From contig DASXUN010000021.1 of NCBI GenBank assembly GCA_036504815.1, forward strand, positions 1-64,000: a stretch of 64,000 nt of DNA, read 5' to 3'. The notes below the pieces were generated by a model. It was not told where the DNA came from. It ran no database searches and saw only the letters and a list, made by a program, of their open reading frames with translations. Both the position numbers and the translations under genes were made by a program. Below, piece after piece: positions 1 to 64,000 of this stretch (its first letter is position 1; the number at the start of each line of letters is the position of its first letter). This stretch comes from Gemmatimonadaceae bacterium. GTDB lineage: Bacteria > Gemmatimonadota > Gemmatimonadetes > Gemmatimonadales > Gemmatimonadaceae.

Positions 1-49
1 GCAACATCGCGCCCCGCCCCCGCCTCGTGCAGCCGGACGGTGAGAATCC

Positions 50-1558
50 CTACTTCGCGCCTGCCTTCGCCGAGTCCACAATCTGCTTGATCCGCGCGGT
101 AAGCGTCGGCACGTGGTACGGCACGCCGCCGGCGATCGTCCACTCGAGCCCGGCGCGCACTTCCTTCCCGTCGCGCAGCTGCACCTGGTTGGTGGGATAC
201 AGCGTCTTCAGGTCCTCGAGCGGATTGCCGTCCACGATGAGCAGGTCGGCCGCCCACCCGGCGCGCACGCGGCCGATCTTGTCCTCCAAGCCCAGGATCT
301 TCGCGTTGTTCCCCGTGCAGTGCTGGATGACCTTGAGCGGATGGAACCCCGCCTCCTGGTGCAGTTCCATTTCGCGGATGAGGCCGTAGCCGTACATCTG
401 GTAGATGAACCCCGCATCATCGCCGCAGCCGATGGTGCCGCCCTTGCGCTCGAAGCTGCGCAGCGCCGCCATCCAGAGGCGGTAGTTCTCCTTCCAGTAC
501 ACCTCGTCGGTGCTGCTCCATCCGATGAAGTACGAGCCGTGATTGGCCGGATCGGGCCTGAAGTAGCTGGCGAGCGACGGATGCAGGTAGTCGGTGAACC
601 ACGGCTGCGTCTGCGCGCGCTGGAGGTCCCGGCTGGCCTCATAGATGTCGAGCGTCGGCACCCACGCCACGTTGGCCTTCACCATGGACGAAAGCACCGT
701 GTCGAGGCGCGCCGGATCGGCCTCGCGCCACAGCCGCCCGGCCCAGCGGAAGCGGTCGGTCTCGTCCAGGTAGTTGTAGTCGCTCGGGAAGTGCTGGCGG
801 CCGTCCACGATGGCCGCGTCCGGAATGCCGTACCAGTGCTCGATGGAGCGCGTGCCGAAGGCGATGTCGTCCCAGGCGTTCGTCTCCTCGACGCCCACGT
901 GGTGCGCCACCGGGAGGCCGACCTTGTGCGCCTCGTCTTCCATGGCCTGCATGATGTCGCGCTCGATGCCGAGGATCTTGATGCCGTCCACCCCGATGCG
1001 CTTGAGCTCCTGCACGCGGGCGCGGGCGTCGGCGGCCGTGCGGATGCGCGCATTGCCGAACATCGGGTAGATGAGCATGCGCGGGCCCACGAGTTCACCC
1101 CGCGCCTGCTGGTCGCGCATCTTGACGCTCTGCAGCTCGTTCTCCGCCCCCACCTCGCGCAGCGTCGTGACGCCGTTGGCCAGTTGCAGGAGCAGGTAGT
1201 ACTCGAACCCGCCCATCGACTGCCCCGAGCGGTTGCTCTGCATGTGCGTGTGGGCGTTGATCAGCCCCGGCAGGACGAACTTTCCGGTGGCGTCGATCTG
1301 CGCGTCCCCCGCCGGCCGCCGCCCTTCGCCCCGCCGGAGCGCCACGGGATCCAGCGTCACGATGTCGGCGATGAGGCCATTCTCGATGACGATATCCACC
1401 GGGCCGCGCGCCGGCGTGCCGTTTCCATCCACCATCGTGGCGTTGCGGATGACGAGGCGCGGCACCTTCCGGCCGGACGCCACGCCCGTCGGCTGCGCGA
1501 CGAGGGGAAGTGACACGAGCAGCAGGGCGGCAAGGGCCGCACGCACGATGCGGAGCAT
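50..1558 (-). CDS. Exported amidohydrolase-family metal-dependent hydrolase
   Basis: The 502-residue product starts with a clear Sec signal peptide (about residues 1-22, ending LVAQ), so it should act outside the cytoplasm. A short beta-sandwich segment (about 35-100) is followed by the TIM-barrel entry motif NAHTH, with metal-ligand His103 and His105. Further family hallmarks are visible: GIKILGIE with a candidate bridging Lys, VAHHVG, and GCGDDAGF, which holds the catalytic Asp region. The C-terminal RAGWAADLLIVDGNPLEDL is the usual closing strand of imidazolonepropionase/prolidase-like amidohydrolases. The likely reaction is hydrolysis of an amide or cyclic amide, such as a dipeptide; the substrate cannot be read from sequence. 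It is a single gene with 164 bp of non-coding DNA upstream. Another, more distant amidohydrolase lies at 19870-21849. Confidence 0.88.
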   Translation of the reverse strand: MLRIVRAALAALLLVSLPLVAQPTGVASGRKVPRLVIRNATMVDGNGTPARGPVDIVIENGLIADIVTLDPVALRRGEGRRPAGDAQIDATGKFVLPGLINAHTHMQSNRSGQSMGGFEYYLLLQLANGVTTLREVGAENELQSVKMRDQQARGELVGPRMLIYPMFGNARIRTAADARARVQELKRIGVDGIKILGIERDIMQAMEDEAHKVGLPVAHHVGVEETNAWDDIAFGTRSIEHWYGIPDAAIVDGRQHFPSDYNYLDETDRFRWAGRLWREADPARLDTVLSSMVKANVAWVPTLDIYEASRDLQRAQTQPWFTDYLHPSLASYFRPDPANHGSYFIGWSSTDEVYWKENYRLWMAALRSFERKGGTIGCGDDAGFIYQMYGYGLIREMELHQEAGFHPLKVIQHCTGNNAKILGLEDKIGRVRAGWAADLLIVDGNPLEDLKTLYPTNQVQLRDGKEVRAGLEWTIAGGVPYHVPTLTARIKQIVDSAKAGAK

Positions 1559-1722
1559 GGCGGGTTCCGGGGTGAGGACGGCAGTAGCCTATCCAGTTCC
1601 GACCCGCCGCGGTAGCCCGGAGGGCCCGGACACGCCTCAAAGCGCGAAGAACACCACGGGCAGAACGCCCGTGATGTCCCTCGCGCCGGCCGCGCCGCCG
1701 CAATGCGGCGGGCGCCGGATTC

Positions 1723-2256
1723 CTACGCTGCCTGCGCCTCGGCCGTGCCGACGGCCTCGAGTTCAATGGACAGCTTCACCTCTTCGCTCACCATCAGGCC
1801 GCCCAGTTCGAGCGCCTGGTTCCAGTTCAGGCCCCACTCCTTGCGGTTGAGCTTGCCCTCGAGCGACAGCGCCGTGCGGGTCATCCCCCACGGATCCTTC
1901 ACGATCGGCGCCAGTTCACCCTTCAGCGTCACCGGCTTGGTCACGCCGCGCATGGTGAAGTTGCCGCTGATCGTGATGTCGGTGCCGTCCTGCTTGATCG
2001 CCGTCGACTCGAACGCCAGCGTCGGGTGGTTCTCGGCGTCGAAGAAGTCGGCCGAGCGCAGGTGCGCGTCGCGCTGCTCCTGGTTGGTGTCGATGCTCGC
2101 CGCGTCGATCGTGAAGCTCGCCTTCACGATCCGGCCGCTGGCATCCGTCTCGCCGGCGCCGTCGAACTTCGTGAACCGGCCGCGAACGGTGGAAATGGCC
2201 ATGTGCTTCACCGAAAAGCCAACCTGTGTGTGCGTCGTATCAAGTTTCCACTGCAT
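1723..2256 (-). CDS. YceI-family protein (lipocalin-like, polyisoprenoid-binding fold)
   Basis: The 177-residue protein shows the YceI pattern along its whole length: WKLDTTHTQVGFSVKHM at the N-terminus, TVRGRFTKFDG, DAASIDTNQEQRDAHLRS, FFDAENHPTLAFEST, and TISGNFTMRGVTKPV. YceI proteins form an extended lipocalin-like barrel that binds isoprenoid or amphiphilic ligands. Many are periplasmic, but this one has no visible signal peptide, so a cytoplasmic location is more likely. It is transcribed in the same direction as the MarR gene immediately upstream, but has its own promoter carrying a copy of the MarR operator (see 2325-2366). That makes MarR control the most economical model. Confidence 0.9.
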   Translation of the reverse strand: MQWKLDTTHTQVGFSVKHMAISTVRGRFTKFDGAGETDASGRIVKASFTIDAASIDTNQEQRDAHLRSADFFDAENHPTLAFESTAIKQDGTDITISGNFTMRGVTKPVTLKGELAPIVKDPWGMTRTALSLEGKLNRKEWGLNWNQALELGGLMVSEEVKLSIELEAVGTAEAQAA

Positions 2257-2324
2257 GGGTCTGCCTCCTTGAGGTCTTATGGGGCCGGCGCGTCCGGGGC
2301 ACCCAATTAGTTATGTTGTGAAAC

Positions 2325-2366
2325 TCTTACTACTAAGATAATATCGACAAGGAACGGGGGCGTCAA
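2325..2366 (-). promoter_or_regulatory. Promoter and MarR-type operator of the YceI gene
   Basis: Read on the minus strand there is TTGACG (2366-2361), a 17-nt spacer and TATTAT (2343-2338), a good sigma-70-type promoter. Directly downstream is TCTTAGTAGTAAGA (2338-2325), an imperfect palindrome. It differs by one base in its core from the perfect palindrome in front of the MarR gene, and the flanking ATAT sequence is also shared. An operator overlapping the -10 and start region would give repression by steric blocking. The site is seen in the sequence; the binding protein is inferred. Confidence 0.72.
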
Positions 2367-2407
2367 GCCCCCCGGTCAACCTCCGGCGCGGCGCCGGGGT
2401 TCCCGCC

Positions 2408-2905
2408 CTACTCGGCGGCCGCCTTCGCCCCGGCCGCGGCCAGCCCGAGCTGCTTGAGCAGGGCCGACGCCTGCTTCTGTTCGGCCCGCGAGAGCCCCGA
2501 CATCGCCTCGCGGATCGCGTCGGCGTGCTGCGGGAAGATCTGGCCCATCAGCGCCTCGCCCTTGCGCGTCAGCGCCGCGTACCGCGCCCGCCGGTCCGAC
2601 GCGCACAGCCGGCGTTCCGCGAGCCCGCGCTCCGCCAGCCGGTCCACCAGGAAGGTGATGCCGCCGCTCGAGACGAGGATCTTGCGCTGCACCTCGCCAA
2701 GCAGGAGCGGCCCCTTGTGGTAGAGCACCTCGAGGATGGCGAACTCCGTGTGCGTGAGGCCGTGCGTCACGAGGCTCGCCTCGATGCGCTCGCTGATGGC
2801 GCGCTGGGCGCGGGAAAGCACGACGAAGAGCTTGAGCGCGCTCGCCGTGGCGGCATCGGGCGCCTTGCGCTTCGGGGTCGGGGGGGCCGTCATGGTGGTT
2901 GTCAT
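2408..2905 (-). CDS. MarR-family transcriptional regulator
   Basis: The 165-residue protein has the MarR winged-helix layout: a helical N-terminal dimerisation part (ALKLFVVLSRAQRAISERIEASL), then GLTHTEFAILEVLYHKGPLLLGEVQRKILVSSGGITFLVDRLAERGL as the helix-turn-helix, and a wing containing DRRARYAALTRKG. Such proteins usually repress their own gene and a neighbour until a small ligand binds. The ATG at 2905 overlaps the operator and would lie only about 5 nt from a transcript started by the TATAAT box. An in-frame ATG at 2893 (protein then begins MTAPPTPK) is a reasonable alternative. The neighbouring YceI gene carries the same operator and is the probable target. Confidence 0.9.
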   Translation of the reverse strand: MTTTMTAPPTPKRKAPDAATASALKLFVVLSRAQRAISERIEASLVTHGLTHTEFAILEVLYHKGPLLLGEVQRKILVSSGGITFLVDRLAERGLAERRLCASDRRARYAALTRKGEALMGQIFPQHADAIREAMSGLSRAEQKQASALLKQLGLAAAGAKAAAE

Positions 2906-2923
2906 CTTAGTACTAAGATTATA
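2904..2923 (-). promoter_or_regulatory. Perfect palindromic operator and -10 box of the MarR gene
   Basis: ATCTTAGTACTAAGAT (2904-2919) is a perfect 16-bp palindrome. On the minus strand it abuts and partly overlaps TATAAT (2923-2918), a consensus -10. No convincing -35 is present at 16-18 nt. The near-copy at 2325-2338 in the YceI promoter supports this as the recognition site of the MarR protein encoded here, giving autorepression. Confidence 0.72.
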
Positions 2924-2957
2924 TCCATCCCGCCCGCCGCGCCAGACCCGGCCGCAA

Positions 2958-4415
2958 TCAGGCCGGCTCGCTGATCAGCGCGCGCCCTTCCGCCGACAGT
3001 CCGTCCAGCAGCGCCTCGAGATGCGATCCCTGCGTGCGGACGTTCATCAGCGTCACGCGCAGCACGCGGCGGCCGCCGAGCACGGTCGTGGTGATCCAGC
3101 CCCGCCCCGAGGCGTTGTAGCGCTCGCGCAATCGGAGATTCAGCCAGTCCACGGTCGGCTCGTCATCCACGTCCGGCGGGAGCCAGCGGAAGCACAGGAT
3201 GTTGCTCTCGGGTGCGTGGAGCGCCACGAAGTCGCCGCGGTCGCCAATCATCTGGTGCAGCGACGTGGCGAGCGCGCAGAGGTGGTCGTACAGCGCGCCG
3301 ACGCCCGCGGCGCCGTAGCGCTGCAGCGCCACCCAGACCTTGAGCGCGTCCACGCGTCGCGAGCACATGAACGACCGCGTCCCCTGATCGGGGCTGCGCG
3401 TCCCCTCCACCCCGTGAAACAGGTATGGGGCCTGCTGGTCGAAGGCGGCCGTCAGGTCGCGCTCGTCCCGCGCCAGCAACGCGCCGGCGGCCAGCGGCAC
3501 CAGCATCATCTTGTGCGGATCCCACGCCACGGTGCGGGCCCGGTCGATGCCCGCGAGCCGCGCGCGGTGCGCCGGCGAAAAGAGCGCCGAGGCGCCGTGC
3601 GCGCCGTCCACGTGGAACCAGAGGCCGCGCGCGTCGCAGATCGCCCCGACGGCCGCCAGATCGTCGAAGCCGCCGGTCGCCGTATACCCGGCCGTCGCCA
3701 CCACCGCCATCACGCGCCGGCCTTCGGCCCTGATCGCGTCCAGCGTCGCCGGCAGCGCGCTGACGTCCATTTTCCAGTCGACGCTCGGCACCGTGCGCAC
3801 GTTGTCCGTGCCCAGTCCGATCTCGCCGGCGGCGCGGGCAATCGCGTAGTGCGCGTGCTCGCCGCACACGATCACCGGCGCCGGCCCGCTGATGCCGCGC
3901 TTCCATGCCTCGGGCGCGACGGCCGCCCGAGCGGCGAGCAGGGCGGTGTGCGTGGCCTCCAGGCCGCCCGAGGTCAGCGTGCCGCCCGACCCCGGTCCGA
4001 AGCCGGCGAGGTCGCACATCCAGCGAATCACGCGCTCCTCGACGACGGTGCCGGTGGGCGACATCTCGGAGACGGCGACCGAGTTGTTCAGCGCGGCAAT
4101 GACCGCCTCGCTCCAGACCGCGGCGGGAAGCGGTGCGGCGACCTGATGCCCCATGTACATCGGGTGCGACAGCCGATTGGCCCCGGCGAGGAACTCGCGC
4201 TCGAGCCGCGCAACCACCTCCTCGAGCGGGCGGCCGTTCGCGGGCATCGGTTCGTCGAACGTGGCGCGCCGCTCCGGATGCCCCGCCGTGGGCGATACCG
4301 CACTCTCGCCGTATCCCGTTTCGGCAAAGTAGCGCGCGACGGCATCGACGAAGAGCGCGCCGGCACCACGGGCACGATCGGCATCAACGGCGGCGCGGAG
4401 TTCCTCGGGCAACAT
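2958..4415 (-). CDS. PLP-dependent group II decarboxylase/aminotransferase-like protein
   Basis: The product belongs to the pyridoxal-dependent decarboxylase family (aromatic-amino-acid, glutamate and tyrosine decarboxylase group). Visible hallmarks are LSHPMYMGHQVA near the N-terminus, TLTSGGLEATHTAL (cofactor phosphate pocket), the WFHVDGAHGAS segment with the Asp that contacts the pyridine nitrogen, and AWDPHKMMLVP, whose Lys should form the Schiff base. About 485 residues is normal for the family. The reading frame can be extended to a GTG at 4439, but neither start has a good Shine-Dalgarno; the ATG at 4415 was preferred. The substrate cannot be assigned. It stands alone, without an obvious partner transporter. 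Confidence 0.83.
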   Translation of the reverse strand: MLPEELRAAVDADRARGAGALFVDAVARYFAETGYGESAVSPTAGHPERRATFDEPMPANGRPLEEVVARLEREFLAGANRLSHPMYMGHQVAAPLPAAVWSEAVIAALNNSVAVSEMSPTGTVVEERVIRWMCDLAGFGPGSGGTLTSGGLEATHTALLAARAAVAPEAWKRGISGPAPVIVCGEHAHYAIARAAGEIGLGTDNVRTVPSVDWKMDVSALPATLDAIRAEGRRVMAVVATAGYTATGGFDDLAAVGAICDARGLWFHVDGAHGASALFSPAHRARLAGIDRARTVAWDPHKMMLVPLAAGALLARDERDLTAAFDQQAPYLFHGVEGTRSPDQGTRSFMCSRRVDALKVWVALQRYGAAGVGALYDHLCALATSLHQMIGDRGDFVALHAPESNILCFRWLPPDVDDEPTVDWLNLRLRERYNASGRGWITTTVLGGRRVLRVTLMNVRTQGSHLEALLDGLSAEGRALISEPA

Positions 4416-4484
4416 TCGGCGAAATCTAATGCGAGCCACGCCTCGTGACGTGCGGCCGCACCGCCGGCCCCGACGCGTGTCGTG

Positions 4485-5369
4485 CTATCTCGTCACCGGC
4501 GCCGGCCGGTCCGATCCCGTGTCGAAGATGAAGCGGTAAGTCCCGTCGGGCTCGCGCCGCCAGACGGTGAGGTACTTCGAATACGACACCGTCCCCGGCG
4601 TCGGCTCCTTGCGGGCTTCGCCTATCGTGAAGCCCAGGCTGCCGTCGCGCGACGCCCGCGCGAGCGAGTCGATGGGCCCCCATTCGAAGCGTCCGTGGGG
4701 CGGAAACGGCGCGAAGGCTTCACGCACCTGCGCCGGTCCGCGCACGGGAACGTCGCGAATGCCAATCATCATCCCGTCAGCGGCAATCCATCGCGAGAAG
4801 GCGCCGGCCGGCCCGCCGGAATCGGCGCTGAAGCGGGCGAACGCGCGGTCGGCGTCGGCCATCGCTTGCGCGGCACGCGCCCGGCGCATGCCGCGCACTC
4901 CCGTCGAGCCGGGCGGGGCCGCCAGGGTGTCGGGGAGCGATCGCACGGCAGCCGGCGCGTAGAGCACCGAGAGGGCGACGATGCGCCAGTCGCCGCCGCG
5001 GGCGCGGCGCCAGCAGGTGACATACCGGCCGGCGGACGGATGCGCCGCGTCAGCGGACGGGCGCCGCACGACGCCGGTCGTGCACCCGAAACCGCCGTCG
5101 GGTGCCACCACCGCGTGCACTGAAGTCCAGATGGTGCCACGATCCGGTGAGACATCAGCGAGGTGCGCCTCGTACATCGACGCCCCGTGCAGGATCGGCC
5201 GATCCGGCAGCAGGACGGTCGCCGCGGGAGTCAGCGCCCGTCGCAGCGTGGTTGCGTTCGAAATCGCCGAACGCTCCGCCGCCATCAGGCTGGCCTTGGT
5301 CGTCGTGGTGTCCTGCGCCGCGAGCGACAGCGGCAGAACGGCACCGGCAAGCAGGCATCGAATGCGCAC
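4485..5369 (-). CDS. Exported protein with two SnoaL/DUF4440-like domains
   Basis: The 294-residue protein begins with a signal peptide (MRIRCLLAGAVLPLSLAAQ). The remainder looks like two NTF2-like alpha+beta cones in tandem. Each has an N-terminal helix of the type MAAERSAISN or MADADRAFARFSADSG, followed by a beta-rich portion ending in YVTCWRRARGGDWRIVAL in the first domain and YLTVWRREPDGTYRFIFDTG in the second. The second domain (about 165-290) is the better match to DUF4440. The first has lost much of the usual signature. No catalytic function can be inferred. It is followed by the lipoprotein/creatininase gene pair further upstream on the same strand. Confidence 0.72.
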   Translation of the reverse strand: MRIRCLLAGAVLPLSLAAQDTTTTKASLMAAERSAISNATTLRRALTPAATVLLPDRPILHGASMYEAHLADVSPDRGTIWTSVHAVVAPDGGFGCTTGVVRRPSADAAHPSAGRYVTCWRRARGGDWRIVALSVLYAPAAVRSLPDTLAAPPGSTGVRGMRRARAAQAMADADRAFARFSADSGGPAGAFSRWIAADGMMIGIRDVPVRGPAQVREAFAPFPPHGRFEWGPIDSLARASRDGSLGFTIGEARKEPTPGTVSYSKYLTVWRREPDGTYRFIFDTGSDRPAPVTR

Positions 5370-5426
5370 TGGAGACTCCTCCCTGTTGTCTCGTACCTAC
5401 GCCGGTTCACCGACGGAAGTTGCGCC

Positions 5427-6089
5427 CTAACGCCGGGCGCATCCGGCCAGGGCGACGTCGCCGACGCGGACTTCAGCCCGGAACGGGAACCACGCGTCGC
5501 TCATGCCGTCGCGGCAGCTTTCGCGGAGCAGGCCAACCTTGAGGGAATGCACCTTTCCGAGGGATCGCGTGCCGGCAACGGTCGTGAGCGCCCCTCGAAC
5601 ATCGGCCGGCTGCGCGTCGAAGACGAGTTCGCGCGGGGGTTCCGGACGCTCGAGCACCAGTTGCGTCCCATCGAAGGTCACGCGCCAGAACGGCTCGACG
5701 CCGTGCGCCACCCACTCGAACGGTTCACGGGGGCGGTCACAGTGAGGCCCCTCGGCGAGCGACGTCGCGAACAGCGTCTCGCGCACCACCACGCGTTCGT
5801 CCAGCGTGTCGGCCAGGAACTCCACGAACAACGAGTCGCGCAGCGAGCCGTTCACGGCGTTCACGGCCTCGCGCAGTCGCGACGCGGGGGTGTCGGCCAC
5901 GGGGCGCTCGACGGTCGTGCCGCAGGCGGCGAATCGCATGGTGCTGTCGGCGCTTACGAGGAGCGTGCCCCGCGCATAGGCCGCGCGTGTCGCCGACGCG
6001 CGCACGCTGTCCGCGGACGACGGCCTGGCGTCGGTGGAGGGCCCCCTGCAGGCGACAACGACGAGCAGCAGGGTGGCCAGGCGGGTCAT
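5427..6089 (-). CDS. Lipoprotein with COG3650-like C-terminal domain
   Basis: The 220-residue product starts MTRLATLLLVVVACRG, with a lipobox (VVAC) placing the lipid-modified Cys at residue 14. The C-terminal region has VEPFWRVTFDGTQLVLERP and ends CRDGMSDAWFPFRAEV...GCARR. This WxxxF...CxDGMSD...C pattern is what I associate with small heat-shock/META-associated lipoproteins of the COG3650 type; the assignment is from memory of the motif. The stop codon overlaps the start of the next gene in transcription order only at the 5' side: its ATG (6089) overlaps the creatininase stop by four bases, which points to translational coupling. Confidence 0.68.
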   Translation of the reverse strand: MTRLATLLLVVVACRGPSTDARPSSADSVRASATRAAYARGTLLVSADSTMRFAACGTTVERPVADTPASRLREAVNAVNGSLRDSLFVEFLADTLDERVVVRETLFATSLAEGPHCDRPREPFEWVAHGVEPFWRVTFDGTQLVLERPEPPRELVFDAQPADVRGALTTVAGTRSLGKVHSLKVGLLRESCRDGMSDAWFPFRAEVRVGDVALAGCARR

Positions 6090-6850
6090 CGGTACATGGC
6101 CGCCGGATCACCCTGCGACAGCTCCAACAGGAACTGCGCAATCCGTTCGGCCACCGCGTCCACGAACCGCGCCCCCTTGTCGGGCGTGGCGGCGCGCGGG
6201 TTGCCAATCCCCGTGTCCGCGCTGACGGTGGTCCACGGACGCTGCGTCCACACCCAGCGCTCACGAAATCCCGTCATGGCCGGCTTCTTCTCCGCGCCAT
6301 CGCCCGCCTCGGCGAGTGGACGCACCGTGTCGGGACGCAGGTGCAGCATCACGCTCGTCTCCAGCTCTCCCGCGTGGTCGCCCGGCTCGTCGAAATAGCC
6401 GCGACCATCGACGACCTGCCACCAGTTGAGCGCGCAGAGGAAGACGGGCGTGGTGGGCTGCAGTTCGCGCATCATCTGCTTGAAATCGTTGCCGCCATGC
6501 CCGTTGAAGAGCACGAACTTGCGCACGCCGGCGCGCTCCACCGAGGCTATGACGTCGGCCAGCACGCGCGCCTGCGTGCTCGGATTCATGTTGATGGCGA
6601 GCGGGAGGTCGAGCTGGCCCGTTTGCACGCCGAAGGGAACCGCCGGGAGGACGATGACGCGGGCGCCGCGCGCATTCGCGCGGGTGGCGGCCACGGCGGC
6701 GATGCCGTCGGCTTCCATGTTGTCGGTGGCGTACGGAAGGTGCCGGTTGTGCGGTTCCGTCGCCCCCCAGGGCAGCACCGCCACCTCATACTGCGTGCCG
6801 GCCACGGCGGGCCAATGTGCCTCGGCGAGGATGGACGGAGGTGTAGTCAT
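6086..6850 (-). CDS. Creatininase-family metal-dependent amidohydrolase
   Basis: The 254-residue cytoplasmic protein shows the creatininase family metal site: GATEPHNRHLPYATD supplies Glu32, His34 and Asp43, NGHGGND supplies the loop His, and DHAGELETS supplies the last Glu. Family members hydrolyse creatinine, formylated pyrimidine intermediates or small cyclic amides; the residue set confirms the fold but not the substrate. It is first in a two-gene unit with the downstream lipoprotein gene, joined by an ATGA overlap. Confidence 0.86.
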   Translation of the reverse strand: MTTPPSILAEAHWPAVAGTQYEVAVLPWGATEPHNRHLPYATDNMEADGIAAVAATRANARGARVIVLPAVPFGVQTGQLDLPLAINMNPSTQARVLADVIASVERAGVRKFVLFNGHGGNDFKQMMRELQPTTPVFLCALNWWQVVDGRGYFDEPGDHAGELETSVMLHLRPDTVRPLAEAGDGAEKKPAMTGFRERWVWTQRPWTTVSADTGIGNPRAATPDKGARFVDAVAERIAQFLLELSQGDPAAMYR

Positions 6851-6870
6851 GGCGAATCACGGGGATGGGG

Positions 6871-7257
6871 TTACTTCCGACAGAGGTGCTTGAGCGCGAC
6901 GTCGGCGAAGGTGCTGGAAAGCGCGGGGCCGAAGCCCGGCTTGCCGATGGTGCGGCGACTGTACTCCACGCCCTTGGCTTCGTTCAGGTAGAGCACGCTT
7001 TCCCTGGTCGCCACGAGCCCCTTGGCGCAATCGAACATGGCCAGCACGCGCGAACTCGTGATCTTGCCCTTGGGGGTATCGAGCGGCGGCGCGTAGGTGA
7101 CGCGCACGCGCGCCGTGACAATGCCGTCAGGCGCTTTCCTGACAGATTTTCCGTCAAGATACACGGAATTCCCTGTAGACGTCTTGCCAATTTCCTGCCA
7201 CTTTGATTGTGGGAGTACAGCAGCGGCGAGAAGCAGGAGTGGCGCCGTTGGATGCAT
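6871..7257 (-). CDS. Small exported protein, surface-adhesin protein E-like
   Basis: The 128-residue product has a short hydrophobic leader (MHPTAPLLLLAAAVLPQ) followed by WQEIGKTSTGNSVYLDGKSV and later AMFDCAKGLVATRESVLYLN. This two-part pattern, with W-x4-G...vylD..S and a central Cys, resembles the surface-adhesin protein E family first described in Haemophilus. In other bacteria these are uncharacterised small periplasmic proteins, so no adhesion role should be assumed. Two Cys remain in the mature part (in FDCAKG and HLCRK) and could pair. It precedes the creatininase gene by 20 bp on the same strand and may be co-transcribed. Confidence 0.65.
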   Translation of the reverse strand: MHPTAPLLLLAAAVLPQSKWQEIGKTSTGNSVYLDGKSVRKAPDGIVTARVRVTYAPPLDTPKGKITSSRVLAMFDCAKGLVATRESVLYLNEAKGVEYSRRTIGKPGFGPALSSTFADVALKHLCRK

Positions 7258-7412
7258 CGCTCACCTCAGGTGCGGTGGCGATGAAGGTACTCCGCCCGAC
7301 GCGTGCCGTCACGGGCGCGCCTAACGGAAGTGCCCGGCCCCGGTGGCGCCGGTTGCCCCCCTGCAGTGGATTCGGTCGCACACGCACCACACAAATCCAT
7401 CAGGAGGATGTA

Positions 7413-8672
7413 ATGCCTGCTTCCCTTGCCCCGATCAGCCCTGAGCTCTTCGCTGACTTCAAGGCCGGCAAGGAGACCGCGCTGGAACAGGTTTTCCGCG
7501 CGAACTTCGAAGCCTTCACGCAGGAGGCGAACGAAAAGCTGGACGATCCCGGCGGCGCCCAGAAGGTGGCCGCGAGCGCGTTCCTCGACATCTGGGATCG
7601 GCGCGCCAAGCTCGAGTCGGTCGATCAGATGCAGTCGCTGCTGCATCAGGCCGTGGCCGGGGAGGCGGCGCACGAGATGCGCCGTCGCGCGGCGGCCCAT
7701 CATATGGCGGGGAACCACGCCAAGACCCATGAGCCGACGCCCGCCGAGACGCTCGACCAGTGGTGGGCCAAGGTCTCCGGCGTGCTGCATGCCGCGCATG
7801 CGGATCCATCGGATGTCGCGAAACAGCGCGCCGAGCACAGCCGCCACGAGGCGGCCGCGCACATGAAGAAGGTCGCTGGCAAGAAGCGCACCGGCTTCTA
7901 CGGCGTCATGGTGATCGTCCTGGCGCTCGCCGCCGGGATCCCCCTCTGGTACCTCAACAAGGGCGCCGAGGGGACCAAGGCGCAGTCGCTGCTGAACAAG
8001 GAGGAAGCGAAGTCCATGCGGTCGAAGGACGGCCAGCGCGGCACCGTGACGATGGAGGACAGCGTCGTCGTGCGGCTCGGCTCCTCGACCTACGTGAAGT
8101 ACTCGGAGAGCTATCCGCTCGACGCGCGCGCGATGCAGATCATTGGCGTGGCCGCGATCAAGGCGCCCAAGCTTTCCTCGCCGCTGCTGGTGAAGGTGGG
8201 CAACGTCTGGGTGCACGCGAACGACGCCGAGTTCATTGGGCGTTCATTCATGGAAGACAGCAACTCGGCCATGCTGAAGACGCTGAGCGGCACCGTGACC
8301 GTGGTGGCCGGCAAGACCGAGAAGTCGCTGGCCGCGGGCGCGACGATGCTGGTGCTGAGCAACGGCACGTTCATGGATCTCGACGAGAATCGCGCCGAGT
8401 TCGCGTTCGGATGGATTGGCGGCAACTTCGACGCGCACAACCAGCCGCTGCGGAAGGTGCTGGCCGAATTCCGGAAGTGGTACGGCATCGAGATCACGCC
8501 GAAGGACAGCTCGTTCCTCGATCGTCCGGTGTCGATGTCCGCCTCGCTGGATTCCTCGAAGGTCGCGATGAAGGCGCTTGAGGAAGGGGGCGCCGTGAAG
8601 GTGACGCTGGTGTCCGAAACCAAGGCGACGCTCGTCGATAACGCGGCGAATGTGAAGAAGCCGAAGAAATAG
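7413..8672 (+). CDS. Sigma-region-2-like / transmembrane / FecR / DUF4974 fusion protein
   Basis: The start is fixed by AGGAGG at 7402-7407, giving 419 residues. Residues 10-95 resemble region 2 of ECF sigma factors: ELFADFKAGKETALEQVF, DPGGAQKVAASAFLDIWDRR, and AAHEMRRRAA. The acidic residues normally seen in the DxEDxVQE stretch are lost (GGAQKVAAS), and no region 4 follows. A single membrane segment lies at about 163-180. Residues about 205-320 match a FecR domain (GTVTMEDSVVVRLGSS, LLVKVGNVWVHANDAEF, LSGTVTVVAG). The C-terminus, about 343-410, matches DUF4974 (LRKVLAEFRKWYGIEI...KALEEGGAVKVTLVSE). So a degenerate sigma-like cytoplasmic module replaces the usual FecR anti-sigma domain. The role is inferred to be signal transduction or regulator sequestration. 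Confidence 0.8.
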   Translation: MPASLAPISPELFADFKAGKETALEQVFRANFEAFTQEANEKLDDPGGAQKVAASAFLDIWDRRAKLESVDQMQSLLHQAVAGEAAHEMRRRAAAHHMAGNHAKTHEPTPAETLDQWWAKVSGVLHAAHADPSDVAKQRAEHSRHEAAAHMKKVAGKKRTGFYGVMVIVLALAAGIPLWYLNKGAEGTKAQSLLNKEEAKSMRSKDGQRGTVTMEDSVVVRLGSSTYVKYSESYPLDARAMQIIGVAAIKAPKLSSPLLVKVGNVWVHANDAEFIGRSFMEDSNSAMLKTLSGTVTVVAGKTEKSLAAGATMLVLSNGTFMDLDENRAEFAFGWIGGNFDAHNQPLRKVLAEFRKWYGIEITPKDSSFLDRPVSMSASLDSSKVAMKALEEGGAVKVTLVSETKATLVDNAANVKKPKK

Positions 8673-8686
8673 TTGACCCCATGACG

Positions 8687-8720
8687 AAGGCCCGGTGGAC
8701 GTAACGTCTGCCGGGCCTTT
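8687..8720 (+). terminator. Intrinsic terminator of the FecR-fusion gene
   Basis: AAGGCCCGG (8687-8695) pairs with CCGGGCCTT (8711-8719) across a 15-nt loop. The stem is followed by a T-rich stretch (TTTGTCTTG). It sits 15 bp after the stop codon, as expected. Confidence 0.8.
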
Positions 8721-8787
8721 GTCTTGCGTGCGAATTGATGTCAGGTGAATGCTCACGCCGTGGCGGTGGTGTCCCCGACAAGTTCCG

Positions 8788-8802
8788 ACTAACTTTATTA
8801 GT
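8788..8802. promoter_or_regulatory. Candidate operator upstream of the desaturase gene
   Basis: ACTAA-N5-TTAGT is an inverted repeat 27 bp before the desaturase start, inside a short AT-rich patch in otherwise GC-rich DNA. It looks like a regulator site, but no cognate regulator is adjacent and the half-sites are short. Confidence 0.3.
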
Positions 8803-8829
8803 TGCGCATAAACTCAGGAGAAAGACCGA

Positions 8830-9876
8830 ATGGCCGTAACCGTCCCCGTGTCCGAAGCCCAGGCGACCTCCGCGGTGCCGCAGAATTGGCGTGCGCTGGT
8901 TGCGCCGTATGCGCAGGCCTCGCGGAACCGCTCGCTGTTCCAGTTGGTGACCACGGTCGCCCTGTTGCTGGTGGCGCTCGTGGCGCTGTACTGGGCGCGC
9001 AAGGTGTCGTACCTGCTGACGCTGGCGCTGTCGCTTCCCACGGCCGGACTGCTCACGCGGACGTTCATCATCATGCACGATTGCGGCCACGGTTCGTTCT
9101 TCACGAGCCGCCGGGCCAACGACATCGTGGGCGTGATCACGGGCTTCCTGACGTTCATGCCGTACGCCAAGTGGCGCCGCGAGCACGCGTTGCATCATGC
9201 GTCGTCCGGCGACCTGGACCGCCGGGGCATCGGCGACATCTACACGCTGACCGTGCAGGAGTACTTCTCGAAGGGATGGATGGGGCGGCTGGGCTACCGC
9301 CTGTCGCGGATGCCGGCGTTCCTGCTGACCATCGGCCCGGTGTACTTCTTCCTGCACCAGCGCTTCCCAACGCTGCGCAAGGGCGCGGCCCGCGACGAGC
9401 TCACGAGCGTGCTCCTCACCAACATCTCGGTGATCGGGCTCATTGCCATCCTCGTGATGGTCCTCGGCACGAAGACGCTGCTCACGACGTACCTGCCGGC
9501 GTACTATCTGTCGCTCCTCGGCGGCATCTGGCTCTTCTTCGCGCAGCACCAGTTCGAGGACGCGTACTGGGCCGAGCACGAGGAGTGGGACTATGCCAAC
9601 GCGGCGATTCGCGGGAGTTCGTATCTCAAGCTGCCGCGCATCATGCAGTGGTTCACCGGGAACATCGGCCTGCACCACGTGCATCACCTGGCCCCGAAGG
9701 TGCCGAACTACAAGCTCGAGGCGGCGCACAACTCGCACCCCATGTTCCAGCTGGCGCCGGTGCTCCAGATGCCCGATGCGGTGAAGGTGCTGCGGCTCGC
9801 GCTGTATGACGAGGAGCAGCGCAAGCTCGTCTCCTTCGGCGAGGCCCGGCGCCGCTGGCGCGTGCGGCGGGGGTAG
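8830..9876 (+). CDS. Membrane fatty acid desaturase
   Basis: The 348-residue protein has the three histidine boxes that hold the di-iron centre: HDCGH (83-87), HALHH (119-123) and HHVHH near the C-terminus. They are spaced around hydrophobic segments at about 37-55, 60-80, 150-165 and 200-235. This places it with acyl-lipid omega-3/delta-12-type desaturases that insert double bonds into membrane lipid acyl chains and often respond to cold. AGGAGA at 8816-8821 fits the start. It appears to be a single gene, preceded by the terminator at 8687-8720 and a possible operator at 8788-8802. Electron donor genes are not adjacent. Confidence 0.92.
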   Translation: MAVTVPVSEAQATSAVPQNWRALVAPYAQASRNRSLFQLVTTVALLLVALVALYWARKVSYLLTLALSLPTAGLLTRTFIIMHDCGHGSFFTSRRANDIVGVITGFLTFMPYAKWRREHALHHASSGDLDRRGIGDIYTLTVQEYFSKGWMGRLGYRLSRMPAFLLTIGPVYFFLHQRFPTLRKGAARDELTSVLLTNISVIGLIAILVMVLGTKTLLTTYLPAYYLSLLGGIWLFFAQHQFEDAYWAEHEEWDYANAAIRGSSYLKLPRIMQWFTGNIGLHHVHHLAPKVPNYKLEAAHNSHPMFQLAPVLQMPDAVKVLRLALYDEEQRKLVSFGEARRRWRVRRG

Positions 9877-9908
9877 CGCCTGGGGTTCGGTGCGCTTCGG
9901 GGAGTTCC

Positions 9909-10071
9909 TTCACCACGGAGGCACGGAGGACTGCTTGAGGGCCACGGAGGACGTCCACTTCTTGGGGTAACAACGCGCGCCACGCGATGTTCTGCGTGGC
10001 GCGCTGTCTTTACCCAGAGTCCTGGTGGTTCTCCGTGGCCCTCGGGTCCTTCTCCGTGCCTCCGTGGTGAA
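9909..10071. repeat. Long imperfect inverted repeat (hairpin-forming, MITE/REP-like)
   Basis: The arms 9909-9985 and 9994-10071 are nearly reverse-complementary over about 77 nt. The outer 20 nt (from TTCACCACGGAGGCACGGAG) match exactly, the CACGGAG word recurs within each arm, and the innermost 11 bp (GCGCGCCACGC / GCGTGGCGCGC) pair perfectly around an 8-nt loop. The element fills most of the gap between the convergent desaturase and carbonic anhydrase genes. No ORF lies inside. It could act as a bidirectional terminator or be a non-autonomous mobile element. Confidence 0.85.
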
Positions 10072-10105
10072 AAAGCCCAGTTCACCGGCGACGAAAGCCG
10101 GCTCG

Positions 10106-10738
10106 TCACGCACGCGTCACGGCGGCGATCTGCGCTTCGCACTCCGCCCATGACCGGGCGACGAGGCCGAGGTCCTTCAGGCGACCGTCGCTGAGGCCGT
10201 AGATCCAGCCGTGCACGGTGACGCGCTGTCCGCGTTCCCAGGCGTCGCGCATGATGGTCGTCTCGCAGACATTGCGCACCTGTTCCACCACATTGAGTTC
10301 GCAGAGGCGCCGCAGGCGCGTCTCGCCGTCACCGTGCGCGAGCAGGTGGTGGTACTTGTGCTGCACGTCCTGCACGTGGCGCAGCCAGTTGTCGATGAGT
10401 CCCATGCGGGCGTCCTCAAGCGCGGCGCGCACGCCGCCGCAGCCGTAGTGCCCGCAGACGATCACGTGCTTCACCTTCAGCGCGTCCACCGCGTACTGCA
10501 GCACCGACAGGCAGTTGAGGTCGGTGTGCACCACCACGTTGGCCACGTTGCGGTGCACGAACAGTTCGCCGGGGAGCAGGCCGACGATCTCGTTGGCCGG
10601 CACGCGGCTGTCGGAGCAGCCGATCCAGAGGTACTCGGGCGTCTGCTGCTCGAGCAGCTCGCCGAAGAACGCGGGATTCTCCGCCGCGATGCGGGCGGCC
10701 CAGCGGCGGTTGTTTTCGAAGAGTGAGTGCAGGGGCAC
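10106..10738 (-). CDS. Beta-class carbonic anhydrase
   Basis: The 210-residue protein carries the beta-carbonic anhydrase zinc site: GCSDSRVP with Cys41 and the Asp43-Arg45 dyad, and VIVCGHYGCGG with His97 and Cys100. HRNVANVV is the usual intervening motif. It interconverts CO2 and bicarbonate in the cytoplasm. Length and motifs match the bacterial CynT/Can type. The gene lies 66 bp downstream of the histidine-phosphatase gene on the same strand and converges with the desaturase gene across the inverted repeat. Confidence 0.95.
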   Translation of the reverse strand: MPLHSLFENNRRWAARIAAENPAFFGELLEQQTPEYLWIGCSDSRVPANEIVGLLPGELFVHRNVANVVVHTDLNCLSVLQYAVDALKVKHVIVCGHYGCGGVRAALEDARMGLIDNWLRHVQDVQHKYHHLLAHGDGETRLRRLCELNVVEQVRNVCETTIMRDAWERGQRVTVHGWIYGLSDGRLKDLGLVARSWAECEAQIAAVTRA

Positions 10739-10804
10739 GAGGGCGGGGTGCTGGAGTCGGGTGCAGGGGCCGCGGAAAACGCGGCCTGAGACGAACCGAG
10801 GGCG

Positions 10805-11383
10805 CTAGCGCATGGCGCCTGCCGCGCAGTTGGCCGCGCCTGGCGGATCGGGAACGCCGTACTGGGCGCGAATGAGCGACGCCGCGCCGTGCGACGGGAG
10901 GCGGATGATGTACAGTCCAGCGTACTGCGCGTCGCACAGTTCGGGAAGGCGCGGACCGCCGAGCGCCGCCACGATGAGCGCCACGGTGTTGCTGTGGCCG
11001 ACGACCAGCACGGCGTTTCCCCTGGCTTTCCGCACCGCGTCGGCGACGGCCATCGCGTGCGCCTCGGTGGATGCGCCAAAGGGGACCACATGCGCGGTGA
11101 GCTGCCGGGCCTCGACCACCGGCGCCGCGGTTTCGATGGTGCGCTTGCGCGGCGTCACCAGCACGTCCGTGACGTGCGCGTCGCGCAGGGCCACCGCCAG
11201 TGCCGCGGCGCGTGCTTCCCCGGCCTCGCTCAACGACGGATCCGGATCCGTGACGCTGGCTTTTTCGGCATGGCGCACGACGAAAACCAGCTTGTCGCCG
11301 ACAGCGCTGCCCTGCGCAGGCACGACGGCCGGCGGCGCAAGCATGACGGCGACGAGGAGCATGGCCCGGGACAGCAATCTCAT
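10805..11383 (-). CDS. Exported histidine phosphatase-family protein
   Basis: The ATG at 11383 was chosen because it gives a proper signal peptide (MRLLSRAMLLVAVMLAPPAVVPAQG); the open frame continues upstream without one. The mature part begins VFVVRHAEK, the RH-x catalytic motif of the phosphoglycerate mutase/histidine phosphatase superfamily. The second catalytic His is in VLVVGHSNTVA. The domain is short (192 residues in total), like SixA-type or other small members. It is likely periplasmic, with an unknown phospho-substrate. Cys residues are few (CDAQ, NCAAG). Confidence 0.84.
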   Translation of the reverse strand: MRLLSRAMLLVAVMLAPPAVVPAQGSAVGDKLVFVVRHAEKASVTDPDPSLSEAGEARAAALAVALRDAHVTDVLVTPRKRTIETAAPVVEARQLTAHVVPFGASTEAHAMAVADAVRKARGNAVLVVGHSNTVALIVAALGGPRLPELCDAQYAGLYIIRLPSHGAASLIRAQYGVPDPPGAANCAAGAMR

Positions 11384-11534
11384 CACGACTCCGGGAACTT
11401 GGGGGGTCAGGCACCCGCGCATACGATAAGCCCGTTGCGCGCTTTTCGCCTCTGGGGCCGCGGCGATACGTTTCGGAACCCCCAGCGTGCGCCGGGGTGC
11501 CACTCGGGGTTACCGCTGCCGCTTGGAGCGAAGT

Positions 11535-12986
11535 ATGACTCGCCGTTCAATCCTGCTGTTCATCGCGGTCGCGCTGGCGGTCCTTCCCGCCTCGTCGGCC
11601 TTTGCCCAGCGCGCGCGGCGTTCGCCGGCTCGCCGCGTCCCGGCGAAGCCAGCCGAGTCCCCGCCCAACGTGGTGATCTTCCTCTCCGACGACCTCGGCA
11701 TCGGTGAGATCGGCCCGTGGGGGCAGGCGGAACTGCTGACGCCCAACATCGACCGGCTTGCGCGCGACGGCATGAAGCTGACGGAGATGCGATCCAGCGC
11801 GGCGGTGTGCGGTCCGGCCCGCTGTTCGCTGATGACGGCGCTCCACAACGGCCACTGCCGGCTCGACGACAACGACAATGACTATCTGCGCGCAAGCGAC
11901 CTGACGCTCGCCGAGCGATTGAAGGCCAGGGGCTACGCGACGGGACTTTTCGGCAAGTGGGGGCTCAGCTGGGACAGCGAGCGGGAAAGCTGGCCGAATG
12001 CCAAGGGGTTCGACGCCTTCTTCGGGTTCCGCGACCAGAAGCACGCACACAATTACTTCCCCGAGTATCTCATCAGCAACGGCGACTCGGTGAGCACGGG
12101 GAACGTGGTGCCGTCGCCGGGGCCAATGGGCACCGGTCGCGCGACGACGCGCGTGGCGTATGCGCCGGACCTGATCGGGGCCAGGGCATTCGCCTGGATG
12201 CGGGCAAATGCGAAGAAACCGTTCCTGCTCTACTGGGCCACGACGCTTCCGCACATCAACAATGAGGGCGCGCGCGGATATGACGACGGCGGATACGAAG
12301 TCACCGACCTGGGACCGTACGCCGACAAGCCGTGGCCGATGGCCAAGAAGAGCTATGCGGCGCAGATCTGGCGGCTTGACCGCGACCTTGGGCACGTGCG
12401 CGCCCTGCTGGATTCGCTCGGCGTCGCCAAGCGCACGCTGATCATCTTCCTTTCCGACAACGGCGCCACGATGTTGCGCGGCGCCGACGACGGCACCACC
12501 ACGCAGATTGGGCGCTGGTTCAACGGCACGATGAACTATCGCGGCTACAAGGGCGACCTGTACGAGGGCGGCCTTCGGGTGCCGGCAATCGCCGTCTGGC
12601 CGGGGAAGGTCAGGCCGGGCAGCACCTCGGCCGTGCGTGCCGACTTCACCGACGTGCACGCGACGATCGCCGCCGCCGCCGGATTGCCGGAGCAAAAGGG
12701 CATCGATGGCCGCTCGCTGCTCCCGGCGCTCATCGGCAAGGGCGCCGTGAAGACGAAGGATGCCTTCGTCTGGTTTTCCCCGGACCGCAATCAGAGCGCG
12801 GTGCTCTTCGGCGGATGGAAGGCTGTCTGGATGCGCGATACCCTGCGCCTGTTCAACGTGACGGCGGACCCGGGCGAGACCAAGGACCTCGCCCCGTTGC
12901 AGCCGGAGGTCGTGCAGCGGCTCACCGCCATTCGCGACAGCGCCGACCGGCGCGGCGCGCATCCGGAACCACCGAAGCAGCCGTAG
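11535..12986 (+). CDS. Exported sulfatase (arylsulfatase family)
   Basis: The 483-residue product has a signal peptide ending SSAFAQ and a proline/arginine-rich linker. The sulfatase fold then starts at [11 protein letters not shown], with the paired Asp metal ligands. [11 protein letters not shown] contains the C-x-P-A-R sulfatase signature, so Cys92 should be converted to formylglycine; a formylglycine-generating enzyme is not in this window. GKWGLSW and the later [11 protein letters not shown] (second metal cluster) are also present, with [11 protein letters not shown] between them. It hydrolyses a sulfate ester outside the cytoplasm; the substrate is unknown. It is divergent from the histidine-phosphatase gene. 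Confidence 0.93.
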
Positions 12987-13018
12987 CGCGCCGCGACGGG
13001 CGCACCCACTATTGGGAT

Positions 13019-14566
13019 ATGCCAGAGCCTCTCGTCATCGCCAAGTCTGGCAGCGCCGAGCTCGCGCTGCTCCCTGCCCTCGCCAACCGCCACGGATGCG
13101 TCACCGGAGCGACGGGCACCGGCAAGACCATCACGCTGCAGGTGCTGGCCGAACGCTTCTCGGCCATTGGCGTTCCCGTCTTCCTCGCCGATGTGAAAGG
13201 CGACCTGAGCGGCATCGCCAAGGCGGGGCAACCGAGCGAGAAGCTGAGCGAGCGGCTTCAGAAGCTCGCGCTTCCGGCGCCAGCGTGGGGTGCCTGCCCG
13301 GTGACGCTGTGGGACGTGCTCGGCGAGCAGGGACATCCCATCCGCGCGACGATCTCGGACATGGGGCCGCTCCTGCTGGCGCGGCTGCTCAACCTGAACG
13401 ACACGCAGGAGGGCGTGCTCTCCCTCGCGTTCAAGGTGGCCGACGATCACGGCTTGCTCCTGCTCAACCTCGCCGACCTGCGGGCGATCCTGCAGTTCGT
13501 CGGTGACAACGCGGCGCAGGTCAAGACGCAGTACGGCAACGTGTCGGCCGCCAGCATCGGCGCCATCCAGCGCGGCCTGCTGCAGCTCGAGGAACAGGGC
13601 GGCGAGAAGTTCTTCGGCGAGCCGATGCTCAACATCGACGACCTGATGCAGACGGTGGACGGCAAGGGGGTGGTCAACGTCCTCGCCGCCGACCAGCTGA
13701 TGAACAGTCCGCGGCTCTACGCGGCGTTCCTGCTCTGGCTGCTCTCCGAGCTGTTCGAGAATCTTCCCGAGGTCGGCGATGCGGAGAAGCCCAAGCTGGT
13801 CTTCTTCTTCGACGAGGCGCACCTGCTCTTTGCCGACGCACCGCCGGCGCTGCTCGAGAAGGTCGAGATGGTGGTGCGCCTGATTCGCTCCAAGGGCGTC
13901 GGCGTCTACTTCGTCACCCAGAATCCCATCGACATTCCCGACAAGGTGTTGGGCCAGTTGGGCAATCGGGTGCAGCACGCGCTGCGCGCCTTCACGCCGC
14001 GCGACCAGAAGGCGGTGCGCGCGACGGCCGAAACGATGCGCGCCAACCCCGCCCTCGACATCGAGAAGGTGATTCTCGAACTCGCCGTCGGTGAGGCGCT
14101 CGTGTCGCTGCTCGACGCCAAGGGCACGCCCGGCATCACGGAGCGCGCGTGGATGCTCGCGCCGGGTTCGCAGATCGGGCCGGTCACGCCCGACGAGCGC
14201 AAGCAGCTGCTCCAGCGTTCGGTGGTGGCCGGTGTCTACGAGAAGGTAGTTGACCGCGAATCGGCCTTTGAGATGCTGCAGGCGCGCGCGGCCGGGTCGG
14301 CGGCCAGCGCGCCGACCATCGGCGCGCCGACGAACAGCGCCGTTCCGGCTGGTGGTCTTGGCGCCGCCGCGGGCGCCGGCGCGATGGGCGCGGTGCTTGG
14401 CGGCGTCGGCGCGCTGCTCTTTGGCAGCACGGGACCGCGCGGCGGTCGCCACGACGGCCTGCTCGACATCGTCGCCAAGAGCGCGGCGCGCAGCACGGGT
14501 ACGGCGATCTCCCGCGGACTGGTGCGCGGCGTGCTGGGTTCCCTGCTCGGCGGGCGTCGGCGCTAG
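13019..14566 (+). CDS. HerA-like P-loop ATPase, DUF853 (YjgR) family
   Basis: Starting at the ATG at 13019, the 515-residue protein opens with the family's PLVIAKSG and a Walker A motif, GATGTGKT, at 30-37. The Walker B is [13 protein letters not shown]. Other DUF853 hallmarks are [26 protein letters not shown], and [16 protein letters not shown]. The last 80 residues are Ala/Gly-rich and low-complexity, and the protein ends [16 protein letters not shown], as in E. coli YjgR. This is a hexameric HerA/FtsK-superfamily ATPase of unknown cellular role. It starts 32 bp after the sulfatase stop and leads a same-strand run with the cupin and cytochrome genes. Confidence 0.9.
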
Positions 14567-14610
14567 CACCAGCGCGGCGGATCGCGCTTCACCTGGAGAA
14601 CGAACAGACG

Positions 14611-14949
14611 ATGACTGGCGAACCCAAGAAGTCCGATGATCTCGAGCACGCCGTGGCGCTCGCCTCGCTCGTCGACTACCAGCCCGGCGCCGTCGTCAGC
14701 CGGACCATTGTCAAGAAGAAGTCGGGGACCGTCACCGCCTTCGCCTTCGACGAGGGCGAGGGCTTGAGTGAGCACACCGCGGCGTACGACGCCCTGATCG
14801 TCCTGGTCGAGGGCGCGTGCGACGTCACCATTGCGGGTGCCCCGCACCACGTGGCGGCCGGTGAATTGCTCCGGCTCCCAGCCAACCAGCCGCACGCGCT
14901 CAAGGCGACGGAACGCTTCAAGATGCTGCTGGTGATGATCAAGGAATAG
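14611..14949 (+). CDS. Small cupin-domain protein
   Basis: The 112-residue protein is a single cupin barrel. The first motif is GEGLSEHTAAYDALIVLVEG, where G-x5-H and the later E act as metal ligands. The second is HHVAAGELLRLPANQPHALKA, with the closing P-x-x-P-H. The overall form (VVSRTIVKKKSGTVTAFAFDEGE) matches small cupins related to RmlC-like sensor proteins. It sits 44 bp after the HerA-like gene on the same strand. The ligand is unknown. Confidence 0.88.
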   Translation: MTGEPKKSDDLEHAVALASLVDYQPGAVVSRTIVKKKSGTVTAFAFDEGEGLSEHTAAYDALIVLVEGACDVTIAGAPHHVAAGELLRLPANQPHALKATERFKMLLVMIKE

Positions 14950-14998
14950 CGTTCGACGCCGGACGCCGCAGGCAGTGCTTGCCAACGTCGAGGTGGAA

Positions 14999-15475
14999 AT
15001 GAAGCCGCAGATGCTCCCGGGTACACGTGCGATGACCGCGACGCTCTTCCTGTTCGCGCTTGGTTGCTTCGGTGTTACGTCCAAGCCCGCCGCGGACGCC
15101 GAGGCCGCGGACAAGCGCCGGGCGGTGGCGCTGCCCGCCGACGGCCAGCAGGCCGTCTTGCACGAAATGCGCTCCATGCTCGGCGCCATGGGCGCCACCA
15201 TGGGCGCGGCGGTGAAGGGCGACACCGCGGCGCTGTTTGCCGCCGTGGCTCCGGCCGGAACGGCGGCCGCTGCCGATCCCGCGCTGGAATCGATGCTTCC
15301 GGCCGAGTGGAAGGAACTCGCCGAGCGGACGCACGCAGCCTTCGACACGCTCGCGATCGCCGCGCGTCAGTCGCGCACCCCGCAGGCGCTCAAGGACACG
15401 GTGCTGGTGCGGCTCTCGCAGGTGACCGGTTCGTGCACGGCGTGTCACGAGATGTTCCGCGTCACGGTCCGTTGA
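14999..15475 (+). CDS. Cytochrome c'-like lipoprotein with C-terminal heme site
   Basis: GAGGTGG at 14988-14994 supports the ATG at 14999. The N-terminus (MKPQMLPGTRAMTATLFLFALGC) reads as a lipoprotein signal with lipobox ALGC. The mature part is helical, with EWKELAERTHAAFDTLA, and ends with GSCTACHEMFRVTVR, a single CxxCH heme-binding motif very near the C-terminus. That placement is typical of cytochrome c'/c-556 four-helix proteins. At 158 residues the length also fits. It may bind small gaseous ligands or serve in electron transfer. Its 3' end overlaps the convergent permease gene by 14 bp. Confidence 0.8.
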   Translation: MKPQMLPGTRAMTATLFLFALGCFGVTSKPAADAEAADKRRAVALPADGQQAVLHEMRSMLGAMGATMGAAVKGDTAALFAAVAPAGTAAAADPALESMLPAEWKELAERTHAAFDTLAIAARQSRTPQALKDTVLVRLSQVTGSCTACHEMFRVTVR

Positions 15476-16823
15476 GGACAGGCGGTTCCTGCGGCGCGGC
15501 GGGCGCCTTTGCGCGCGCCCGCCGCGCGACACGGTACACCGGCCAGCCGGCCGCGATCAGCACGGTGCCCCACGCCAGCGACTCCCAGCCGGAGCCGTAG
15601 AACGCCCACAACACAAAGACCAGGGCGCAGAGCGTGCAGGCCAGCAGCGCGCCGGTCCGACGAACGCGGCCGTCGCGCATGAAGCGCGCGACGGCCAGCA
15701 CGCAGAAGAGATAGAGCAGCAGGTTGGTCGCGGTCGCCAGCAGGATCGCGAAGTTGTACGCGGCGACGCCGACCTTGGTGTAGGCCATCAGGGTGAGCAG
15801 CGAGGTGATGCCGGCGCCGAGCACGAGGCTTCGCGTCGGCGCACCATGCGCATTCAGCCGCCCGAACCACGGCGGCAGCGTCCCCGCCAGCGCCATGGCG
15901 GCCGGCACCTCGCCGCCCAGCAGCAGCCATCCATTGAGGCAACCGAAGCAGCTCACCACCGCGCAGAGCGCCACGAAACCGCCGGCGATGCTTCCCCACG
16001 AGACGGCGATGAAGTCCGAGACGGGAGCGCCGGATGTGGAGACGACATCAGCCGGCAGCATGAGTGCGACGGCGCAGGTGGCCACCAGGCTCACCACCGC
16101 GCTGAGCGCGGTGCCGGCCATCGTCGCGCGCGGAACGTTCCTGCCCGAATCCTCCACGGCATCGGCCGGCATGGCCGCACTCTCGAGTCCGAGCATCGCG
16201 AAGAGCGTGAGTCCCACGGCGCCCGTCGCCCCGGCGAACGTGAAGCTGTCCGCGTGCACCGGCGGCAGCAGCGACATGCCGCGCACCGACAGCCGCCAAG
16301 CTGCCAGCCCGATGACCGCGACAAACGGAAGCAGCTTGATCACCGAAGTCACCAACTGCACCGTCCCCGCGGCCCGCAGCCCGCGCAGGTTCACCCACGT
16401 CAGCAGCCAGATGGCGCCGAGCGCAGCGATCGGCGCGGTCATCGACGTGGCGGCGAGTCCAGGGACGAGCCGCGTGAAATAGCTGATGCCGGCGATCGTG
16501 ATGCCCGCGTTCGCCGCCCAGATCGACACGACGTATCCCCAGGCGCCAATGAACGCCGCCTCCTCTCCCACGCCGAGCCGCATGAAGCCGAAACTGCCGC
16601 CGGCTTCCGGAAGGGCGCGCGACAACTCGGCAAACACCCACGCCAGGCTGAGCGCGCCAAGGAAAGTCACACCCCAGGCCGCCACCGCGTTCCACCCGAA
16701 CGGCGCGAGGCCGGCCGGGAGCATGAAGATGGCAGAGCCGATGATGTTGCCGACGACAAGCGCCGTGGCGAGCCAGAAGCCGAACTTGCGTCGCGCAACG
16801 TGAGGGGCGGGCGTGTCGGTCAC
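15462..16823 (-). CDS. APC-superfamily amino acid permease (AdiC/YjeH-like)
   Basis: A GTG at 16823 gives a 453-residue protein beginning MTDTPAPHVARRKFGFW, without the long N-terminal extension of the open frame. About 12 hydrophobic segments are visible. The first, ATALVVGNIIGSAIFMLP, holds the G-[SN]-x-I-G-x-G/S-I-F backbone motif used by APC transporters for substrate carboxyl/amino binding. PEAGGSFGFMRLG and LGLESAAMPADAVEDSGRNVPRA are also characteristic of the basic amino acid/polyamine antiporter branch. The amino acid is not identified. It lies just downstream of a class III aminotransferase on the same strand, separated by a terminator (16849-16878). Confidence 0.88.
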   Translation of the reverse strand: MTDTPAPHVARRKFGFWLATALVVGNIIGSAIFMLPAGLAPFGWNAVAAWGVTFLGALSLAWVFAELSRALPEAGGSFGFMRLGVGEEAAFIGAWGYVVSIWAANAGITIAGISYFTRLVPGLAATSMTAPIAALGAIWLLTWVNLRGLRAAGTVQLVTSVIKLLPFVAVIGLAAWRLSVRGMSLLPPVHADSFTFAGATGAVGLTLFAMLGLESAAMPADAVEDSGRNVPRATMAGTALSAVVSLVATCAVALMLPADVVSTSGAPVSDFIAVSWGSIAGGFVALCAVVSCFGCLNGWLLLGGEVPAAMALAGTLPPWFGRLNAHGAPTRSLVLGAGITSLLTLMAYTKVGVAAYNFAILLATATNLLLYLFCVLAVARFMRDGRVRRTGALLACTLCALVFVLWAFYGSGWESLAWGTVLIAAGWPVYRVARRARAKAPAAPQEPPVLNGP

Positions 16824-16848
16824 GGCACGGGGGGCTTGGGGGAAAGAA

Positions 16849-16878
16849 GAAGGCCCCGGAGAAGATCCCGGGGCCTTC
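16849..16878 (-). terminator. Intrinsic terminator after the class III aminotransferase
   Basis: GAAGGCCCCGG (16849-16859) pairs perfectly with CCGGGGCCTTC (16868-16878) around an 8-nt loop. On the minus strand the stem is followed by TTCTTTCC. It sits 9 bp beyond the aminotransferase stop, so read-through into the permease gene is probably limited. Confidence 0.82.
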
Positions 16879-16887
16879 CGCGTTTCG

Positions 16888-18222
16888 CTAGGCGTCGAGC
16901 GCCTCGTGAATGGCGGCGTCGAGCATCTCGATCGCCTCATCCACCTCGTCGGTGGTGATGAGCAGCGGCGGCATGAAGCGCACCGTGCTCAGTCCGCACG
17001 GCAGGAGCAGCAGCCCGTGGTGGTAGGCACGCACGATGATGTCGTCGCAGAGCTTGGCCGCGGCGCTGCCGTCCGGGTTCACGAACTCGCAGCCAATCAT
17101 CAGCCCCTTGCCGCGCACGTCGCCGATGCAGGCGTGCCGCGCCTGCAGTTCGCGAAGGCGATCCATGAAGTAGGCGCCGACCTTCGCCGCGTTCTGCATC
17201 AGGCCGTGCTCGACGAGATCGAGCGTCGCCATCGCCGAAGCGGCGGCCACCGGGTTGCCGCCGTAGGTGTTGCCGTGCGCCCCCTTCTTCCACTGCGACA
17301 TGATGGACTTCTTCGCGACCACCATGCCCACCGGAATGCCCGACCCAAGTCCCTTGGCAAGCGTCATGATGTCGGGGACGACGCCCCAGTGCTGCGAAGC
17401 GAACATCTTGCCCGTGCGTCCGATGCCGGCCTGCACCTCGTCGAAGATCAGCAGGATGCCGTGCTTGTCGCACAGCGCGCGCAACCCGGCGAGGAAGCCG
17501 TCCGGCGGCACGATGTAGCCGCCCTCGCCCTGGATCGGCTCGATGAGGATTGCCGCGACATCCCTGGGCGGCACGTTGTTCTGGAACAGCTGGTGCTCGA
17601 TGTAGTCGAGCACCGCCTTGCCCTGGTCCTTGCCCGCGAAGAGCGGACGGAAGCTGTTGGGATACGGCACGTGCGTCACGCCGGGCATTGTGGGGAAGAA
17701 GCCCGCCTGCTGCGTGTACTTGCTGGCCGTGAACGCGAGCGCGCCCATCGTGCGGCCGTGGAAGCCGCCGAGGAACCCGATGAAGCGCGTGCGGCCGGTG
17801 ACATAGCGCGCGAGCTTGAGCGCCCCTTCCACCGACTCCGCACCACTCTGGCACATGAAGCTCATCACGGGTTCATCACCCATCGGCTTGAGCGCGTTGA
17901 TGCGCTCGGCGAGCCGCACCCACTTTTCGTGCCAGAAGTCGCTGGAGATGTGCAGGAACTGGTCGGCGGCGTCCTTGATGGCCTGCACCACCTGCGGATG
18001 CGCGTGCCCCGTGTTGCAGACGGCGATGCCGCCGCAGAAATCGAGGAAGCGGTTGCCGTCCACGTCCCAGGCGTCGGCACCCTTGCCGTGGTCCATCACG
18101 AACGGCACGCCGCGCGGGTACGACGGCGATACGACTTCGGCGTCACGGGCGATGATGGCCTTCGCCTTCGGGCCGGGGAGTTCGGTGATGATGCGCGGGG
18201 GCTTGGTCGCGATAGCGGTCAT
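16888..18222 (-). CDS. Class III aminotransferase (GABA/acetylornithine aminotransferase family)
   Basis: The ATG at 18222, with a GAGGA Shine-Dalgarno, gives 444 residues. Class III PLP motifs are clear: FLDFCGGIAVCNTGHAHP, MCQSGAESVEGALKLAR (phosphate cup), GFHGRTMGALAFT, AAILIEPIQGEGGY, LLIFDEVQAGIGRTGKMF, and TLAKGLGSGIP with the Schiff-base Lys. The long N-terminal ITELPGPKAKAIIARDA segment resembles the broad-specificity 4-aminobutyrate aminotransferase/amino acid racemase branch also common in archaea. It transfers an amino group to 2-oxoglutarate or a related keto acid; the amine donor is uncertain (GABA, ornithine or lysine-like). It is divergent from a dimethylargininase-like gene. 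Confidence 0.87.
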   Translation of the reverse strand: MTAIATKPPRIITELPGPKAKAIIARDAEVVSPSYPRGVPFVMDHGKGADAWDVDGNRFLDFCGGIAVCNTGHAHPQVVQAIKDAADQFLHISSDFWHEKWVRLAERINALKPMGDEPVMSFMCQSGAESVEGALKLARYVTGRTRFIGFLGGFHGRTMGALAFTASKYTQQAGFFPTMPGVTHVPYPNSFRPLFAGKDQGKAVLDYIEHQLFQNNVPPRDVAAILIEPIQGEGGYIVPPDGFLAGLRALCDKHGILLIFDEVQAGIGRTGKMFASQHWGVVPDIMTLAKGLGSGIPVGMVVAKKSIMSQWKKGAHGNTYGGNPVAAASAMATLDLVEHGLMQNAAKVGAYFMDRLRELQARHACIGDVRGKGLMIGCEFVNPDGSAAAKLCDDIIVRAYHHGLLLLPCGLSTVRFMPPLLITTDEVDEAIEMLDAAIHEALDA

Positions 18223-18485
18223 TGGAACGGTCCTCAACAGGTCAGTCGCGCGGTTCGCGTCGTCGCAGCGGCCACCGCGCTCGGGTCGCCCGTGCGACCC
18301 TCCTGAAAGATGCCATGCGACGCTCTTTCGCGTGACCCCTTGGCGCTCGCGCGCGCACATTCGTGTGTCAGCTTCGCCAGAGGAGAAATGCCCGTAATTC
18401 CCTGACCCGCGTCGAAGGCGTCGGTGCCCGCCTCTGGGCAGGCATCCGTGGCGCCACCGGGTTCGCGCGCGCATTCTATCCGCTG

Positions 18486-19262
18486 ATGAACTCCGCATCC
18501 TGGATCGCATTCACGCGTGACGTTTCGCCAACGATTGTCGCGTGCGAGCTCACGCACCTGGATCGCACGCCGATACGCGTGGATGTCGCGCACGCGCAGC
18601 ACCGCGGCTACGAGCGGTTGCTCGCATCGTTGGGATGCGACGTTCGCCGGATCACGCCGGCGCCGGACGATCCCGACGCGGTCTTCGTCGAGGATACCGC
18701 GGTCGTGCTCGACGAGGTGGCCGTCGTTGCGCGGCCCGGCGCCAAGTCGCGCCGCAATGAAGTCACGGCCGTCGCCGCGGCGCTCGCGCCGTTGCGGCCG
18801 CTCGTGCGCCTCCGGGCACCCGCCACGCTCGATGGCGGCGATGTGCTCGTCATCGGACGCACGGTCCTCGCCGGCCGTTCGCTGCGCACCAACGACGCCG
18901 GCATTGCGCAACTTGCCGCGGCGCTCGCACCGCACGGCTACACCGTGCGCGCCGTGGCGGTCTCGGGCTGCCTGCACCTCAAGAGTGCCGTGACCGCCGT
19001 CGATGATGAGACCGTGCTGCTGAACCCGGCGTGGGTGCATCCCGCCGACTTCAGCGGTTATCGCGTGGTCACCGTCGACGAGACGGAGCCTATGGGCGCC
19101 AACGTGTTGCGCCTGGGCCATGCCGTCGTGGCCGGCGCCGCCTATCCGCGCACCCGCGAGCGCCTCGAGTCATTGGGCGTCACGGTGCACACGGTGGATG
19201 TCTCGGAACTGGCCAAGGCCGAGGGCGCGGTGACCTGCTGCAGCCTGATCGTGCGCGCGTGA
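18486..19262 (+). CDS. Dimethylargininase-like amidinotransferase-fold hydrolase
   Basis: The ATG at 18486 yields 258 residues, the usual length of dimethylarginine dimethylaminohydrolase. Family signs are ELTHLDRTPIRVDVAHAQHRGYERLL, VFVEDTAVVLDEVAV, ATLDGGDVLVIGRTV, GCLHLKSAVTAV (catalytic His) and, at the C-terminus, EGAVTCCSLIV with the nucleophilic Cys. Enzymes of this group release dimethylamine plus citrulline from methylated arginine, or hydrolyse related guanidines. The neighbouring aminotransferase, permease and RidA genes suggest arginine or amine catabolism, but this is inference. A tiny SD-preceded reading frame (18388-18405) lies upstream. Confidence 0.86.
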   Translation: MNSASWIAFTRDVSPTIVACELTHLDRTPIRVDVAHAQHRGYERLLASLGCDVRRITPAPDDPDAVFVEDTAVVLDEVAVVARPGAKSRRNEVTAVAAALAPLRPLVRLRAPATLDGGDVLVIGRTVLAGRSLRTNDAGIAQLAAALAPHGYTVRAVAVSGCLHLKSAVTAVDDETVLLNPAWVHPADFSGYRVVTVDETEPMGANVLRLGHAVVAGAAYPRTRERLESLGVTVHTVDVSELAKAEGAVTCCSLIVRA

Positions 19263-19323
19263 TCGCCGCGCTGAGCGCAGCGCGGCACGCCGCGCGTACG
19301 GGCCGCGTACGAACGCGGGCGCG

Positions 19324-19734
19324 CTACTTCTCTTCCTTCCCGTTCTTCGCGCGCTGCTGCCGTCGCGCGGTGACCTCGATCTCGATCTTCATGCGCGGAT
19401 CGGAGAGTCCGGCGACGATCATCGTCGCCGCGGGGCGGATGTCGCCGAGATAGCGCTGCAGCACCGGCCATGTCTTTGGGAAGTCGTCGCGATCGGGGAC
19501 GATGTACGTGATGCGCACCACGTCGGTCAGCCGGCACTTGGCATCGGCCAGCGCGCGCTGGATGTTCTGGAAGCAGCGGTCGGTCTGCACCACGACGTCG
19601 TCGCTGATGGTCATCGTGTTGTAGTCGAACCCGGTGGTGCCGGAGACGAAGACCCAGCGGCCGTCGACGACGGCGCGGGAATAGCCGATGGCCTTCTCGA
19701 ACGTGGACTCGGTGCTGATCAGCTTGCGGCTCAT
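19324..19734 (-). CDS. RidA/YjgF-family protein
   Basis: From the ATG at 19734 the product is 136 residues, normal for RidA. Typical segments are YSRAVVDGRWVFVSGTTGF, VVQTDRCFQNIQRALADA, VVRITYIVPDRDDFPKTWPVLQRYLGDIRPAATMIV and a terminal EIEVTA. The conserved Arg of the deaminase site lies in the IRPAAT region. RidA proteins hydrolyse reactive enamine/imine products of PLP enzymes; being near an aminotransferase fits that role but proves nothing. The open frame extends upstream, but a proline-rich extension is not typical and was dropped. Confidence 0.9.
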   Translation of the reverse strand: MSRKLISTESTFEKAIGYSRAVVDGRWVFVSGTTGFDYNTMTISDDVVVQTDRCFQNIQRALADAKCRLTDVVRITYIVPDRDDFPKTWPVLQRYLGDIRPAATMIVAGLSDPRMKIEIEVTARRQQRAKNGKEEK

Positions 19735-19869
19735 GAGGGGCTCTGGTGCGAAGGTTGAGACTGGGGGATTTTCGGGCCGAGGACGTCGGCGCGCCAGATC
19801 CCCCCTGCCCGGCGGCGGGCTGGTGCGCATTATTGAAGGCGTCGCTTTCGCCCTTTAGCCTCCCTCGCC

Positions 19870-21849
19870 ATGCTGCTCCCGCTGCTCGCTCTCGTTGGCG
19901 CCCTCGTCCCCGCCGACACGACTCGCTGGATCGTCTCGAATCACGGCCGCGAAGCGGGCGACCTGGTGCTCGTGCGCACCGCCGATTCGGCGGTCGTGCG
20001 CTGGGTGTTCACTGACCGCAATCGCGGCACGCGCGTGGAGATGCGCTACCAGCTCAACGGCAAGGGTGAGGCGGTGCGCGGCGAGCAGCGCCCCGTGTTG
20101 GGCGACGGCACGTCGGGCGCCGCGACCGACGGCTTTGAGGTGGGCGCCGATTCAGTCTGGTATGGCCTCACCAACGGTGTGCCACGCACGGCCGCCAAGC
20201 GCACGCCGGGGGCGTACGTCGGCGCGCGCGGCGGCACGCCATGGGAGCAGGCCGCGCTCGCTCGTTTCCTGATTGCCCGGCCCGGACACGCCGCGCCAGT
20301 GATGGGCGGTGGCGCCGCGCGCGCAGAGCTGCTCGCCGACACGACGCTCCGCGACGGCGCCCGACGCCAGCGTGCCCGGCTCGTGATGGTCTATCGCAAC
20401 GGCTCGTCGACGCCAACCGGGACGTGGCTCGACGACAAGGGCCAGTTGCTCGCCACGGAGGTGCAGTGGTTCATCACGGTGCGTCCCGACATGCAGCGCT
20501 TCCTTCCCGCCCTGCGCGCCATTGAACTGAAGTGGCGCAATGCGCAGGGCGAGGCCGTGGCGAAGAAGGCCGTGACGCCGGTGAAGGGCGCGCTCGTGCT
20601 CCAGAATGGCGACCTGTTCGACAGCGAACGCGGGGTCGTGCTCCCCGCCCAGACCGTCATCGTGCGCGACGGCCGCGTGGTTGCCGTCGGACCGGCCGCG
20701 AGCACGCCGGTACCGGATGGCGCCACGGTCATTGACGCGTCGGGCAAGACCATCATGCCCGGCATGTGGGAGATGCACACGCACCTGCAGGTCGCCAACC
20801 AGTCGGCCTTCAGCCTGATGCAACTCGCCCAGGGACTCACGACGGCGCGCGACCTCGCGGCCGACCTCGACGTCGCCGTCTCGCAGCGCGATCGCGAACG
20901 AGCCGGCAAGCTCGCCTCGCCCCGCATCATCCTCGCCGGCTTCATGGAGGGACCGCTCAAGTGGGCGGGACCGACCGAGGTGCTGGTGAGCACCGAAGCC
21001 GAGGCGCGGGCCTGGGTGGCACGCTATGACTCGCTGGGCTACAAGCAGATCAAGCTCTACAACATCACGCATCCCGACCTCATTCCGGTGATCGCCGCGG
21101 AGGCCCACCGGCGCGGCATGCGGCTCAGCGGCCACATCCCGCGCGGCATCTCCATGCAGGCGGCGGTCGCACTCGGCTATGACGAGGTGCAGCACGCGGC
21201 GTTCTTCTTCTCCAACTTCTTCCAGGACTCGCTCTACCTGCCGCAGATGCGCGCCTACTCGCAGGTGGCGACCGCCGTGGCGCCGTCGTTCGACGTGAAC
21301 GGCGCGGGCATGACGTCGCTCATCGAGTTCCTGGCGGCGCACAAGACGGTCGTTGACGGCACGTTCAACCTGTGGATCGGCGGCGGTGGCGCGCTCGTGG
21401 GCGCCGGCGGTTCACGCGACCAGGAGAAGGCCGATTCCGCGTACATGCAGTTGATCCGCCGTCTGTACGCGGCGGGGGTGCCGCTCGTGGCGGGCACCGA
21501 CAATTCGGCCGGCGTCACCTATCGCCGCGAACTCGAGATGTATGAACGGGCCGGCATTCCGCGGGCGAAGATCCTGCAGATCGCCACCATCGACGCGGCC
21601 CGCGTCATGAAGGACGAGGGGGAGTACGGCAGCATCGCCCCCGGCAAGGTGGCCGACATTCTCGTCGTCGGGGGAAAGCCACTGGAACGCATCAGCGACC
21701 TGCAGAAGCTGGAGGTGGTGATTCGCGGCGGCCGGTATTACAAGGTCAGCGACCTGCTCCTCGCGGTGAACCCGCGCAGCGGCATTCGCACGAACGGCGC
21801 CTGGGAAGGCGCCGACGTGGACGGTTGTGGCGCGCACCTCGACCCCTAG
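19870..21849 (+). CDS. Exported two-part amidohydrolase (659 aa)
   Basis: A weak signal-like N-terminus (MLLPLLALVGALVPADTT) precedes a beta-rich domain of about 230 residues of unknown function. The catalytic amidohydrolase domain follows from about 240. GALVLQNGDLFDSERG begins its beta-sandwich, MPGMWEMHTHLQ carries His303 and His305, QIKLYNITHP holds a Lys, LSGHIPRG holds a His, and VAGTDNSAG the Asp. SIAPGKVADILVVGGKPLE closes it. This arrangement, with an extra N-terminal module, is common among secreted imidazolonepropionase-like hydrolases. The substrate is unknown. Its stop overlaps the convergent thioesterase gene by 4 bp. Confidence 0.86.
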   Translation: MLLPLLALVGALVPADTTRWIVSNHGREAGDLVLVRTADSAVVRWVFTDRNRGTRVEMRYQLNGKGEAVRGEQRPVLGDGTSGAATDGFEVGADSVWYGLTNGVPRTAAKRTPGAYVGARGGTPWEQAALARFLIARPGHAAPVMGGGAARAELLADTTLRDGARRQRARLVMVYRNGSSTPTGTWLDDKGQLLATEVQWFITVRPDMQRFLPALRAIELKWRNAQGEAVAKKAVTPVKGALVLQNGDLFDSERGVVLPAQTVIVRDGRVVAVGPAASTPVPDGATVIDASGKTIMPGMWEMHTHLQVANQSAFSLMQLAQGLTTARDLAADLDVAVSQRDRERAGKLASPRIILAGFMEGPLKWAGPTEVLVSTEAEARAWVARYDSLGYKQIKLYNITHPDLIPVIAAEAHRRGMRLSGHIPRGISMQAAVALGYDEVQHAAFFFSNFFQDSLYLPQMRAYSQVATAVAPSFDVNGAGMTSLIEFLAAHKTVVDGTFNLWIGGGGALVGAGGSRDQEKADSAYMQLIRRLYAAGVPLVAGTDNSAGVTYRRELEMYERAGIPRAKILQIATIDAARVMKDEGEYGSIAPGKVADILVVGGKPLERISDLQKLEVVIRGGRYYKVSDLLLAVNPRSGIRTNGAWEGADVDGCGAHLDP

Positions 21850-22319
21850 TCGGCGATCCCCGCGCGGTCGCGCACCGCCATCATGGTTCCCTGCATCACG
21901 GCGACCATCACTTCGCCCTCATCCTGCACGGCGCGCAATTCACCCTGACAGACCGTCAGCGTGCGTCCGGCGCGCACCACGCGGCCCACCGCCACGAAGC
22001 GATTGCCCGCCGCCGGCGCCATGAGGTTCACCTTGAACTCGGCGCTCATCACGCCAGCCCCCGGCTCCATCAGGGTGAGCGCGGCGTAGCCGCAGGCGCT
22101 GTCGAGGACGGACGCGACCACCCCGGCATGGAGGAAGTCGTGCTGCTGGGTCAGCTTGGCATTGAAGGGAAGCGCGATGAGCACTTCACCCGGCTCGACG
22201 AGCACGAGGGCGGCGCCCAGCGTGGCCATGAACTGCTGGCGGGCAAAACTCTCGCGCACGCGAAACTCATAGTTGGGGTCCTGCACCGCGCCTCGCGCCA
22301 TGGCCCCCTCCCGCGTCAT
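21846..22319 (-). CDS. PaaI-type hotdog thioesterase
   Basis: The 157-residue protein has the hotdog-fold pattern of PaaI/DUF4442 thioesterases: QQHDFLHAGVVASVLDSACGYAAL (central helix with the catalytic Asp) and SAEFKVNLMAPAAGNRFVAVGRVVRAGRTLTVCQGEL. Such enzymes hydrolyse acyl- or phenylacetyl-CoA. Its ATG directly follows the stop of the GDSL gene (TGA immediately followed by ATG), so the two are likely translated together. An ATG six codons further in (MARGAVQDPN) is an alternative start. Confidence 0.86.
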   Translation of the reverse strand: MTREGAMARGAVQDPNYEFRVRESFARQQFMATLGAALVLVEPGEVLIALPFNAKLTQQHDFLHAGVVASVLDSACGYAALTLMEPGAGVMSAEFKVNLMAPAAGNRFVAVGRVVRAGRTLTVCQGELRAVQDEGEVMVAVMQGTMMAVRDRAGIAD

Positions 22320-23117
22320 TCAGATGTTGTCGGCGTCCACCGTCTCCAGGGTCGGCCGCTTCGCCGTGCGGCCATCCCCTGATGAAATACCACGCGCGTG
22401 GCGCCAAAGCCACGGCACCAGGTGTTCGCCGGTCCATCGGAGCTCGTCGCCCAGGCGCGACACGATCGATGCCGGCGCCATCGGCGGCAGCGGGGTGGCC
22501 CACGCATCGTCATGACCGGGAAGGCGCAGCGCGTGCGCCAGCGCGGACGCAATGCGGGCATGGCCCTCGCTGTTGGCATGCAGCCGGTCGGCGCTCCACA
22601 GGCGCAGGTCGCTCGTCACGGGTTCGCGCGCCAGGTCGACGCACGTGGCCCCGGTGCGCGCGCAGATCTCGCGCACGAGCTCGTTGAGCGACAGCAGCCG
22701 GTCGCGGACGAGACGCGCCACCGGCGCCACCTCGCTGAGATCGGGCATCGTGATGGTCAGCACCGTGGCTCCGGCGTCGGCAAAGGCCGCCAGCATGCGC
22801 TCCGTCTCGCGGGCCACGGCCTTCACGTCGCAGCGGCGCCGGGCGAGGTCGTTCACGCCGGAGAAGACCGTGACGAGATCCGGGTGCATGGCGAGGGCCG
22901 GCAGCAGCTGCTCACGCCGCACGTCCTTGGTCAGGCGCCCGCGAACGGCGAGGTTCGCGTAGAGCAGGTCGCCGCCCTGCGCCGCCGACACGTGTGCCGC
23001 CAGCCGATTCGCCCAGCCGCGATACCCACCACGGCCATCCGGATCATCCAGGCCTTCGGTGGAGCTGTCGCCAATGGCGACATAGCGGGCGTAGTGCCGG
23101 GGGGCGGTGTTCGTCAT
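22320..23117 (-). CDS. SGNH/GDSL-family lipase or esterase
   Basis: The ATG at 23117 gives a 265-residue protein with block I YVAIGDSSTEGLDD (nucleophilic Ser in GDSS), block II NLAVRGRLT, block III VFSGVNDLAR (G-x-N-D) and block V WSADRLHANSEGHARIA (catalytic Asp-x-x-His). There is no signal peptide, so a cytoplasmic esterase or acyltransferase is likely. The C-terminal 60 residues extend beyond the fold (GDELRWTGEHLVPWLWRHARG). It is linked to the following thioesterase gene without a gap, suggesting joint work on acyl esters or thioesters. Confidence 0.9.
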   Translation of the reverse strand: MTNTAPRHYARYVAIGDSSTEGLDDPDGRGGYRGWANRLAAHVSAAQGGDLLYANLAVRGRLTKDVRREQLLPALAMHPDLVTVFSGVNDLARRRCDVKAVARETERMLAAFADAGATVLTITMPDLSEVAPVARLVRDRLLSLNELVREICARTGATCVDLAREPVTSDLRLWSADRLHANSEGHARIASALAHALRLPGHDDAWATPLPPMAPASIVSRLGDELRWTGEHLVPWLWRHARGISSGDGRTAKRPTLETVDADNI

Positions 23118-23211
23118 GGGGGAACGGAAAATATACGGCGCGGTCACCACCGATGGGAACGTTTGCCGGGCCTGTCAGGTTTGTCTGATACCCTCCTACC
23201 CGCATACGCCC

Positions 23212-23625
23212 GTGCCCCTCATCCTGTTTCTCAAGCTGTACGCAACGGCAATTGTCGTCTTCTTCGCCCTCGACCTGACCTGGCTCGGCGTCGTGGCCAG
23301 GAATTTCTACGCCCAGCAGATGGGCCACCTGACGCGCGCCGACGTGCAGTGGGGACCGGCCATCCTGTTCTACGTGATCTATGTCGTGGCCATCGTGATG
23401 CTCTGCGTAAAGCCCGGCCTGGATCGCGACTCGATTGGCCGCGCGGCCGCACTCGGCGCGCTGTTCGGCCTGGCCGCGTACGCGGCCTTTGATCTCACCG
23501 CGCTGGCGCTGCTCAAGGACTTCCCGACCAAGGGCGCGATCGTTGACTTGATCTGGGGCACGGCGCTCACGGCCACCGTAAGCGGCGCGACGACCGCGGT
23601 CGGACGGTGGATACTGAACGGGTGA
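23212..23625 (+). CDS. DUF2177-family small integral membrane protein
   Basis: A GTG start at 23212 gives 137 residues with about four membrane segments: LILFLKLYATAIVVFFALDLTWLGVVA, AILFYVIYVVAIVMLCV, AAALGALFGLAAYAAFDLTALALL and a C-terminal segment. FALDLTWLGVVARNFYAQQMGHL and FDLTALALLKDFP are family hallmarks. The function of DUF2177 proteins is unknown. Codons upstream of the GTG would encode a hydrophilic stretch that does not fit the family and were left out. It is divergent from the GDSL gene. Confidence 0.85.
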   Translation: MPLILFLKLYATAIVVFFALDLTWLGVVARNFYAQQMGHLTRADVQWGPAILFYVIYVVAIVMLCVKPGLDRDSIGRAAALGALFGLAAYAAFDLTALALLKDFPTKGAIVDLIWGTALTATVSGATTAVGRWILNG

Positions 23626-23639
23626 GCGAGGCTCGGCGG

Positions 23640-24128
23640 CTATCGCCGCCGATGGTCGTGGCAGACGAGGTCAATGACGACGGCGCACGACAAGATCAGC
23701 ACGGGATCTTCGGCCGCGCCCACGTCGACACCGTAGGTGTCCGCGAGCGTGAACCACTGCTTCGAGACGTGGGCCACCGGGGCATCACCGCGACGGAAGA
23801 GATATTCGTGCTTCATCAGGTCGCCCTCGGCGACCAGGTCGTCGGGGCCCGGCACGTCGACGGTGAAGACCTGATGGAAGAAGGTGAAGAGCTCCTTCTT
23901 GACCACCGCGACGAGCGCGCCGCCGGCGTACAGTTCATAGGTCGGCGCCAGGGAGAGGAACTTCTGGCTGATGAAGGCCAGCTCGTTGCCCGCCATGTCC
24001 TGGAACGACGCCTTGTTGCCAACGCTGATCGCCTTGCCGTCCACGAAGTAGACGTCGTTGCCGTCCTCGTCGCGGATGGTGAAGTCGTTCCCCCAGGCGA
24101 GGAGTTTCTGCCGCAGCACATAGCGCAT
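23640..24128 (-). CDS. LURP-one-related / YxjI-like Tubby-fold protein
   Basis: The 162-residue protein begins MRYVLRQKLLAWGNDFTIRDEDGNDVYFVDGKAISVGNKASFQDMAGNEL. This is the repeated beta-strand pattern of LURP-one-related proteins, which form a Tubby-like barrel around a central helix. TFFHQVFTVDVPGPDDLVAEGDLMKHEYLF and VAHVSKQWFTLADTYGVDV complete it. The cellular function is unknown, and no signal peptide is visible. It is followed upstream on the same strand by the DUF3224 gene (24 bp gap), so the two may be co-transcribed. Confidence 0.88.
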   Translation of the reverse strand: MRYVLRQKLLAWGNDFTIRDEDGNDVYFVDGKAISVGNKASFQDMAGNELAFISQKFLSLAPTYELYAGGALVAVVKKELFTFFHQVFTVDVPGPDDLVAEGDLMKHEYLFRRGDAPVAHVSKQWFTLADTYGVDVGAAEDPVLILSCAVVIDLVCHDHRRR

Positions 24129-24152
24129 GGGATTCTCCGTCCGCGAGGTGGC

Positions 24153-24563
24153 CTACGACGCCGTCTTGAGCGTGTAGTGCAGCTCGTAGGCGTGCACCCC
24201 GGGCGTGATCGTGAGGTGGCACTGGCCGCTGATGCCGGCCAGCTCACCGGTCCCCGAATCAGGGACGATGCTGATGCTCAACTGCTGTACGCCCCCGGTC
24301 ATGATCCCCGAGTGCTGCAGGACGAAGCTGCCGGCGCGGCCGTGCAGCGTCCCCGAGACCCGCTCCAACGCGACATAGCCGGCGGAGCCTGGTATCGCCG
24401 TGGTCGCGCCAAGCATCGTCCCGGCCCCCGCCGCCTCGAGGTGACCGTGGTATCGCTTGTCGATCGCGAGGCGTGACTCCGTCACGCCGTCGTGGGTATT
24501 GCTGGCCTGCGGCGTCATCGTGACCTCAAAGGTCCCGCGCGCGGTCATCGAGTGATTGGTCAC
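24153..24563 (-). CDS. DUF3224-family protein
   Basis: The 136-residue protein matches DUF3224 through its beginning, MTARGTFEVTMTPQ, then LAIDKRYHGHLEAAGAGTML, GYVALERVSGTLHGRAGSFVLQHSGIM and DSGTGELAGISG. These are small beta-barrel proteins of the allene-oxide-cyclase-like fold, with no assigned biochemical role. It has no signal peptide or Cys pair. It precedes the LURP-like gene in one transcription unit and lies 74 bp downstream of nirK. Confidence 0.88.
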   Translation of the reverse strand: MTNHSMTARGTFEVTMTPQASNTHDGVTESRLAIDKRYHGHLEAAGAGTMLGATTAIPGSAGYVALERVSGTLHGRAGSFVLQHSGIMTGGVQQLSISIVPDSGTGELAGISGQCHLTITPGVHAYELHYTLKTAS

Positions 24564-24637
24564 GGCGTCCTTGCTCCCGAGGCAATCGAGTGCCTCGCAT
24601 ACGTTCCCGATGGACGCCGGCCGTCACCCGCCGACGG

Positions 24638-25630
24638 TCAGCGTTTTGCCGCCTCCAGCACGCCCATCGCCCCCTTGGTCGCGTCGGCGAAGGCATGCGA
24701 CACGAAGGGATAGACCCCTGGTTCGGCGAGCCGAAGTTCGAAGATGGCGCCGCCGCCCACCGGTACATTGTACGTCTGAACCCCCTTCAATGGCGAGCCG
24801 AACGCATCCGCGTAGATGGCGTCGAAGATGGCGCCGACGACGTGGAATGAACTGGTGCGGTTGGGGCCGGCGTTGACGACGTACAGGCGAATGGGCGTGC
24901 GTGGCTTCACCGCAATCGGGTGCGTGGCGTAGCGCGAGGCCACGCCGTTGAATGTCACGAAATCGGGTGACGCGCCCAGCAGCTTCTGCCAGTCGAGCGC
25001 TCGCAGCGAGTCCTTCCCCTGCCCGGCCCCCATGTAGAACTCGCTCTGCACCAGCACGAACTCCTGCGCCGCCGGACGCGGCGAGACTGGATCGATGATC
25101 AGCGCCCCGTACATGCCGTTGGCGATGTGGGCGGCCACCGGGGCCGTGCCGCAGTGGTACATGAACGCGCCGGGAACCCGCGGCACGAACGTAAACTGGA
25201 TGCTGTCCTTGGGATTCACGTTGCGATACGCGCGATTGGGCGCAATCTCGGCGGCGTGAAAGTCCATCGAGTGCGGCATGTTGGCGCCGTTCACCAGGGT
25301 GAACTCGATGGTGTCGCCGACGGTGGCGCGCAGCACCGGACCGGGGACGATCGAGTCGAAGGTCCAGGCGTCATACCAGACGCCGGTGGAGACCTCGTGA
25401 CGCACGGCAACGCTCGTCATCCGGATGCGGTGTCGACGTGCGCTGCTGCGCGGCGGGGCGTCAGCCGCGCGATCCGGCTTCGTGGTCGCTGCTCCCACGG
25501 GAGCCTCGCCATGCGACATCTCGGCGGGCGGCGTGAGCGGGGCAGCGGTGGAGGGGGCAGCAGCGGGGCGCTGCGGAGCGGGCGAACCGCAGGCGGCGGC
25601 GAGAACCACCGCGACGAGCAGGGGGCGCAT
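24638..25630 (-). CDS. nirK: Copper nitrite reductase, lipoprotein NirK/AniA type
   Basis: From the ATG at 25630 the product is 330 residues with a lipobox (LAAAC, Cys14) and a flexible Ala/Pro linker, so it should be tethered in the periplasm. Two cupredoxin domains carry the full ligand set of copper nitrite reductases: His120, Asp123 and His125 (MPHSMDFHA), His159-Cys160 (MYHCG), His168 and Met173 (HIANGMYG), His263 (SSFHVVG) and His312 (FVSHAF). His120, His159 and His312 can bind type 2 copper, with Asp123 and His263 as the catalytic pair. HCxxAPVxxHIANGMYG closely matches Neisseria AniA. The expected reaction is nitrite to nitric oxide. The open frame extends 19 codons upstream, but that segment would destroy the lipoprotein signal. 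Confidence 0.9.
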   Translation of the reverse strand: MRPLLVAVVLAAACGSPAPQRPAAAPSTAAPLTPPAEMSHGEAPVGAATTKPDRAADAPPRSSARRHRIRMTSVAVRHEVSTGVWYDAWTFDSIVPGPVLRATVGDTIEFTLVNGANMPHSMDFHAAEIAPNRAYRNVNPKDSIQFTFVPRVPGAFMYHCGTAPVAAHIANGMYGALIIDPVSPRPAAQEFVLVQSEFYMGAGQGKDSLRALDWQKLLGASPDFVTFNGVASRYATHPIAVKPRTPIRLYVVNAGPNRTSSFHVVGAIFDAIYADAFGSPLKGVQTYNVPVGGGAIFELRLAEPGVYPFVSHAFADATKGAMGVLEAAKR

Positions 25631-25692
25631 AAGATTCTCGGGGGGCAAGAAGTATGTGATATACCATAATACCCCGCGCAGTGCCAAACGAT

Positions 25693-25724
25693 GCGGCCGC
25701 CGCGCGTTGGAGCGCGGCGGCCGC
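25693..25724 (-). terminator. GC-rich hairpin between the TPR gene and nirK
   Basis: GCGGCCGCCGCGC (25693-25705) and GCGCGGCGGCCGC (25712-25724) form a perfect 13-bp stem with a 6-nt loop, 17 bp after the TPR gene stop. The trailing sequence on the minus strand (ATCGTTTGG) is only modestly T-rich, so termination efficiency is uncertain. Confidence 0.65.
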
Positions 25725-25741
25725 CTCGGTACGCCTGGGAG

Positions 25742-26617
25742 CTACGGCGTCGCCAGCTTCTTCCGCGCGAAGGGCCGCGTGAAGGCCGCTGGCGGGTTGT
25801 GGGCTCCGGCCGCCAGGTCGTAGGCCTTCTGGAAGAATTCCTTCGCCTTTACCGCCTGCCCCTGCTTCTCGTACGTCATTCCGAGGAGCGCGTGCATGAA
25901 CGGATCGCGTTCATTGCCGCGCAGGGCAAGCGCCTTCGTCAGGTTGGCTTCGGCGGTGGCGAGGTCGCCGGTGTACAGCGCGACATAGCCCGTGAGGTAC
26001 GGGAAGAATCGTTCCTGCTGGCGTGCCATCGCCGTGTCGCTGTCCAGCGCCTTGCGGGCGGCGGCCACATGCTGGGCCGCCCCCTTCTTGTCGCCATGAC
26101 GGGCGGCCAGACGCGCGAGCGCGTGCTCCAGTCGGAAGTCCCACAGGCTCTTCGGGTGCGTCCGCGGCTCCGGTTCCTTGTTCCCGAGTTCGCTCCCCAG
26201 GCGATAGTACTTGTCCGCTGCCTTCAGGTCGCCGGCGTCAATGCAAATGCGCGCCGCTTCGTTGGCCATTTCGCCCTGCTGGTAGAACGCGTTCTGCGGC
26301 TCCTCGGCTTCACGCGTCTTCCAGTACGCGATCACCATCTCCTCGTACTTGACGGTGTTCGCGCAGTCGCCGTCGAAGGCATACGACATGGCCATGGCGC
26401 GCTGCGACGTGGCCTTGGCGGCGGCGTTGGGTGCGCTGGCGATGAGCGCCTGAAAGATCTCGCGCGCCTTGGCGGTCTCGCCGTCGGCGTCGAGGCGGCT
26501 GGCGAGGCGCGTGCTGTCTGCGCGCGGCGAGGGCTGTTGCGCGCCCGGCGGAGCGGCCTGGGCAGCGAGCGCGAGCGGCAGAACGGCAACGACAAGCAGC
26601 AGGGGGCGAAGCGACAT
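25742..26617 (-). CDS. Exported tetratricopeptide-repeat protein
   Basis: The ATG at 26617 gives 291 residues with a signal peptide (MSLRPLLLVVAVLPLALAAQAA). The rest is helical with degenerate TPR units: LDADGETAKAREIFQALIASAPN, YYRLGSELGNKEP, ARLAARHGDKKGAAQHVAAARKAL, YVALYTGDLATAEANLTKALAL and GMTYEKQGQAVKAKEFFQKAYDLA. TPRs bind proteins or peptides; a periplasmic partner is likely. It lies upstream of nirK on the same strand but is separated by a hairpin, so a functional link is uncertain. Two Cys (DCANT, ICIDAG) are present. Confidence 0.78.
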   Translation of the reverse strand: MSLRPLLLVVAVLPLALAAQAAPPGAQQPSPRADSTRLASRLDADGETAKAREIFQALIASAPNAAAKATSQRAMAMSYAFDGDCANTVKYEEMVIAYWKTREAEEPQNAFYQQGEMANEAARICIDAGDLKAADKYYRLGSELGNKEPEPRTHPKSLWDFRLEHALARLAARHGDKKGAAQHVAAARKALDSDTAMARQQERFFPYLTGYVALYTGDLATAEANLTKALALRGNERDPFMHALLGMTYEKQGQAVKAKEFFQKAYDLAAGAHNPPAAFTRPFARKKLATP

Positions 26618-26758
26618 GGGCACTCCGAAGATGTGGGCAGAGGCTCGGGAGGTCGCCGCCTGACCAGCGGCGGCAGTGACCGCTAGTATATAGTCGCCGC
26701 GCACCGCGCAGGCATCCAGTCACCCCGCCCGGCCGGTTGGCACCAGAGGAGCGATCCG

Positions 26759-28006
26759 ATGAACAAGCGCGACTTCATTCGCACGATGGGCGGCGTCTCG
26801 GCCGGCCTCGTGTTTGGTCCAGACCTGCTCGCGCAGTATGCGGCCGTCCCGGCCACGGCGCTCGCCGAGGATGAGCCGTTCTGGGCGGCGGTCCGCGCCA
26901 AGTTCAAGCTGAACCCCGACTACATCAACCTCGAGAACGGCTACTACTGCTTCCAGCCGGAAGAGGTGCTCGAAGGTTTCATGGGGCACGTGCGCCGCAT
27001 CAATTACATGGGCTCGCGCTACATGCGCACGGTGAAAGACGAGGACAAGCTGCGCGTGCGCACCCGGCTGGCCGCGATGGCGGGCTGTTCGCCGGCCGAA
27101 CTGATCATCACGCGCAACACCACCGAGTCGCTCGACACCGTGATCGCCGGCTTCGACTGGAAGCCGGGCGACGAGGCGGTGATGGCCAATCAGGATTACG
27201 GCGCGATGCTCGACCAGTTCCGGTTGCAGGCGCGCCGGTTCGGGATGATCAACCGCTTCGTGGACGTGCCCATCAATCCGGCGAGCGACGACGAGGTCGT
27301 GCAAGTGTACGCGAACGCCATCACGCCCAGGACGCGCCTGTTGATGATCTGCCACATGGTGAACATCACCGGCCACGTGCTCCCGGTGCGCGCCATCTGC
27401 GACATGGCGCACGCCCGCGGGGTGCAGGTGATGGTGGACGGCGCGCACGCCTTCGCCCATCTCGACTTCAGGATTCCCGACCTCCACTGCGATTACTACG
27501 GCGCGTCACTGCATAAATGGCTGTCGGTTCCGCTCGGCGCGGGAATCCTGTACGTGAAGAAGGATCGCATCGCCGGGCTATGGCCCATCTACGGCGACGG
27601 CGCGCCCGACGACGATATCCGCAAGCTGAACCATACCGGCACGCACCCGTGCCATACGGACCTCGGCATCGAGAATGCCATCGCGTTTCACGAGGCGATC
27701 GGGAACGCGCGCAAGGAGGCGCGCCTGCGCTTCCTGCAGCGCTACTGGAGCGACCAGGTGCGCGGACGTCCGAAGTTCATCCTTAACACGCCAGCGGATC
27801 CCGCGCGATCGTGCGGCATCGCCAACGTGGGCATCGAGGGCGTGAAGCCGGCCGACCTGATGAAGATGCTGTTCGAGCAGCACCACATCTGGACGGTGGC
27901 CATCGATGGCGCCGGCGTGCGCGGGGTGCGCGTGACGCCGCAGGTGTACACCACGACCGCGGAACTGGATGCGTTCGTGAAGGCGCTGAAGGCGATCGCC
28001 GCGTAG
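26759..28006 (+). CDS. Exported class V aminotransferase-fold protein (epimerase/desulfurase-like)
   Basis: The 415-residue product starts MNKRDFIRTMGGVSAGLVFGP, a short leader of Tat-like character but with KR rather than RR, so the export route is uncertain. The class V PLP fold follows: YINLENGYYCFQPEEVLEG, ITRNTTESLDTVIAG, HMVNITGHVLPVRAICDMAHARGVQVMVDGAHAF, and YYGASLHKWLSVPLGAGILYVKK, in which the Lys should bind PLP. This is the isopenicillin-N-epimerase/cysteine-desulfurase-like branch (CefD group). Late motifs such as GVRVTPQVYTTTAELDAFV fit too. The substrate is unknown. A strong bidirectional terminator follows. Confidence 0.85.
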   Translation: MNKRDFIRTMGGVSAGLVFGPDLLAQYAAVPATALAEDEPFWAAVRAKFKLNPDYINLENGYYCFQPEEVLEGFMGHVRRINYMGSRYMRTVKDEDKLRVRTRLAAMAGCSPAELIITRNTTESLDTVIAGFDWKPGDEAVMANQDYGAMLDQFRLQARRFGMINRFVDVPINPASDDEVVQVYANAITPRTRLLMICHMVNITGHVLPVRAICDMAHARGVQVMVDGAHAFAHLDFRIPDLHCDYYGASLHKWLSVPLGAGILYVKKDRIAGLWPIYGDGAPDDDIRKLNHTGTHPCHTDLGIENAIAFHEAIGNARKEARLRFLQRYWSDQVRGRPKFILNTPADPARSCGIANVGIEGVKPADLMKMLFEQHHIWTVAIDGAGVRGVRVTPQVYTTTAELDAFVKALKAIAA

Positions 28007-28021
28007 CGCGCCCCGTTTGCA

Positions 28022-28060
28022 CACGAGCCCCTCGCGCCGTGGTGGCGCGAGGGGCTCGTG
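28022..28060. terminator. Bidirectional terminator between convergent genes
   Basis: CACGAGCCCCTCGCGCC (28022-28038) pairs perfectly over 17 bp with GGCGCGAGGGGCTCGTG (28044-28060) around a 5-nt loop. It lies 15 bp after the class V aminotransferase stop and 16 bp before the end of the LVIVD-repeat gene. No long T run is present on either side, but the stem is very stable. Confidence 0.78.
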
Positions 28061-28076
28061 CAGGTCCGGCGACCCG

Positions 28077-29837
28077 TTACTTCGCCAGTTCCGCCAGCAC
28101 TGCCGCCAGCGCGTGCACGCGCGACGGATCCGCGGCTCCCGTCACGTCCGCAGCCAGCGTCTTGGCGAGCGCCGCATACGCCGACTTGCGCTTCGCGCCG
28201 CTGGCGGCCTCGGCGGCGTCAATCGCCCCGCTGATTGCCGTCGTGCGCGCCGCCGGCAACCCTTGGCCACGCACCAGCTGGTCGAGGTAGGCCCGCGCCA
28301 CCACGGCCTGCGCCGGCCACCAGTTCTTCATCTGGTTCTGCGGGTTGTTCACCTCGTGTTGCACCAGCTTGGCGGCGGCGATCTCGTTGGCGGAGAGCAG
28401 CTCGCTGGGCGCGAGTTCAAGGACGTCGAGTCCCCGCGCGATCTCGGAGCTCCAGATGTATCCGTTGTGCCAGTACGCCGACCACGAACCCCCGATGTGC
28501 AGCGTGTCGGCGTTCACCGGGCCGCGGTCGAAGTAGGCGATCTCCTGCACGTGCGCCGGATCGGTGAAGTCGAAGACGGAGACGCCGCCCTGATACCACC
28601 CCTGCGCCATGAGGTCGCGGCCGGGGACTGGGATGATGGCGCCGTTGTGCGCGACGCAGTTCTCGGTGCTCGTCTGCGCCACCGGAAGCTTGTAGTAGCC
28701 AGCCAGCGTCAGCGCGCGGTCCTTCAGCGTGAAGATGGCGTCGGCGCCCCAGGTGAGCTTGTCACTCGCACGACAGCGCGGCGCGACACCGCCACCCCAC
28801 TCGTCGGTGAAGAGCACCTTGCCGCCGTCGTTGCTGAAGTTCGCCGAGTGCCAGTAGGCGAAGTTGGGGTCCATCACCTCGGCGATGCGCTTGGGATTCG
28901 CCGGGTCCTTGATGTCGAGGATGATGCCGTTGCCCGAGCAGGCGCCCGCCGCGAGTCCGATGGCGGGGTATGCCGTGATGTCATGGCATTGGTCCGTCCG
29001 GGCCGTCGCCTGCGTCCCGGCGCCGTGCTCACCGCCCTTCCACAACCCGGCGATCGCGCCCGAGGAGTCGGCAAAGATGCGCGGGGTGTTCACCACCTTC
29101 GCCTCGGCCGGATTGGCCAGCGGGACGCGAATGACCTCGATGCGGAAGAGCGACGTATTGGGATCCTTGTCCGGCAGGGCGCCCGAGCATCCCGCCAGTT
29201 CGTTCGGCGACCGGACCAGGCTCGTGCCCTGGACGTAGATGTAGACGACCCCCTTGTCCTTGGGATCCTCGACGAGCGTGTGGGTGTGCGAGCCGCGGCA
29301 TGTCTGCACCTGCGTGATGAGCGTCGGGTGCTCGATGTCGCTGATGTCGAAGATTCGCACGCCGCGGAAACGCTCGGCGCTGACGGTGTCCTTCACCCCG
29401 CCAGCGGCACAGTCGACGCGTCCACGCGTCTCTTCCACCGACATGAACATCAGGTGGCCCCACACCGACAGGTCGCCCTGTCCGCCCGGACACGGGTAGG
29501 CCGTCGTCAGCTTGAGGTGCCTCGGATCCGACGCGTCCCAGATCTGGAACCCGTTGAAGTTCCCCTGGAAGACATGCTTGCCCGCAAAGGCAAGGTCGGA
29601 GTTCATGAACGAGAAGTTGCCGAGGTTCTTCGCGTCGTACATCGCCTCGGGCTTCCACGTCGTCGAGACGACGTGAAGGTTCCACGCCGCTTCGTCCGCA
29701 TCCTTCCATCCGGATTTCAGGGTGGCACGTGGATCGGTCGTGCTGGCGCCTTGTGCGCCCGCGTGGGAAGCGCTGAGCAGCGCGCTGAACGCGATCGCGG
29801 CCGCGCGCAAGGCGCGGAACGACGGAATGGGGGGCAT
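28077..29837 (-). CDS. Exported LVIVD-repeat beta-propeller protein
   Basis: The ATG at 29837 was chosen for its signal peptide (MPPIPSFRALRAAAIAFSALLSASHAGAQ), giving 586 residues. The body contains repeats of the LVIVD type, each with a short I-x-D-x-S/T-P-x-x-P unit: FQIWDASDPRHLKL, VRIFDISDIEHPTLI, GIILDIKDPANPKRI and VSVFDFTDPAHVQEI. These blades form a propeller typical of secreted proteins with unknown binding partners. Several Cys lie in the propeller (YPCPGGQGD, VDCAAGG, QTCRGSH). The C-terminal 130 residues are helical and Ala-rich. It is last in a four-gene operon with the DUF305, BNR and penicillin acylase genes. Confidence 0.88.
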   Translation of the reverse strand: MPPIPSFRALRAAAIAFSALLSASHAGAQGASTTDPRATLKSGWKDADEAAWNLHVVSTTWKPEAMYDAKNLGNFSFMNSDLAFAGKHVFQGNFNGFQIWDASDPRHLKLTTAYPCPGGQGDLSVWGHLMFMSVEETRGRVDCAAGGVKDTVSAERFRGVRIFDISDIEHPTLITQVQTCRGSHTHTLVEDPKDKGVVYIYVQGTSLVRSPNELAGCSGALPDKDPNTSLFRIEVIRVPLANPAEAKVVNTPRIFADSSGAIAGLWKGGEHGAGTQATARTDQCHDITAYPAIGLAAGACSGNGIILDIKDPANPKRIAEVMDPNFAYWHSANFSNDGGKVLFTDEWGGGVAPRCRASDKLTWGADAIFTLKDRALTLAGYYKLPVAQTSTENCVAHNGAIIPVPGRDLMAQGWYQGGVSVFDFTDPAHVQEIAYFDRGPVNADTLHIGGSWSAYWHNGYIWSSEIARGLDVLELAPSELLSANEIAAAKLVQHEVNNPQNQMKNWWPAQAVVARAYLDQLVRGQGLPAARTTAISGAIDAAEAASGAKRKSAYAALAKTLAADVTGAADPSRVHALAAVLAELAK

Positions 29838-29868
29838 TCGTACCTCGGTTGGTGATGGAGTCGGGCAG

Positions 29869-30471
29869 TTACTTCGACGGCAGGTTGGACAGCATCGCTC
29901 GCATGCGGGCGATTTCCGCGCGCTGGTCGGCATCGACGTCAGACGCGAACCGGAAGATGGCGGTGTTCTGTGCCGCTCCGGTAGTGGCAAAGAGCGCCGC
30001 GACCATGTCGAGCGCTCCCGAATGGTGCTGGATCATCCCGCTCAGGAACAGTCGATCGAAGGCGGCGCCGCGGGCTGCCTTGAGGTCCGTCATCTGCGCC
30101 CGGGTGAGCATCCCCGGCATCATCGGCATGTCGTGGTCGCCCATGTCCATTCCGAGATGCGGCAGCGGATCAGGCGCTTCTTGCCCGTGCGCGCGGAGCC
30201 ATTGCTGCATCATGGCGATCTCGTCCTTCTGGGAGACGTCGATGCGTTCGCCGCGCGAACGCAACAGCGGTGAGGTGGTGCGGTCGGCGATGAGCCGCAC
30301 CATCTCGATGGCCTGCGCATGATGATGGATCATGCCCTGCATGAACTGCACGTCGGCGGCCGCCGGGGCACCGGCCGCCTGCGCCGATGCCGCGCGCGGG
30401 GATGCCGCGCTGGCCGCCGCACAGGAAACGGCCAGCGCCATCCTGAAGATCAGTCGGCGACCCACGGTCAC
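29869..30471 (-). CDS. Exported DUF305 protein
   Basis: A GTG start at 30471 overlaps the upstream BNR gene stop by four bases (GTGA), giving 200 residues with an export signal ending AASAQAAG. The DUF305 ferritin-like helical bundle is clear from two His-rich half motifs: FMQGMIHHHAQAIEM and FLSGMIQHHSGALDM, with MMQQWLRAHGQEAP and a Met/His-rich linker (MDMGDHDMPMMPGML). These residues could bind copper or other metals, a property reported or suspected for some DUF305 proteins; here it is inference. The overlap indicates translational coupling with the BNR protein. Confidence 0.9.
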   Translation of the reverse strand: MTVGRRLIFRMALAVSCAAASAASPRAASAQAAGAPAAADVQFMQGMIHHHAQAIEMVRLIADRTTSPLLRSRGERIDVSQKDEIAMMQQWLRAHGQEAPDPLPHLGMDMGDHDMPMMPGMLTRAQMTDLKAARGAAFDRLFLSGMIQHHSGALDMVAALFATTGAAQNTAIFRFASDVDADQRAEIARMRAMLSNLPSK

Positions 30472-33400
30472 GGCGTCACGAGCGGTGTGAGCCCCGCCGC
30501 CTTCCGCTTGGCATTGAGCGCGGCGAGGCGAGTCGTCTTGAGCGCCGTCCACCGCTTCATCACCTCGTCGAGCTGCTTGCCCGCCGCGGTGCACGCCGCT
30601 ACCTGGCGCGTCGTCGGTGCAACTTCCGCTCCCTGCATCGCCATCGCCGCGCCCATCAGCGTGCCGCTCACGCTCGAGAGCGTCGGCGGACCGGCCGGCG
30701 CGCCGAAGCGGCCGCCAAACCCGCGTCCGCCACGGCCACGCGCTGGCGCCGGAGCAATCGAATCGAGCGCCGCCTTCAGCGCATCCACCTCAGCGCCGGA
30801 TTCGTTCGCCAGCCTGGCCGCCAGCGCGCGTGCCTCGGCGAACGCCGCGCGCGCCGAGTTGGCGCCATCCCACATCTGCCGCGACAGCGCGTGCAGCGGC
30901 GCGAGCGCGGCGGCCGGCGTCTTCACGCGCGGATCGAGCTTCACCGTGATGGGTTGCGTGTACGCGGCCCCGGCGGCCCCGTCGACCGTCAGCCGCACGT
31001 TGTAAGCGCCCGGCGGCGCCCACGGCGAGTTCTCGGGAAGCATCGCGCGTCCGGGCACGGCGCCGGTGGCATCCACGTCACCCGCGGCGTTCACATCCTC
31101 CACCGGAGGCGGCTGCAGACGCATGTCCCACGTGACGCGATGCATTCCGGCCGACGCGCCGAAGATCTCCGGCTCGCCCGGCCAGTAGAGCGGCAGCCCG
31201 CAAAAGGTTGCCGAGATGTTCTGCTGGCAGATCTTGTCGTAGGCCGCGCGGTCGAGCGCCGGATGCGGGTTCAGCACCGGCTCCTTGCTGGAGTACGTGC
31301 GCACCACGACTCCCTTCGCGTCGAGGATCTCGACTTTCACGTCGCCCGCTGCGTGCGGCAAGAAGTAGTCGAGGATGGCCCCGGGCGGCGGGTTCTGGCC
31401 TGCCGGCACCTCGGGCGGCAGGGGCGTTGGTTCGTTGGTGCCGAACCGGATGCGCAGCGCCGGCATTGGCTTCACGAGGAACGCCTTGTGCGACGCGGCG
31501 GCCTGCGCAATCTCCGCGGCCTGCCGGATGGGCGTCAGGTTGTCGAGGATCCAGAAGCCGCGTCCGTGCGTCCCGGCCACGAGGTCGGCGCACTGGCATA
31601 TGCTGTCATCCTTCACCTTGATGTCGCGCACCGAGATGGCGGGCATGTTGTTGCGCAGCGACTGCCACTGCGCACCGTCGTCGTACGACACCCAGACCTG
31701 CGCATCGGTGGCGGCGTAAAGCAGCCCCTTCACGCGCGAATCTTCGCGGATGGAATTTGCCGGATAGTTGGTGTTGATGCCGGCGTTGATCTCCGTCCAC
31801 GTCTTGCCGCCGTCGTGCGTCTTCCAGAAGTGCGGCTTGTGGTCGTCGATGCGCAGCGTGTTCGCCGCGATGTACGCGGTCAGCCGGTCGTGACGTCCCG
31901 CTTCCATGTTGTAGATGCGCGTCCACGCCTTGAGGCCGGCGGGCGTCACGTTCGTCCACGTTGCGCCGCCATCCACCGTCACCTGCACCTGGCCGTCGTC
32001 GGTGCCGGCCCAGAGCACCTTCGCGTCCTTGTATGACGGCGCAAGCGCCGTAATCGCGCCGAGTGCGGAGTCCTTCACGACGGATGCGTACTTGCCGGCG
32101 CTTGTCGGCACGTCCCACTTCTTGCCGCGCGTCAGGTCAGGGCTGATGCGCGACCACGTGAGGCCGCGGTCGGCCGTCCTCCAGACGGCGTTCGACGCAT
32201 AGAACAGCAGGTCGGCGTTCACCGGCGAGAAGCTCAACGGCATCGTCCGCACGTTGCGGTTGAACGCCTCGCCGTTGGGGCCGCGCGCTGACATGTCGGG
32301 GCCCACCTGCGTCGTCTGCCGCGTGCGACGGTCCCAGCGCGACACGCCCTGACGCGCGCTGCCGAACACCACGTCGGGATCGCGCGGGTCGGGCGCGGCA
32401 ACGCCGTACTCCTGGATGTTCACCGGGGTCCAGTCGCGGAACGTGATCTGGCCGTCCATCGACCGGCTGTCCACGCACGCCGAGCCGCTGTCCTGCTGCC
32501 CCGCGCACAGGCGGTACGGGAAGGCGTTGTCGGCGGTGACGTGGAACATCGCCGCCGTGTTCTGCGTGTACCAGTTGCTCCACGAGACGCCGCGGTTGGC
32601 CGAGATCACCGCGCCCTGATCGGAGATCGCGATCAGGATGTCGGGGTTGTTGGGGTTGATCCAGATCCGCTGATAGTCATCGCCGCCCGGCGCGCCGCGC
32701 ACGGCCGACCAGTTCAGCCCGCCGTCCTCGGTGCGCCACATCACGGTGGACGCGCTGTAGATGACGCTCTCGTTCTTGGGATCCACGACGATGGGCGGCA
32801 GGTCGCCGCCGCCGATGCGCCCAAGCGGGCGCGGGTCGGGAGTGCGACGCGGCTTGCCATCGGGCCCGTTCACGGCCAGCTGCCAGTGTTCGCCGCGATC
32901 AGTCGAACGGTAGAACGCGACGGGTCCGGACGCGCCGTTCGCCAGCGCTGGCGCAACCATCGCATACACCAACTGCGGATTGCTCGGCGCGATCGCGATG
33001 TTCGCCTGCAGCACGCTGGCCGGCAGGCCATCCGTCAGCTGCTTCCACGTGCTGCCGCCGTCCGTGGACTTGAAGATGCCGTTGCCGCCGCCGCCGAACG
33101 TGCTCCCCTCATAGAAGGTCTGCTGCTGCTGCCAGAGCGTGGCGTACACGATGTTCGGATCGATTGGATCGATGCGCACTTCATTGGCGCTCGTATACTC
33201 GTCTTTGTACAGCACCTTGGCGAACGTCTTGCCGCCGTCGGTCGAACGGAAGATGCCGCGCTCGGCGTTCGGGCCATAGGGATGGCCGAGAACCGCCACA
33301 AAGAAGCGGTCGGGATTCCGCGGATCCACGTCGATGTACGCGATCATCTGGCTGTCGAACAGACCGAGATGCGTCCACGTCTTCCCCGCGTCGGTGGACT

Positions 33401-33770
33401 TGTAGACGCCGAGCCCGGTGGCCAGGTCGGGACGAATGATCCCCGCTCCCGTGCCCACGTAGATGACGTTGGGGTTCGACGGCGCGACGGCGATGGCGCC
33501 GATGGAGCCCGTTCCTTCCTTGTCGAAGATCGGCTCCCAGTTGTTGCCGTAGTCGGTGGAGCGCCAGACGCCGCCGTTGTCGAAGCCAACATACGCTACG
33601 TTCGGCTGGCTCGGCACGCCGACCGCGGCGCGGCCGCGCCCCGCGCGGTTGGGGCCGATCTGCCGCCACTGCATCGCCGCGGACGGCGTCGGTGCCTGCG
33701 CCGGCAGCGCGTCCACGACCAGCACGAGCGTGAGCGCGACGACGGTCGCGCGGGCAAGGAAAGTTCGCAC
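30468..33770 (-). CDS. Exported BNR-repeat / sortilin (VPS10)-like beta-propeller protein
   Basis: The GTG at 33770 follows an AGGTG and gives a signal peptide (VRTFLARATVVALTLVLVVDALPAQA) and 1100 residues. Many Asp-box/BNR units are present: VWRSTDYGNNWEP, VYKSTDAGKTWTHL, IFRSTDGGKTFAKV, IFKSTDGGSTWKQL, FYRSTDRGEHWQL, MWRTEDGGLNWSAV, VWRTADRGLTWSRI and FWKTHDGGKTWTEI. They form one or two large propellers like VPS10/sortilin domains. The last 300 residues carry a beta-sandwich-like part and a helical, Arg/Gly-rich tail (RGRGGRGFGGRFG). Bacterial members are usually annotated as glycosyl hydrolases, but no glycosidase catalytic residues are evident. It sits between the penicillin acylase and DUF305 genes in one operon. 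Confidence 0.9.
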   Translation of the reverse strand: MRTFLARATVVALTLVLVVDALPAQAPTPSAAMQWRQIGPNRAGRGRAAVGVPSQPNVAYVGFDNGGVWRSTDYGNNWEPIFDKEGTGSIGAIAVAPSNPNVIYVGTGAGIIRPDLATGLGVYKSTDAGKTWTHLGLFDSQMIAYIDVDPRNPDRFFVAVLGHPYGPNAERGIFRSTDGGKTFAKVLYKDEYTSANEVRIDPIDPNIVYATLWQQQQTFYEGSTFGGGGNGIFKSTDGGSTWKQLTDGLPASVLQANIAIAPSNPQLVYAMVAPALANGASGPVAFYRSTDRGEHWQLAVNGPDGKPRRTPDPRPLGRIGGGDLPPIVVDPKNESVIYSASTVMWRTEDGGLNWSAVRGAPGGDDYQRIWINPNNPDILIAISDQGAVISANRGVSWSNWYTQNTAAMFHVTADNAFPYRLCAGQQDSGSACVDSRSMDGQITFRDWTPVNIQEYGVAAPDPRDPDVVFGSARQGVSRWDRRTRQTTQVGPDMSARGPNGEAFNRNVRTMPLSFSPVNADLLFYASNAVWRTADRGLTWSRISPDLTRGKKWDVPTSAGKYASVVKDSALGAITALAPSYKDAKVLWAGTDDGQVQVTVDGGATWTNVTPAGLKAWTRIYNMEAGRHDRLTAYIAANTLRIDDHKPHFWKTHDGGKTWTEINAGINTNYPANSIREDSRVKGLLYAATDAQVWVSYDDGAQWQSLRNNMPAISVRDIKVKDDSICQCADLVAGTHGRGFWILDNLTPIRQAAEIAQAAASHKAFLVKPMPALRIRFGTNEPTPLPPEVPAGQNPPPGAILDYFLPHAAGDVKVEILDAKGVVVRTYSSKEPVLNPHPALDRAAYDKICQQNISATFCGLPLYWPGEPEIFGASAGMHRVTWDMRLQPPPVEDVNAAGDVDATGAVPGRAMLPENSPWAPPGAYNVRLTVDGAAGAAYTQPITVKLDPRVKTPAAALAPLHALSRQMWDGANSARAAFAEARALAARLANESGAEVDALKAALDSIAPAPARGRGGRGFGGRFGAPAGPPTLSSVSGTLMGAAMAMQGAEVAPTTRQVAACTAAGKQLDEVMKRWTALKTTRLAALNAKRKAAGLTPLVTP

Positions 33771-33792
33771 GGAATTCACCTGGGCTGGAGGG

Positions 33793-35997
33793 TCAGTCCT
33801 GCTTCGCGCCTGGCCGGTATGTCTTTTCGGTGTGCGCCTGCAACTGATTGGGATAGAAATAGACCTCGCGGAGATAGCCGTCCGCATAGTTCTTGGCCTG
33901 GTCGGCGAAATGTTTGGACGCCGGGTTGCTGTTCAGCCCGCCGGCCATCACTGCGCGGGCACGCACGCTGTCACCGAACTCCACCACCGCCACGAAGCTG
34001 TTGCCGTAGGTGCCGTAGATCTTCTTGGTCGTGCGTGCCGTGCGCATGTCGTACGAGGCGAGTGAGCCCCACCGCGCCGACGCAAAGCCCACCGGCACAC
34101 TTGGCGCGTTGTCGTCGAAGCGCGAGTTGATGTCCGGCGCAATGCGCTGGAAGCGGTTGATCTCACCCCACGGCGTCTTCCACGTTCCAAAATCGGCGGT
34201 CAACCGGTCGCTGACGCGGGACAGGACCTGCAACTGCTGGTCGGGCGTGATGCGGGTAGCAACGTACTCGTAGGGGTCCATCGACGCGCCCTCGCGCGGA
34301 AGGCGCCACAGCTCCTCGGCCCAGAAGACGGCCAGCGTCGTCGGGATCGACGTCACGCCCCAGCGGTAATCCCATTTCCGAAGCAGCTGGATCTGATCCG
34401 CGAGCTTCGTCTTGACCGGATCGGAGTACGCGAGGTTGTCCCACGCCGTGACAAGCCGTGGAATTAGCGTGGCGAAGGCCGGCATCCAGCTGTCGTAGGC
34501 GGCGTCGCGCAGCGACTCGAGCGTGAAGTCCTTCTTGCCGGAGAGCACCGCGATGGCGTGGATGCCACGGGGGTTCTCGCTGCTCGGATCCATGTAGGTA
34601 GGGAAGTCGCTCTTCCTGGGGCTGTAGGGCCCGGCAGCGGTGTACGGCCAGTTGTTGGTGTTGTACAGCCAGCCGTTCGGCGGGTTCAGCACCAGCGGAC
34701 TTTCCTCGACGCCGTGCAGCGGTCCCCATTCGGTGGCCGGGTCGCTCCCGTTCACGGGCCTCGACCAATCGAACCTCGGGTCACGCTTCGGGACGAAGTT
34801 GGCGTGCAGGTACGCGATGTTCCCTTCGGCGTCGGCGTAGATGGTGTTGTTGGACGAGTTGGTGTGCAGCTCCATCGACGCGCGGTACTCCTTGTAATTG
34901 CGCGCCTTGGTGCGGGTGTACGACTGCGTGAGCGCCTTCACCGGTTCGTTCATCAGGCGCACCGCGATCCACTGGCCGTTCATCTCGCGGACGATGGGGC
35001 CGTGGTGCGTGAAGTAGAGCGTGAAGTCGCGGGACTTCATTCCCTCGGCTGTCTTGTAGCGAACCGTCACGTACTTCGTGGTCACCGGCCGGGTGGTTCC
35101 CGCGTAGGCGTACACGTAGTCGTCCCCCGCCTTCGTCACCGTTTCGGCGTATTCATCCACCACATCGGCCGCGCTCGAGGTGTGCATCCACCCGGCGGTG
35201 GCGTTGAATCCCTGATAGATAAAGAACTGTCCCCAGGTGATGGCGCCGTACGAGTTCAACCCTTCGTCGCTCGTCATCTGCGCCTCCTCGCGGAAGTAGT
35301 GCGAGGTGTGCGGGTTGATGAGCAGCAGGGCGTGACCGTTCTTCGTGTTCGCCGCGGCGATTGCCGCGCCGTTGGAGCCCATCGGCACCGCGAACCTCGC
35401 CTCGGCTTCCTCCTCGGCGAGCGCTGCCGCGCTCGCGGCGTCGTTGCCCGACGGCGCCTGTCCGGCGCGCGCGCTGTAGAACTGCTCGACGCCGCGCAGG
35501 CCGATGCCGGAGATATCGCCGCCAATGCTCCCTTCGGTGAACGAGAGCGCCATCCAGGGCTCGAAGCGCGTGAGGACCTTCGGCTTCACCGACTTGTGCG
35601 TGTACAGGTAGTAGTTGAGCCCATCGGCCCACGCGTTCATCAGCTTCTTGAGCCAGTCGGGACTGGTGGCGTACTGCGCCTTCAGTTCCGTGCTGTCGAT
35701 GAACATCCGCATGCGCAGGTCCCGCCAGATCTCGCCCTCGCCATCGGCCTCGGCCAGTCGCCCGATGGCGTTCAGGTAGTTGACCTCGACGCGATTGAAG
35801 TCATCCTCGGCCTGCGCGTAGATGACGCCAAAGACGGCATCGGCGTCGGTCTTCCCCTTCACGTGGGGAATGCCCCAGTCGTCACGCGTGATGGTGACCG
35901 TCTGGGCCTGGCGCTCCCAGCGCCGAACGTCGGAACGCGACTGCGCTGGCAACTGGGCGGCAACGGCCAGGGTCGCGAGAAGGAGCAGTTTCTTCAT
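33793..35997 (-). CDS. Penicillin acylase-family (Ntn) hydrolase, exported
   Basis: The ATG at 35997 gives a signal peptide (MKKLLLLATLAVAAQLPAQ) and 734 residues, the normal length for a precursor with alpha chain, spacer and beta chain. ITRDDWGIPHVKGKTDADAVFGVIYAQAEDDFNR is the alpha-chain hallmark. Autocleavage should expose Ser208 in PMGSNGAAIAA, followed by TKNGHALLLINPHTSH. The Asn of the oxyanion site is in a later N-T-I-Y context. Family members hydrolyse acyl-amides such as N-acyl homoserine lactones, bile salts or beta-lactam side chains; the specificity is not predictable here. It is the first gene of the four-gene operon. Confidence 0.93.
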   Translation of the reverse strand: MKKLLLLATLAVAAQLPAQSRSDVRRWERQAQTVTITRDDWGIPHVKGKTDADAVFGVIYAQAEDDFNRVEVNYLNAIGRLAEADGEGEIWRDLRMRMFIDSTELKAQYATSPDWLKKLMNAWADGLNYYLYTHKSVKPKVLTRFEPWMALSFTEGSIGGDISGIGLRGVEQFYSARAGQAPSGNDAASAAALAEEEAEARFAVPMGSNGAAIAAANTKNGHALLLINPHTSHYFREEAQMTSDEGLNSYGAITWGQFFIYQGFNATAGWMHTSSAADVVDEYAETVTKAGDDYVYAYAGTTRPVTTKYVTVRYKTAEGMKSRDFTLYFTHHGPIVREMNGQWIAVRLMNEPVKALTQSYTRTKARNYKEYRASMELHTNSSNNTIYADAEGNIAYLHANFVPKRDPRFDWSRPVNGSDPATEWGPLHGVEESPLVLNPPNGWLYNTNNWPYTAAGPYSPRKSDFPTYMDPSSENPRGIHAIAVLSGKKDFTLESLRDAAYDSWMPAFATLIPRLVTAWDNLAYSDPVKTKLADQIQLLRKWDYRWGVTSIPTTLAVFWAEELWRLPREGASMDPYEYVATRITPDQQLQVLSRVSDRLTADFGTWKTPWGEINRFQRIAPDINSRFDDNAPSVPVGFASARWGSLASYDMRTARTTKKIYGTYGNSFVAVVEFGDSVRARAVMAGGLNSNPASKHFADQAKNYADGYLREVYFYPNQLQAHTEKTYRPGAKQD

Positions 35998-36052
35998 GGC
36001 GGGTTCCTGCAGGGGTAATCGGCGGTGGGATCGAGCGGCCGTACGGAGCCGT

Positions 36053-36079
36053 ATGACGGACAAATGACGCTCATATAAT
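36053..36079 (+). promoter_or_regulatory. Possible sigma-70 promoter for the peptidase E gene
   Basis: TATAAT (36074-36079) is a consensus -10, in an AT-rich patch within the 193-bp divergent region. The -35 candidate ATGACG (36053-36058) is poor and its spacer is only 15 nt. The mirrored TATTAT on the other strand could serve the acylase operon instead. Confidence 0.35.
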
Positions 36080-36190
36080 AGATGCGCTGGCACCGGATGC
36101 GGCTATGCGTGAAAGCGCCATTGCTCGCGCCCGCGGCCGATGGCACCTTCCCTCAAGGAACGTCGGCCCACTGCCTGACGTTGTGAACGC

Positions 36191-36928
36191 ATGCAAACCG
36201 ACCTTTCCACCATGACGCCCCAGACAAACGTGCCGCGTCCCACTCCCAAGATTCTCATCGCCGGCGGCGGCTTCATGACGCCGTTCCTCCGCCTGATGGC
36301 GGAACTCACCGGCAAGGCGCGGCCCCGCATCGGCTACCTCCCCACCGCCGTCGGCGACCGGCCTGACGCGAAACTCAACTTCTACAACTGGTGCTCGCCG
36401 CTGAACGTCGAGCCGTTCGTGCAGGACGTCTTCATCGAGAGCCTGACGCAGACCAAGGGGTGGGACGAGGTCCTGCTCTCCGCCGATGCGATCCTCGTCT
36501 CGGGTGGCAACACGCTCAACCAGCAGGCCATCTGGCGGGCGCAGGGGATCGACGTGGTGCTGCGCGAGGCGTGGGAGCGCGGGATCGTGCTGGGCGGCGC
36601 CAGCGCCGGGTCGCTGTGCTGGTTCGAGGAAGGCACCACGGACTCACGCCCCAAGGCGCTTTCCATCGTGAAGTGCCTCGGGTTCCTGCCGGGAAGCCAC
36701 TCGCCGCACTACGACGCTGAGCCGGGGCGGCGGCCGTTGTACCAGGAACTCATCCGCACCGGGCAGCTGAAGCCGGGGTATGCCTGCGACAACGAGGCTG
36801 GCCTCTACTTCGAAGGAACCGAGCTCAAGCGCGTGGTGGCGGCCAAGGACAACGCCAAGTGCTACCACGTCAGCGCGGTGAATGGCGAGATCGTGGAGAA
36901 AGTTCTGGAGCCGGAGCGGATCGCGTAA
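36191..36928 (+). CDS. Peptidase E (family S51) dipeptidase
   Basis: The 245-residue protein has the S51 layout: KILIAGGGFM at the N-terminus, RIGYLPTAVGD, ILVSGGNTLNQQAIWRAQGID, and the nucleophile elbow GGASAGSLCWFEEGTTDS with the catalytic Ser in ASAGS. FLPGSHSPHYDAEPGRRPLY supplies the His region and DNEAGLYFEG the acidic residue. Peptidase E cleaves Asp-X dipeptides in the cytoplasm. The first few residues (MQTDLSTMTPQTNVPRPTP) are probably a disordered leader; an ATG at residue 8 is an alternative start. Confidence 0.88.
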   Translation: MQTDLSTMTPQTNVPRPTPKILIAGGGFMTPFLRLMAELTGKARPRIGYLPTAVGDRPDAKLNFYNWCSPLNVEPFVQDVFIESLTQTKGWDEVLLSADAILVSGGNTLNQQAIWRAQGIDVVLREAWERGIVLGGASAGSLCWFEEGTTDSRPKALSIVKCLGFLPGSHSPHYDAEPGRRPLYQELIRTGQLKPGYACDNEAGLYFEGTELKRVVAAKDNAKCYHVSAVNGEIVEKVLEPERIA

Positions 36929-36946
36929 CGCACTGGGAACGACAGC

Positions 36947-36979
36947 GCCCGGTGGCACCGACGCGGTGCCGCCGGGCGT
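36947..36979 (+). terminator. Intrinsic terminator after peptidase E
   Basis: CGCCCGGTGGCACC (36947-36960) pairs with GGTGCCGCCGGGCG (36966-36979) with one mismatch around a 5-nt loop. TTTCGCATT follows. It is 18 bp past the stop codon. Confidence 0.8.
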
Positions 36980-36993
36980 TTCGCATTATCGCG

Positions 36994-38397
36994 CTACCCT
37001 CGCGGCCGGTTCTTGGTCCAGATGAGGACGACGGCGCAGTAGGATCCCGACAGGCTTCCGCGGACCGCCGGAGCGTTCACCCCCTTTGCGATCCGGTACT
37101 GTACGGGTGCCAGCAGAATGTCCGGCCAGGTTTCGATGGCCAGTACTTCGCTGGGTGGTGCGAGCATGTCCGCGTCCGCGAATCCGCCGGCCTGCAGAAC
37201 GTCATCCACATAGACTGCAGTAAATTGGCACCCCGCCCGCCCAATGATCTTGCTCTGTCCGCTATAAACAAACCCGCGCGCCTCCCGCATCACATCGGAG
37301 GTGAGGATCGCCGACCGTAGCGCCGGCGCGCCGGGCAGGAATGTGGTTCCCATGCCGATCCGCTTGCGCCGCAGCACCTCATCCAGCAGTCGCAGGTTGG
37401 CGTCCTTCTTCCCCACCACGGTCACCGCCTCGAGCGCCTGCACCTGGCTGCGGAGTGCGATCGTCGGCATCGCGCTCGCCCCCTCCGGGGCGTTCACGAG
37501 CAGGCTTTGCGGCTCACTGCCGATGGCGCGAGCCTCAACCACCCAACTGCCGGGCGGCAGGTCGCCCAGCGTGAACTCGCCGCGGGCGATGGCCGCCTCG
37601 CGGCCGAGCGCCGGCACGACGACGCGTCCCGACTCCACGGCCTTGCCGTTCACGCGCGCGACGCGCCCGCGAATGATGGCGTCGCCATGCGACTCGGCGG
37701 AATCGGCGAGCGCAATCTCCAGCCGCCCGATGCCGCTTGGCGGGATGGGCGTCACCGACCCGATGATGCGGTGATGCCCCGGGCTGGTCACGTCCAGTTC
37801 CAGCGGCGCGTCGATGGGTAGATGACAGACCAGGAACGCGCCGTCGTCCTCGATGCTCGCCGTCGCGCGCTCGGTCACGGTGCGGTAACTCCCGGAGTCG
37901 AGCGCGAAGGCCTTCCAGCTCAGCCGCACCGCCGTGCCGGCCACCGCATGCTGCTGGCGCGCATCGCGCGCATATCCCACCAGCATCCCCGACGACGACT
38001 CGGCGTCCTCGTCGCCGCAGCGCAGGGTGCGGATCGTGCGGCTCGACGGCACAGCGAGATCCGCCATCACCTCAGCGTCAGCATCGAGCGCGATGCCGCG
38101 CGTGGGCGCGTCGAGCCCCAGCGCGGTGAGCGCGTCGTGGTAGAAGCCGAGCGTGTATTGGCCGGGGGCGAGGCCGATGATACGATAGCGGCCGGCGCTG
38201 TCGGTCTGCGTGCTATGCGGTGCCTGCGTGGCGCCCGCCGCCGCGAGCTGCACCGCAGCGCCGGCGAGTGGGCGCGCCGCCACGGAATCGTAGACCACAC
38301 CATACACGGCGCCGCGCGGCGCCGCGACCGGCACCTGCGCGGCGAGTGGTCCCGCCGCCGCCAACGCCAGCCACCACCCGCTTCGCCCGACCGGCAT
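36994..38397 (-). CDS. Long CarboxypepD_reg / barrel-less TonB-plug protein
   Basis: The 467-residue protein has a signal peptide (MPVGRSGWWLALAAAGPLAAQ) and a CarboxypepD_reg-like beta-sandwich (GAVYGVVYDSVAARPLAGAAVQL...TDSAGRYRIIGLAPGQYTLGFYH). A central beta-rich region includes a second regulatory-like unit (ARGEFTLGDLPPGSWVVEARAIG). The final part, from about 320, reads as a TonB-dependent receptor plug (LEAVTVVGKKDANLRLLDEVLRRKRIGMG, CQFTAVYVDDVL, EVLAIETWPD). It stops at YCAVVLIWTKNRPRG, with no beta-barrel. The last part is related to the shorter proteins at 47075-47902 and 60480-61310. It is in a same-strand run with the lipoprotein gene at 38412. Confidence 0.8.
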   Translation of the reverse strand: MPVGRSGWWLALAAAGPLAAQVPVAAPRGAVYGVVYDSVAARPLAGAAVQLAAAGATQAPHSTQTDSAGRYRIIGLAPGQYTLGFYHDALTALGLDAPTRGIALDADAEVMADLAVPSSRTIRTLRCGDEDAESSSGMLVGYARDARQQHAVAGTAVRLSWKAFALDSGSYRTVTERATASIEDDGAFLVCHLPIDAPLELDVTSPGHHRIIGSVTPIPPSGIGRLEIALADSAESHGDAIIRGRVARVNGKAVESGRVVVPALGREAAIARGEFTLGDLPPGSWVVEARAIGSEPQSLLVNAPEGASAMPTIALRSQVQALEAVTVVGKKDANLRLLDEVLRRKRIGMGTTFLPGAPALRSAILTSDVMREARGFVYSGQSKIIGRAGCQFTAVYVDDVLQAGGFADADMLAPPSEVLAIETWPDILLAPVQYRIAKGVNAPAVRGSLSGSYCAVVLIWTKNRPRG

Positions 38398-38411
38398 GGG
38401 CCCCTGGCTAC

Positions 38412-38846
38412 TTAGGGCAGTATCTGAACCGTCGCCCGACCGGCGCTTTCCCGCAAGGACGCCGAGTACTCGCCGCGCAGGCGCCGCTTCACGCTATCCG
38501 GCTCCAGCTTCACACCTGCGGCATCCAACTTGCCACTCATCTCGAGCAGTTGTGTGGAGTCGCGCAGAACGAAGACGCGCATGTGGGTCCACGTGCTCGC
38601 GGTGTCCCGCGTCATGAACGTGGTCACGGAGATGAACGCCCCGTTCCGCTGCCCCTCGGCGTCAATGGGCTCGGCGACGTCGCGCACGTAGCGCGTGTAC
38701 TCCTCGAACTTTCCTGGCTTCGCGCGCCAGTAGTAGATCTGCGCGATGGTGCCGCGTTCGATGGCCGGCGTGGTCGCTGGTGTCATGCGCGTGTGCAGGG
38801 AGCACGCGCTCAAGCTGGCCGCGGCGAGCAACAGATGAAATCGCAT
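38412..38846 (-). CDS. Hypothetical lipoprotein with dimeric alpha/beta-barrel-like domain
   Basis: The ATG at 38846 gives a lipoprotein signal (MRFHLLLAAASLSACSLHT, lipobox LSAC) and 144 residues. The mature part begins IAQIYYWRAKPGKFEEYTRYVRDVAEPIDAEGQRNGAFISVTTFM, a beta-alpha-beta arrangement resembling EthD/ABM-like ferredoxin-fold domains, though no family motif is decisive. No active-site residues can be named. It is 14 bp upstream of the plug-type gene on the same strand, so co-transcription is likely. Confidence 0.68.
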   Translation of the reverse strand: MRFHLLLAAASLSACSLHTRMTPATTPAIERGTIAQIYYWRAKPGKFEEYTRYVRDVAEPIDAEGQRNGAFISVTTFMTRDTASTWTHMRVFVLRDSTQLLEMSGKLDAAGVKLEPDSVKRRLRGEYSASLRESAGRATVQILP

Positions 38847-38951
38847 GGACGCTCCGAATGGCTTGGCAGGCTCGGCGTTCACCGCTCGAGCCGGCGTGCA
38901 CTAACTAGCCAAAGTCGGCGCGTCCTCGCTAGGTGGCAGGCGCGCTGCGGG

Positions 38952-40874
38952 CTAGCCGAGCAGCGGGTCGGCTCCCTGTTCGGCGCTCGCCGCCTGCCGC
39001 TGCACCATCCGGTAGTACTGTCCCTGCGCCGCCATCAGCGACTCGTGCGTCCCCTGCTCGACGATGCGCCCTTCCTCCATCAGCAGGATCAGGTGGGCGC
39101 GCCGCACCGTGGAGAGGCGGTGCGCGATGATGAACGTGGTGCGCCCCGCCAGCAGGTCGGCCATTGACGCCTGGATCAGCTGCTCGCTTTCGGTGTCGAG
39201 GTTGCTCGTTGCTTCGTCGAGGATCAGGATCTGCGGCCGCGCGAGGATGGCGCGCGCGATGGCCAGCCGCTGCTGCTGCCCACCGGACAGCTTCACGCCG
39301 CGCTCCCCGACGAAGGTCTCGTAGCCGTCGGGGAGGCGCACGATGAATTCGTGCGCGTTGGCGCGGCGCGCCGCGTCCTCCACATCGGCGTCCGTCGCGT
39401 TGTGCCGTCCATACGCGATGTTGTCGCGCACCGAGCCGTCGAACAGGAAGACATCCTGCTGGACGATGGCCAGCAGGTCGCGGTAGCTCGCCAGCCGGTA
39501 GTCGCGGATGTCCGTTCCGTTCAGCGTGATGCGGCCGCGCGTTGGATCATGAAAGCGCGCCACCAGGTCGGTGACGGTCGTCTTGCCCGCGCCACTGCGC
39601 CCCACCAGCGCCACCACGCTGCCGCCGGGCACCGTGACGGTGAAGTCGCGCACTACCGGCCGTCCCTCGCGGTACTCGAACTCCACCTCCTCCAGGCGCA
39701 GCTCCCGCACCACCGGCGGCGCGTCGGTCGCGCCCGGCCGGTCGGGTTTGTCGTGCTCGAGCGCGAGCAATTCAAAGACGCGTTCCATCGCCGCCAGCGA
39801 CCGCTGCAATTCAGAGAACGAGTTCACCAGCTGCCAGACAGGATTCAACAGCAGGAACGTGTACCACTGGAAGGCCATGATGTCGCCAATGGACGCGCGT
39901 CCCTGCAATTGCAGCACGCCGCCGTACCAGAGGATCACGACGTTCACCACGCCCAGCAGCAGCCCCCATGAGGTCCAGATGACCATCTCGCGGCGCTGCG
40001 CGAACATCTCCTTGCGCAGGATCGTGTGCCGGCCGCGCATGTAATCGAGCAGTTCCTGCATCTCGCGCCGGAACGCGCGCACCACGCGAATGCCGCTGAA
40101 CGTCTCGCCGACGCGCCCGTCCACCGCCTCGGCGTCCTTGCGCAGCGACCGGTAGATGGGGCGGATGCGCTTGGCCGAGATGAAGCTGATGAGCACGATC
40201 CCCGGAAGGATCGCCATCGCGGTGAACGCCAGCCGCCAGTTGAGCGCGATCAGGATGCCGACGGCGACAATCAGGCGGATCAGCGAGACGGCCGGTGACA
40301 CGATGGCGAGCTGCAGCATCCCCGTGGTGGTGTCCACGTCGCCGCTGATGCGCGACAGGATGCCGCCTGTCTTCATGTCCCACAGCCGGGGGAGCGGCAG
40401 GTGCAGCAGGCGCTCGAAGAGCGCGCGCCGCAGCGAGAGCATCACCGTGGTGTTGAGCAGCCGCTGGCGGTAGTCCTTGAACGCCCCCAGCAGGTTGGAG
40501 ACGATGATCAGCGCCAGGAAGAGTGCGCCCGCCGTATGCAACCGCGTGGCGCGCTCAGCGGCGGTGAGGCCCGTGGCCAGCAGCACCTTGTCCACGATGA
40601 AGCGCATGAACAGCGGCTCCACCATCTGCAGGCCGGCGGCGGCGAGGGCGAGCGCGAAGAGCGCGCCGACCGCCCAGCCGTGCGGCTTGAGCCAGCGCAG
40701 GTATTCGCGCATGTACTGGCGGCGACGCGCCGGCTTCGCGGGCTCTCCCGGCTTCTGCCCGCCCGTGGCGTCCAGCGTCTCGTCAATGCGTCGCGCTCGA
40801 TAGTCCGCGAGGAACTTTCGGAAGCGCGCACGCGAGGTGCGCGGGCGGTCGGGGCCGGGCGTCAGGTCCGTCAT
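38952..40874 (-). CDS. ABC transporter, fused membrane and ATPase domains (exporter type)
   Basis: The ATG at 40874 gives 640 residues. After a hydrophilic N-terminus, the ABC exporter membrane domain spans about 70-360 with six segments (for example HGWAVGALFALALAAAGLQM and IVAVGILIALNWRLAFTAMAILPGIVLISF). The ATPase domain follows with Walker A GRSGAGKTT, Q-loop VQQDVFLFDG, signature LSGGQQQRLAIARA, Walker B ILILDEATSNLD and H-loop IIAHRLSTV. This is the MsbA/LipA-type half-transporter that works as a dimer to export lipids or drugs. Its ATG overlaps the stop of the upstream NAD(P)-binding protein gene by 4 bp. Confidence 0.95.
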   Translation of the reverse strand: MTDLTPGPDRPRTSRARFRKFLADYRARRIDETLDATGGQKPGEPAKPARRRQYMREYLRWLKPHGWAVGALFALALAAAGLQMVEPLFMRFIVDKVLLATGLTAAERATRLHTAGALFLALIIVSNLLGAFKDYRQRLLNTTVMLSLRRALFERLLHLPLPRLWDMKTGGILSRISGDVDTTTGMLQLAIVSPAVSLIRLIVAVGILIALNWRLAFTAMAILPGIVLISFISAKRIRPIYRSLRKDAEAVDGRVGETFSGIRVVRAFRREMQELLDYMRGRHTILRKEMFAQRREMVIWTSWGLLLGVVNVVILWYGGVLQLQGRASIGDIMAFQWYTFLLLNPVWQLVNSFSELQRSLAAMERVFELLALEHDKPDRPGATDAPPVVRELRLEEVEFEYREGRPVVRDFTVTVPGGSVVALVGRSGAGKTTVTDLVARFHDPTRGRITLNGTDIRDYRLASYRDLLAIVQQDVFLFDGSVRDNIAYGRHNATDADVEDAARRANAHEFIVRLPDGYETFVGERGVKLSGGQQQRLAIARAILARPQILILDEATSNLDTESEQLIQASMADLLAGRTTFIIAHRLSTVRRAHLILLMEEGRIVEQGTHESLMAAQGQYYRMVQRQAASAEQGADPLLG

Positions 40875-41647
40875 AGGGGGGCATTGGACGATTGCGCCCG
40901 CATCCGCTCCTGCGCAAGCCACATATCGAACGTCGTGGGTCCGATCCGTGCATCCGGTCCGGCCAGGAAGACTTCACCCGACGCGTCCGGGCCGAACGAG
41001 ACGCCCCGCCAGCTGGCACGAATGGGCGTCCGGTCACCACGCGCCTCGAGAGTGCGGCGTGCCATGTCCACCAGGTCGTGCGTATCGGGCCCGGCCAGGT
41101 CGGGGGCCAGCCCATGCGGCTCACCCAGTGCCAGCTCGATCAGCACGGCCACCACGTCCGCCGACGCCACCGGCTGCAGCAGCACGGGAGGCAGCGTGAC
41201 GATCCCCTCGCGCTGCGACCACCCCGCCATCTGTCCCGCGAACTCGTGGAACTGCGTGGTTCGCAGAATGGTGTACGGAATCGACGACTGCTGCACCAGT
41301 TCTTCCTGCCGCAGTTTTCCCGCGTAGTGCGGCACCTGCGGCAGGCGTGGCGCGCTCACGATGGACAGCAGTACGTGATGACGAACTCCAGCACGCCGCT
41401 CGGCGGCCAGCAAGTTGCCGGTGAGCAGGCCGAACGCCTCGCGGCTCGACGCCGCGTTCGTGCCACTTTCGTTGGTGACGTCGATTGCGGCGTGCACTCC
41501 CTCGAGCGCCGCATCAAGTCCCGCTCCCGTCCGGAGATCGACGCCAACCGACCGCGCCACCACCACCGCCTGATGCCCCGCGTTCTGGAGCGCGGTGACC
41601 ACCTGACGCCCAACCATCCCTGTGCCGCCAATGACCGCAACGCGCAT
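40871..41647 (-). CDS. NAD(P)H-binding (NmrA/atypical SDR) protein
   Basis: The ATG at 41647 has GGAGGA upstream and begins MRVAVIGGTGMVGRQVV, the G-x-x-G-x-x-G dinucleotide-binding loop of atypical short-chain dehydrogenases (NmrA/NAD(P)H azoreductase-like). YAGKLRQEELVQQSSIPYTILRTTQFHEF resembles the active segment around the usual Tyr-x-x-x-Lys. VASADVVAVLIELAL is also common. The 258-residue protein may be a reductase or a redox sensor. It overlaps the ABC transporter gene by ATGA, so both are probably translated together, which suggests but does not prove a shared process. Confidence 0.85.
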   Translation of the reverse strand: MRVAVIGGTGMVGRQVVTALQNAGHQAVVVARSVGVDLRTGAGLDAALEGVHAAIDVTNESGTNAASSREAFGLLTGNLLAAERRAGVRHHVLLSIVSAPRLPQVPHYAGKLRQEELVQQSSIPYTILRTTQFHEFAGQMAGWSQREGIVTLPPVLLQPVASADVVAVLIELALGEPHGLAPDLAGPDTHDLVDMARRTLEARGDRTPIRASWRGVSFGPDASGEVFLAGPDARIGPTTFDMWLAQERMRAQSSNAPL

Positions 41648-41718
41648 TGCCCTGTCCTCCATCGGTTGGTTGGCCCCACCCGATAATACACCCGGCGCCC
41701 GGCTGACTAATATCCATC

Positions 41719-43473
41719 ATGCCCACGCGCGTCCTCCGCCACGCCATCGGCGTCTTCGCTGCAGGAGTCGCGCTGCTCGCCGTCGCCAGCAGCGCGCTCG
41801 CCGCGCAGGGAGCGCCGCCCACCGATGCCCAGCTCACGGACCGGGTGGACGAGTACATGATGCGGCTCGAGAATCTCGGCTACACTGGCGGCGTGCTCGT
41901 CGTCCGGAATCGCCGAGTGGTGCTCGAGCGCAGTTACGGGATGGCCAACCGTGCCGCGGGCGTCGTCGCGGACACGGCGACCGTGTACAACCTCGGCTCG
42001 ATCACCAAGCAGTTCACGGCGGCGGCCATTCTCCGCCTCGAGGAACTCGGCAAGCTTCGCACGACCGATTCCATCGCGCGGTTCTTCCCCGATGCCCCCG
42101 CCGACAAGCGCGCCATCACCCTGCACCAGCTGCTGACGCACACGGCGGGCTTCAACTCCGACTACTCGCCGTCGGATTACGAGGTGACGTCGCGCGATGA
42201 GTACGTGCGCCGGATGTTCGCGGCGCCGCTGCGCACACCGCCGGGAAGCACGCACTTCTACGCGAACGCCGGCTATTCGATGCTCGCGGCGATCGTCGAA
42301 GTCGTCACCGGTCATGTTTACGAGACCGCGCTCCGCGAGCTCGTGCTGGAGCCGGCCGGAATGCGCGAGACGGGATACAAGGCGCCCGGCTGGCCGTCTG
42401 CCCGCATCGCGCACGGTTACCAGAACGGCCGTGATTGGGGGACGATCGTCGACCGCATTGCTCCCTCCGATGCCCCCTATTGGGCGCTGCGAGGGAATGG
42501 CGGCCTGCACACGACCCTGAGCGACATGGCGCGCTGGGACGCCGCTCTCAACGACGCCCGCGTCCTTACCGATTCAAGCCGCCGCAAGTTCATGACCGGC
42601 TACGTCAACGAGGGCCCTGAAGGCGATTCGCAGTACGCGTACGGCTGGGCGGTGATGAAGACGCGGCGTGGCACACGCCTGGTCACCCACAACGGCGGCA
42701 ATGGCGTCTACGTGGCGGAGTTCCTTCGCTTCGTGGACGACAGTGTCACCATCTTCGCGACATCCACGGTATCGGAGCTCACCGCCACTCCCGTCGTGCG
42801 CGTGCTCACGCGCATCGCCTTCGGCGAACCCTATGAACTGCCGCCGGAGCGGTTGACGGCCTCCGCCAGGGTGCTCGCGGACGTCGCCGGCACCTACCGC
42901 CTCGCTGACAGCAGCCGGCTGACTCTTCGCGTCGTGAATGGCCGCCTGATGGCCGAAGCCATCGGGCAGCAGGCATACGCCCTGCTCGCCACGGGCGACA
43001 CGACTTCGCCGCCGGGTGCCGCCGAGGCGAATGCGCGCGCGCGGCTCATCGTCGAGGCGCTCGTCGCTGGCAATGTCGGCCCGTTGCTCGCGGCACGCGG
43101 CGAGGGCGGCCCCGACTCGGCGGAAGTCGCGCGCCAGGAGGCGCAGTTGATGGCGGGACGCCGCGAGCGGCTTGGCGACTTTCAATCCATTGACGTGATT
43201 GGTTCGCTGCGCGGCCCGGAAGGCGGCTTGCGCACCACGGTGCGGCTCAACTTCGCGCGCGGCGGCGCCACCAATATCTATACCTTCAATCGCAGCCGGC
43301 GCATCGAGGACCTCGGGGCGCGTCCGTACTCCGCGGTTGAACTCATACTGACCGGGGGCGGCGAGTTCCTGACGTTCGACCTGCGCGGCGGCACGACTGT
43401 GCGGCTACGTTTCGTGGACGGCTCGGCCATCGCCGCCACGCCCTCCGGACCAATAACCCTCAGGCGCGAATGA
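41719..43473 (+). CDS. Exported serine beta-lactamase-like hydrolase (class C/D-alanyl-D-alanine fold)
   Basis: The 584-residue protein has a signal peptide ending SSALAAQG and a beta-lactamase/transpeptidase-like domain: SITKQF supplies the S-x-x-K nucleophile motif, YANAGYSML the Y-x-N motif, and THNGGNG takes the place of the KTG/HxG motif. TLHQLLTHTAGFNSDY is the usual region between them. Its last 180 residues form an extra beta-rich domain (GTYRLADSSRLTLRVVNGRL) found in many esterase- or peptidase-like relatives. Its role as esterase, D-aminopeptidase or lactamase is undecided. Its stop overlaps the rsmD start (ATGA). Confidence 0.9.
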   Translation: MPTRVLRHAIGVFAAGVALLAVASSALAAQGAPPTDAQLTDRVDEYMMRLENLGYTGGVLVVRNRRVVLERSYGMANRAAGVVADTATVYNLGSITKQFTAAAILRLEELGKLRTTDSIARFFPDAPADKRAITLHQLLTHTAGFNSDYSPSDYEVTSRDEYVRRMFAAPLRTPPGSTHFYANAGYSMLAAIVEVVTGHVYETALRELVLEPAGMRETGYKAPGWPSARIAHGYQNGRDWGTIVDRIAPSDAPYWALRGNGGLHTTLSDMARWDAALNDARVLTDSSRRKFMTGYVNEGPEGDSQYAYGWAVMKTRRGTRLVTHNGGNGVYVAEFLRFVDDSVTIFATSTVSELTATPVVRVLTRIAFGEPYELPPERLTASARVLADVAGTYRLADSSRLTLRVVNGRLMAEAIGQQAYALLATGDTTSPPGAAEANARARLIVEALVAGNVGPLLAARGEGGPDSAEVARQEAQLMAGRRERLGDFQSIDVIGSLRGPEGGLRTTVRLNFARGGATNIYTFNRSRRIEDLGARPYSAVELILTGGGEFLTFDLRGGTTVRLRFVDGSAIAATPSGPITLRRE

Positions 43474-43991
43474 GAATCGTCGGCGGCAAGTGGGCGGGAA
43501 AGGACCTCACCTCTCCCAATGACTTCCGGGTGCACCCCACGGCGGAGAAGGTGCGCGCGGCCACGCTCGACCTGCTCAAGGGCGACCTGAAGGACGCGCG
43601 CGTGCTCGATCTCTTCGCGGGAACCGGGGCGCTGGGACTCGAGGCATTGTCGCGCGGCGCCAAGAGCGCCGACTTCGTGGAAACGCGTCCGGCCAGTTTG
43701 CATGCGCTCAAGGCGAACGTTGCCGTGCTCCGCGCGCGCGACAACTCCCGCGTCTTCAAGCGCGACGCCCTGCCGTTTGCGGCAGCCATCACCACCGCGG
43801 GCGCCTATGACATCTGCTTCTGCGACCCGCCGTATGAGTCGCGGATGCTCGACAAAGTGATCGAAAGCTGGCAGGCGACATATTTCGCCCGCGTCTTCGT
43901 GGCGGAGCACGCCGCCACGCACAAGCTGCCGCCCGGGGGGCGGCGCTACGATTACGGCGCGTCGGCGATCACTATCTACCGCGCGCCCTAG
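43470..43991 (+). CDS. rsmD: 16S rRNA (guanine(966)-N(2))-methyltransferase RsmD
   Basis: The 173-residue protein starts MRIVGGKWAGKDL and continues VHPTAEKVRAATLDLL (typically R-P-T-x-x-x-R-E-x-x-F-x-x-L), VLDLFAGTGALGLEALSRGA (SAM-binding motif I) and CFCDPPYESRM, the D-P-P-Y catalytic motif of N2-guanine methyltransferases. It methylates 16S rRNA G966 during 30S assembly. The N-terminal HPTAEKVRAATLDLL replaces the usual RPT, a mild deviation. The start overlaps the stop of the serine hydrolase gene, implying coupling. Its last codons lie inside the 11-bp repeat at 43981-44013. Confidence 0.88.
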   Translation: MRIVGGKWAGKDLTSPNDFRVHPTAEKVRAATLDLLKGDLKDARVLDLFAGTGALGLEALSRGAKSADFVETRPASLHALKANVAVLRARDNSRVFKRDALPFAAAITTAGAYDICFCDPPYESRMLDKVIESWQATYFARVFVAEHAATHKLPPGGRRYDYGASAITIYRAP

Positions 43992-44013
43992 GCGCGCCCT
44001 AGGCGCGCCCTAC
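43981..44013. repeat. Three tandem copies of an 11-bp unit at convergent stop codons
   Basis: GCGCGCCCTAG occurs at 43981-43991 and 43992-44002, and a third copy with a single changed last base (C) at 44003-44013. The first copy supplies the rsmD TAG. The CTA of the third copy supplies the TAG of the convergent MBL gene on the other strand. Confidence 0.85.
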
Positions 44014-44609
44014 GCGGCCGGCATCGGTCGCACCGGGCCGTGCCCCGCGTGCACCACGCGCGCACCCCTCGCGCGAAGGGCCGCCCAACTCGCCAGCACG
44101 ACGTCCATCGCCTCTTCGGTGGCGAAGGTTGGCCACGTCAAGTCGCCCGTAAACACTTCGCCGCTGTCGAGCAGCACGGTGATGCTGTCGTCGGAGTGTC
44201 CCGGCGTGTGCACGAACTCGCCTTCGAGGCCGAGCGACTTCAGCAGGGCCCGACTTTCCGCACACGGGACGACGAGGTTCCCCTCTGGTTGAATGACGGT
44301 GTAGTGATCGGTTGGCTTCATGTGCTGCGCCATCTGTCCGATCGCCGTCACCTGTTCTTCGGCCACGATCAGGCGCATCCCAGCGTTCTTGAGATCCTGC
44401 GCCGCACCGGCATGATCCATGTGGTAATGTGTCGCGATGCCGTGGGTGATCTCGCGCAGCGGGATATCCATCTTGCGCAGGGTAGCCTCGAGCGCGCCGA
44501 ACATGCCGGGCCAGCCAAGGTCGATGAGCAGGCGCGACCGTCCGGCGCTCACCACCCAGAAGTTGGTTGAGCGATAGCCGACATTGACGATGGAAGGCGC
44601 GTCTGGCAT
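44010..44609 (-). CDS. MBL-fold metallo-hydrolase (glyoxalase II-like)
   Basis: The ATG at 44609 gives 199 residues. IATHYHMDHAGAAQDL is the H-x-H-x-D-H metal motif, VHTPGHSDDSITVLL provides the next His, VFTGDLTWP the bridging Asp, and VVHAGHGPVR the final His. The set is complete, so a dinuclear metal site is likely. The N-terminus (MPDAPSIVNVGYRSTNFWVV) fits a small stand-alone hydrolase. It lies 19 bp downstream of the DoxX gene on the same strand, ending inside the 11-bp repeat. The substrate is unknown. Confidence 0.88.
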   Translation of the reverse strand: MPDAPSIVNVGYRSTNFWVVSAGRSRLLIDLGWPGMFGALEATLRKMDIPLREITHGIATHYHMDHAGAAQDLKNAGMRLIVAEEQVTAIGQMAQHMKPTDHYTVIQPEGNLVVPCAESRALLKSLGLEGEFVHTPGHSDDSITVLLDSGEVFTGDLTWPTFATEEAMDVVLASWAALRARGARVVHAGHGPVRPMPAA

Positions 44610-44628
44610 GCGCCCAAGTTGCGGCGTG

Positions 44629-45035
44629 TCAGGTCGTTCGTCGAGCGTCGAGACTGTACGCCCCGGCGCCGGCCGCCGAATAGAAGAGCCAGGTGAAGCA
44701 GAAGAGGACGGCATCCGCGCCGCCGTTCGCGAGCGGCCAGAAGCCGCCGGGCGCATGGAACTGGAAGTAGGCCACGGCCATTTCCCCCGCCAGCACGAAC
44801 GCCACCGGCCGCACCCACAGGCCGACGAGCATCAGCGCTCCACCGTACACCTCGAGCACACCGCCAATGAACGCCTGCGAGAGGAACGGAACCTGCATTC
44901 CCGGCGGCAGCGGCATGGGGTAGTCGAACAGCTTCATCATCCCTGGCTGCATGAACAGGAAGGCGGCGATGATGCGCAATATGCCCTGCACCTGTGGGGT
45001 CGCCGACTTCCACCGTTCAACGATTGTCGCGTCGC

Positions 45036-45039
<4 letters not shown>
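44629..45039 (-). CDS. DoxX-family membrane protein
   Basis: The ATG at 45039 overlaps the SRPBCC gene stop (ATGA) and gives 136 residues with four membrane segments: GILRIIAAFLFMQPGMMKLF, IGGVLEVYGGALMLVGLWV, VAFVLAGEMAVAYFQFHAPGGFWPLANGG and ADAVLFCFTWLFYSAAG. The motif pattern R-x-x-A-F-L-F-x-x-G-x-x-K-L-F and AYFQFH match DoxX/SURF4-type proteins. DoxX relatives are part of membrane redox or sulfur systems in some species, but the function here is unknown. Confidence 0.88.
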
Positions 45040-47070
<2,031 letters not shown>

Positions 47071-47074
47071 CGAG

Positions 47075-47902
47075 TTACCGACGCGCCCGCGTCCAGATCG
47101 CGACGAAACCGCACGATCCTCTGCCGCCTATCGGAATCAGGTCGACTGGGGCATTAGCCGTGCTTGGGTAGATCTCTATACCCATCACGGATCGCACGTC
47201 CACGATGTTGTCCAGAGAGAGTCGTAGGACGTCCGATCCGACCTGCCGGGAACCACTTGGATTGATGGACTGCGGCACTTCTGAACTGATGTCGTCCTGG
47301 AGGGTGCCCCGCACCCGTTGGCCGTCAACGAGGATCGTCATCGGACACCGGCCGCGGCCGAGAAGTACGGTCTGCGTACGCTCGCGTAACCGCGAGACGT
47401 AACCAACTGACACTGAGCGCCGGCCTTGAAACATTTGAGACAGGTAGATAGCTCCGCGAGCGTCCAATTCTTCTGGCGTGACGAACTCCGCGGTGAATGC
47501 CCCACGCTTTGCGCGCTCGAGGCGATCATAGAACCCTCGGCTTGCTAGTGGCGTTGCATAAGTGGCCATCACCCTCACGGTGTCCAGAATGGGAGTGAGT
47601 CTTGTCAACGTCACGTGCACGTCCCCATCGGAGGTTGAACGAGGAAGTCGCGCATCGAAAAGTCGGAATCCCATTCGCCGGACCACGACGGAGACTGTAT
47701 CGCGCCTAGCAACAAGAAACACCGCGGCGCCGGTTGAGTCGGCCGTGACAGCATTCCCGCCATTGATGCTCACCCACGCGTACGGTACGGGGTGTCCTTC
47801 GCCTGTCGTCACGCGTACTATGGTGCGCACGGGGCTCTGCGCGCGCACCAGTGACGCGACTCCGCACAGGAGGCAGATCCATGACCATGTGATTCTGCTC
47901 AT
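47075..47902 (-). CDS. Cassette 1: short CarboxypepD_reg / barrel-less TonB-plug protein
   Basis: The 275-residue product has a signal peptide (MSRITWSWICLLCGVASLVRAQ), a regulatory-like beta-sandwich (VRVTTGEGHPVPYAWVSING...VVVRRMGFRLFDA) and a plug-like half (LDTVRVMA, GFYDRLERAKRGAF, FVTPEELDARGAIYLSQMF, LGRGRCPMTILVDGQRV, VMGIEIYPS, ending SCGFVAIWTRARR). No beta-barrel follows. Its motifs line up in order with the protein at 60480-61310. A TTG at 47908 is an alternative start, better spaced from GGGGAG. It is the third gene of the cassette, after a Cys-rich peptide and a DsbA-like protein. Outer-membrane or periplasmic location is inferred. Confidence 0.8.
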   Translation of the reverse strand: MSRITWSWICLLCGVASLVRAQSPVRTIVRVTTGEGHPVPYAWVSINGGNAVTADSTGAAVFLVARRDTVSVVVRRMGFRLFDARLPRSTSDGDVHVTLTRLTPILDTVRVMATYATPLASRGFYDRLERAKRGAFTAEFVTPEELDARGAIYLSQMFQGRRSVSVGYVSRLRERTQTVLLGRGRCPMTILVDGQRVRGTLQDDISSEVPQSINPSGSRQVGSDVLRLSLDNIVDVRSVMGIEIYPSTANAPVDLIPIGGRGSCGFVAIWTRARR

Positions 47903-47915
47903 CCGCAATTCGACA

Positions 47916-48659
47916 TCACTCCCCTACTAATTCATGATCCGCGTCACCTTCGTCGTACTTCATCGGACTCGCAGGTTCACTATCGAGTAGGATCCTTGCC
48001 GGCGCGCAATGCATTGATGGTTCGGAGCAATTGCGAGTCATCGGGTGGCCTCGCGAACCGCCAACCACTAACAACACCGTGGGGGTGCCTTCGATTGCCA
48101 GTGCCTGGCCGAGCTGTCGACCACCTTCAATCGCTGTGTGAGAGTTCTCGTCACGAACACATCTGGCGAATGCGGCGGTATCGGTGATGCCAGCATCTCT
48201 CGCGTATGCCGTCCATTCCTTCAGGCCAAACGAGTCCTGTTTCGCGAAGAGCAGATCATACATTGACGATAGGCGTGACTGTCGTGCGGCGCAATCTGCC
48301 GCGCGTGCGGCCGCATTCGCAAAGCGATGCATCGCAAGCGGGTAGTGCACCATGCGCAACGCAAACGCACTCGGCTCCTTTTGCTTCAGGTGCATGACGC
48401 GTTTATGAAACTCTTGACACGCCGGGCATTCGAAGTCAGTGAACACGACAATCTCGACGGACGCAACGCTGTCGCCAATCGCCACTGAGGCGTCCCTCAA
48501 CTTCTTCCAGCTTGACTCGCGTTTCAGTGCTTCTACCGGCACGCTTGGGCCAGGTTTGGCGGATGCGCCGGAGAACTCACGGTGAATGGCGATGCCAACG
48601 AGCCCAACGGCAGCCACCGTAAGCGTGATCGTCAGTACGCGATCAAGTGTCGTGTCCAT
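47916..48659 (-). CDS. Cassette 1: membrane-anchored DsbA-like thioredoxin, probable frameshift near its end
   Basis: Residues 7-25 form a membrane anchor. The DsbA-like fold follows with VEIVVFTDFECPACQEFHKRV (C78-P-A-C81), HYPLAMHRFANAAARAADCA, LLFAKQDSFGLKEWTAYA and the cis-Pro loop IEGTPTVLL (Pro193). After about residue 196 the reading frame turns into sequence unlike any thioredoxin. Shifting one base at about 48069-48074 gives SGWRFARPPDDSQLLRTINAL and a stop at 47982-47980. That matches the end of the paralogue at 59695-60396 (NGRLYWSPPDTGELTRLASAA) and gives about 226 residues. A one-base deletion, or a sequencing error, is the simplest reading. It precedes the plug gene. Confidence 0.82.
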   Translation of the reverse strand: MDTTLDRVLTITLTVAAVGLVGIAIHREFSGASAKPGPSVPVEALKRESSWKKLRDASVAIGDSVASVEIVVFTDFECPACQEFHKRVMHLKQKEPSAFALRMVHYPLAMHRFANAAARAADCAARQSRLSSMYDLLFAKQDSFGLKEWTAYARDAGITDTAAFARCVRDENSHTAIEGGRQLGQALAIEGTPTVLLVVGGSRGHPMTRNCSEPSMHCAPARILLDSEPASPMKYDEGDADHELVGE

Positions 48660-48762
48660 GATGAGTCACCCCTCCGATGACCACATCGTCAGTCGGAGAT
48701 AGAGGCTGCCGTCTCAGGACGCAAGGCGGGGATCTCTGTCAAGTAGCTTCCTGGCTTAGCCA

Positions 48763-49041
48763 CTACTGCTCGTAATAGCAGAGCACCTTCCAGTGTCCGG
48801 GCGGGCAGTCGTCGTTCGGAGGTTCTACACACGCACCAGCGTAAGTTGTGTAGCCGCATACGAACCTGCACTGCATGTCATACTCCGGTAGCACTTCAAG
48901 ACCCGGGCAGAATCCTCCTGCTTGCCCGCAAATGCCGCATTGTACCGGTGATGCGGCGGCGGGCATTCGCTGACCAAGAAGGGCTGCGACCGAGAGTATG
49001 CACGTCGCGGCGGCCTTCAGCATCAGTCTTCGTCTCGTCAT
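48763..49041 (-). CDS. Cassette 1: exported peptide with eight cysteines
   Basis: GGAGGAG lies 8 nt before the ATG at 49041. The 92-residue product has a signal peptide (MTRRRLMLKAAATCILSVAALLG...MPAAAS) and a mature part of about 60 residues with Cys35, 38, 45, 58, 62, 71, 79 and 88. The spacing is C-x2-C-x6-C-x12-C-x3-C-x8-C-x7-C-x8-C. QCGIC, CGYTTYAGAC, CPPG and the terminal CYYEQ have counterparts in the peptide at 59333-59632, where all eight Cys align. It is the first gene of a cassette with a DsbA-like protein (103 bp downstream) and a plug protein. No known toxin or bacteriocin motif is recognised. Confidence 0.82.
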   Translation of the reverse strand: MTRRRLMLKAAATCILSVAALLGQRMPAAASPVQCGICGQAGGFCPGLEVLPEYDMQCRFVCGYTTYAGACVEPPNDDCPPGHWKVLCYYEQ

Positions 49042-49407
49042 GACTTGGCTCCTCCAAGATACTGAGTGTGAACAAGAACACAGCGGTGCGGCGGCAAAGC
49101 CGCCATTGGATCTGCAGAGCAAGCCGCTTTGGCGACAACTCAGGGGGCGCCATTCCTTTTGCCGAACTCAATATCCCCCCCCCGCTCCACCTATCTCGCA
49201 AGCCCCAAAATGTGTCAGGCGACGGTTGGGGCAGACCGTTACGTGATGTAATGGCGCTCGGCAATGTTCTGCCTTAGCTTGGGGTCACGGCGCCGCGCAA
49301 TGTACGGTGGTGCCTCCGTCCCGACCTCACGGTTGCCCCCCGTCATAACGCCCAGGCCGCCATGAACTGAGTGGCGCATTGCGCGCCTGGCTTGATAAGG
49401 GGGACCC
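49042..49407. other. Divergent intergenic region between cassette 1 and the AraC-type gene
   Basis: No convincing gene lies in these 366 bp. GGCGGCAAAGCCGCC (49090-49104) is a 6-bp stem hairpin in the expected leader of the peptide gene. TTACGTGATGTAA (49239-49251) is a short inverted repeat that could be an operator. A run of nine C occurs at about 49175-49183. A clear promoter could not be chosen on either strand. Confidence 0.5.
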
Positions 49408-49989
49408 TTGCGAGACCTTGCAACGGGTGAGCCGAGCGTCGTGTCATTCGCACGGTACTCGCCTAATCGTGAGTCGGTGTCACGGGGGACACATGATCGG
49501 CGTCGGGCACCCGCCGCGGATGAGGATATCGCCAAACTGATCGCCCGCGCTAACGACCGATTCCCATCAGAAGCGGTCGACGCTTGGTGCGCGTTGCGGA
49601 CTACGACGAACCCAATCGCGCATCAACTCGTCGACAATATCTTCCTGACCGGCGTCTCACAGATCTGCGCCAAACGCTTGGCGAGCCACCTCGGCATCAG
49701 CCGATCTTCACTGCACGGACTGTGCAAGAAGAACGCTGGCTGTTCGGTCAAGGTGATTCTGAGTCGCGCACGTTTCGCCGTCGTCGCAAACGTCCTCGCG
49801 CGCACGCCCACGCCGACCGGCGATGTCGCTTGCCTTGTCGGTTTCATTGACGCTGGGTCCCTTCGGCGCTTGGTTCGGCGACAGTCGGGCTTGGCGCTCA
49901 GGGAATTTCAATGCCACGTGCAGATACATGGAGCAGGATTCGTGTTGACCCAGGCTACGAGATTTGCGCCGAGCACATCAACACAATAG
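49408..49989 (+). CDS. AraC-type helix-turn-helix regulator (divergent from cassette 1)
   Basis: The C-terminal half matches the AraC DNA-binding domain: KRLASHLGISRSSLHGLCKKNAGCSVKVILSRARFAVVANVLARTPTPTGDVACLVGFIDAGSLRRLVRRQSGLALREF, containing the two helix-turn-helices and the G-F-x-D-x-G/S-x-x-x-R motif. The first 85 residues are not recognised. A TTG at 49408 after AAGGGGG is used here; a GTG at 49441 is possible. It is about 366 bp away from and divergent to the Cys-rich peptide gene and so may regulate it; this is inferred from position. At 193 residues it is shorter than classical AraC proteins. Confidence 0.75.
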   Translation: MRDLATGEPSVVSFARYSPNRESVSRGTHDRRRAPAADEDIAKLIARANDRFPSEAVDAWCALRTTTNPIAHQLVDNIFLTGVSQICAKRLASHLGISRSSLHGLCKKNAGCSVKVILSRARFAVVANVLARTPTPTGDVACLVGFIDAGSLRRLVRRQSGLALREFQCHVQIHGAGFVLTQATRFAPSTSTQ

Positions 49990-50059
49990 CACTCCACGCT
50001 ACAGCGTCGCCGGAAGGAACGATTCTTCGCGGAAAGCTCTGACAGCGTCTAGGCTCTGC

Positions 50060-50749
50060 CTAAACCACCTCGCCGAACAGCTTTCCGACGAGAGCCGTCG
50101 CCGCCATCGCCACCGACCCCCAGAACGCGACGCGCACTGCCCCGCGCAGCATCGGCGCTCCGCCAAGCCGCGCCGCGAGTGAACCGAGTCCGACCAGCAG
50201 CACGAGCGTCACCCCCATCACCACTGGCGTGATCTGCGCGAGCGGAACGGCCAGGACCACAATCAGCGGCGGGGCCGCGCCAACGGCGAACGCCGCCGCC
50301 GAACTCAACGCCGCCTGGATCGGGCGGGCGCGGGTGAGTTCATGGATGCCGAGTTCATCGCGGGCATGGGCACCCAGCGCATCCTTCGCCATCAACTGTT
50401 GGGCCACCTGCTTGGCGAGTTCCGGCGTGAGGCCGCGTTCGATGTAGATGCCGGTCAGTTCGGCGTGCTCATGTTCCGGCATCGTCGCCAGTTCCTGGCG
50501 TTCGCGCGCGAGGTCCGCGATCTCCGTGTCTGATTGCGAGCTGACGGAGACGTACTCGCCGGCCGCCATGCTGAGCGCGCCGGCGACGAGTCCCGCCGTC
50601 GCCGCGAGCAAGACGGGCGCACTCTCGGTCTGGGCGGCAGCCACGCCAACTACGAGGCTGCTGGTCGAGATCAGTCCGTCATTGGCGCCAAGCACGGCGG
50701 CGCGCAGCCAGCCGATGTGCTCCGTGCGATGCCGTTCGGTGTGGGTCAT
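50060..50749 (-). CDS. VIT1/CCC1-family iron/manganese transporter-like protein
   Basis: The 229-residue protein matches the VIT1/CCC1 family: HIGWLRAAVLGANDGLISTSSLVVGVAAA (first membrane segment with the conserved N-D-G), AGLVAGALSMAAGEYVSVSSQSDTE (second segment with the metal-site Glu and the E-Y-V-S-V-S-S-Q signature) and an acidic/His linker (MPEHEHAELTGIYIERGLTPELAKQVAQQL). Three further segments follow near the C-terminus. It likely moves Fe2+ or Mn2+ out of the cytoplasm. It is followed by no co-directional partner on its 3' side. Confidence 0.92.
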   Translation of the reverse strand: MTHTERHRTEHIGWLRAAVLGANDGLISTSSLVVGVAAAQTESAPVLLAATAGLVAGALSMAAGEYVSVSSQSDTEIADLARERQELATMPEHEHAELTGIYIERGLTPELAKQVAQQLMAKDALGAHARDELGIHELTRARPIQAALSSAAAFAVGAAPPLIVVLAVPLAQITPVVMGVTLVLLVGLGSLAARLGGAPMLRGAVRVAFWGSVAMAATALVGKLFGEVV

Positions 50750-50883
50750 GGAGCCAGCTTAGCCCCATCGGTGCTGATGACACAAGCACCCAGGGGCAGG
50801 CGGAAACACAGACGCCCGCGCGCCACGAAGGCGCGAGGGCGCTGTGTTCGCGGTCGCGTCCCGGAACGCGACCGCCGGCGCCG

Positions 50884-53800
50884 CTACCCCTTCAGTCCGC
50901 GCAGTCGCTTCAGCTTGTCCTGCACTTCGCGCACCTTGGGCTGCAGTTCGGGTTCGGCGTCCTTCCACATCGCGGTGAACTTCTCGAAGTTCTCGATCGC
51001 TTTCGCCTTGTTCCCCTTCGCGTCATAGAGTTCGCCGAGACGCTTGTACGACCCGGCCCGGAACTCGGCATCGAAGTCGGGGAGCGAGCCCCGCGAGTTC
51101 GTGAACTTCTCGAAGTACGCGATGGCCGAGTCGGGGCGGCTCGCATTGTCGTGCGCCTGTGCCAAGGCGACCCACGCATAGCGCCAGTTGATGGTCGCCC
51201 GCTTGTCGGCCTCGAGGACCTGGGCGATCGCCGCATCCCACCGATGCTCGGCCAGCGCCACCTGTCCCGCGTAGAACGCGCGGTCACCAATGACGTCCGG
51301 CGATTCGCCGACTTGGTCCTTCTCCCACCCCTGCGCGGCAAGCCGGGCGGTGGCCGGATCGCTCATCTTGGCTGCAATCCGCGAGAGGTAGCGGTACGGC
51401 CGCTCGGACGGGGCCAGCTTGCTGAGGGGGACGCGAGCCAGGCCGCGTGCGATGACCGCGCGCGCCTCGGCGGGCCGGTCCAGCGTCCCGGCCAGCATGT
51501 ACGCGCTGTCGAGATAGAATTGCAGCTGGTTCACCGGCGTCGCGGCCGCCTTGAGCGACGCCTCACTGGATTGCGAAGACCAGCGCAGCGACTCGCGTGG
51601 CTGCCCGCGCAACTCAGCGACCGACGCGACGGTATTCGCGCTGCGCGTCGCCTGACGCGTCGTGCGCGCAACGGCGTGCACCGCGCGGCCGACGGAATCC
51701 GCCGCCCGCAGGTCGCCGGTGCCGATCGCCACATAGGCGTCCGCCTCCCACAGGTCGGCACTGTTCGGCAGCTTCGCGTGGAACGCCTTGCGGGTGGAGT
51801 CGAGCCCCGAGATGTGGCCGAGGATCGTCTGCATCTGCATCAGGTTGGTGAACGCGCCGCCGAAGCTGCGCGGCAGTTCCGTCACCTTGCGGTATCGCTC
51901 TTCGGCGCGCGCGAACTCGCGCTTCTCGCCGTAGATGACCGCGGCGTTGTTGAGTGCCGCGGTGCTCAGCGAATCGAGCTGCGCCGCGGCATCGTAGGCC
52001 GCGAGCGCCTTATCCCGGTCGTGCTTCGGACCGCGGGTGAAGTAGTACCCCTCGGTCAGCAGGCGCTCCATCTCCGTGAGCCGGCTGCGGTGCCGGTACG
52101 CGGCCTCCATGGCCGCCAGCTGCAGCGGGCGGTTCGTCCCTTCGTTGCCGAGCACCACGGCGATCTTGCGCCACGCCATGGCGAATCCACTGTCGATCGA
52201 CACCGCCTCCTGCAGCAGCGCCACGGCGCGCTCGGCGTCGCCCAGCTCGTCGGAGGCCTGTGAGCCCTGCACGTACTTGCGCAGCGCCGCCAGCGAGGGC
52301 GTGGAGACGCGCTCGAGCTCGGAGCTCTTCTGGATGCTGCGCAACGACTCGCCGGCGCGCTCGCGCACCGCGCGGGACAGCTTCCCGAGAGCGGTGATCA
52401 GGTCGTCTTCGCCACCCGCCGTCTCGCGAAAGGTCACCAGCTCGTTGCCGTCGAGCGCGTTCACCAGCCGCGCCGACACCACGTAGCCCTTGCCGAGCCG
52501 TACGACTTCACCGTCGAGCACCGCCTTGGCGCCCTCGCGGGTGGCGATCTCGCGGGCGACGTCAAACTGCACCACGCTCTCCCGCGGGCGCTGCATCATC
52601 CCCAGCAGGTCGCGCATGTTGGCGCGCGTCAGCACGCGCAGCGAGCTGGACTGCCCCAGGTCCGTGCGCAGCGCTTCCGCGACCGTACCGCCGAGCGTCG
52701 AGTCGCCGGCCGGGCTGCGGAAGTCCGCGACCACAATCGTCTCGCGATCACCGAAGGTGCCGCGTCCGCGCAATGAACCGAATGGCCCCACGCCCATCGC
52801 GCGCATCACCATGAAGGCGATGACCAGTGCCACGAAGCCGCCCACCGCGATGCTCCCGCCCAGCCAGGTGCGCCGCCACGAGACGTGCGGCACGGCCCGC
52901 ATCGCCAGGGTCGCCATCGTCCCCTGCGGCGCCGTGGAACCGCCGGGCGTGAACTGCGGCGTCACCGTGTAGGCGCGGTGTGCCACCTTCTGCACGTACC
53001 AGGTGATGCCGATGACGGGCAGCCCCGCGAGCATCACGCCGACGGAGCCCGGCAGCACCCAGTCGGGGAGGCCGATGACGCGCATCGCCGCCCAGGCGGT
53101 GATTACGGTCAGCACCGCGGCGCCGGCCCAGAGCGCGAACGCCTTGCCAAGGTTGATGCGCCCGCCGGCAAGGATGGCCGGCGCCGCGGCGGCCGCGCCG
53201 CTCGACGTGATCGTGTCGAGCACCCGCACGAGGTCCAGCGCCTGCTGCGGACGCGCCGCCGGTTCCTTCTCGAGGCAGCGCATCACCAGGTCGGCCAGTG
53301 TCTCCGGGCAGTCCGTTCGCAGCGTGCGCACGTCCTTCGGCGTCTCGCCCAGTTGCGCGGCCAGCAGCCGCGCTGGCGTCATCCCGTGGAATGGGGGGCG
53401 GCCCGCGAGCAATTCGTACGCCATCGCCCCGAACGAGTAGAGATCGGCGCGACTGTCGGTGCCCGGATCGCCCGCCGCCTGCTCGGGCGCCATGTACGTC
53501 GGCGTGCCGATGGAGGTGCCGGCCACCGTGAGCATCGTGTTCGGCGCCGAGTCCTCGCTGGTGGTGCGCGCGGCGCTGATGGCCTTGGCAATGCCGAAGT
53601 CGGTGACCGTCGCGCTCCCCGTGGAGAGGAGCACGTTGTCGGGCTTGATGTCGCGGTGCACGATGCCGTTGGCGTGCGCGTAGGCGAGGGCGCGCGCCAC
53701 GTCGCGCAGGATCCCGACGATCTCGGTGATAGACATCGGCCCCTGACCCAGCCGCTGTCGCAACGAATCACCGTCCACATACGGCATCGAGAACCACGGA

Positions 53801-54060
53801 AGACCGTCCACGTCACCGGCCGTGAGGACCGGGACGACGTGCGGATGCTGGAGCTTGGCCGCCATCATCACTTCGCGACGGAAGCGCTCCACCGAGATGC
53901 CCGCGAGCAGCTCGGGAGCCAGCACCTTCACGACGACGCGCCGATCGAGGGCGCGTTCGCGAACGAGGTACGTGCGCGACATGCCGCCGCCACCGAGTTC
54001 GCGCTCGAAAATGTATGAGCCCTCGAGTGCCGTCTCGAGGCGCTGCCGAAGATCGTCCAT
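50884..54060 (-). CDS. Membrane Ser/Thr protein kinase with TPR-like C-terminus
   Basis: The 1058-residue protein starts with a PknB-like kinase domain (about 15-280): glycine loop LGGGGMSRTY, VVKVL Lys45, IVHRDIKPDNVLL (135-145), VTDFGIAKA and TPTYMAPEQAAG. Three membrane segments lie at about 320-345, 350-370 and 400-425. The outside part begins with a region resembling an adenylate-cyclase-associated/FlgO-like beta-alpha module (TIVVADFRSPAGDSTLGGTVAEALRTDL). It continues with helical repeats of TPR type (ERAVALLQEAVSIDSGFAMAW, FARAEERYRKVTELP, SAIAYFEKFTNSRG, KAKAIENFEKFTAMWKD). This architecture is frequent in Gemmatimonadota and Acidobacteria. Targets are unknown. Confidence 0.93.
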   Translation of the reverse strand: MDDLRQRLETALEGSYIFERELGGGGMSRTYLVRERALDRRVVVKVLAPELLAGISVERFRREVMMAAKLQHPHVVPVLTAGDVDGLPWFSMPYVDGDSLRQRLGQGPMSITEIVGILRDVARALAYAHANGIVHRDIKPDNVLLSTGSATVTDFGIAKAISAARTTSEDSAPNTMLTVAGTSIGTPTYMAPEQAAGDPGTDSRADLYSFGAMAYELLAGRPPFHGMTPARLLAAQLGETPKDVRTLRTDCPETLADLVMRCLEKEPAARPQQALDLVRVLDTITSSGAAAAAPAILAGGRINLGKAFALWAGAAVLTVITAWAAMRVIGLPDWVLPGSVGVMLAGLPVIGITWYVQKVAHRAYTVTPQFTPGGSTAPQGTMATLAMRAVPHVSWRRTWLGGSIAVGGFVALVIAFMVMRAMGVGPFGSLRGRGTFGDRETIVVADFRSPAGDSTLGGTVAEALRTDLGQSSSLRVLTRANMRDLLGMMQRPRESVVQFDVAREIATREGAKAVLDGEVVRLGKGYVVSARLVNALDGNELVTFRETAGGEDDLITALGKLSRAVRERAGESLRSIQKSSELERVSTPSLAALRKYVQGSQASDELGDAERAVALLQEAVSIDSGFAMAWRKIAVVLGNEGTNRPLQLAAMEAAYRHRSRLTEMERLLTEGYYFTRGPKHDRDKALAAYDAAAQLDSLSTAALNNAAVIYGEKREFARAEERYRKVTELPRSFGGAFTNLMQMQTILGHISGLDSTRKAFHAKLPNSADLWEADAYVAIGTGDLRAADSVGRAVHAVARTTRQATRSANTVASVAELRGQPRESLRWSSQSSEASLKAAATPVNQLQFYLDSAYMLAGTLDRPAEARAVIARGLARVPLSKLAPSERPYRYLSRIAAKMSDPATARLAAQGWEKDQVGESPDVIGDRAFYAGQVALAEHRWDAAIAQVLEADKRATINWRYAWVALAQAHDNASRPDSAIAYFEKFTNSRGSLPDFDAEFRAGSYKRLGELYDAKGNKAKAIENFEKFTAMWKDAEPELQPKVREVQDKLKRLRGLKG

Positions 54061-54181
54061 GCGGGGGGCTGGAGGGGGACGGTCCGACGATTAGCCTCGA
54101 ATATGCGGTTCACTCCCGCCGGAGCGCCAGCGGGGCGGGCGCTCGCACGCCCGCCCCGCCCCAGTTCTCGCCCCGCCTCCG

Positions 54182-55201
54182 CTACTTCTTCGGCTGCTGC
54201 GGGAACGCGATATAGTCGGTGTTGAGATCGCCGGTCATCGAGCCCATCCACGTGACGACGGACTGGACGTCCGCCGGCGGAAGCTCCTTGCTCAGCTGGT
54301 GGTGCGCCATCAGCCGCACCGCCTCGTTGAGGCTCGCCACGGATCCGTCGTGGAAATACGGCCCCGTCTTCTCGATGTTCCGCAGCGACGGCACCTTGAA
54401 GACGAACAGGTCTTTCGCGTCCTTGGTCACCGCAAAGCGCCCGCTGTCCGCCTGCGAGAACCAGGCCACCTGCGCCCCGGCTTTCTGGTAGCGATCGCCG
54501 CCCATGTACGTCCCCATGTGACAGGCCTGGCAACCGGTGTTGAGGAACGTTCTCAACCCTTTCTGCTCCTCGGCCGTCAGCGCCGTGGAATCACCGGCGA
54601 CGAACTTGTCCCAACGCGACGGCGTGAGAAGCTTGCGCTCGAAGGCGCCGATCGCATTGCCGACGTTGTCGTAGCTCACGGGCTGCCGATCATTGGGAAA
54701 CGCCGCGCGGAACTGCGCCACGTACGCCGGCGATCCGCGCAAGTGCGCGAGCACCTCCAAGGTGTCCAGCATTCCCATCTCGACCGGATTCAGGATCGGA
54801 CCCTTCGCCTGTGCCTCCACATCGGCGGCGCGCCCGTCCCAGAACTGCGCGATATGCCCGGCGGCGTGATAGACGGTTGGCGCGTTGCGGTTGCCCGCCT
54901 TGCCGTTGTGGCCCAGCGACACGCTCCGGCCGTCTGCTCCCCAGCCATTCAACGGATGGCACCCGTTGCACGACACGTCGTGGCTCTCCGAGAGCACCGT
55001 CTCGTAGTACAGCGCACGCCCCAACTGGATCTTCGCGTCGGAGAGTGGCTGATTGGCGACTTCCACCACCGCCGGAAGCGGTGCGAAGACGGCGAGATCG
55101 GCCTTGGTGATCGGCGCGTTGCCGCCTCCCTGCTCCTGCCTGGTGCCGCATCCCGCAGCGATCACGAGGATCGCCGCACCCACGAGTGAATACCGATTCA
55201 T
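54182..55201 (-). CDS. Di-heme cytochrome c peroxidase-family lipoprotein
   Basis: The ATG at 55201 with AGGAGG upstream gives 339 residues with a lipoprotein signal (LVIAAGC, Cys18). Two heme motifs are visible: CNGCH (SHDVSCNGCHPLNGWG) and CQACH (FLNTGCQACHMGTYMG). SDAKIQLGRALYYETVLSES, RNAPTVYHAAGHIAQFWDGRA and FKVPSLRNIEKTGPYFHDGSV are hallmarks of the bacterial cytochrome c peroxidase/MauG group. It should reduce peroxide or oxidise an electron donor in the periplasm. The longer open frame upstream was dropped because it lacks export features. It is divergent from the SulP gene. Confidence 0.93.
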   Translation of the reverse strand: MNRYSLVGAAILVIAAGCGTRQEQGGGNAPITKADLAVFAPLPAVVEVANQPLSDAKIQLGRALYYETVLSESHDVSCNGCHPLNGWGADGRSVSLGHNGKAGNRNAPTVYHAAGHIAQFWDGRAADVEAQAKGPILNPVEMGMLDTLEVLAHLRGSPAYVAQFRAAFPNDRQPVSYDNVGNAIGAFERKLLTPSRWDKFVAGDSTALTAEEQKGLRTFLNTGCQACHMGTYMGGDRYQKAGAQVAWFSQADSGRFAVTKDAKDLFVFKVPSLRNIEKTGPYFHDGSVASLNEAVRLMAHHQLSKELPPADVQSVVTWMGSMTGDLNTDYIAFPQQPKK

Positions 55202-55453
55202 CTGGGAATCCCTCCTGTGCCGATGAGCGGAACTCGGGCACGCGTCCGAGCGGTCCGCTGGTTGCGCCGCATTCGTGACAGACATCGTCGTCTGGAGCGA
55301 TAGCTCTATTGTGCGACCATCAGCCGGCATCGTCAGTCGGGCAACCACGGGTCGGACGTGGGATAATCCCCCGTACTCTCGCCGGCGCTCCCAATTCATG
55401 CCATGATAGCAGGCACGCTCCGGGCCACCGGGGCGTCGAGCCACGAGGGAACA

Positions 55454-57670
55454 ATGGCAACCATGGAACTCCCCACCGGCAGCGCGCCGTCGCGCGCCGG
55501 TGATCTCTGGGGCGGACTGGCGGCGATGCTGGTCGCGCTCCCCTCCTCCATCGCCTTTGGCGTCCTTATCTACAGCGCCATCGGCCCCGAGCAGGCCGGA
55601 GCCGGCGCTCTCGCCGGCATCCTCGGCGCCGCCGCGCTGGGGATCGTGGCGCCGCTCGTCGGTGGCAACGGCGGTTTCATCACCGCGCCGTGCGCACCGG
55701 CCGCCGCTATCCTGTCGGCGCTCGCCGCCGCGTTCGCCGCGCAGGGGCAGATGCCCCCCGACCGCATCATCGCGCTGCTCGGACTCACCGCCCTGCTCTC
55801 CGCGCTCTTGCAGTTGGTCTTCGGTGTGGCGCGCGTGGGGCGGCTCATCAAGTTCATCCCGTATCAGGTGGTGAGCGGCTACCTCTCCGGTGTCGCACTG
55901 ATCATCGCCGTCGGCCAGTTGCCCAAGCTGCTCGGCGTCCCCAAGGGGACGCATCTCGGCACCATGCTGGTGTCGCCGGACCTCTGGCGATGGCAGGGCA
56001 TCGTCGTCGGTCTCATCACCATCGCCGGCGTGCTGCTCGCACCCAAGGTGACCACCAAGGTGCCCGCCGCGATCATTGGCCTAGCCATTGGCGTGGCGTC
56101 GTACTTCGCGCTGACCTTCGTGGACGCCTCCCTGCTGACGCTCGAGGGGAACAAGCTGATTATCGGCCCGATTACGGCGTCTGGGTCGTTCGTGGATTCC
56201 GTGAGTGCGCGCGCCTCGTCGCTCCTCCAGATCGGGCCGTCCGACGTCTCGCTGGTGTTCAGCTCGGCCATCACGCTGGCCGTCCTTCTCTCGATTGACA
56301 CCCTGAAGACCGGCGTCGTGCTGGACACGCTGGTGCGCAGCCGCCACAACTCGAACCGCGAGCTCATTGGCCAGGGGACCGCCAACCTTGCGTCGTTCTT
56401 CATCGGCGGCATGGCCGGCGCCGGCACGATGGGCGCCACGCTCGTGAACGTCACGAGCGGCGGCCGCAGCCGCTGGTCCGGCGTGGCGGAGGGCGTCTTC
56501 GTCCTGCTCGCCTATCTCGTCCTCGGCACGCTCATCGCCTGGGTCCCGATCGGCGCGCTGGCCGGCATCCTGCTCGTCGTCGCGTTCCGGATGTTCGATC
56601 GGACGATGTTCAAACTCGTGCGCAATCCGTCCACGCGCGTGGATTTCATCGTCATCCTCACGGTGATTGCCGTCGCCCAGCACGAGCTCATCGCCGCGTC
56701 GGCAGTCGGTGTCTTCCTTGCCATCCTGCTCTTCATACGCGACCAGGCGCGCAGTTCGGTGATAGTCAACAAGCGCGACCTGCGCACGGTGCACTCCAAG
56801 CGGCGGCGCCTGCTCGCCGAGTCGGAGATCCTCGACGAGTTCGGCACCGAAGCCGTGGCCGTGCAGCTGCATGGCAACCTCTTCTTCGGGACCACCGACA
56901 AGCTGTTCAGCGAGCTTGAGGCGGATCTCACGCACTGCCGCTACCTGCTCTTCGACATGCGCCGCGTGCAGAGCATGGACTTCACCGCGGCGCACCTGTT
57001 CGAGCAGATGAAGGCGCGTGTGGCCGACAACAAGGGCGAGCTCATCTTCAGCTCCATGCCGTCTGGACTCGCGCGCAGCAGCGACATCGAGAGCTACCTC
57101 GCTCAACTCGGCTTGGTTGGCAGCGGGCACGGCATCCGCCTCTTCGAGACGCGTGACAGCGCCATCGAGTGGATCGAGGAACAGATCCTCCGCACGCACG
57201 GCTACACGGAGGAGGACGAGGGCGCCGCGCTCGACCTCAACGAGATCGAGATCTTCTCCGAGTTCAACGCCGAGACCATCCGCGAGTTGTCGGGTGCGGT
57301 CACGACACTCAGCGTGCCGGCCGGCGGCACCATCTGCAAACAGGGCGACGCGGGCGACGAGCTCTTCCTGTTGCGTCGCGGCCGCGTGAGCGCGCTGCTG
57401 CCGCTCGAGACGGGCAAGCGGCACCACGTGGCGACGTTCTGCCGTGGCGACTTCTTCGGCGAGATGGCGTTCATTGACCAGGAGCCTCGCTCGGCGAGCG
57501 TGGAGGCCGTCACGCCCACGGAGTTGTTCGTGCTGTCGCGTGCCCGGTTCAATGAAGTGGCCGGCAAGTATCCAGCGCTGGGCGGCACCATCTTCGAGCG
57601 GCTTGCCGTCGCCATCTCCAAGCGGCTTCGCTCGGCCGACACTGAACTGCGGGTGCTCGAAGAGCGGTAG
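55454..57670 (+). CDS. SulP anion transporter fused to STAS and cyclic-nucleotide-binding domains
   Basis: The 738-residue protein has about 11 membrane segments (for example GGLAAMLVALPSSIAFGVLIY and ALAGILGAAALGIVAPLVGG). SulP hallmarks are GLIKFIPYQVVSGYLSGVAL-type and NRELIGQGTANLASFFIGGMAG segments. A STAS domain follows at about 455-570 (VAVQLHGNLFFGTTDKLFSEL, YLLFDMRRVQSMDFTAAHLFEQM), then a cyclic nucleotide-binding/cupin domain at about 610-725 (GGTICKQGDAGDELFLLRRGRVSALL, FFGEMAFIDQEPRSASVEAVTPTELFVLSR). The F-G-E-M-A and R-S-A-S motifs suggest a competent ligand pocket. It probably carries bicarbonate, sulfate or another anion under nucleotide or phospho control. The GAGGGA spacing is tight (3 nt) at the chosen ATG. 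Confidence 0.92.
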   Translation: MATMELPTGSAPSRAGDLWGGLAAMLVALPSSIAFGVLIYSAIGPEQAGAGALAGILGAAALGIVAPLVGGNGGFITAPCAPAAAILSALAAAFAAQGQMPPDRIIALLGLTALLSALLQLVFGVARVGRLIKFIPYQVVSGYLSGVALIIAVGQLPKLLGVPKGTHLGTMLVSPDLWRWQGIVVGLITIAGVLLAPKVTTKVPAAIIGLAIGVASYFALTFVDASLLTLEGNKLIIGPITASGSFVDSVSARASSLLQIGPSDVSLVFSSAITLAVLLSIDTLKTGVVLDTLVRSRHNSNRELIGQGTANLASFFIGGMAGAGTMGATLVNVTSGGRSRWSGVAEGVFVLLAYLVLGTLIAWVPIGALAGILLVVAFRMFDRTMFKLVRNPSTRVDFIVILTVIAVAQHELIAASAVGVFLAILLFIRDQARSSVIVNKRDLRTVHSKRRRLLAESEILDEFGTEAVAVQLHGNLFFGTTDKLFSELEADLTHCRYLLFDMRRVQSMDFTAAHLFEQMKARVADNKGELIFSSMPSGLARSSDIESYLAQLGLVGSGHGIRLFETRDSAIEWIEEQILRTHGYTEEDEGAALDLNEIEIFSEFNAETIRELSGAVTTLSVPAGGTICKQGDAGDELFLLRRGRVSALLPLETGKRHHVATFCRGDFFGEMAFIDQEPRSASVEAVTPTELFVLSRARFNEVAGKYPALGGTIFERLAVAISKRLRSADTELRVLEER

Positions 57671-57745
57671 CGCCTCGCCAAGGCCGAGTTGCCGCGCCGG
57701 GCGCCACTCGCGTCCGGCGCGGTTCTCGTTGACATTACTCCCCTC

Positions 57746-58744
57746 ATGGATCCCATCACGCACACGCTGGCCGGCGCGACGATGGCGCGCGCCGGGCTCG
57801 ACCGCCGCACCCCGCTCGCCACGGCCGCGCTCCTGCTAGGCGCCAACGCGCCGGACATCGACATCTTCACCGCGCTCGGCGAGGCCAATGCCACGCTCGC
57901 CTGCCGGCGGGGATGGACGCACGGGCCGCTGGCGTGGATCGTGCTGCCGTTCGCGGTGGCCGGGTTGCTCATGGCGTGGGACCGGTGGGTGCGACGACGG
58001 CGCGATCCATCGGCCAATCCTGTGCGCGGCGACGCTTTGCTCTCTCTGGCGGCGCTTGGCGTCTTCAGCCATCCGGCGCTCGACTGGCTCAACACCTACG
58101 GCATCCGCCTGCTGAAGCCGTTCAGCGAGACGTGGTTCCGCGGCGACAGTGTGTTCATCATCGACCCGTGGATTTGGTTGCTGCTGGGGACCGGCCTCAT
58201 CGTGGCGCGGCGCGCCCAGCCCAACCAGTCGCGCGCCACGCGCCTTGCCCGCACCGCTGGAATGCTGGCGCTCGCGTACGTCGCGACCATGATCGGACTC
58301 AGTGTGCAGGGCAAGCGGGTGACGCGCTCGGCGGCGGATGCGGCGGGCATCGCCCCCATCACTGAGGTGCTCTATTCGCCGCGGCCAGCCAATCCGTTCG
58401 CCGCTGACGTTGTCGTGCGCACACCGGTTGCGTACCACCCCGGCGCCTTGCGATGGCTCTCTGATCCGCGCGTGACGTTCACCGGCATAGTCATTCCGCG
58501 CGGAGACTGGGACGCGCCCGCCGTGCTGCGAGCGCGCGCGACGCCGGCGGCACGCAACTACCTGGTCTGGTCGCAGTTCCCGTATGTGCGCGTCGAGGTG
58601 CAGGGCGCCGACACTACCGTCTTCTTTGGCGACGCGCGCTACCGTGCGGGGTCGGCGGGGACTCTAGGTGGACTGCTCCTCCACGTCTCGCATCAGGTGC
58701 CTACGGCGCGTGCTGGTGGCAGAAGAGAAGGGGCCACTCCCTGA
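57746..58744 (+). CDS. YdjM-like membrane-bound metal-dependent hydrolase
   Basis: The ATG at 57746 begins MDPITHTLAGATMARAG, the conserved start of the LexA-regulated YdjM-type membrane hydrolase family, which has P-I-T-H and N-A-P-D-I-D (LLLGANAPDIDIFT) as likely metal motifs. HGPLAWIVLPFAVAGLLMAW and FSHPALDWLNTYGIRLL add further His/Asp ligands, with membrane segments at 80-100, 110-125, 150-170 and 185-205. The last 100 residues are a soluble beta-rich extension. The catalysed reaction is unknown. It starts 75 bp after the SulP gene stop and may be co-transcribed. Confidence 0.87.
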   Translation: MDPITHTLAGATMARAGLDRRTPLATAALLLGANAPDIDIFTALGEANATLACRRGWTHGPLAWIVLPFAVAGLLMAWDRWVRRRRDPSANPVRGDALLSLAALGVFSHPALDWLNTYGIRLLKPFSETWFRGDSVFIIDPWIWLLLGTGLIVARRAQPNQSRATRLARTAGMLALAYVATMIGLSVQGKRVTRSAADAAGIAPITEVLYSPRPANPFAADVVVRTPVAYHPGALRWLSDPRVTFTGIVIPRGDWDAPAVLRARATPAARNYLVWSQFPYVRVEVQGADTTVFFGDARYRAGSAGTLGGLLLHVSHQVPTARAGGRREGATP

Positions 58745-59332
58745 GTCCTCGCAACGCTTCTTCATAGCACCCCGTACGACCGTGTGCGACGGAGGATGAC
58801 CTCACGTCGCCTAGGTTTGGCGCGCGTAGTAGAGGATCGCGTGCCCATGTATCGTGCCGACGTGACCGCCGACAACGTCGAGCACGTCGAGAGGCCCCCT
58901 ACCGTCACCGAAGCGCAGGCTAGTAGGCCGCAGCCGCGGTGCGTTAGCTATGACGATCAGGGCGCCTGCACATTTTGTCTGTCCACGGAGTGTCATCAAC
59001 AGCTCCCCGGCATTCGTCTTACACTTGCGCTCTAGCTCACACCCAACCAGTGATGACCAGTACATGCAGCAACTTCTCACAGTGGCGCCATACTGAGGAG
59101 ACAGTGTTCATGCGGCACGACTACCTCGACGCCTCGCTACAATCTCTCGTTCCGCGACCTTAACGCCGGGAGCAGGCGAGCCACGCACCAACCTCGCCAT
59201 CAGCAAGCATTATACATTGCCACTGCCGCGTTACTTGCCGTAATAGTCTATAACCGGTAGTTTCTGCGGAGTCGATAGCGGCGTGTCCGCAGTCGCTATC
59301 GGCCGTTGCTCACTCACTAACGAGGAGTTCAT
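58745..59332. other. Gene-poor interval in front of cassette 2
   Basis: These 588 bp look distinct from the flanking genes and hold no gene that I can support. Two short reading frames (58784-59035 plus, 58811-59080 minus) overlap each other and have no family signature. TTGCCA (59217-59222) and TAATAG (59241-59246), 18 nt apart, are a possible promoter for the Cys-rich peptide. CGATAGCG and CGCTATCG (59273-59280, 59294-59301) form a hairpin in the leader. Confidence 0.5.
59273..59301 (+). promoter_or_regulatory. Hairpin in the leader of cassette 2
   Basis: CGATAGCG (59273-59280) pairs perfectly with CGCTATCG (59294-59301) around a 13-nt loop, 31 nt before the peptide start codon. Cassette 1 has a different hairpin 48 nt before its peptide gene. 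Either could influence mRNA stability or be an operator; the sequences are not alike. Confidence 0.4.
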
Positions 59333-59632
59333 ATGCGTGCCCCGATAAGGCGAGCGCGGCAGCTGCTTGGCATCATCGCGCTCGCGGCCCTGTAGTCAGC
59401 TTCCACCGCACTTGCCGCGCCGTCGTCGCGCAGCACGGTGGATCAGTGCGGGCTCTGCACCAACCAGATTGAGTGTCCATTCGACTTGACAGTGTATGAC
59501 TCCGCATGTCAGCAGCACTGTGGTCCCGCTTCGTATGCAGGTGGTTGCTGGCGGCCAGGAGGGCCCGAGTTCCCGCCGGGATGCGCGTCTGGCGGAGGCC
59601 AGAGTTTCGTTGTCTGCTACGAGCCGGACTAG
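59333..59632 (+). pseudogene. Cassette 2: eight-cysteine exported peptide with in-frame amber codon
   Basis: GAGGAG (59322-59327) is well placed for the ATG at 59333, which encodes MRAPIRRARQLLGIIALAAL, a normal signal-peptide start. An in-frame TAG at 59393-59395 interrupts the hydrophobic core. The frame then continues SASTALAAPSS and a mature part with eight Cys (codons 39, 42, 48, 59, 63, 72, 84, 95) that align with those of the peptide at 48763-49041. QCGLC, CGPASYAGGC, a PPG motif near the seventh Cys and the terminal CYEPD are shared. A GTG at 59438 could start a leaderless fragment. Nonsense mutation (TCG to TAG), read-through or a sequence error are all possible. Confidence 0.8.
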
Positions 59633-59694
59633 CCTACGCTGACCTGGTGCGCGGACCACCGGGTCAACCCATCCGACATTTCCGAGGATTGAAC

Positions 59695-60396
59695 ATGCAG
59701 CTATCGAGAGCGGCTGCTATTGCCGACCGCGTTACGAGCTTCGCGATTGCTCTCTGTGCCATGGTAGTTGTCATTGCCATCGCTCGACGCGAGTTCTTCG
59801 GTACACAGGCCGCCAAGGCTCAGGATGCTTCCGGCGTACGCCCACCCCGCGTTATCGCGGAGTGGGCCGAGGTGCTTGCCACCGCTCGACAACCCTACGA
59901 TAGCGCAGCGCTACTCACTGTAGTGACGTTTTTTGATGCGGAGTGTCCGTTCTGTAGGAGGTATGAGGCATCTCTTCGTGCATGGCGGAACCAGATGGGA
60001 CCGCGGGTTACCCTCTTGGCTGTGCACTTTCCGCTCCCGCAGCATCGCTTCGCACGCCCCGCTGCGAGAGCGTTGGAGTGTGCGCGAGTACAGGGTCGCT
60101 TTGATCCTATGCTAGCTCACGTGTTCGCTTCACAAGATTCTCTCGGTCTGCGACCGTGGGATGACATCGCATCAGACGCAGGCGTATCGCGACTCCAAGA
60201 TTTTCGCGAATGCGTACGCGCCGCCGGCCCGATACCTGGCGTTGAAGAAGGTGTGTCGCTCGGGATTCGACTCGGCATCTCAGGCACGCCTGCGGTCATC
60301 GTGAACGGTCGCCTGTATTGGAGTCCACCAGACACCGGCGAACTCACTCGACTCGCGAGCGCTGCTGGATTGTTCGCCGCTTCAAGCGGGCATTGA
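59695..60396 (+). CDS. Cassette 2: membrane-anchored DsbA-like thioredoxin
   Basis: GAGGA (59683-59687) supports the ATG at 59695. The 233-residue protein has a membrane anchor (VTSFAIALCAMVVVIAIARREFF) and then a thioredoxin/DsbA-like domain: VVTFFDAECPFCRRYEASL (C-P-F-C active site), LAVHFPLPQHRFARPAARALECAR, MLAHVFASQDSLGLRPWDDIASDAG and cis-Pro ISGTPAVIVNGRLYW. The motif order matches the cassette-1 protein closely up to its frameshift. The catalytic domain should face the periplasm and could form or reshuffle disulfides in the neighbouring Cys-rich peptide. A DsbB-like partner is not visible nearby. Confidence 0.9.
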   Translation: MQLSRAAAIADRVTSFAIALCAMVVVIAIARREFFGTQAAKAQDASGVRPPRVIAEWAEVLATARQPYDSAALLTVVTFFDAECPFCRRYEASLRAWRNQMGPRVTLLAVHFPLPQHRFARPAARALECARVQGRFDPMLAHVFASQDSLGLRPWDDIASDAGVSRLQDFRECVRAAGPIPGVEEGVSLGIRLGISGTPAVIVNGRLYWSPPDTGELTRLASAAGLFAASSGH

Positions 60397-60479
60397 GGAA
60401 CAAGTCAGCACATCTGTCAAGCCAGATGTCGCGTTGCTGGTGCCATAGGCCCTTCAGGAATCGTCCGGTATCGCTAGGA

Positions 60480-61310
60480 ATGAGCGAACAAATGCGTCTC
60501 GCTGACAGAGTTCGGTCCTGTTGCCCCGCGTGTAACATCGCGGCGCGCTTGATCGTGATGCTGGGTCTGATCGGGTCTAGCGCACTCGGACAGGAAGTTC
60601 GTACGACGGTCAGGATCACCGACCAATATGCTCGGCCGGTTCCGTTTGCACTCGTCAGCGTAGCGTCCGGTGGCTCGAAGGTGGCCGATGATAGTGGCCA
60701 CGTCATACTGATCGTTCCGCGAGCCGACTCGCTACGAATCTACGTGCGCCGCATGGGATTCTTACCGTATGACGGCTGGACGCGTCGTGCAGCGCGCGAC
60801 GGGAGTTTCCACGTCGTACTACAGACAGTCGCTCGACAGCTCGACACTGTCTCAGTCTCGACCGAACGGAACGTCACACTCGAGCGCACCGGTTTCTACG
60901 ATCGCCTTCGCCGTGTGCAGCGCGGTGCGTACGCTGCCCGGCTGATCACGCCTGAAGAACTTGAGATGCGGAACCCGATCAGGATCACGCAGATGTTCAC
61001 GGGCGAGACAATGGTGAGAGCGACGCCAGCTGGAGGCGGACGTGCGATACTGCTTGGCCGGGGCCCGAAGTGTGCCATGACCGTTCTTGTGGACGGTATG
61101 CTCTTGCGAGGCACTTGGGAGGAGGCAATTAATCGTCGTGATGGTGGACCCGAAGGCACTCGGATGTACTTGGACGATCTGGTTCCGGCTTCCTCGGTTG
61201 CTGCCATTGAGATCTATGGTAGCAATGTGTCTGCCCCTGCTGAACTGCAGCAGATCGCCGGTGGCAACGGCTGCGGAATCGTCGCCATTTGGACGGGAGG
61301 TCGTCGGTAG
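60480..61310 (+). CDS. Cassette 2: short CarboxypepD_reg / barrel-less TonB-plug protein
   Basis: From the ATG at 60480 the product is 276 residues: signal peptide (LIVMLGLIGSSALGQ), regulatory-like domain (VRITDQYARPVPFALVSVASGG...YVRRMGFLPYDGW), then LDTVSVSTE, GFYDRLRRVQRGAY, LITPEELEMRNPIRITQMF, LGRGPKCAMTVLVDGMLL, VAAIEIYGS and the terminal GCGIVAIWTGGRR. The same blocks occur in the same order at 47075-47902. It ends where a TonB-dependent receptor's plug would join its barrel, and no barrel follows. An ATG at 60492 is an alternative start. It is third in the cassette, 83 bp after the DsbA-like gene. Confidence 0.82.
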   Translation: MSEQMRLADRVRSCCPACNIAARLIVMLGLIGSSALGQEVRTTVRITDQYARPVPFALVSVASGGSKVADDSGHVILIVPRADSLRIYVRRMGFLPYDGWTRRAARDGSFHVVLQTVARQLDTVSVSTERNVTLERTGFYDRLRRVQRGAYAARLITPEELEMRNPIRITQMFTGETMVRATPAGGGRAILLGRGPKCAMTVLVDGMLLRGTWEEAINRRDGGPEGTRMYLDDLVPASSVAAIEIYGSNVSAPAELQQIAGGNGCGIVAIWTGGRR

Positions 61311-61407
61311 GAAGTCGACGGGTAGCAGTCTCGCTCTGCCGGCGTTTGGCGCTGCGTCGCTGGAATATCAGGCAACGGTGCTCATTCGTGGTCGCCTTCC
61401 GCGATCT

Positions 61408-62043
61408 TTACACCACCACCGCATACCTTAGCACCGCCACGAAGTGGCAGGCCGTGCCGGCCAGCACGCACAGGTGCCAGGCGAAGTGCGAGTACCGCAT
61501 GCGGTGCGCCGTGTAGAACACCGTCCCCGCCGTGTACGCCACGCCGCCGGCAATCAGCCAGAACAGTCCCCATGCGGGGAGGTTCAGGTAGAGCGGGCGC
61601 GCCGCGATAATCACCAGCCACCCCATCGCGAGATACAGTGCCGTGGAGAGGCCGCGCATGTGAAAGCCGGCGACCGATTTCACGACGACGCCGAAGATGG
61701 CCAGTCCCCAGATGGTCCCCAGCAGCGACCATCCCCAGGCACCGCGCAGGACGCCCAGCGTGAACGGCGTGTACGTGCCGGCAATCAGCAGGTAGATCGC
61801 GCCGTGATCGAACACGCGCAGAATCTGCTTGGCGCGTGGGTTCGTGATCGCGTGATAGAGCGTCGAGGTCAGGTAGAGCAGCGAGGCAGTCGCCGCGAAG
61901 ATCGCCGCCCCGACCACCGCGCGCGTGCCATGCGGCATCGCCGCGATGACAAGCACCGGGATTGAAGCCACGGCCAGCGCGAATCCGATGCCGTGGCTCA
62001 CGGCGTTCGCGATCTCTTCTCCGACGGACTGCGGGCGTGACAT
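61408..62043 (-). CDS. Hemolysin III / PAQR-family membrane protein
   Basis: The ATG at 62043 gives 211 residues with seven membrane segments. Family motifs are VGEEIANAVSHGIGFAL (conserved E and S-H), YLTSTLYHAITNPRAKQILRVFDHGAIYLLIAGTYTPF (S-T-x-Y-H and D-H metal ligands) and HRMRYSHFAWHLCVLAGTACHFVAV (H-x-x-x-H). The histidines and Asp can form a zinc site as in adiponectin-receptor-like hydrolases. The bacterial role is unclear; the name hemolysin III is historical. Confidence 0.93.
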   Translation of the reverse strand: MSRPQSVGEEIANAVSHGIGFALAVASIPVLVIAAMPHGTRAVVGAAIFAATASLLYLTSTLYHAITNPRAKQILRVFDHGAIYLLIAGTYTPFTLGVLRGAWGWSLLGTIWGLAIFGVVVKSVAGFHMRGLSTALYLAMGWLVIIAARPLYLNLPAWGLFWLIAGGVAYTAGTVFYTAHRMRYSHFAWHLCVLAGTACHFVAVLRYAVVV

Positions 62044-62119
62044 GGGGGCCTCTGGGCCGCGAGTGGTCAGCGGCGGATGCGGCCGACCCTTCTCTGCAAG
62101 ATAACTACCCCAGGAAGGG

Positions 62120-62311
62120 TCAGAGCGGTTGCATCGGATTCGTTGGCCCGGCCTGCTTCTTGCCAAGCCGGTCGCCCAGCAGGAGCCCCGCCCCCATGCC
62201 AAGAATGAAGATGCCGGCCAGCGACGTGCGGATCTTCAGAATGAACTCGAAGATCACGAACATGAAGCCGATCGCCATGGTGATGATGGCGCCCTTCAAC
62301 TGCTGGGACAC
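62120..62311 (-). CDS. Small two-helix membrane protein
   Basis: A GTG at 62311 follows GGGAGGA with close spacing and encodes a 63-residue protein: MSQQLKGAIITMAIGFMFVIFEFILKIRTSLAGIFILGMGAGLLLGDRLGKKQAG. Two hydrophobic segments (about 8-24 and 30-46) are joined by a short basic loop. No family is recognised. The strong ribosome-binding site and clean hydrophobic pattern make it a real gene in my view. It lies between hemolysin III and the dicarboxylate carrier-like gene on the same strand. Confidence 0.65.
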   Translation of the reverse strand: MSQQLKGAIITMAIGFMFVIFEFILKIRTSLAGIFILGMGAGLLLGDRLGKKQAGPTNPMQPL

Positions 62312-62405
62312 AGTTCCTCCCGTTGGTGCCTGCTTTCTATATAGAAGTGCTACGAGAAACGCGCCAATTCTCGCGTGACGCCTCGCGTTGCCCGGCGGCT
62401 CCGCC

Positions 62406-63734
62406 CTACAAGACGGCGATCATGCCCGCGATGAAGAGCAACGTCAGGACCACGACCATCGGCGCGGCGAATCGTAGCCACCGCTCGTACGGGCACTTCA
62501 CGCTGAGCAGGATCGCCATCAGCGTGCCGTTGGTCGGCGTCCAGAACTCCGTGAGTCCAGCTCCGGCCTGATACGCAAGCACCGTCGCCTGGCGTGAGAT
62601 ACCCAGCAGGTCGGAGAGTGGAATCATCACCGGCATCGTGAGCACGGCCTGTCCGCTCACGCTGCTCACCGGGATGTGGAGCAACGCCTGCACCGGCACC
62701 ATCAGCACCGCGGCGAAGGCGCGCGGCGCACTGGCGAGCGGCGTGACAAGCCCCTGTAGGATGGTGTCGATCACGCGCCCGTCCTCGAGCACCAGCGAGA
62801 TCGAGCGCGCCACGCCGATCAGCACCGCGGCGGCCGTCACGGAACGCATGCCGTCGAAGTACGCGTCCACCGTGCCCTGCACGCCGAGGCGGCCGACCAA
62901 TCCGACCAATAGACCAGAGACGAAGAAGGCCGCCGAAAGTTCGTTGAACCCCCAGCCGAACTTCAGCACGCCGACGATGTACGCGACGAACGGCGCGGTG
63001 ATGAGCAGCAGGATGACGCGCTGGCGTGCGTCGAACGTGTGCGCCGACGGCCGGTGCGCCTCATCCGGCTCCACGCGGTGCTTCTCAGCGTGCCGGATCG
63101 TCCACCAGGTCCACAGTGCGAGCGCCACCAGGAGCAGACCAGTGCGCAGCAACGCCCCCGACAGCAGCGGCAGCTGTGCAAGCTTCAATGCGATCCCCGC
63201 CTGGAAGGGATTGAGCGGACTGAACGCGCTGCCGATCATCGCCGAGCCGATGCTCATCGCCGCGGCCGTGAGTGCATCGTAGCCGAACCCCTGGCAGAGC
63301 AGGAGCAGCACCGGGACGAGCGGAATGATCTCCTCGCCCATGTTCTCGAGTGCACCACCGGCCGTGAAGGCGCATGACAGCAGGATGATGGCGAGGTGCC
63401 GTTGGCTCCCGAACGTGGCGACCAGCCAGTCCACGATGGCGCGCAGCGTCCCCGCCTTGTCCACGACGGTCCACGCCCCGCCCACCAGCAGGACAAGCAC
63501 AATCACTTCGGCGCCAGCAACGAATCCGCGCGGCACCGCGACGAAGGCGGCGAAGGGGCCGACGGGCTGCGCTTCCACCCGATGATACGTATTCGCGACA
63601 ACCACGGTCCGCCCCGTTGCCGCATCCTCCTGCCGGTCGAATTGCCCCGCGGGAATGACGTGCGTCAGCGCGGCCGCGACGAGCACGCAGGCGAGCAGCA
63701 AGACCATGGGGTGCGGCAGGTGCAGTGTGCGCAT
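62406..63734 (-). CDS. YfcC/DcuC-type C4-dicarboxylate anaerobic carrier-family protein
   Basis: The 442-residue protein has 11-12 membrane segments and family marks: LTHVIPAGQFDRQEDAATGRTVVVANTYHRVEA, FVAVPRGFVAGAEVIVLVLLVGGAWTVVDKAGTL, GGALENMGEEIIPLVPVLLLLCQGFGYDALTAAAMSIGSAMIGSAFSPLNPF, and the second repeat GISRQATVLAYQAGAGLTEFWTPTNGTLMAILLS. YfcC-like carriers are thought to move dicarboxylates or dipeptide-derived compounds. It lies 9 bp after the partial gene at the window edge, probably in one operon. Confidence 0.88.
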   Translation of the reverse strand: MRTLHLPHPMVLLLACVLVAAALTHVIPAGQFDRQEDAATGRTVVVANTYHRVEAQPVGPFAAFVAVPRGFVAGAEVIVLVLLVGGAWTVVDKAGTLRAIVDWLVATFGSQRHLAIILLSCAFTAGGALENMGEEIIPLVPVLLLLCQGFGYDALTAAAMSIGSAMIGSAFSPLNPFQAGIALKLAQLPLLSGALLRTGLLLVALALWTWWTIRHAEKHRVEPDEAHRPSAHTFDARQRVILLLITAPFVAYIVGVLKFGWGFNELSAAFFVSGLLVGLVGRLGVQGTVDAYFDGMRSVTAAAVLIGVARSISLVLEDGRVIDTILQGLVTPLASAPRAFAAVLMVPVQALLHIPVSSVSGQAVLTMPVMIPLSDLLGISRQATVLAYQAGAGLTEFWTPTNGTLMAILLSVKCPYERWLRFAAPMVVVLTLLFIAGMIAVL

Positions 63735-63743
63735 CGAATCTCC

Positions 63744-64000
63744 CTACGGTGTCTGTCGAAAACGAACAGTCCATCGCAACGTCGTTGCCGGCCCCGCCAG
63801 CACCACTCTCCGCCAGCGCACACCGTTCGGCCCTGCCGGCTCAACCCGCTCCCCGAGTTGCGCCCGAGCGTCCGGCGACTCGATCGCGATCGCTTCCCAC
63901 CCCGGCGGCTCCGTCACCGCAATCTCAAGAGCGTCACCCGCCACCGTGCTGGAGATGCCGCGCAGTGCGCTCCCCTCCCACCGCACATCCTGCAAGTCAG
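63744..64000 (-). CDS. C-terminal part of a gene cut by the window edge
   Basis: The frame is open to the last base and would continue beyond the window. The visible 85 or so residues (for example SALRGISSTVAGDALEIAVTEPPGWEAIAIES and GVRWRRVVLAGPATTLRWTVRFRQTP) look like a beta-sandwich domain closing a larger exported enzyme. No family is recognised. Its stop is 9 bp before the YfcC-like gene, so the two likely share a transcript, with this gene first. Confidence 0.5.
   Translation of the reverse strand, partial: DLQDVRWEGSALRGISSTVAGDALEIAVTEPPGWEAIAIESPDARAQLGERVEPAGPNGVRWRRVVLAGPATTLRWTVRFRQTP

Follow-up and report, generated by a model that had tools for sequence, protein, structure and literature searches.

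Across the Gemmatimonadota, a group of DsbA-like thioredoxins is encoded beside short exported peptides that are rich in cysteine, and this peptide-DsbA pair is the stable, conserved core of a locus in which the third gene is exchangeable, specifying either a plug-type protein or a six-bladed beta-propeller. We favour, with a probability of around 0.55, the reading that these loci produce a secreted, disulfide-stapled peptide, oxidation of which falls to its dedicated DsbA, with the exchangeable envelope partner either handling or sensing it. The locus was found in a window of 64,000 nt (positions 1 to 64,000 of contig DASXUN010000021.1, assembly GCA_036504815.1) from a member of the Gemmatimonadaceae, which contains two cassettes of this type.

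An exported peptide with eight cysteines

Cassette 1 lies on the reverse strand of the window and begins with a gene (48,763-49,041) whose ATG is preceded by GGAGGAG. It encodes a 92 aa protein composed of a signal peptide, which itself includes one cysteine, and a mature part of around 62 aa containing a further eight. The first-pass annotation had described a 92-residue exported peptide with eight cysteines, followed on the same strand by genes for a DsbA-like protein anchored in the membrane and for a CarboxypepD_reg/plug protein; all three ORFs were recovered in this order, and the eight-cysteine spacing was found to recur in seven homologues of the peptide, from four genomes, hence the pattern is not the product of chance. 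In all seven of these close homologues the spacing is C-x2-C-x5-9-C-x9-12-C-x3-C-x7-10-C-x4-11-C-x6-13-C, the first pair of cysteines in the cassette family always being arranged as C-x2-C and the fourth and fifth as C-x3-C. Identity within the alignment of the seven homologues is 84% in the cysteine columns, as against 23% in all other columns, a contrast that is to be expected if selection acts on disulfides. Peptides at a greater distance retain around six of the cysteine columns in an automatic alignment, and the C-x2-C motif is not always kept outside the closest family.

The peptide has no family match in either Pfam or NCBIfam, a profile of the peptides found no relative in the PDB, and the AlphaFold2 model is of low confidence (pLDDT 64). 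The closest peptide family has a patchy distribution, being present in eight of 179 family genomes, and no close orthologue of the cassette 1 peptide was found in the genus. Searching 298 genomes with the single peptide sequence gave few good matches and mostly noise above an E value of 1e-3; as the peptides are too divergent for this type of search, they were traced through the adjoining DsbA instead.

Linkage of the peptide to a group of DsbA proteins

The second gene of cassette 1 (47,916-48,659, reverse strand) encodes a DsbA-like thioredoxin with a single transmembrane segment. Matches to the Pfam families Thioredoxin_4 (3e-19) and DSBA (1e-10), along with a CPAC active site, a GTPTV loop that carries the Thr-cis-Pro motif and a hydrophobic N-terminal segment, place it in the DsbA-like class (PF01323/PF13462). 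However, this copy is probably broken: a one-base frameshift at around 48,065-48,072, directly past the cis-Pro loop (GTPTVL), leaves the final 50 or so residues of the 247 aa ORF out of frame, with the expected ending found in the neighbouring frame. This weakens the claim that cassette 1 is a working, closed unit. A third cassette in the same genome has a dsbA gene that breaks within a few codons of the same point, and programmed frameshifting was considered as an explanation; it was rejected, as the shifts are in opposite directions, there is no common slippery site and the frames are open in relatives.

A profile built from four cassette DsbA proteins was used to search 150 genomes of the phylum, and a short exported ORF with six, eight or ten cysteines adjoins many of the matches. 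For counting, a strict peptide was taken to be an ORF of 45-130 aa that starts with ATG or GTG, is preceded by a Shine-Dalgarno-like site, and has a signal-like N terminus and at least six cysteines after residue 22. Such a gene lies beside dsbA at 29 of the 52 loci of the cassette DsbA group (26 upstream and three downstream), compared with none of 24 other DsbA loci (Fisher test, 5e-7), whilst 0.4 upstream would be expected from the background frequency at which ORFs of this type occur in that DNA; no strict peptide was found at the remaining 23 group loci. The peptide or plug genes, rather than DsbA, had led to eight of the 52 loci; among the 44 recruited by DsbA alone, 22 have a strict peptide. 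When a collection of named genomes was searched, the peptide was present at six of the nine best DsbA matches and at none of the 71 others. Eight of these nine are labelled as Gemmatimonadota (Gemmatimonadaceae, Longimicrobiales and Gemmatimonadetes), and the other as Steroidobacter, possibly through a binning error.

In the phylogeny, which is poorly resolved overall, 21 rows of other DsbA proteins form a separate clade (99/91) with which no peptides are associated. These housekeeping-type enzymes have the DsbA fold in common with the cassette proteins, and CPxC and Thr-cis-Pro motifs are equally common amongst them; they differ in having no peptide gene, and one of them adjoins a VKOR-like gene. 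The combination of CPxC with Thr-cis-Pro would not in itself distinguish an oxidase from an isomerase or a reductase.

Given its conserved cysteine framework and its linkage to an oxidoreductase, the pair can be classed as a disulfide-rich exported peptide with a dedicated oxidoreductase. The initial suggestion that synthesis of the peptide is coupled to its oxidative folding is therefore borne out with regard to the linkage, which extends throughout the phylum and is absent from other DsbA genes; the oxidation itself is what this linkage would imply.

An exchangeable envelope partner

The third gene of cassette 1 (47,075-47,908, reverse strand, with the start ATG probably at 47,902) encodes a protein with an N-terminal signal peptide, a CarboxypepD_reg domain and a plug domain. 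Taken alone, it matches CarboxypepD_reg weakly (0.005) and Plug not significantly; across 31 aligned members of its family, CarboxypepD_reg matches 18 and Plug (PF07715) ten, and a search of the PDB with a profile of these 31 found a TonB-linked receptor (E value 4e-4). Both are the N-terminal domains of TonB-dependent receptors, in which the plug is followed by a 22-strand beta-barrel. By contrast, the cassette 1 protein stops at 277 aa, directly after the plug-like region, and hence has no barrel. The family also differs from these receptors in having a conserved C terminus (CGxVAIWTGxR) and in often being encoded by stand-alone genes. The AlphaFold2 model of the protein is of low confidence (pLDDT 54).

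Counting genes within 1 kb of dsbA and on the same strand, a partner is present at 37 of the 52 group loci, with plug-type proteins at 12, six-bladed beta-propellers at 25 and both together at none, where an overlap of 5.8 loci would be expected (P 8e-5); 15 loci have neither. The same exclusion is evident in the 44 loci recruited by DsbA alone, six of which have a plug and 24 a propeller, again with no overlap (P ~0.006, calculated by hand). Among those propeller and plug neighbours that were scanned, DUF5128 was matched by seven and TolB_like by one. Hence, of the three-gene unit that had been proposed, the peptide-dsbA pair is stable, whereas the plug gene is not obligatory, propellers being found at twice as many loci.

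A census of the Plug Pfam domain found it in every genome, and most of the short plug proteins of the family are encoded away from peptide and dsbA genes alike. The plug was considered as a marker of the system and rejected, since most plug loci lack a peptide. Elsewhere in the window (36,994-38,397, reverse strand) is a 467 aa CarboxypepD_reg protein with a plug-like C terminus (WTKNR) and native composition, at which no peptide gene was seen.

Insertion in small islets

These loci occupy small islets, and their divergence is rapid. GC content is 58-61% across both cassettes in the window, with the first islet at around 59-60%, compared to around 67% in the surrounding DNA, and when genes of the window itself were used to train a codon model, it gave a near-complete tiling of genes in which the only gaps, 47,071-50,059 and 58,745-61,407, are the two cassette regions. 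The first islet separates argG from a convergent VIT-like gene, an interval of 2,989 bp that is empty in two congeners (G222 and G174), where the genes are likewise convergent and around 90 bp apart; in two further congeners, different genes occupy the gap. This site is variable in the genus (L327-L330), being either empty or filled with 1.7 kb or ~6 kb of different genes. Near cassette 2 are genes for a SulP-type transporter and a hemolysin-III-type protein, the homologues of which are just 65 bp apart in G114; in the window, the interval between them holds one further gene besides the cassette. No convincing terminal repeats were found at the ends of the islets, and a scan for promoters and terminators gave no signal over shuffled sequences. 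The first islet also contains an ORF for an AraC-type regulator (49,408-49,989, forward strand; HTH_18, 3e-11), divergent from the peptide gene, which is at most a candidate component of the cassette.

One explanation for such loci is antagonism, in which a bacteriocin-like peptide, matured by the DsbA, would act against relatives, whilst the plug or propeller would confer immunity or mask a receptor; this is a guess, and we think it unlikely. The fast divergence, the patchy distribution amongst family genomes and the presence of several diverged copies per genome are consistent with it, and islet insertion and decaying copies are what might be anticipated of arms-race loci. However, neither an exporter dedicated to the peptide nor a typical immunity protein was seen, PADLOC returned no match of any kind, and kin-recognition or signalling peptides would fit the same features.

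Damaged and intact cassettes

The genome holds three cassettes of identical gene order, each of which has a single lesion: a frameshift in dsbA in cassettes 1 and 3, and a nonsense mutation in the peptide gene of cassette 2; the first-pass annotation had not registered this damage. Cassette 2 (59,333-61,310 of the window, forward strand) is composed of a peptide gene (59,333-59,632) that encodes the eight-cysteine framework and has a TAG codon at 59,393-59,395 in the signal-peptide part, an intact dsbA with a CPFC motif (59,695-60,396), and a gene for a CarboxypepD_reg/plug protein lacking a barrel (60,492-61,310); cassette 3 is located at G000:C21:589,116-591,245. DNA identity between the cassettes is low, at about 70-85% over short pieces, hence they are not recent copies of one another. 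One dsbA (in cassette 2) and two peptide genes (in cassettes 1 and 3) are intact across the three, which suggests either decay or the sharing of one enzyme. The lesions may be assembly errors, though the gene model shows the neighbouring genes to be free of breaks of this type.

That every cassette has a lesion whilst the genes around them are open, and that their composition is foreign, might alternatively mean that these are decaying orphan islets, the three genes being linked by co-transfer only and now functionless pseudogenes in this genome. This is improbable, as the linkage of peptide and DsbA is found in many genera, in which the genes are open and the cysteines conserved, and the remaining frames of all three cassettes are themselves open. 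About equally improbable is the alternative that the CxxC and CxxxC motifs bind metal or shuttle electrons, with the DsbA keeping the peptide reduced or exchanging electrons with it: the invariance of both motifs in the cassette family and an active site compatible with either redox direction would permit this, but the even cysteine counts and exported location favour disulfides, CxxC is not always retained beyond the closest family and no recurrent histidine ligand pattern was seen.

An intact cassette, flanked by xerC-like and hslV-like genes (L041), is present in another genome of the same family, which has a second cassette elsewhere (L188). Two further DsbA proteins of the group are encoded in the genome from which the window was taken, at G000:C20 around 50944 (L179) and G000:C4 around 136399 (L177); one has its own eight-cysteine peptide and a 1,249 aa neighbour, and the other lies beside a long plug-type protein, with no peptide found. 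A cluster of a different type is present at L034 (G151, 3781-11774, reverse strand), where an eight-cysteine peptide adjoins a propeller-like gene and a fragment of a DsbA gene; close by is a 59 aa peptide with eight cysteines that adjoins thioredoxin-like and MauE-like genes. Upstream of dsbA at L174 (~3625-4278) are three tandem exported peptides with six cysteines each (CC...CC), an arrangement that suggests local peptide duplication.

Relation to known systems

Encoding a small exported disulfide peptide beside a thiol oxidoreductase is an arrangement also known from disulfide-containing bacteriocins and glycocins, such as sublancin with BdbA/BdbB. However, the loci described here were not seen to include an ABC exporter, a glycosyltransferase or a leader protease; what they have instead is an envelope protein and a DsbA-like enzyme, along with a signal peptide of the Sec type, and no sequence relation to these systems was found. 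Nor do the loci examined resemble those of RiPPs, which combine a tailoring enzyme with a leader-peptidase exporter; they contain dsbA, a plug or propeller gene and housekeeping neighbours. Two of the peptides match TIGR04117, a family of radical SAM targets, weakly (0.004), and no radical SAM gene was noticed.

In the Bacteroidota, NVEALA peptides (PF14055) occur near lipoproteins with a six-bladed propeller, of the BF3164/TolB_like type (PF15869). These peptides are short, exported and contain cysteine, as do those of the Gemmatimonadota, and propellers of the DUF5128 or TolB_like type are the partners at 25 loci here; on the other hand, DsbA is the constant partner in the present loci, and plug-type proteins replace the propeller at 12 of them. 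The NVEALA profile had no match in the window's own genome or among 23 of the peptides.

The pairing of an exported disulfide peptide with its own oxidoreductase is already known; as far as we have seen, this peptide family and its partners are apparently undescribed. The view that the locus was not a described system accordingly held in a search of the open literature, outside the scope of which lie most subscription papers and bioRxiv preprints.

Proposed function and significance

In the reading that we favour, that of a disulfide-stapled peptide oxidised by its own DsbA, export would be by Sec, as suggested by the signal peptide. Once in the periplasm, the disulfides, of which there would be four if all eight cysteines pair, might be formed or proofread by the adjoining DsbA, anchored in the inner membrane; it is the genetic linkage that points to this role. 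The folded peptide would then act either extracellularly or within the envelope, and the envelope partner, whether the plug protein, as here, or a six-bladed beta-propeller, may bind, carry or sense it. Within the window's genome, where the cassettes appear to be decaying, the intact dsbA of cassette 2 and the peptides of cassettes 1 and 3 could complement each other. More tentatively, secreted disulfide-stapled peptides with their own DsbA and one of two partners might constitute, throughout the phylum, a fast-evolving system of recognition or antagonism between Gemmatimonadota strains, although this wider proposal is on balance doubtful.

If the favoured reading is true, these loci would add to the disulfide-rich peptides of bacteria a large family that comes with its own folding enzyme, and would do so in a phylum from which secreted peptides are so far almost unknown. 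The dedicated DsbA provides a search handle for peptides that are too short and divergent to be found by sequence search, and the existence of two alternative partners makes the binding target of the peptide a directly testable question.
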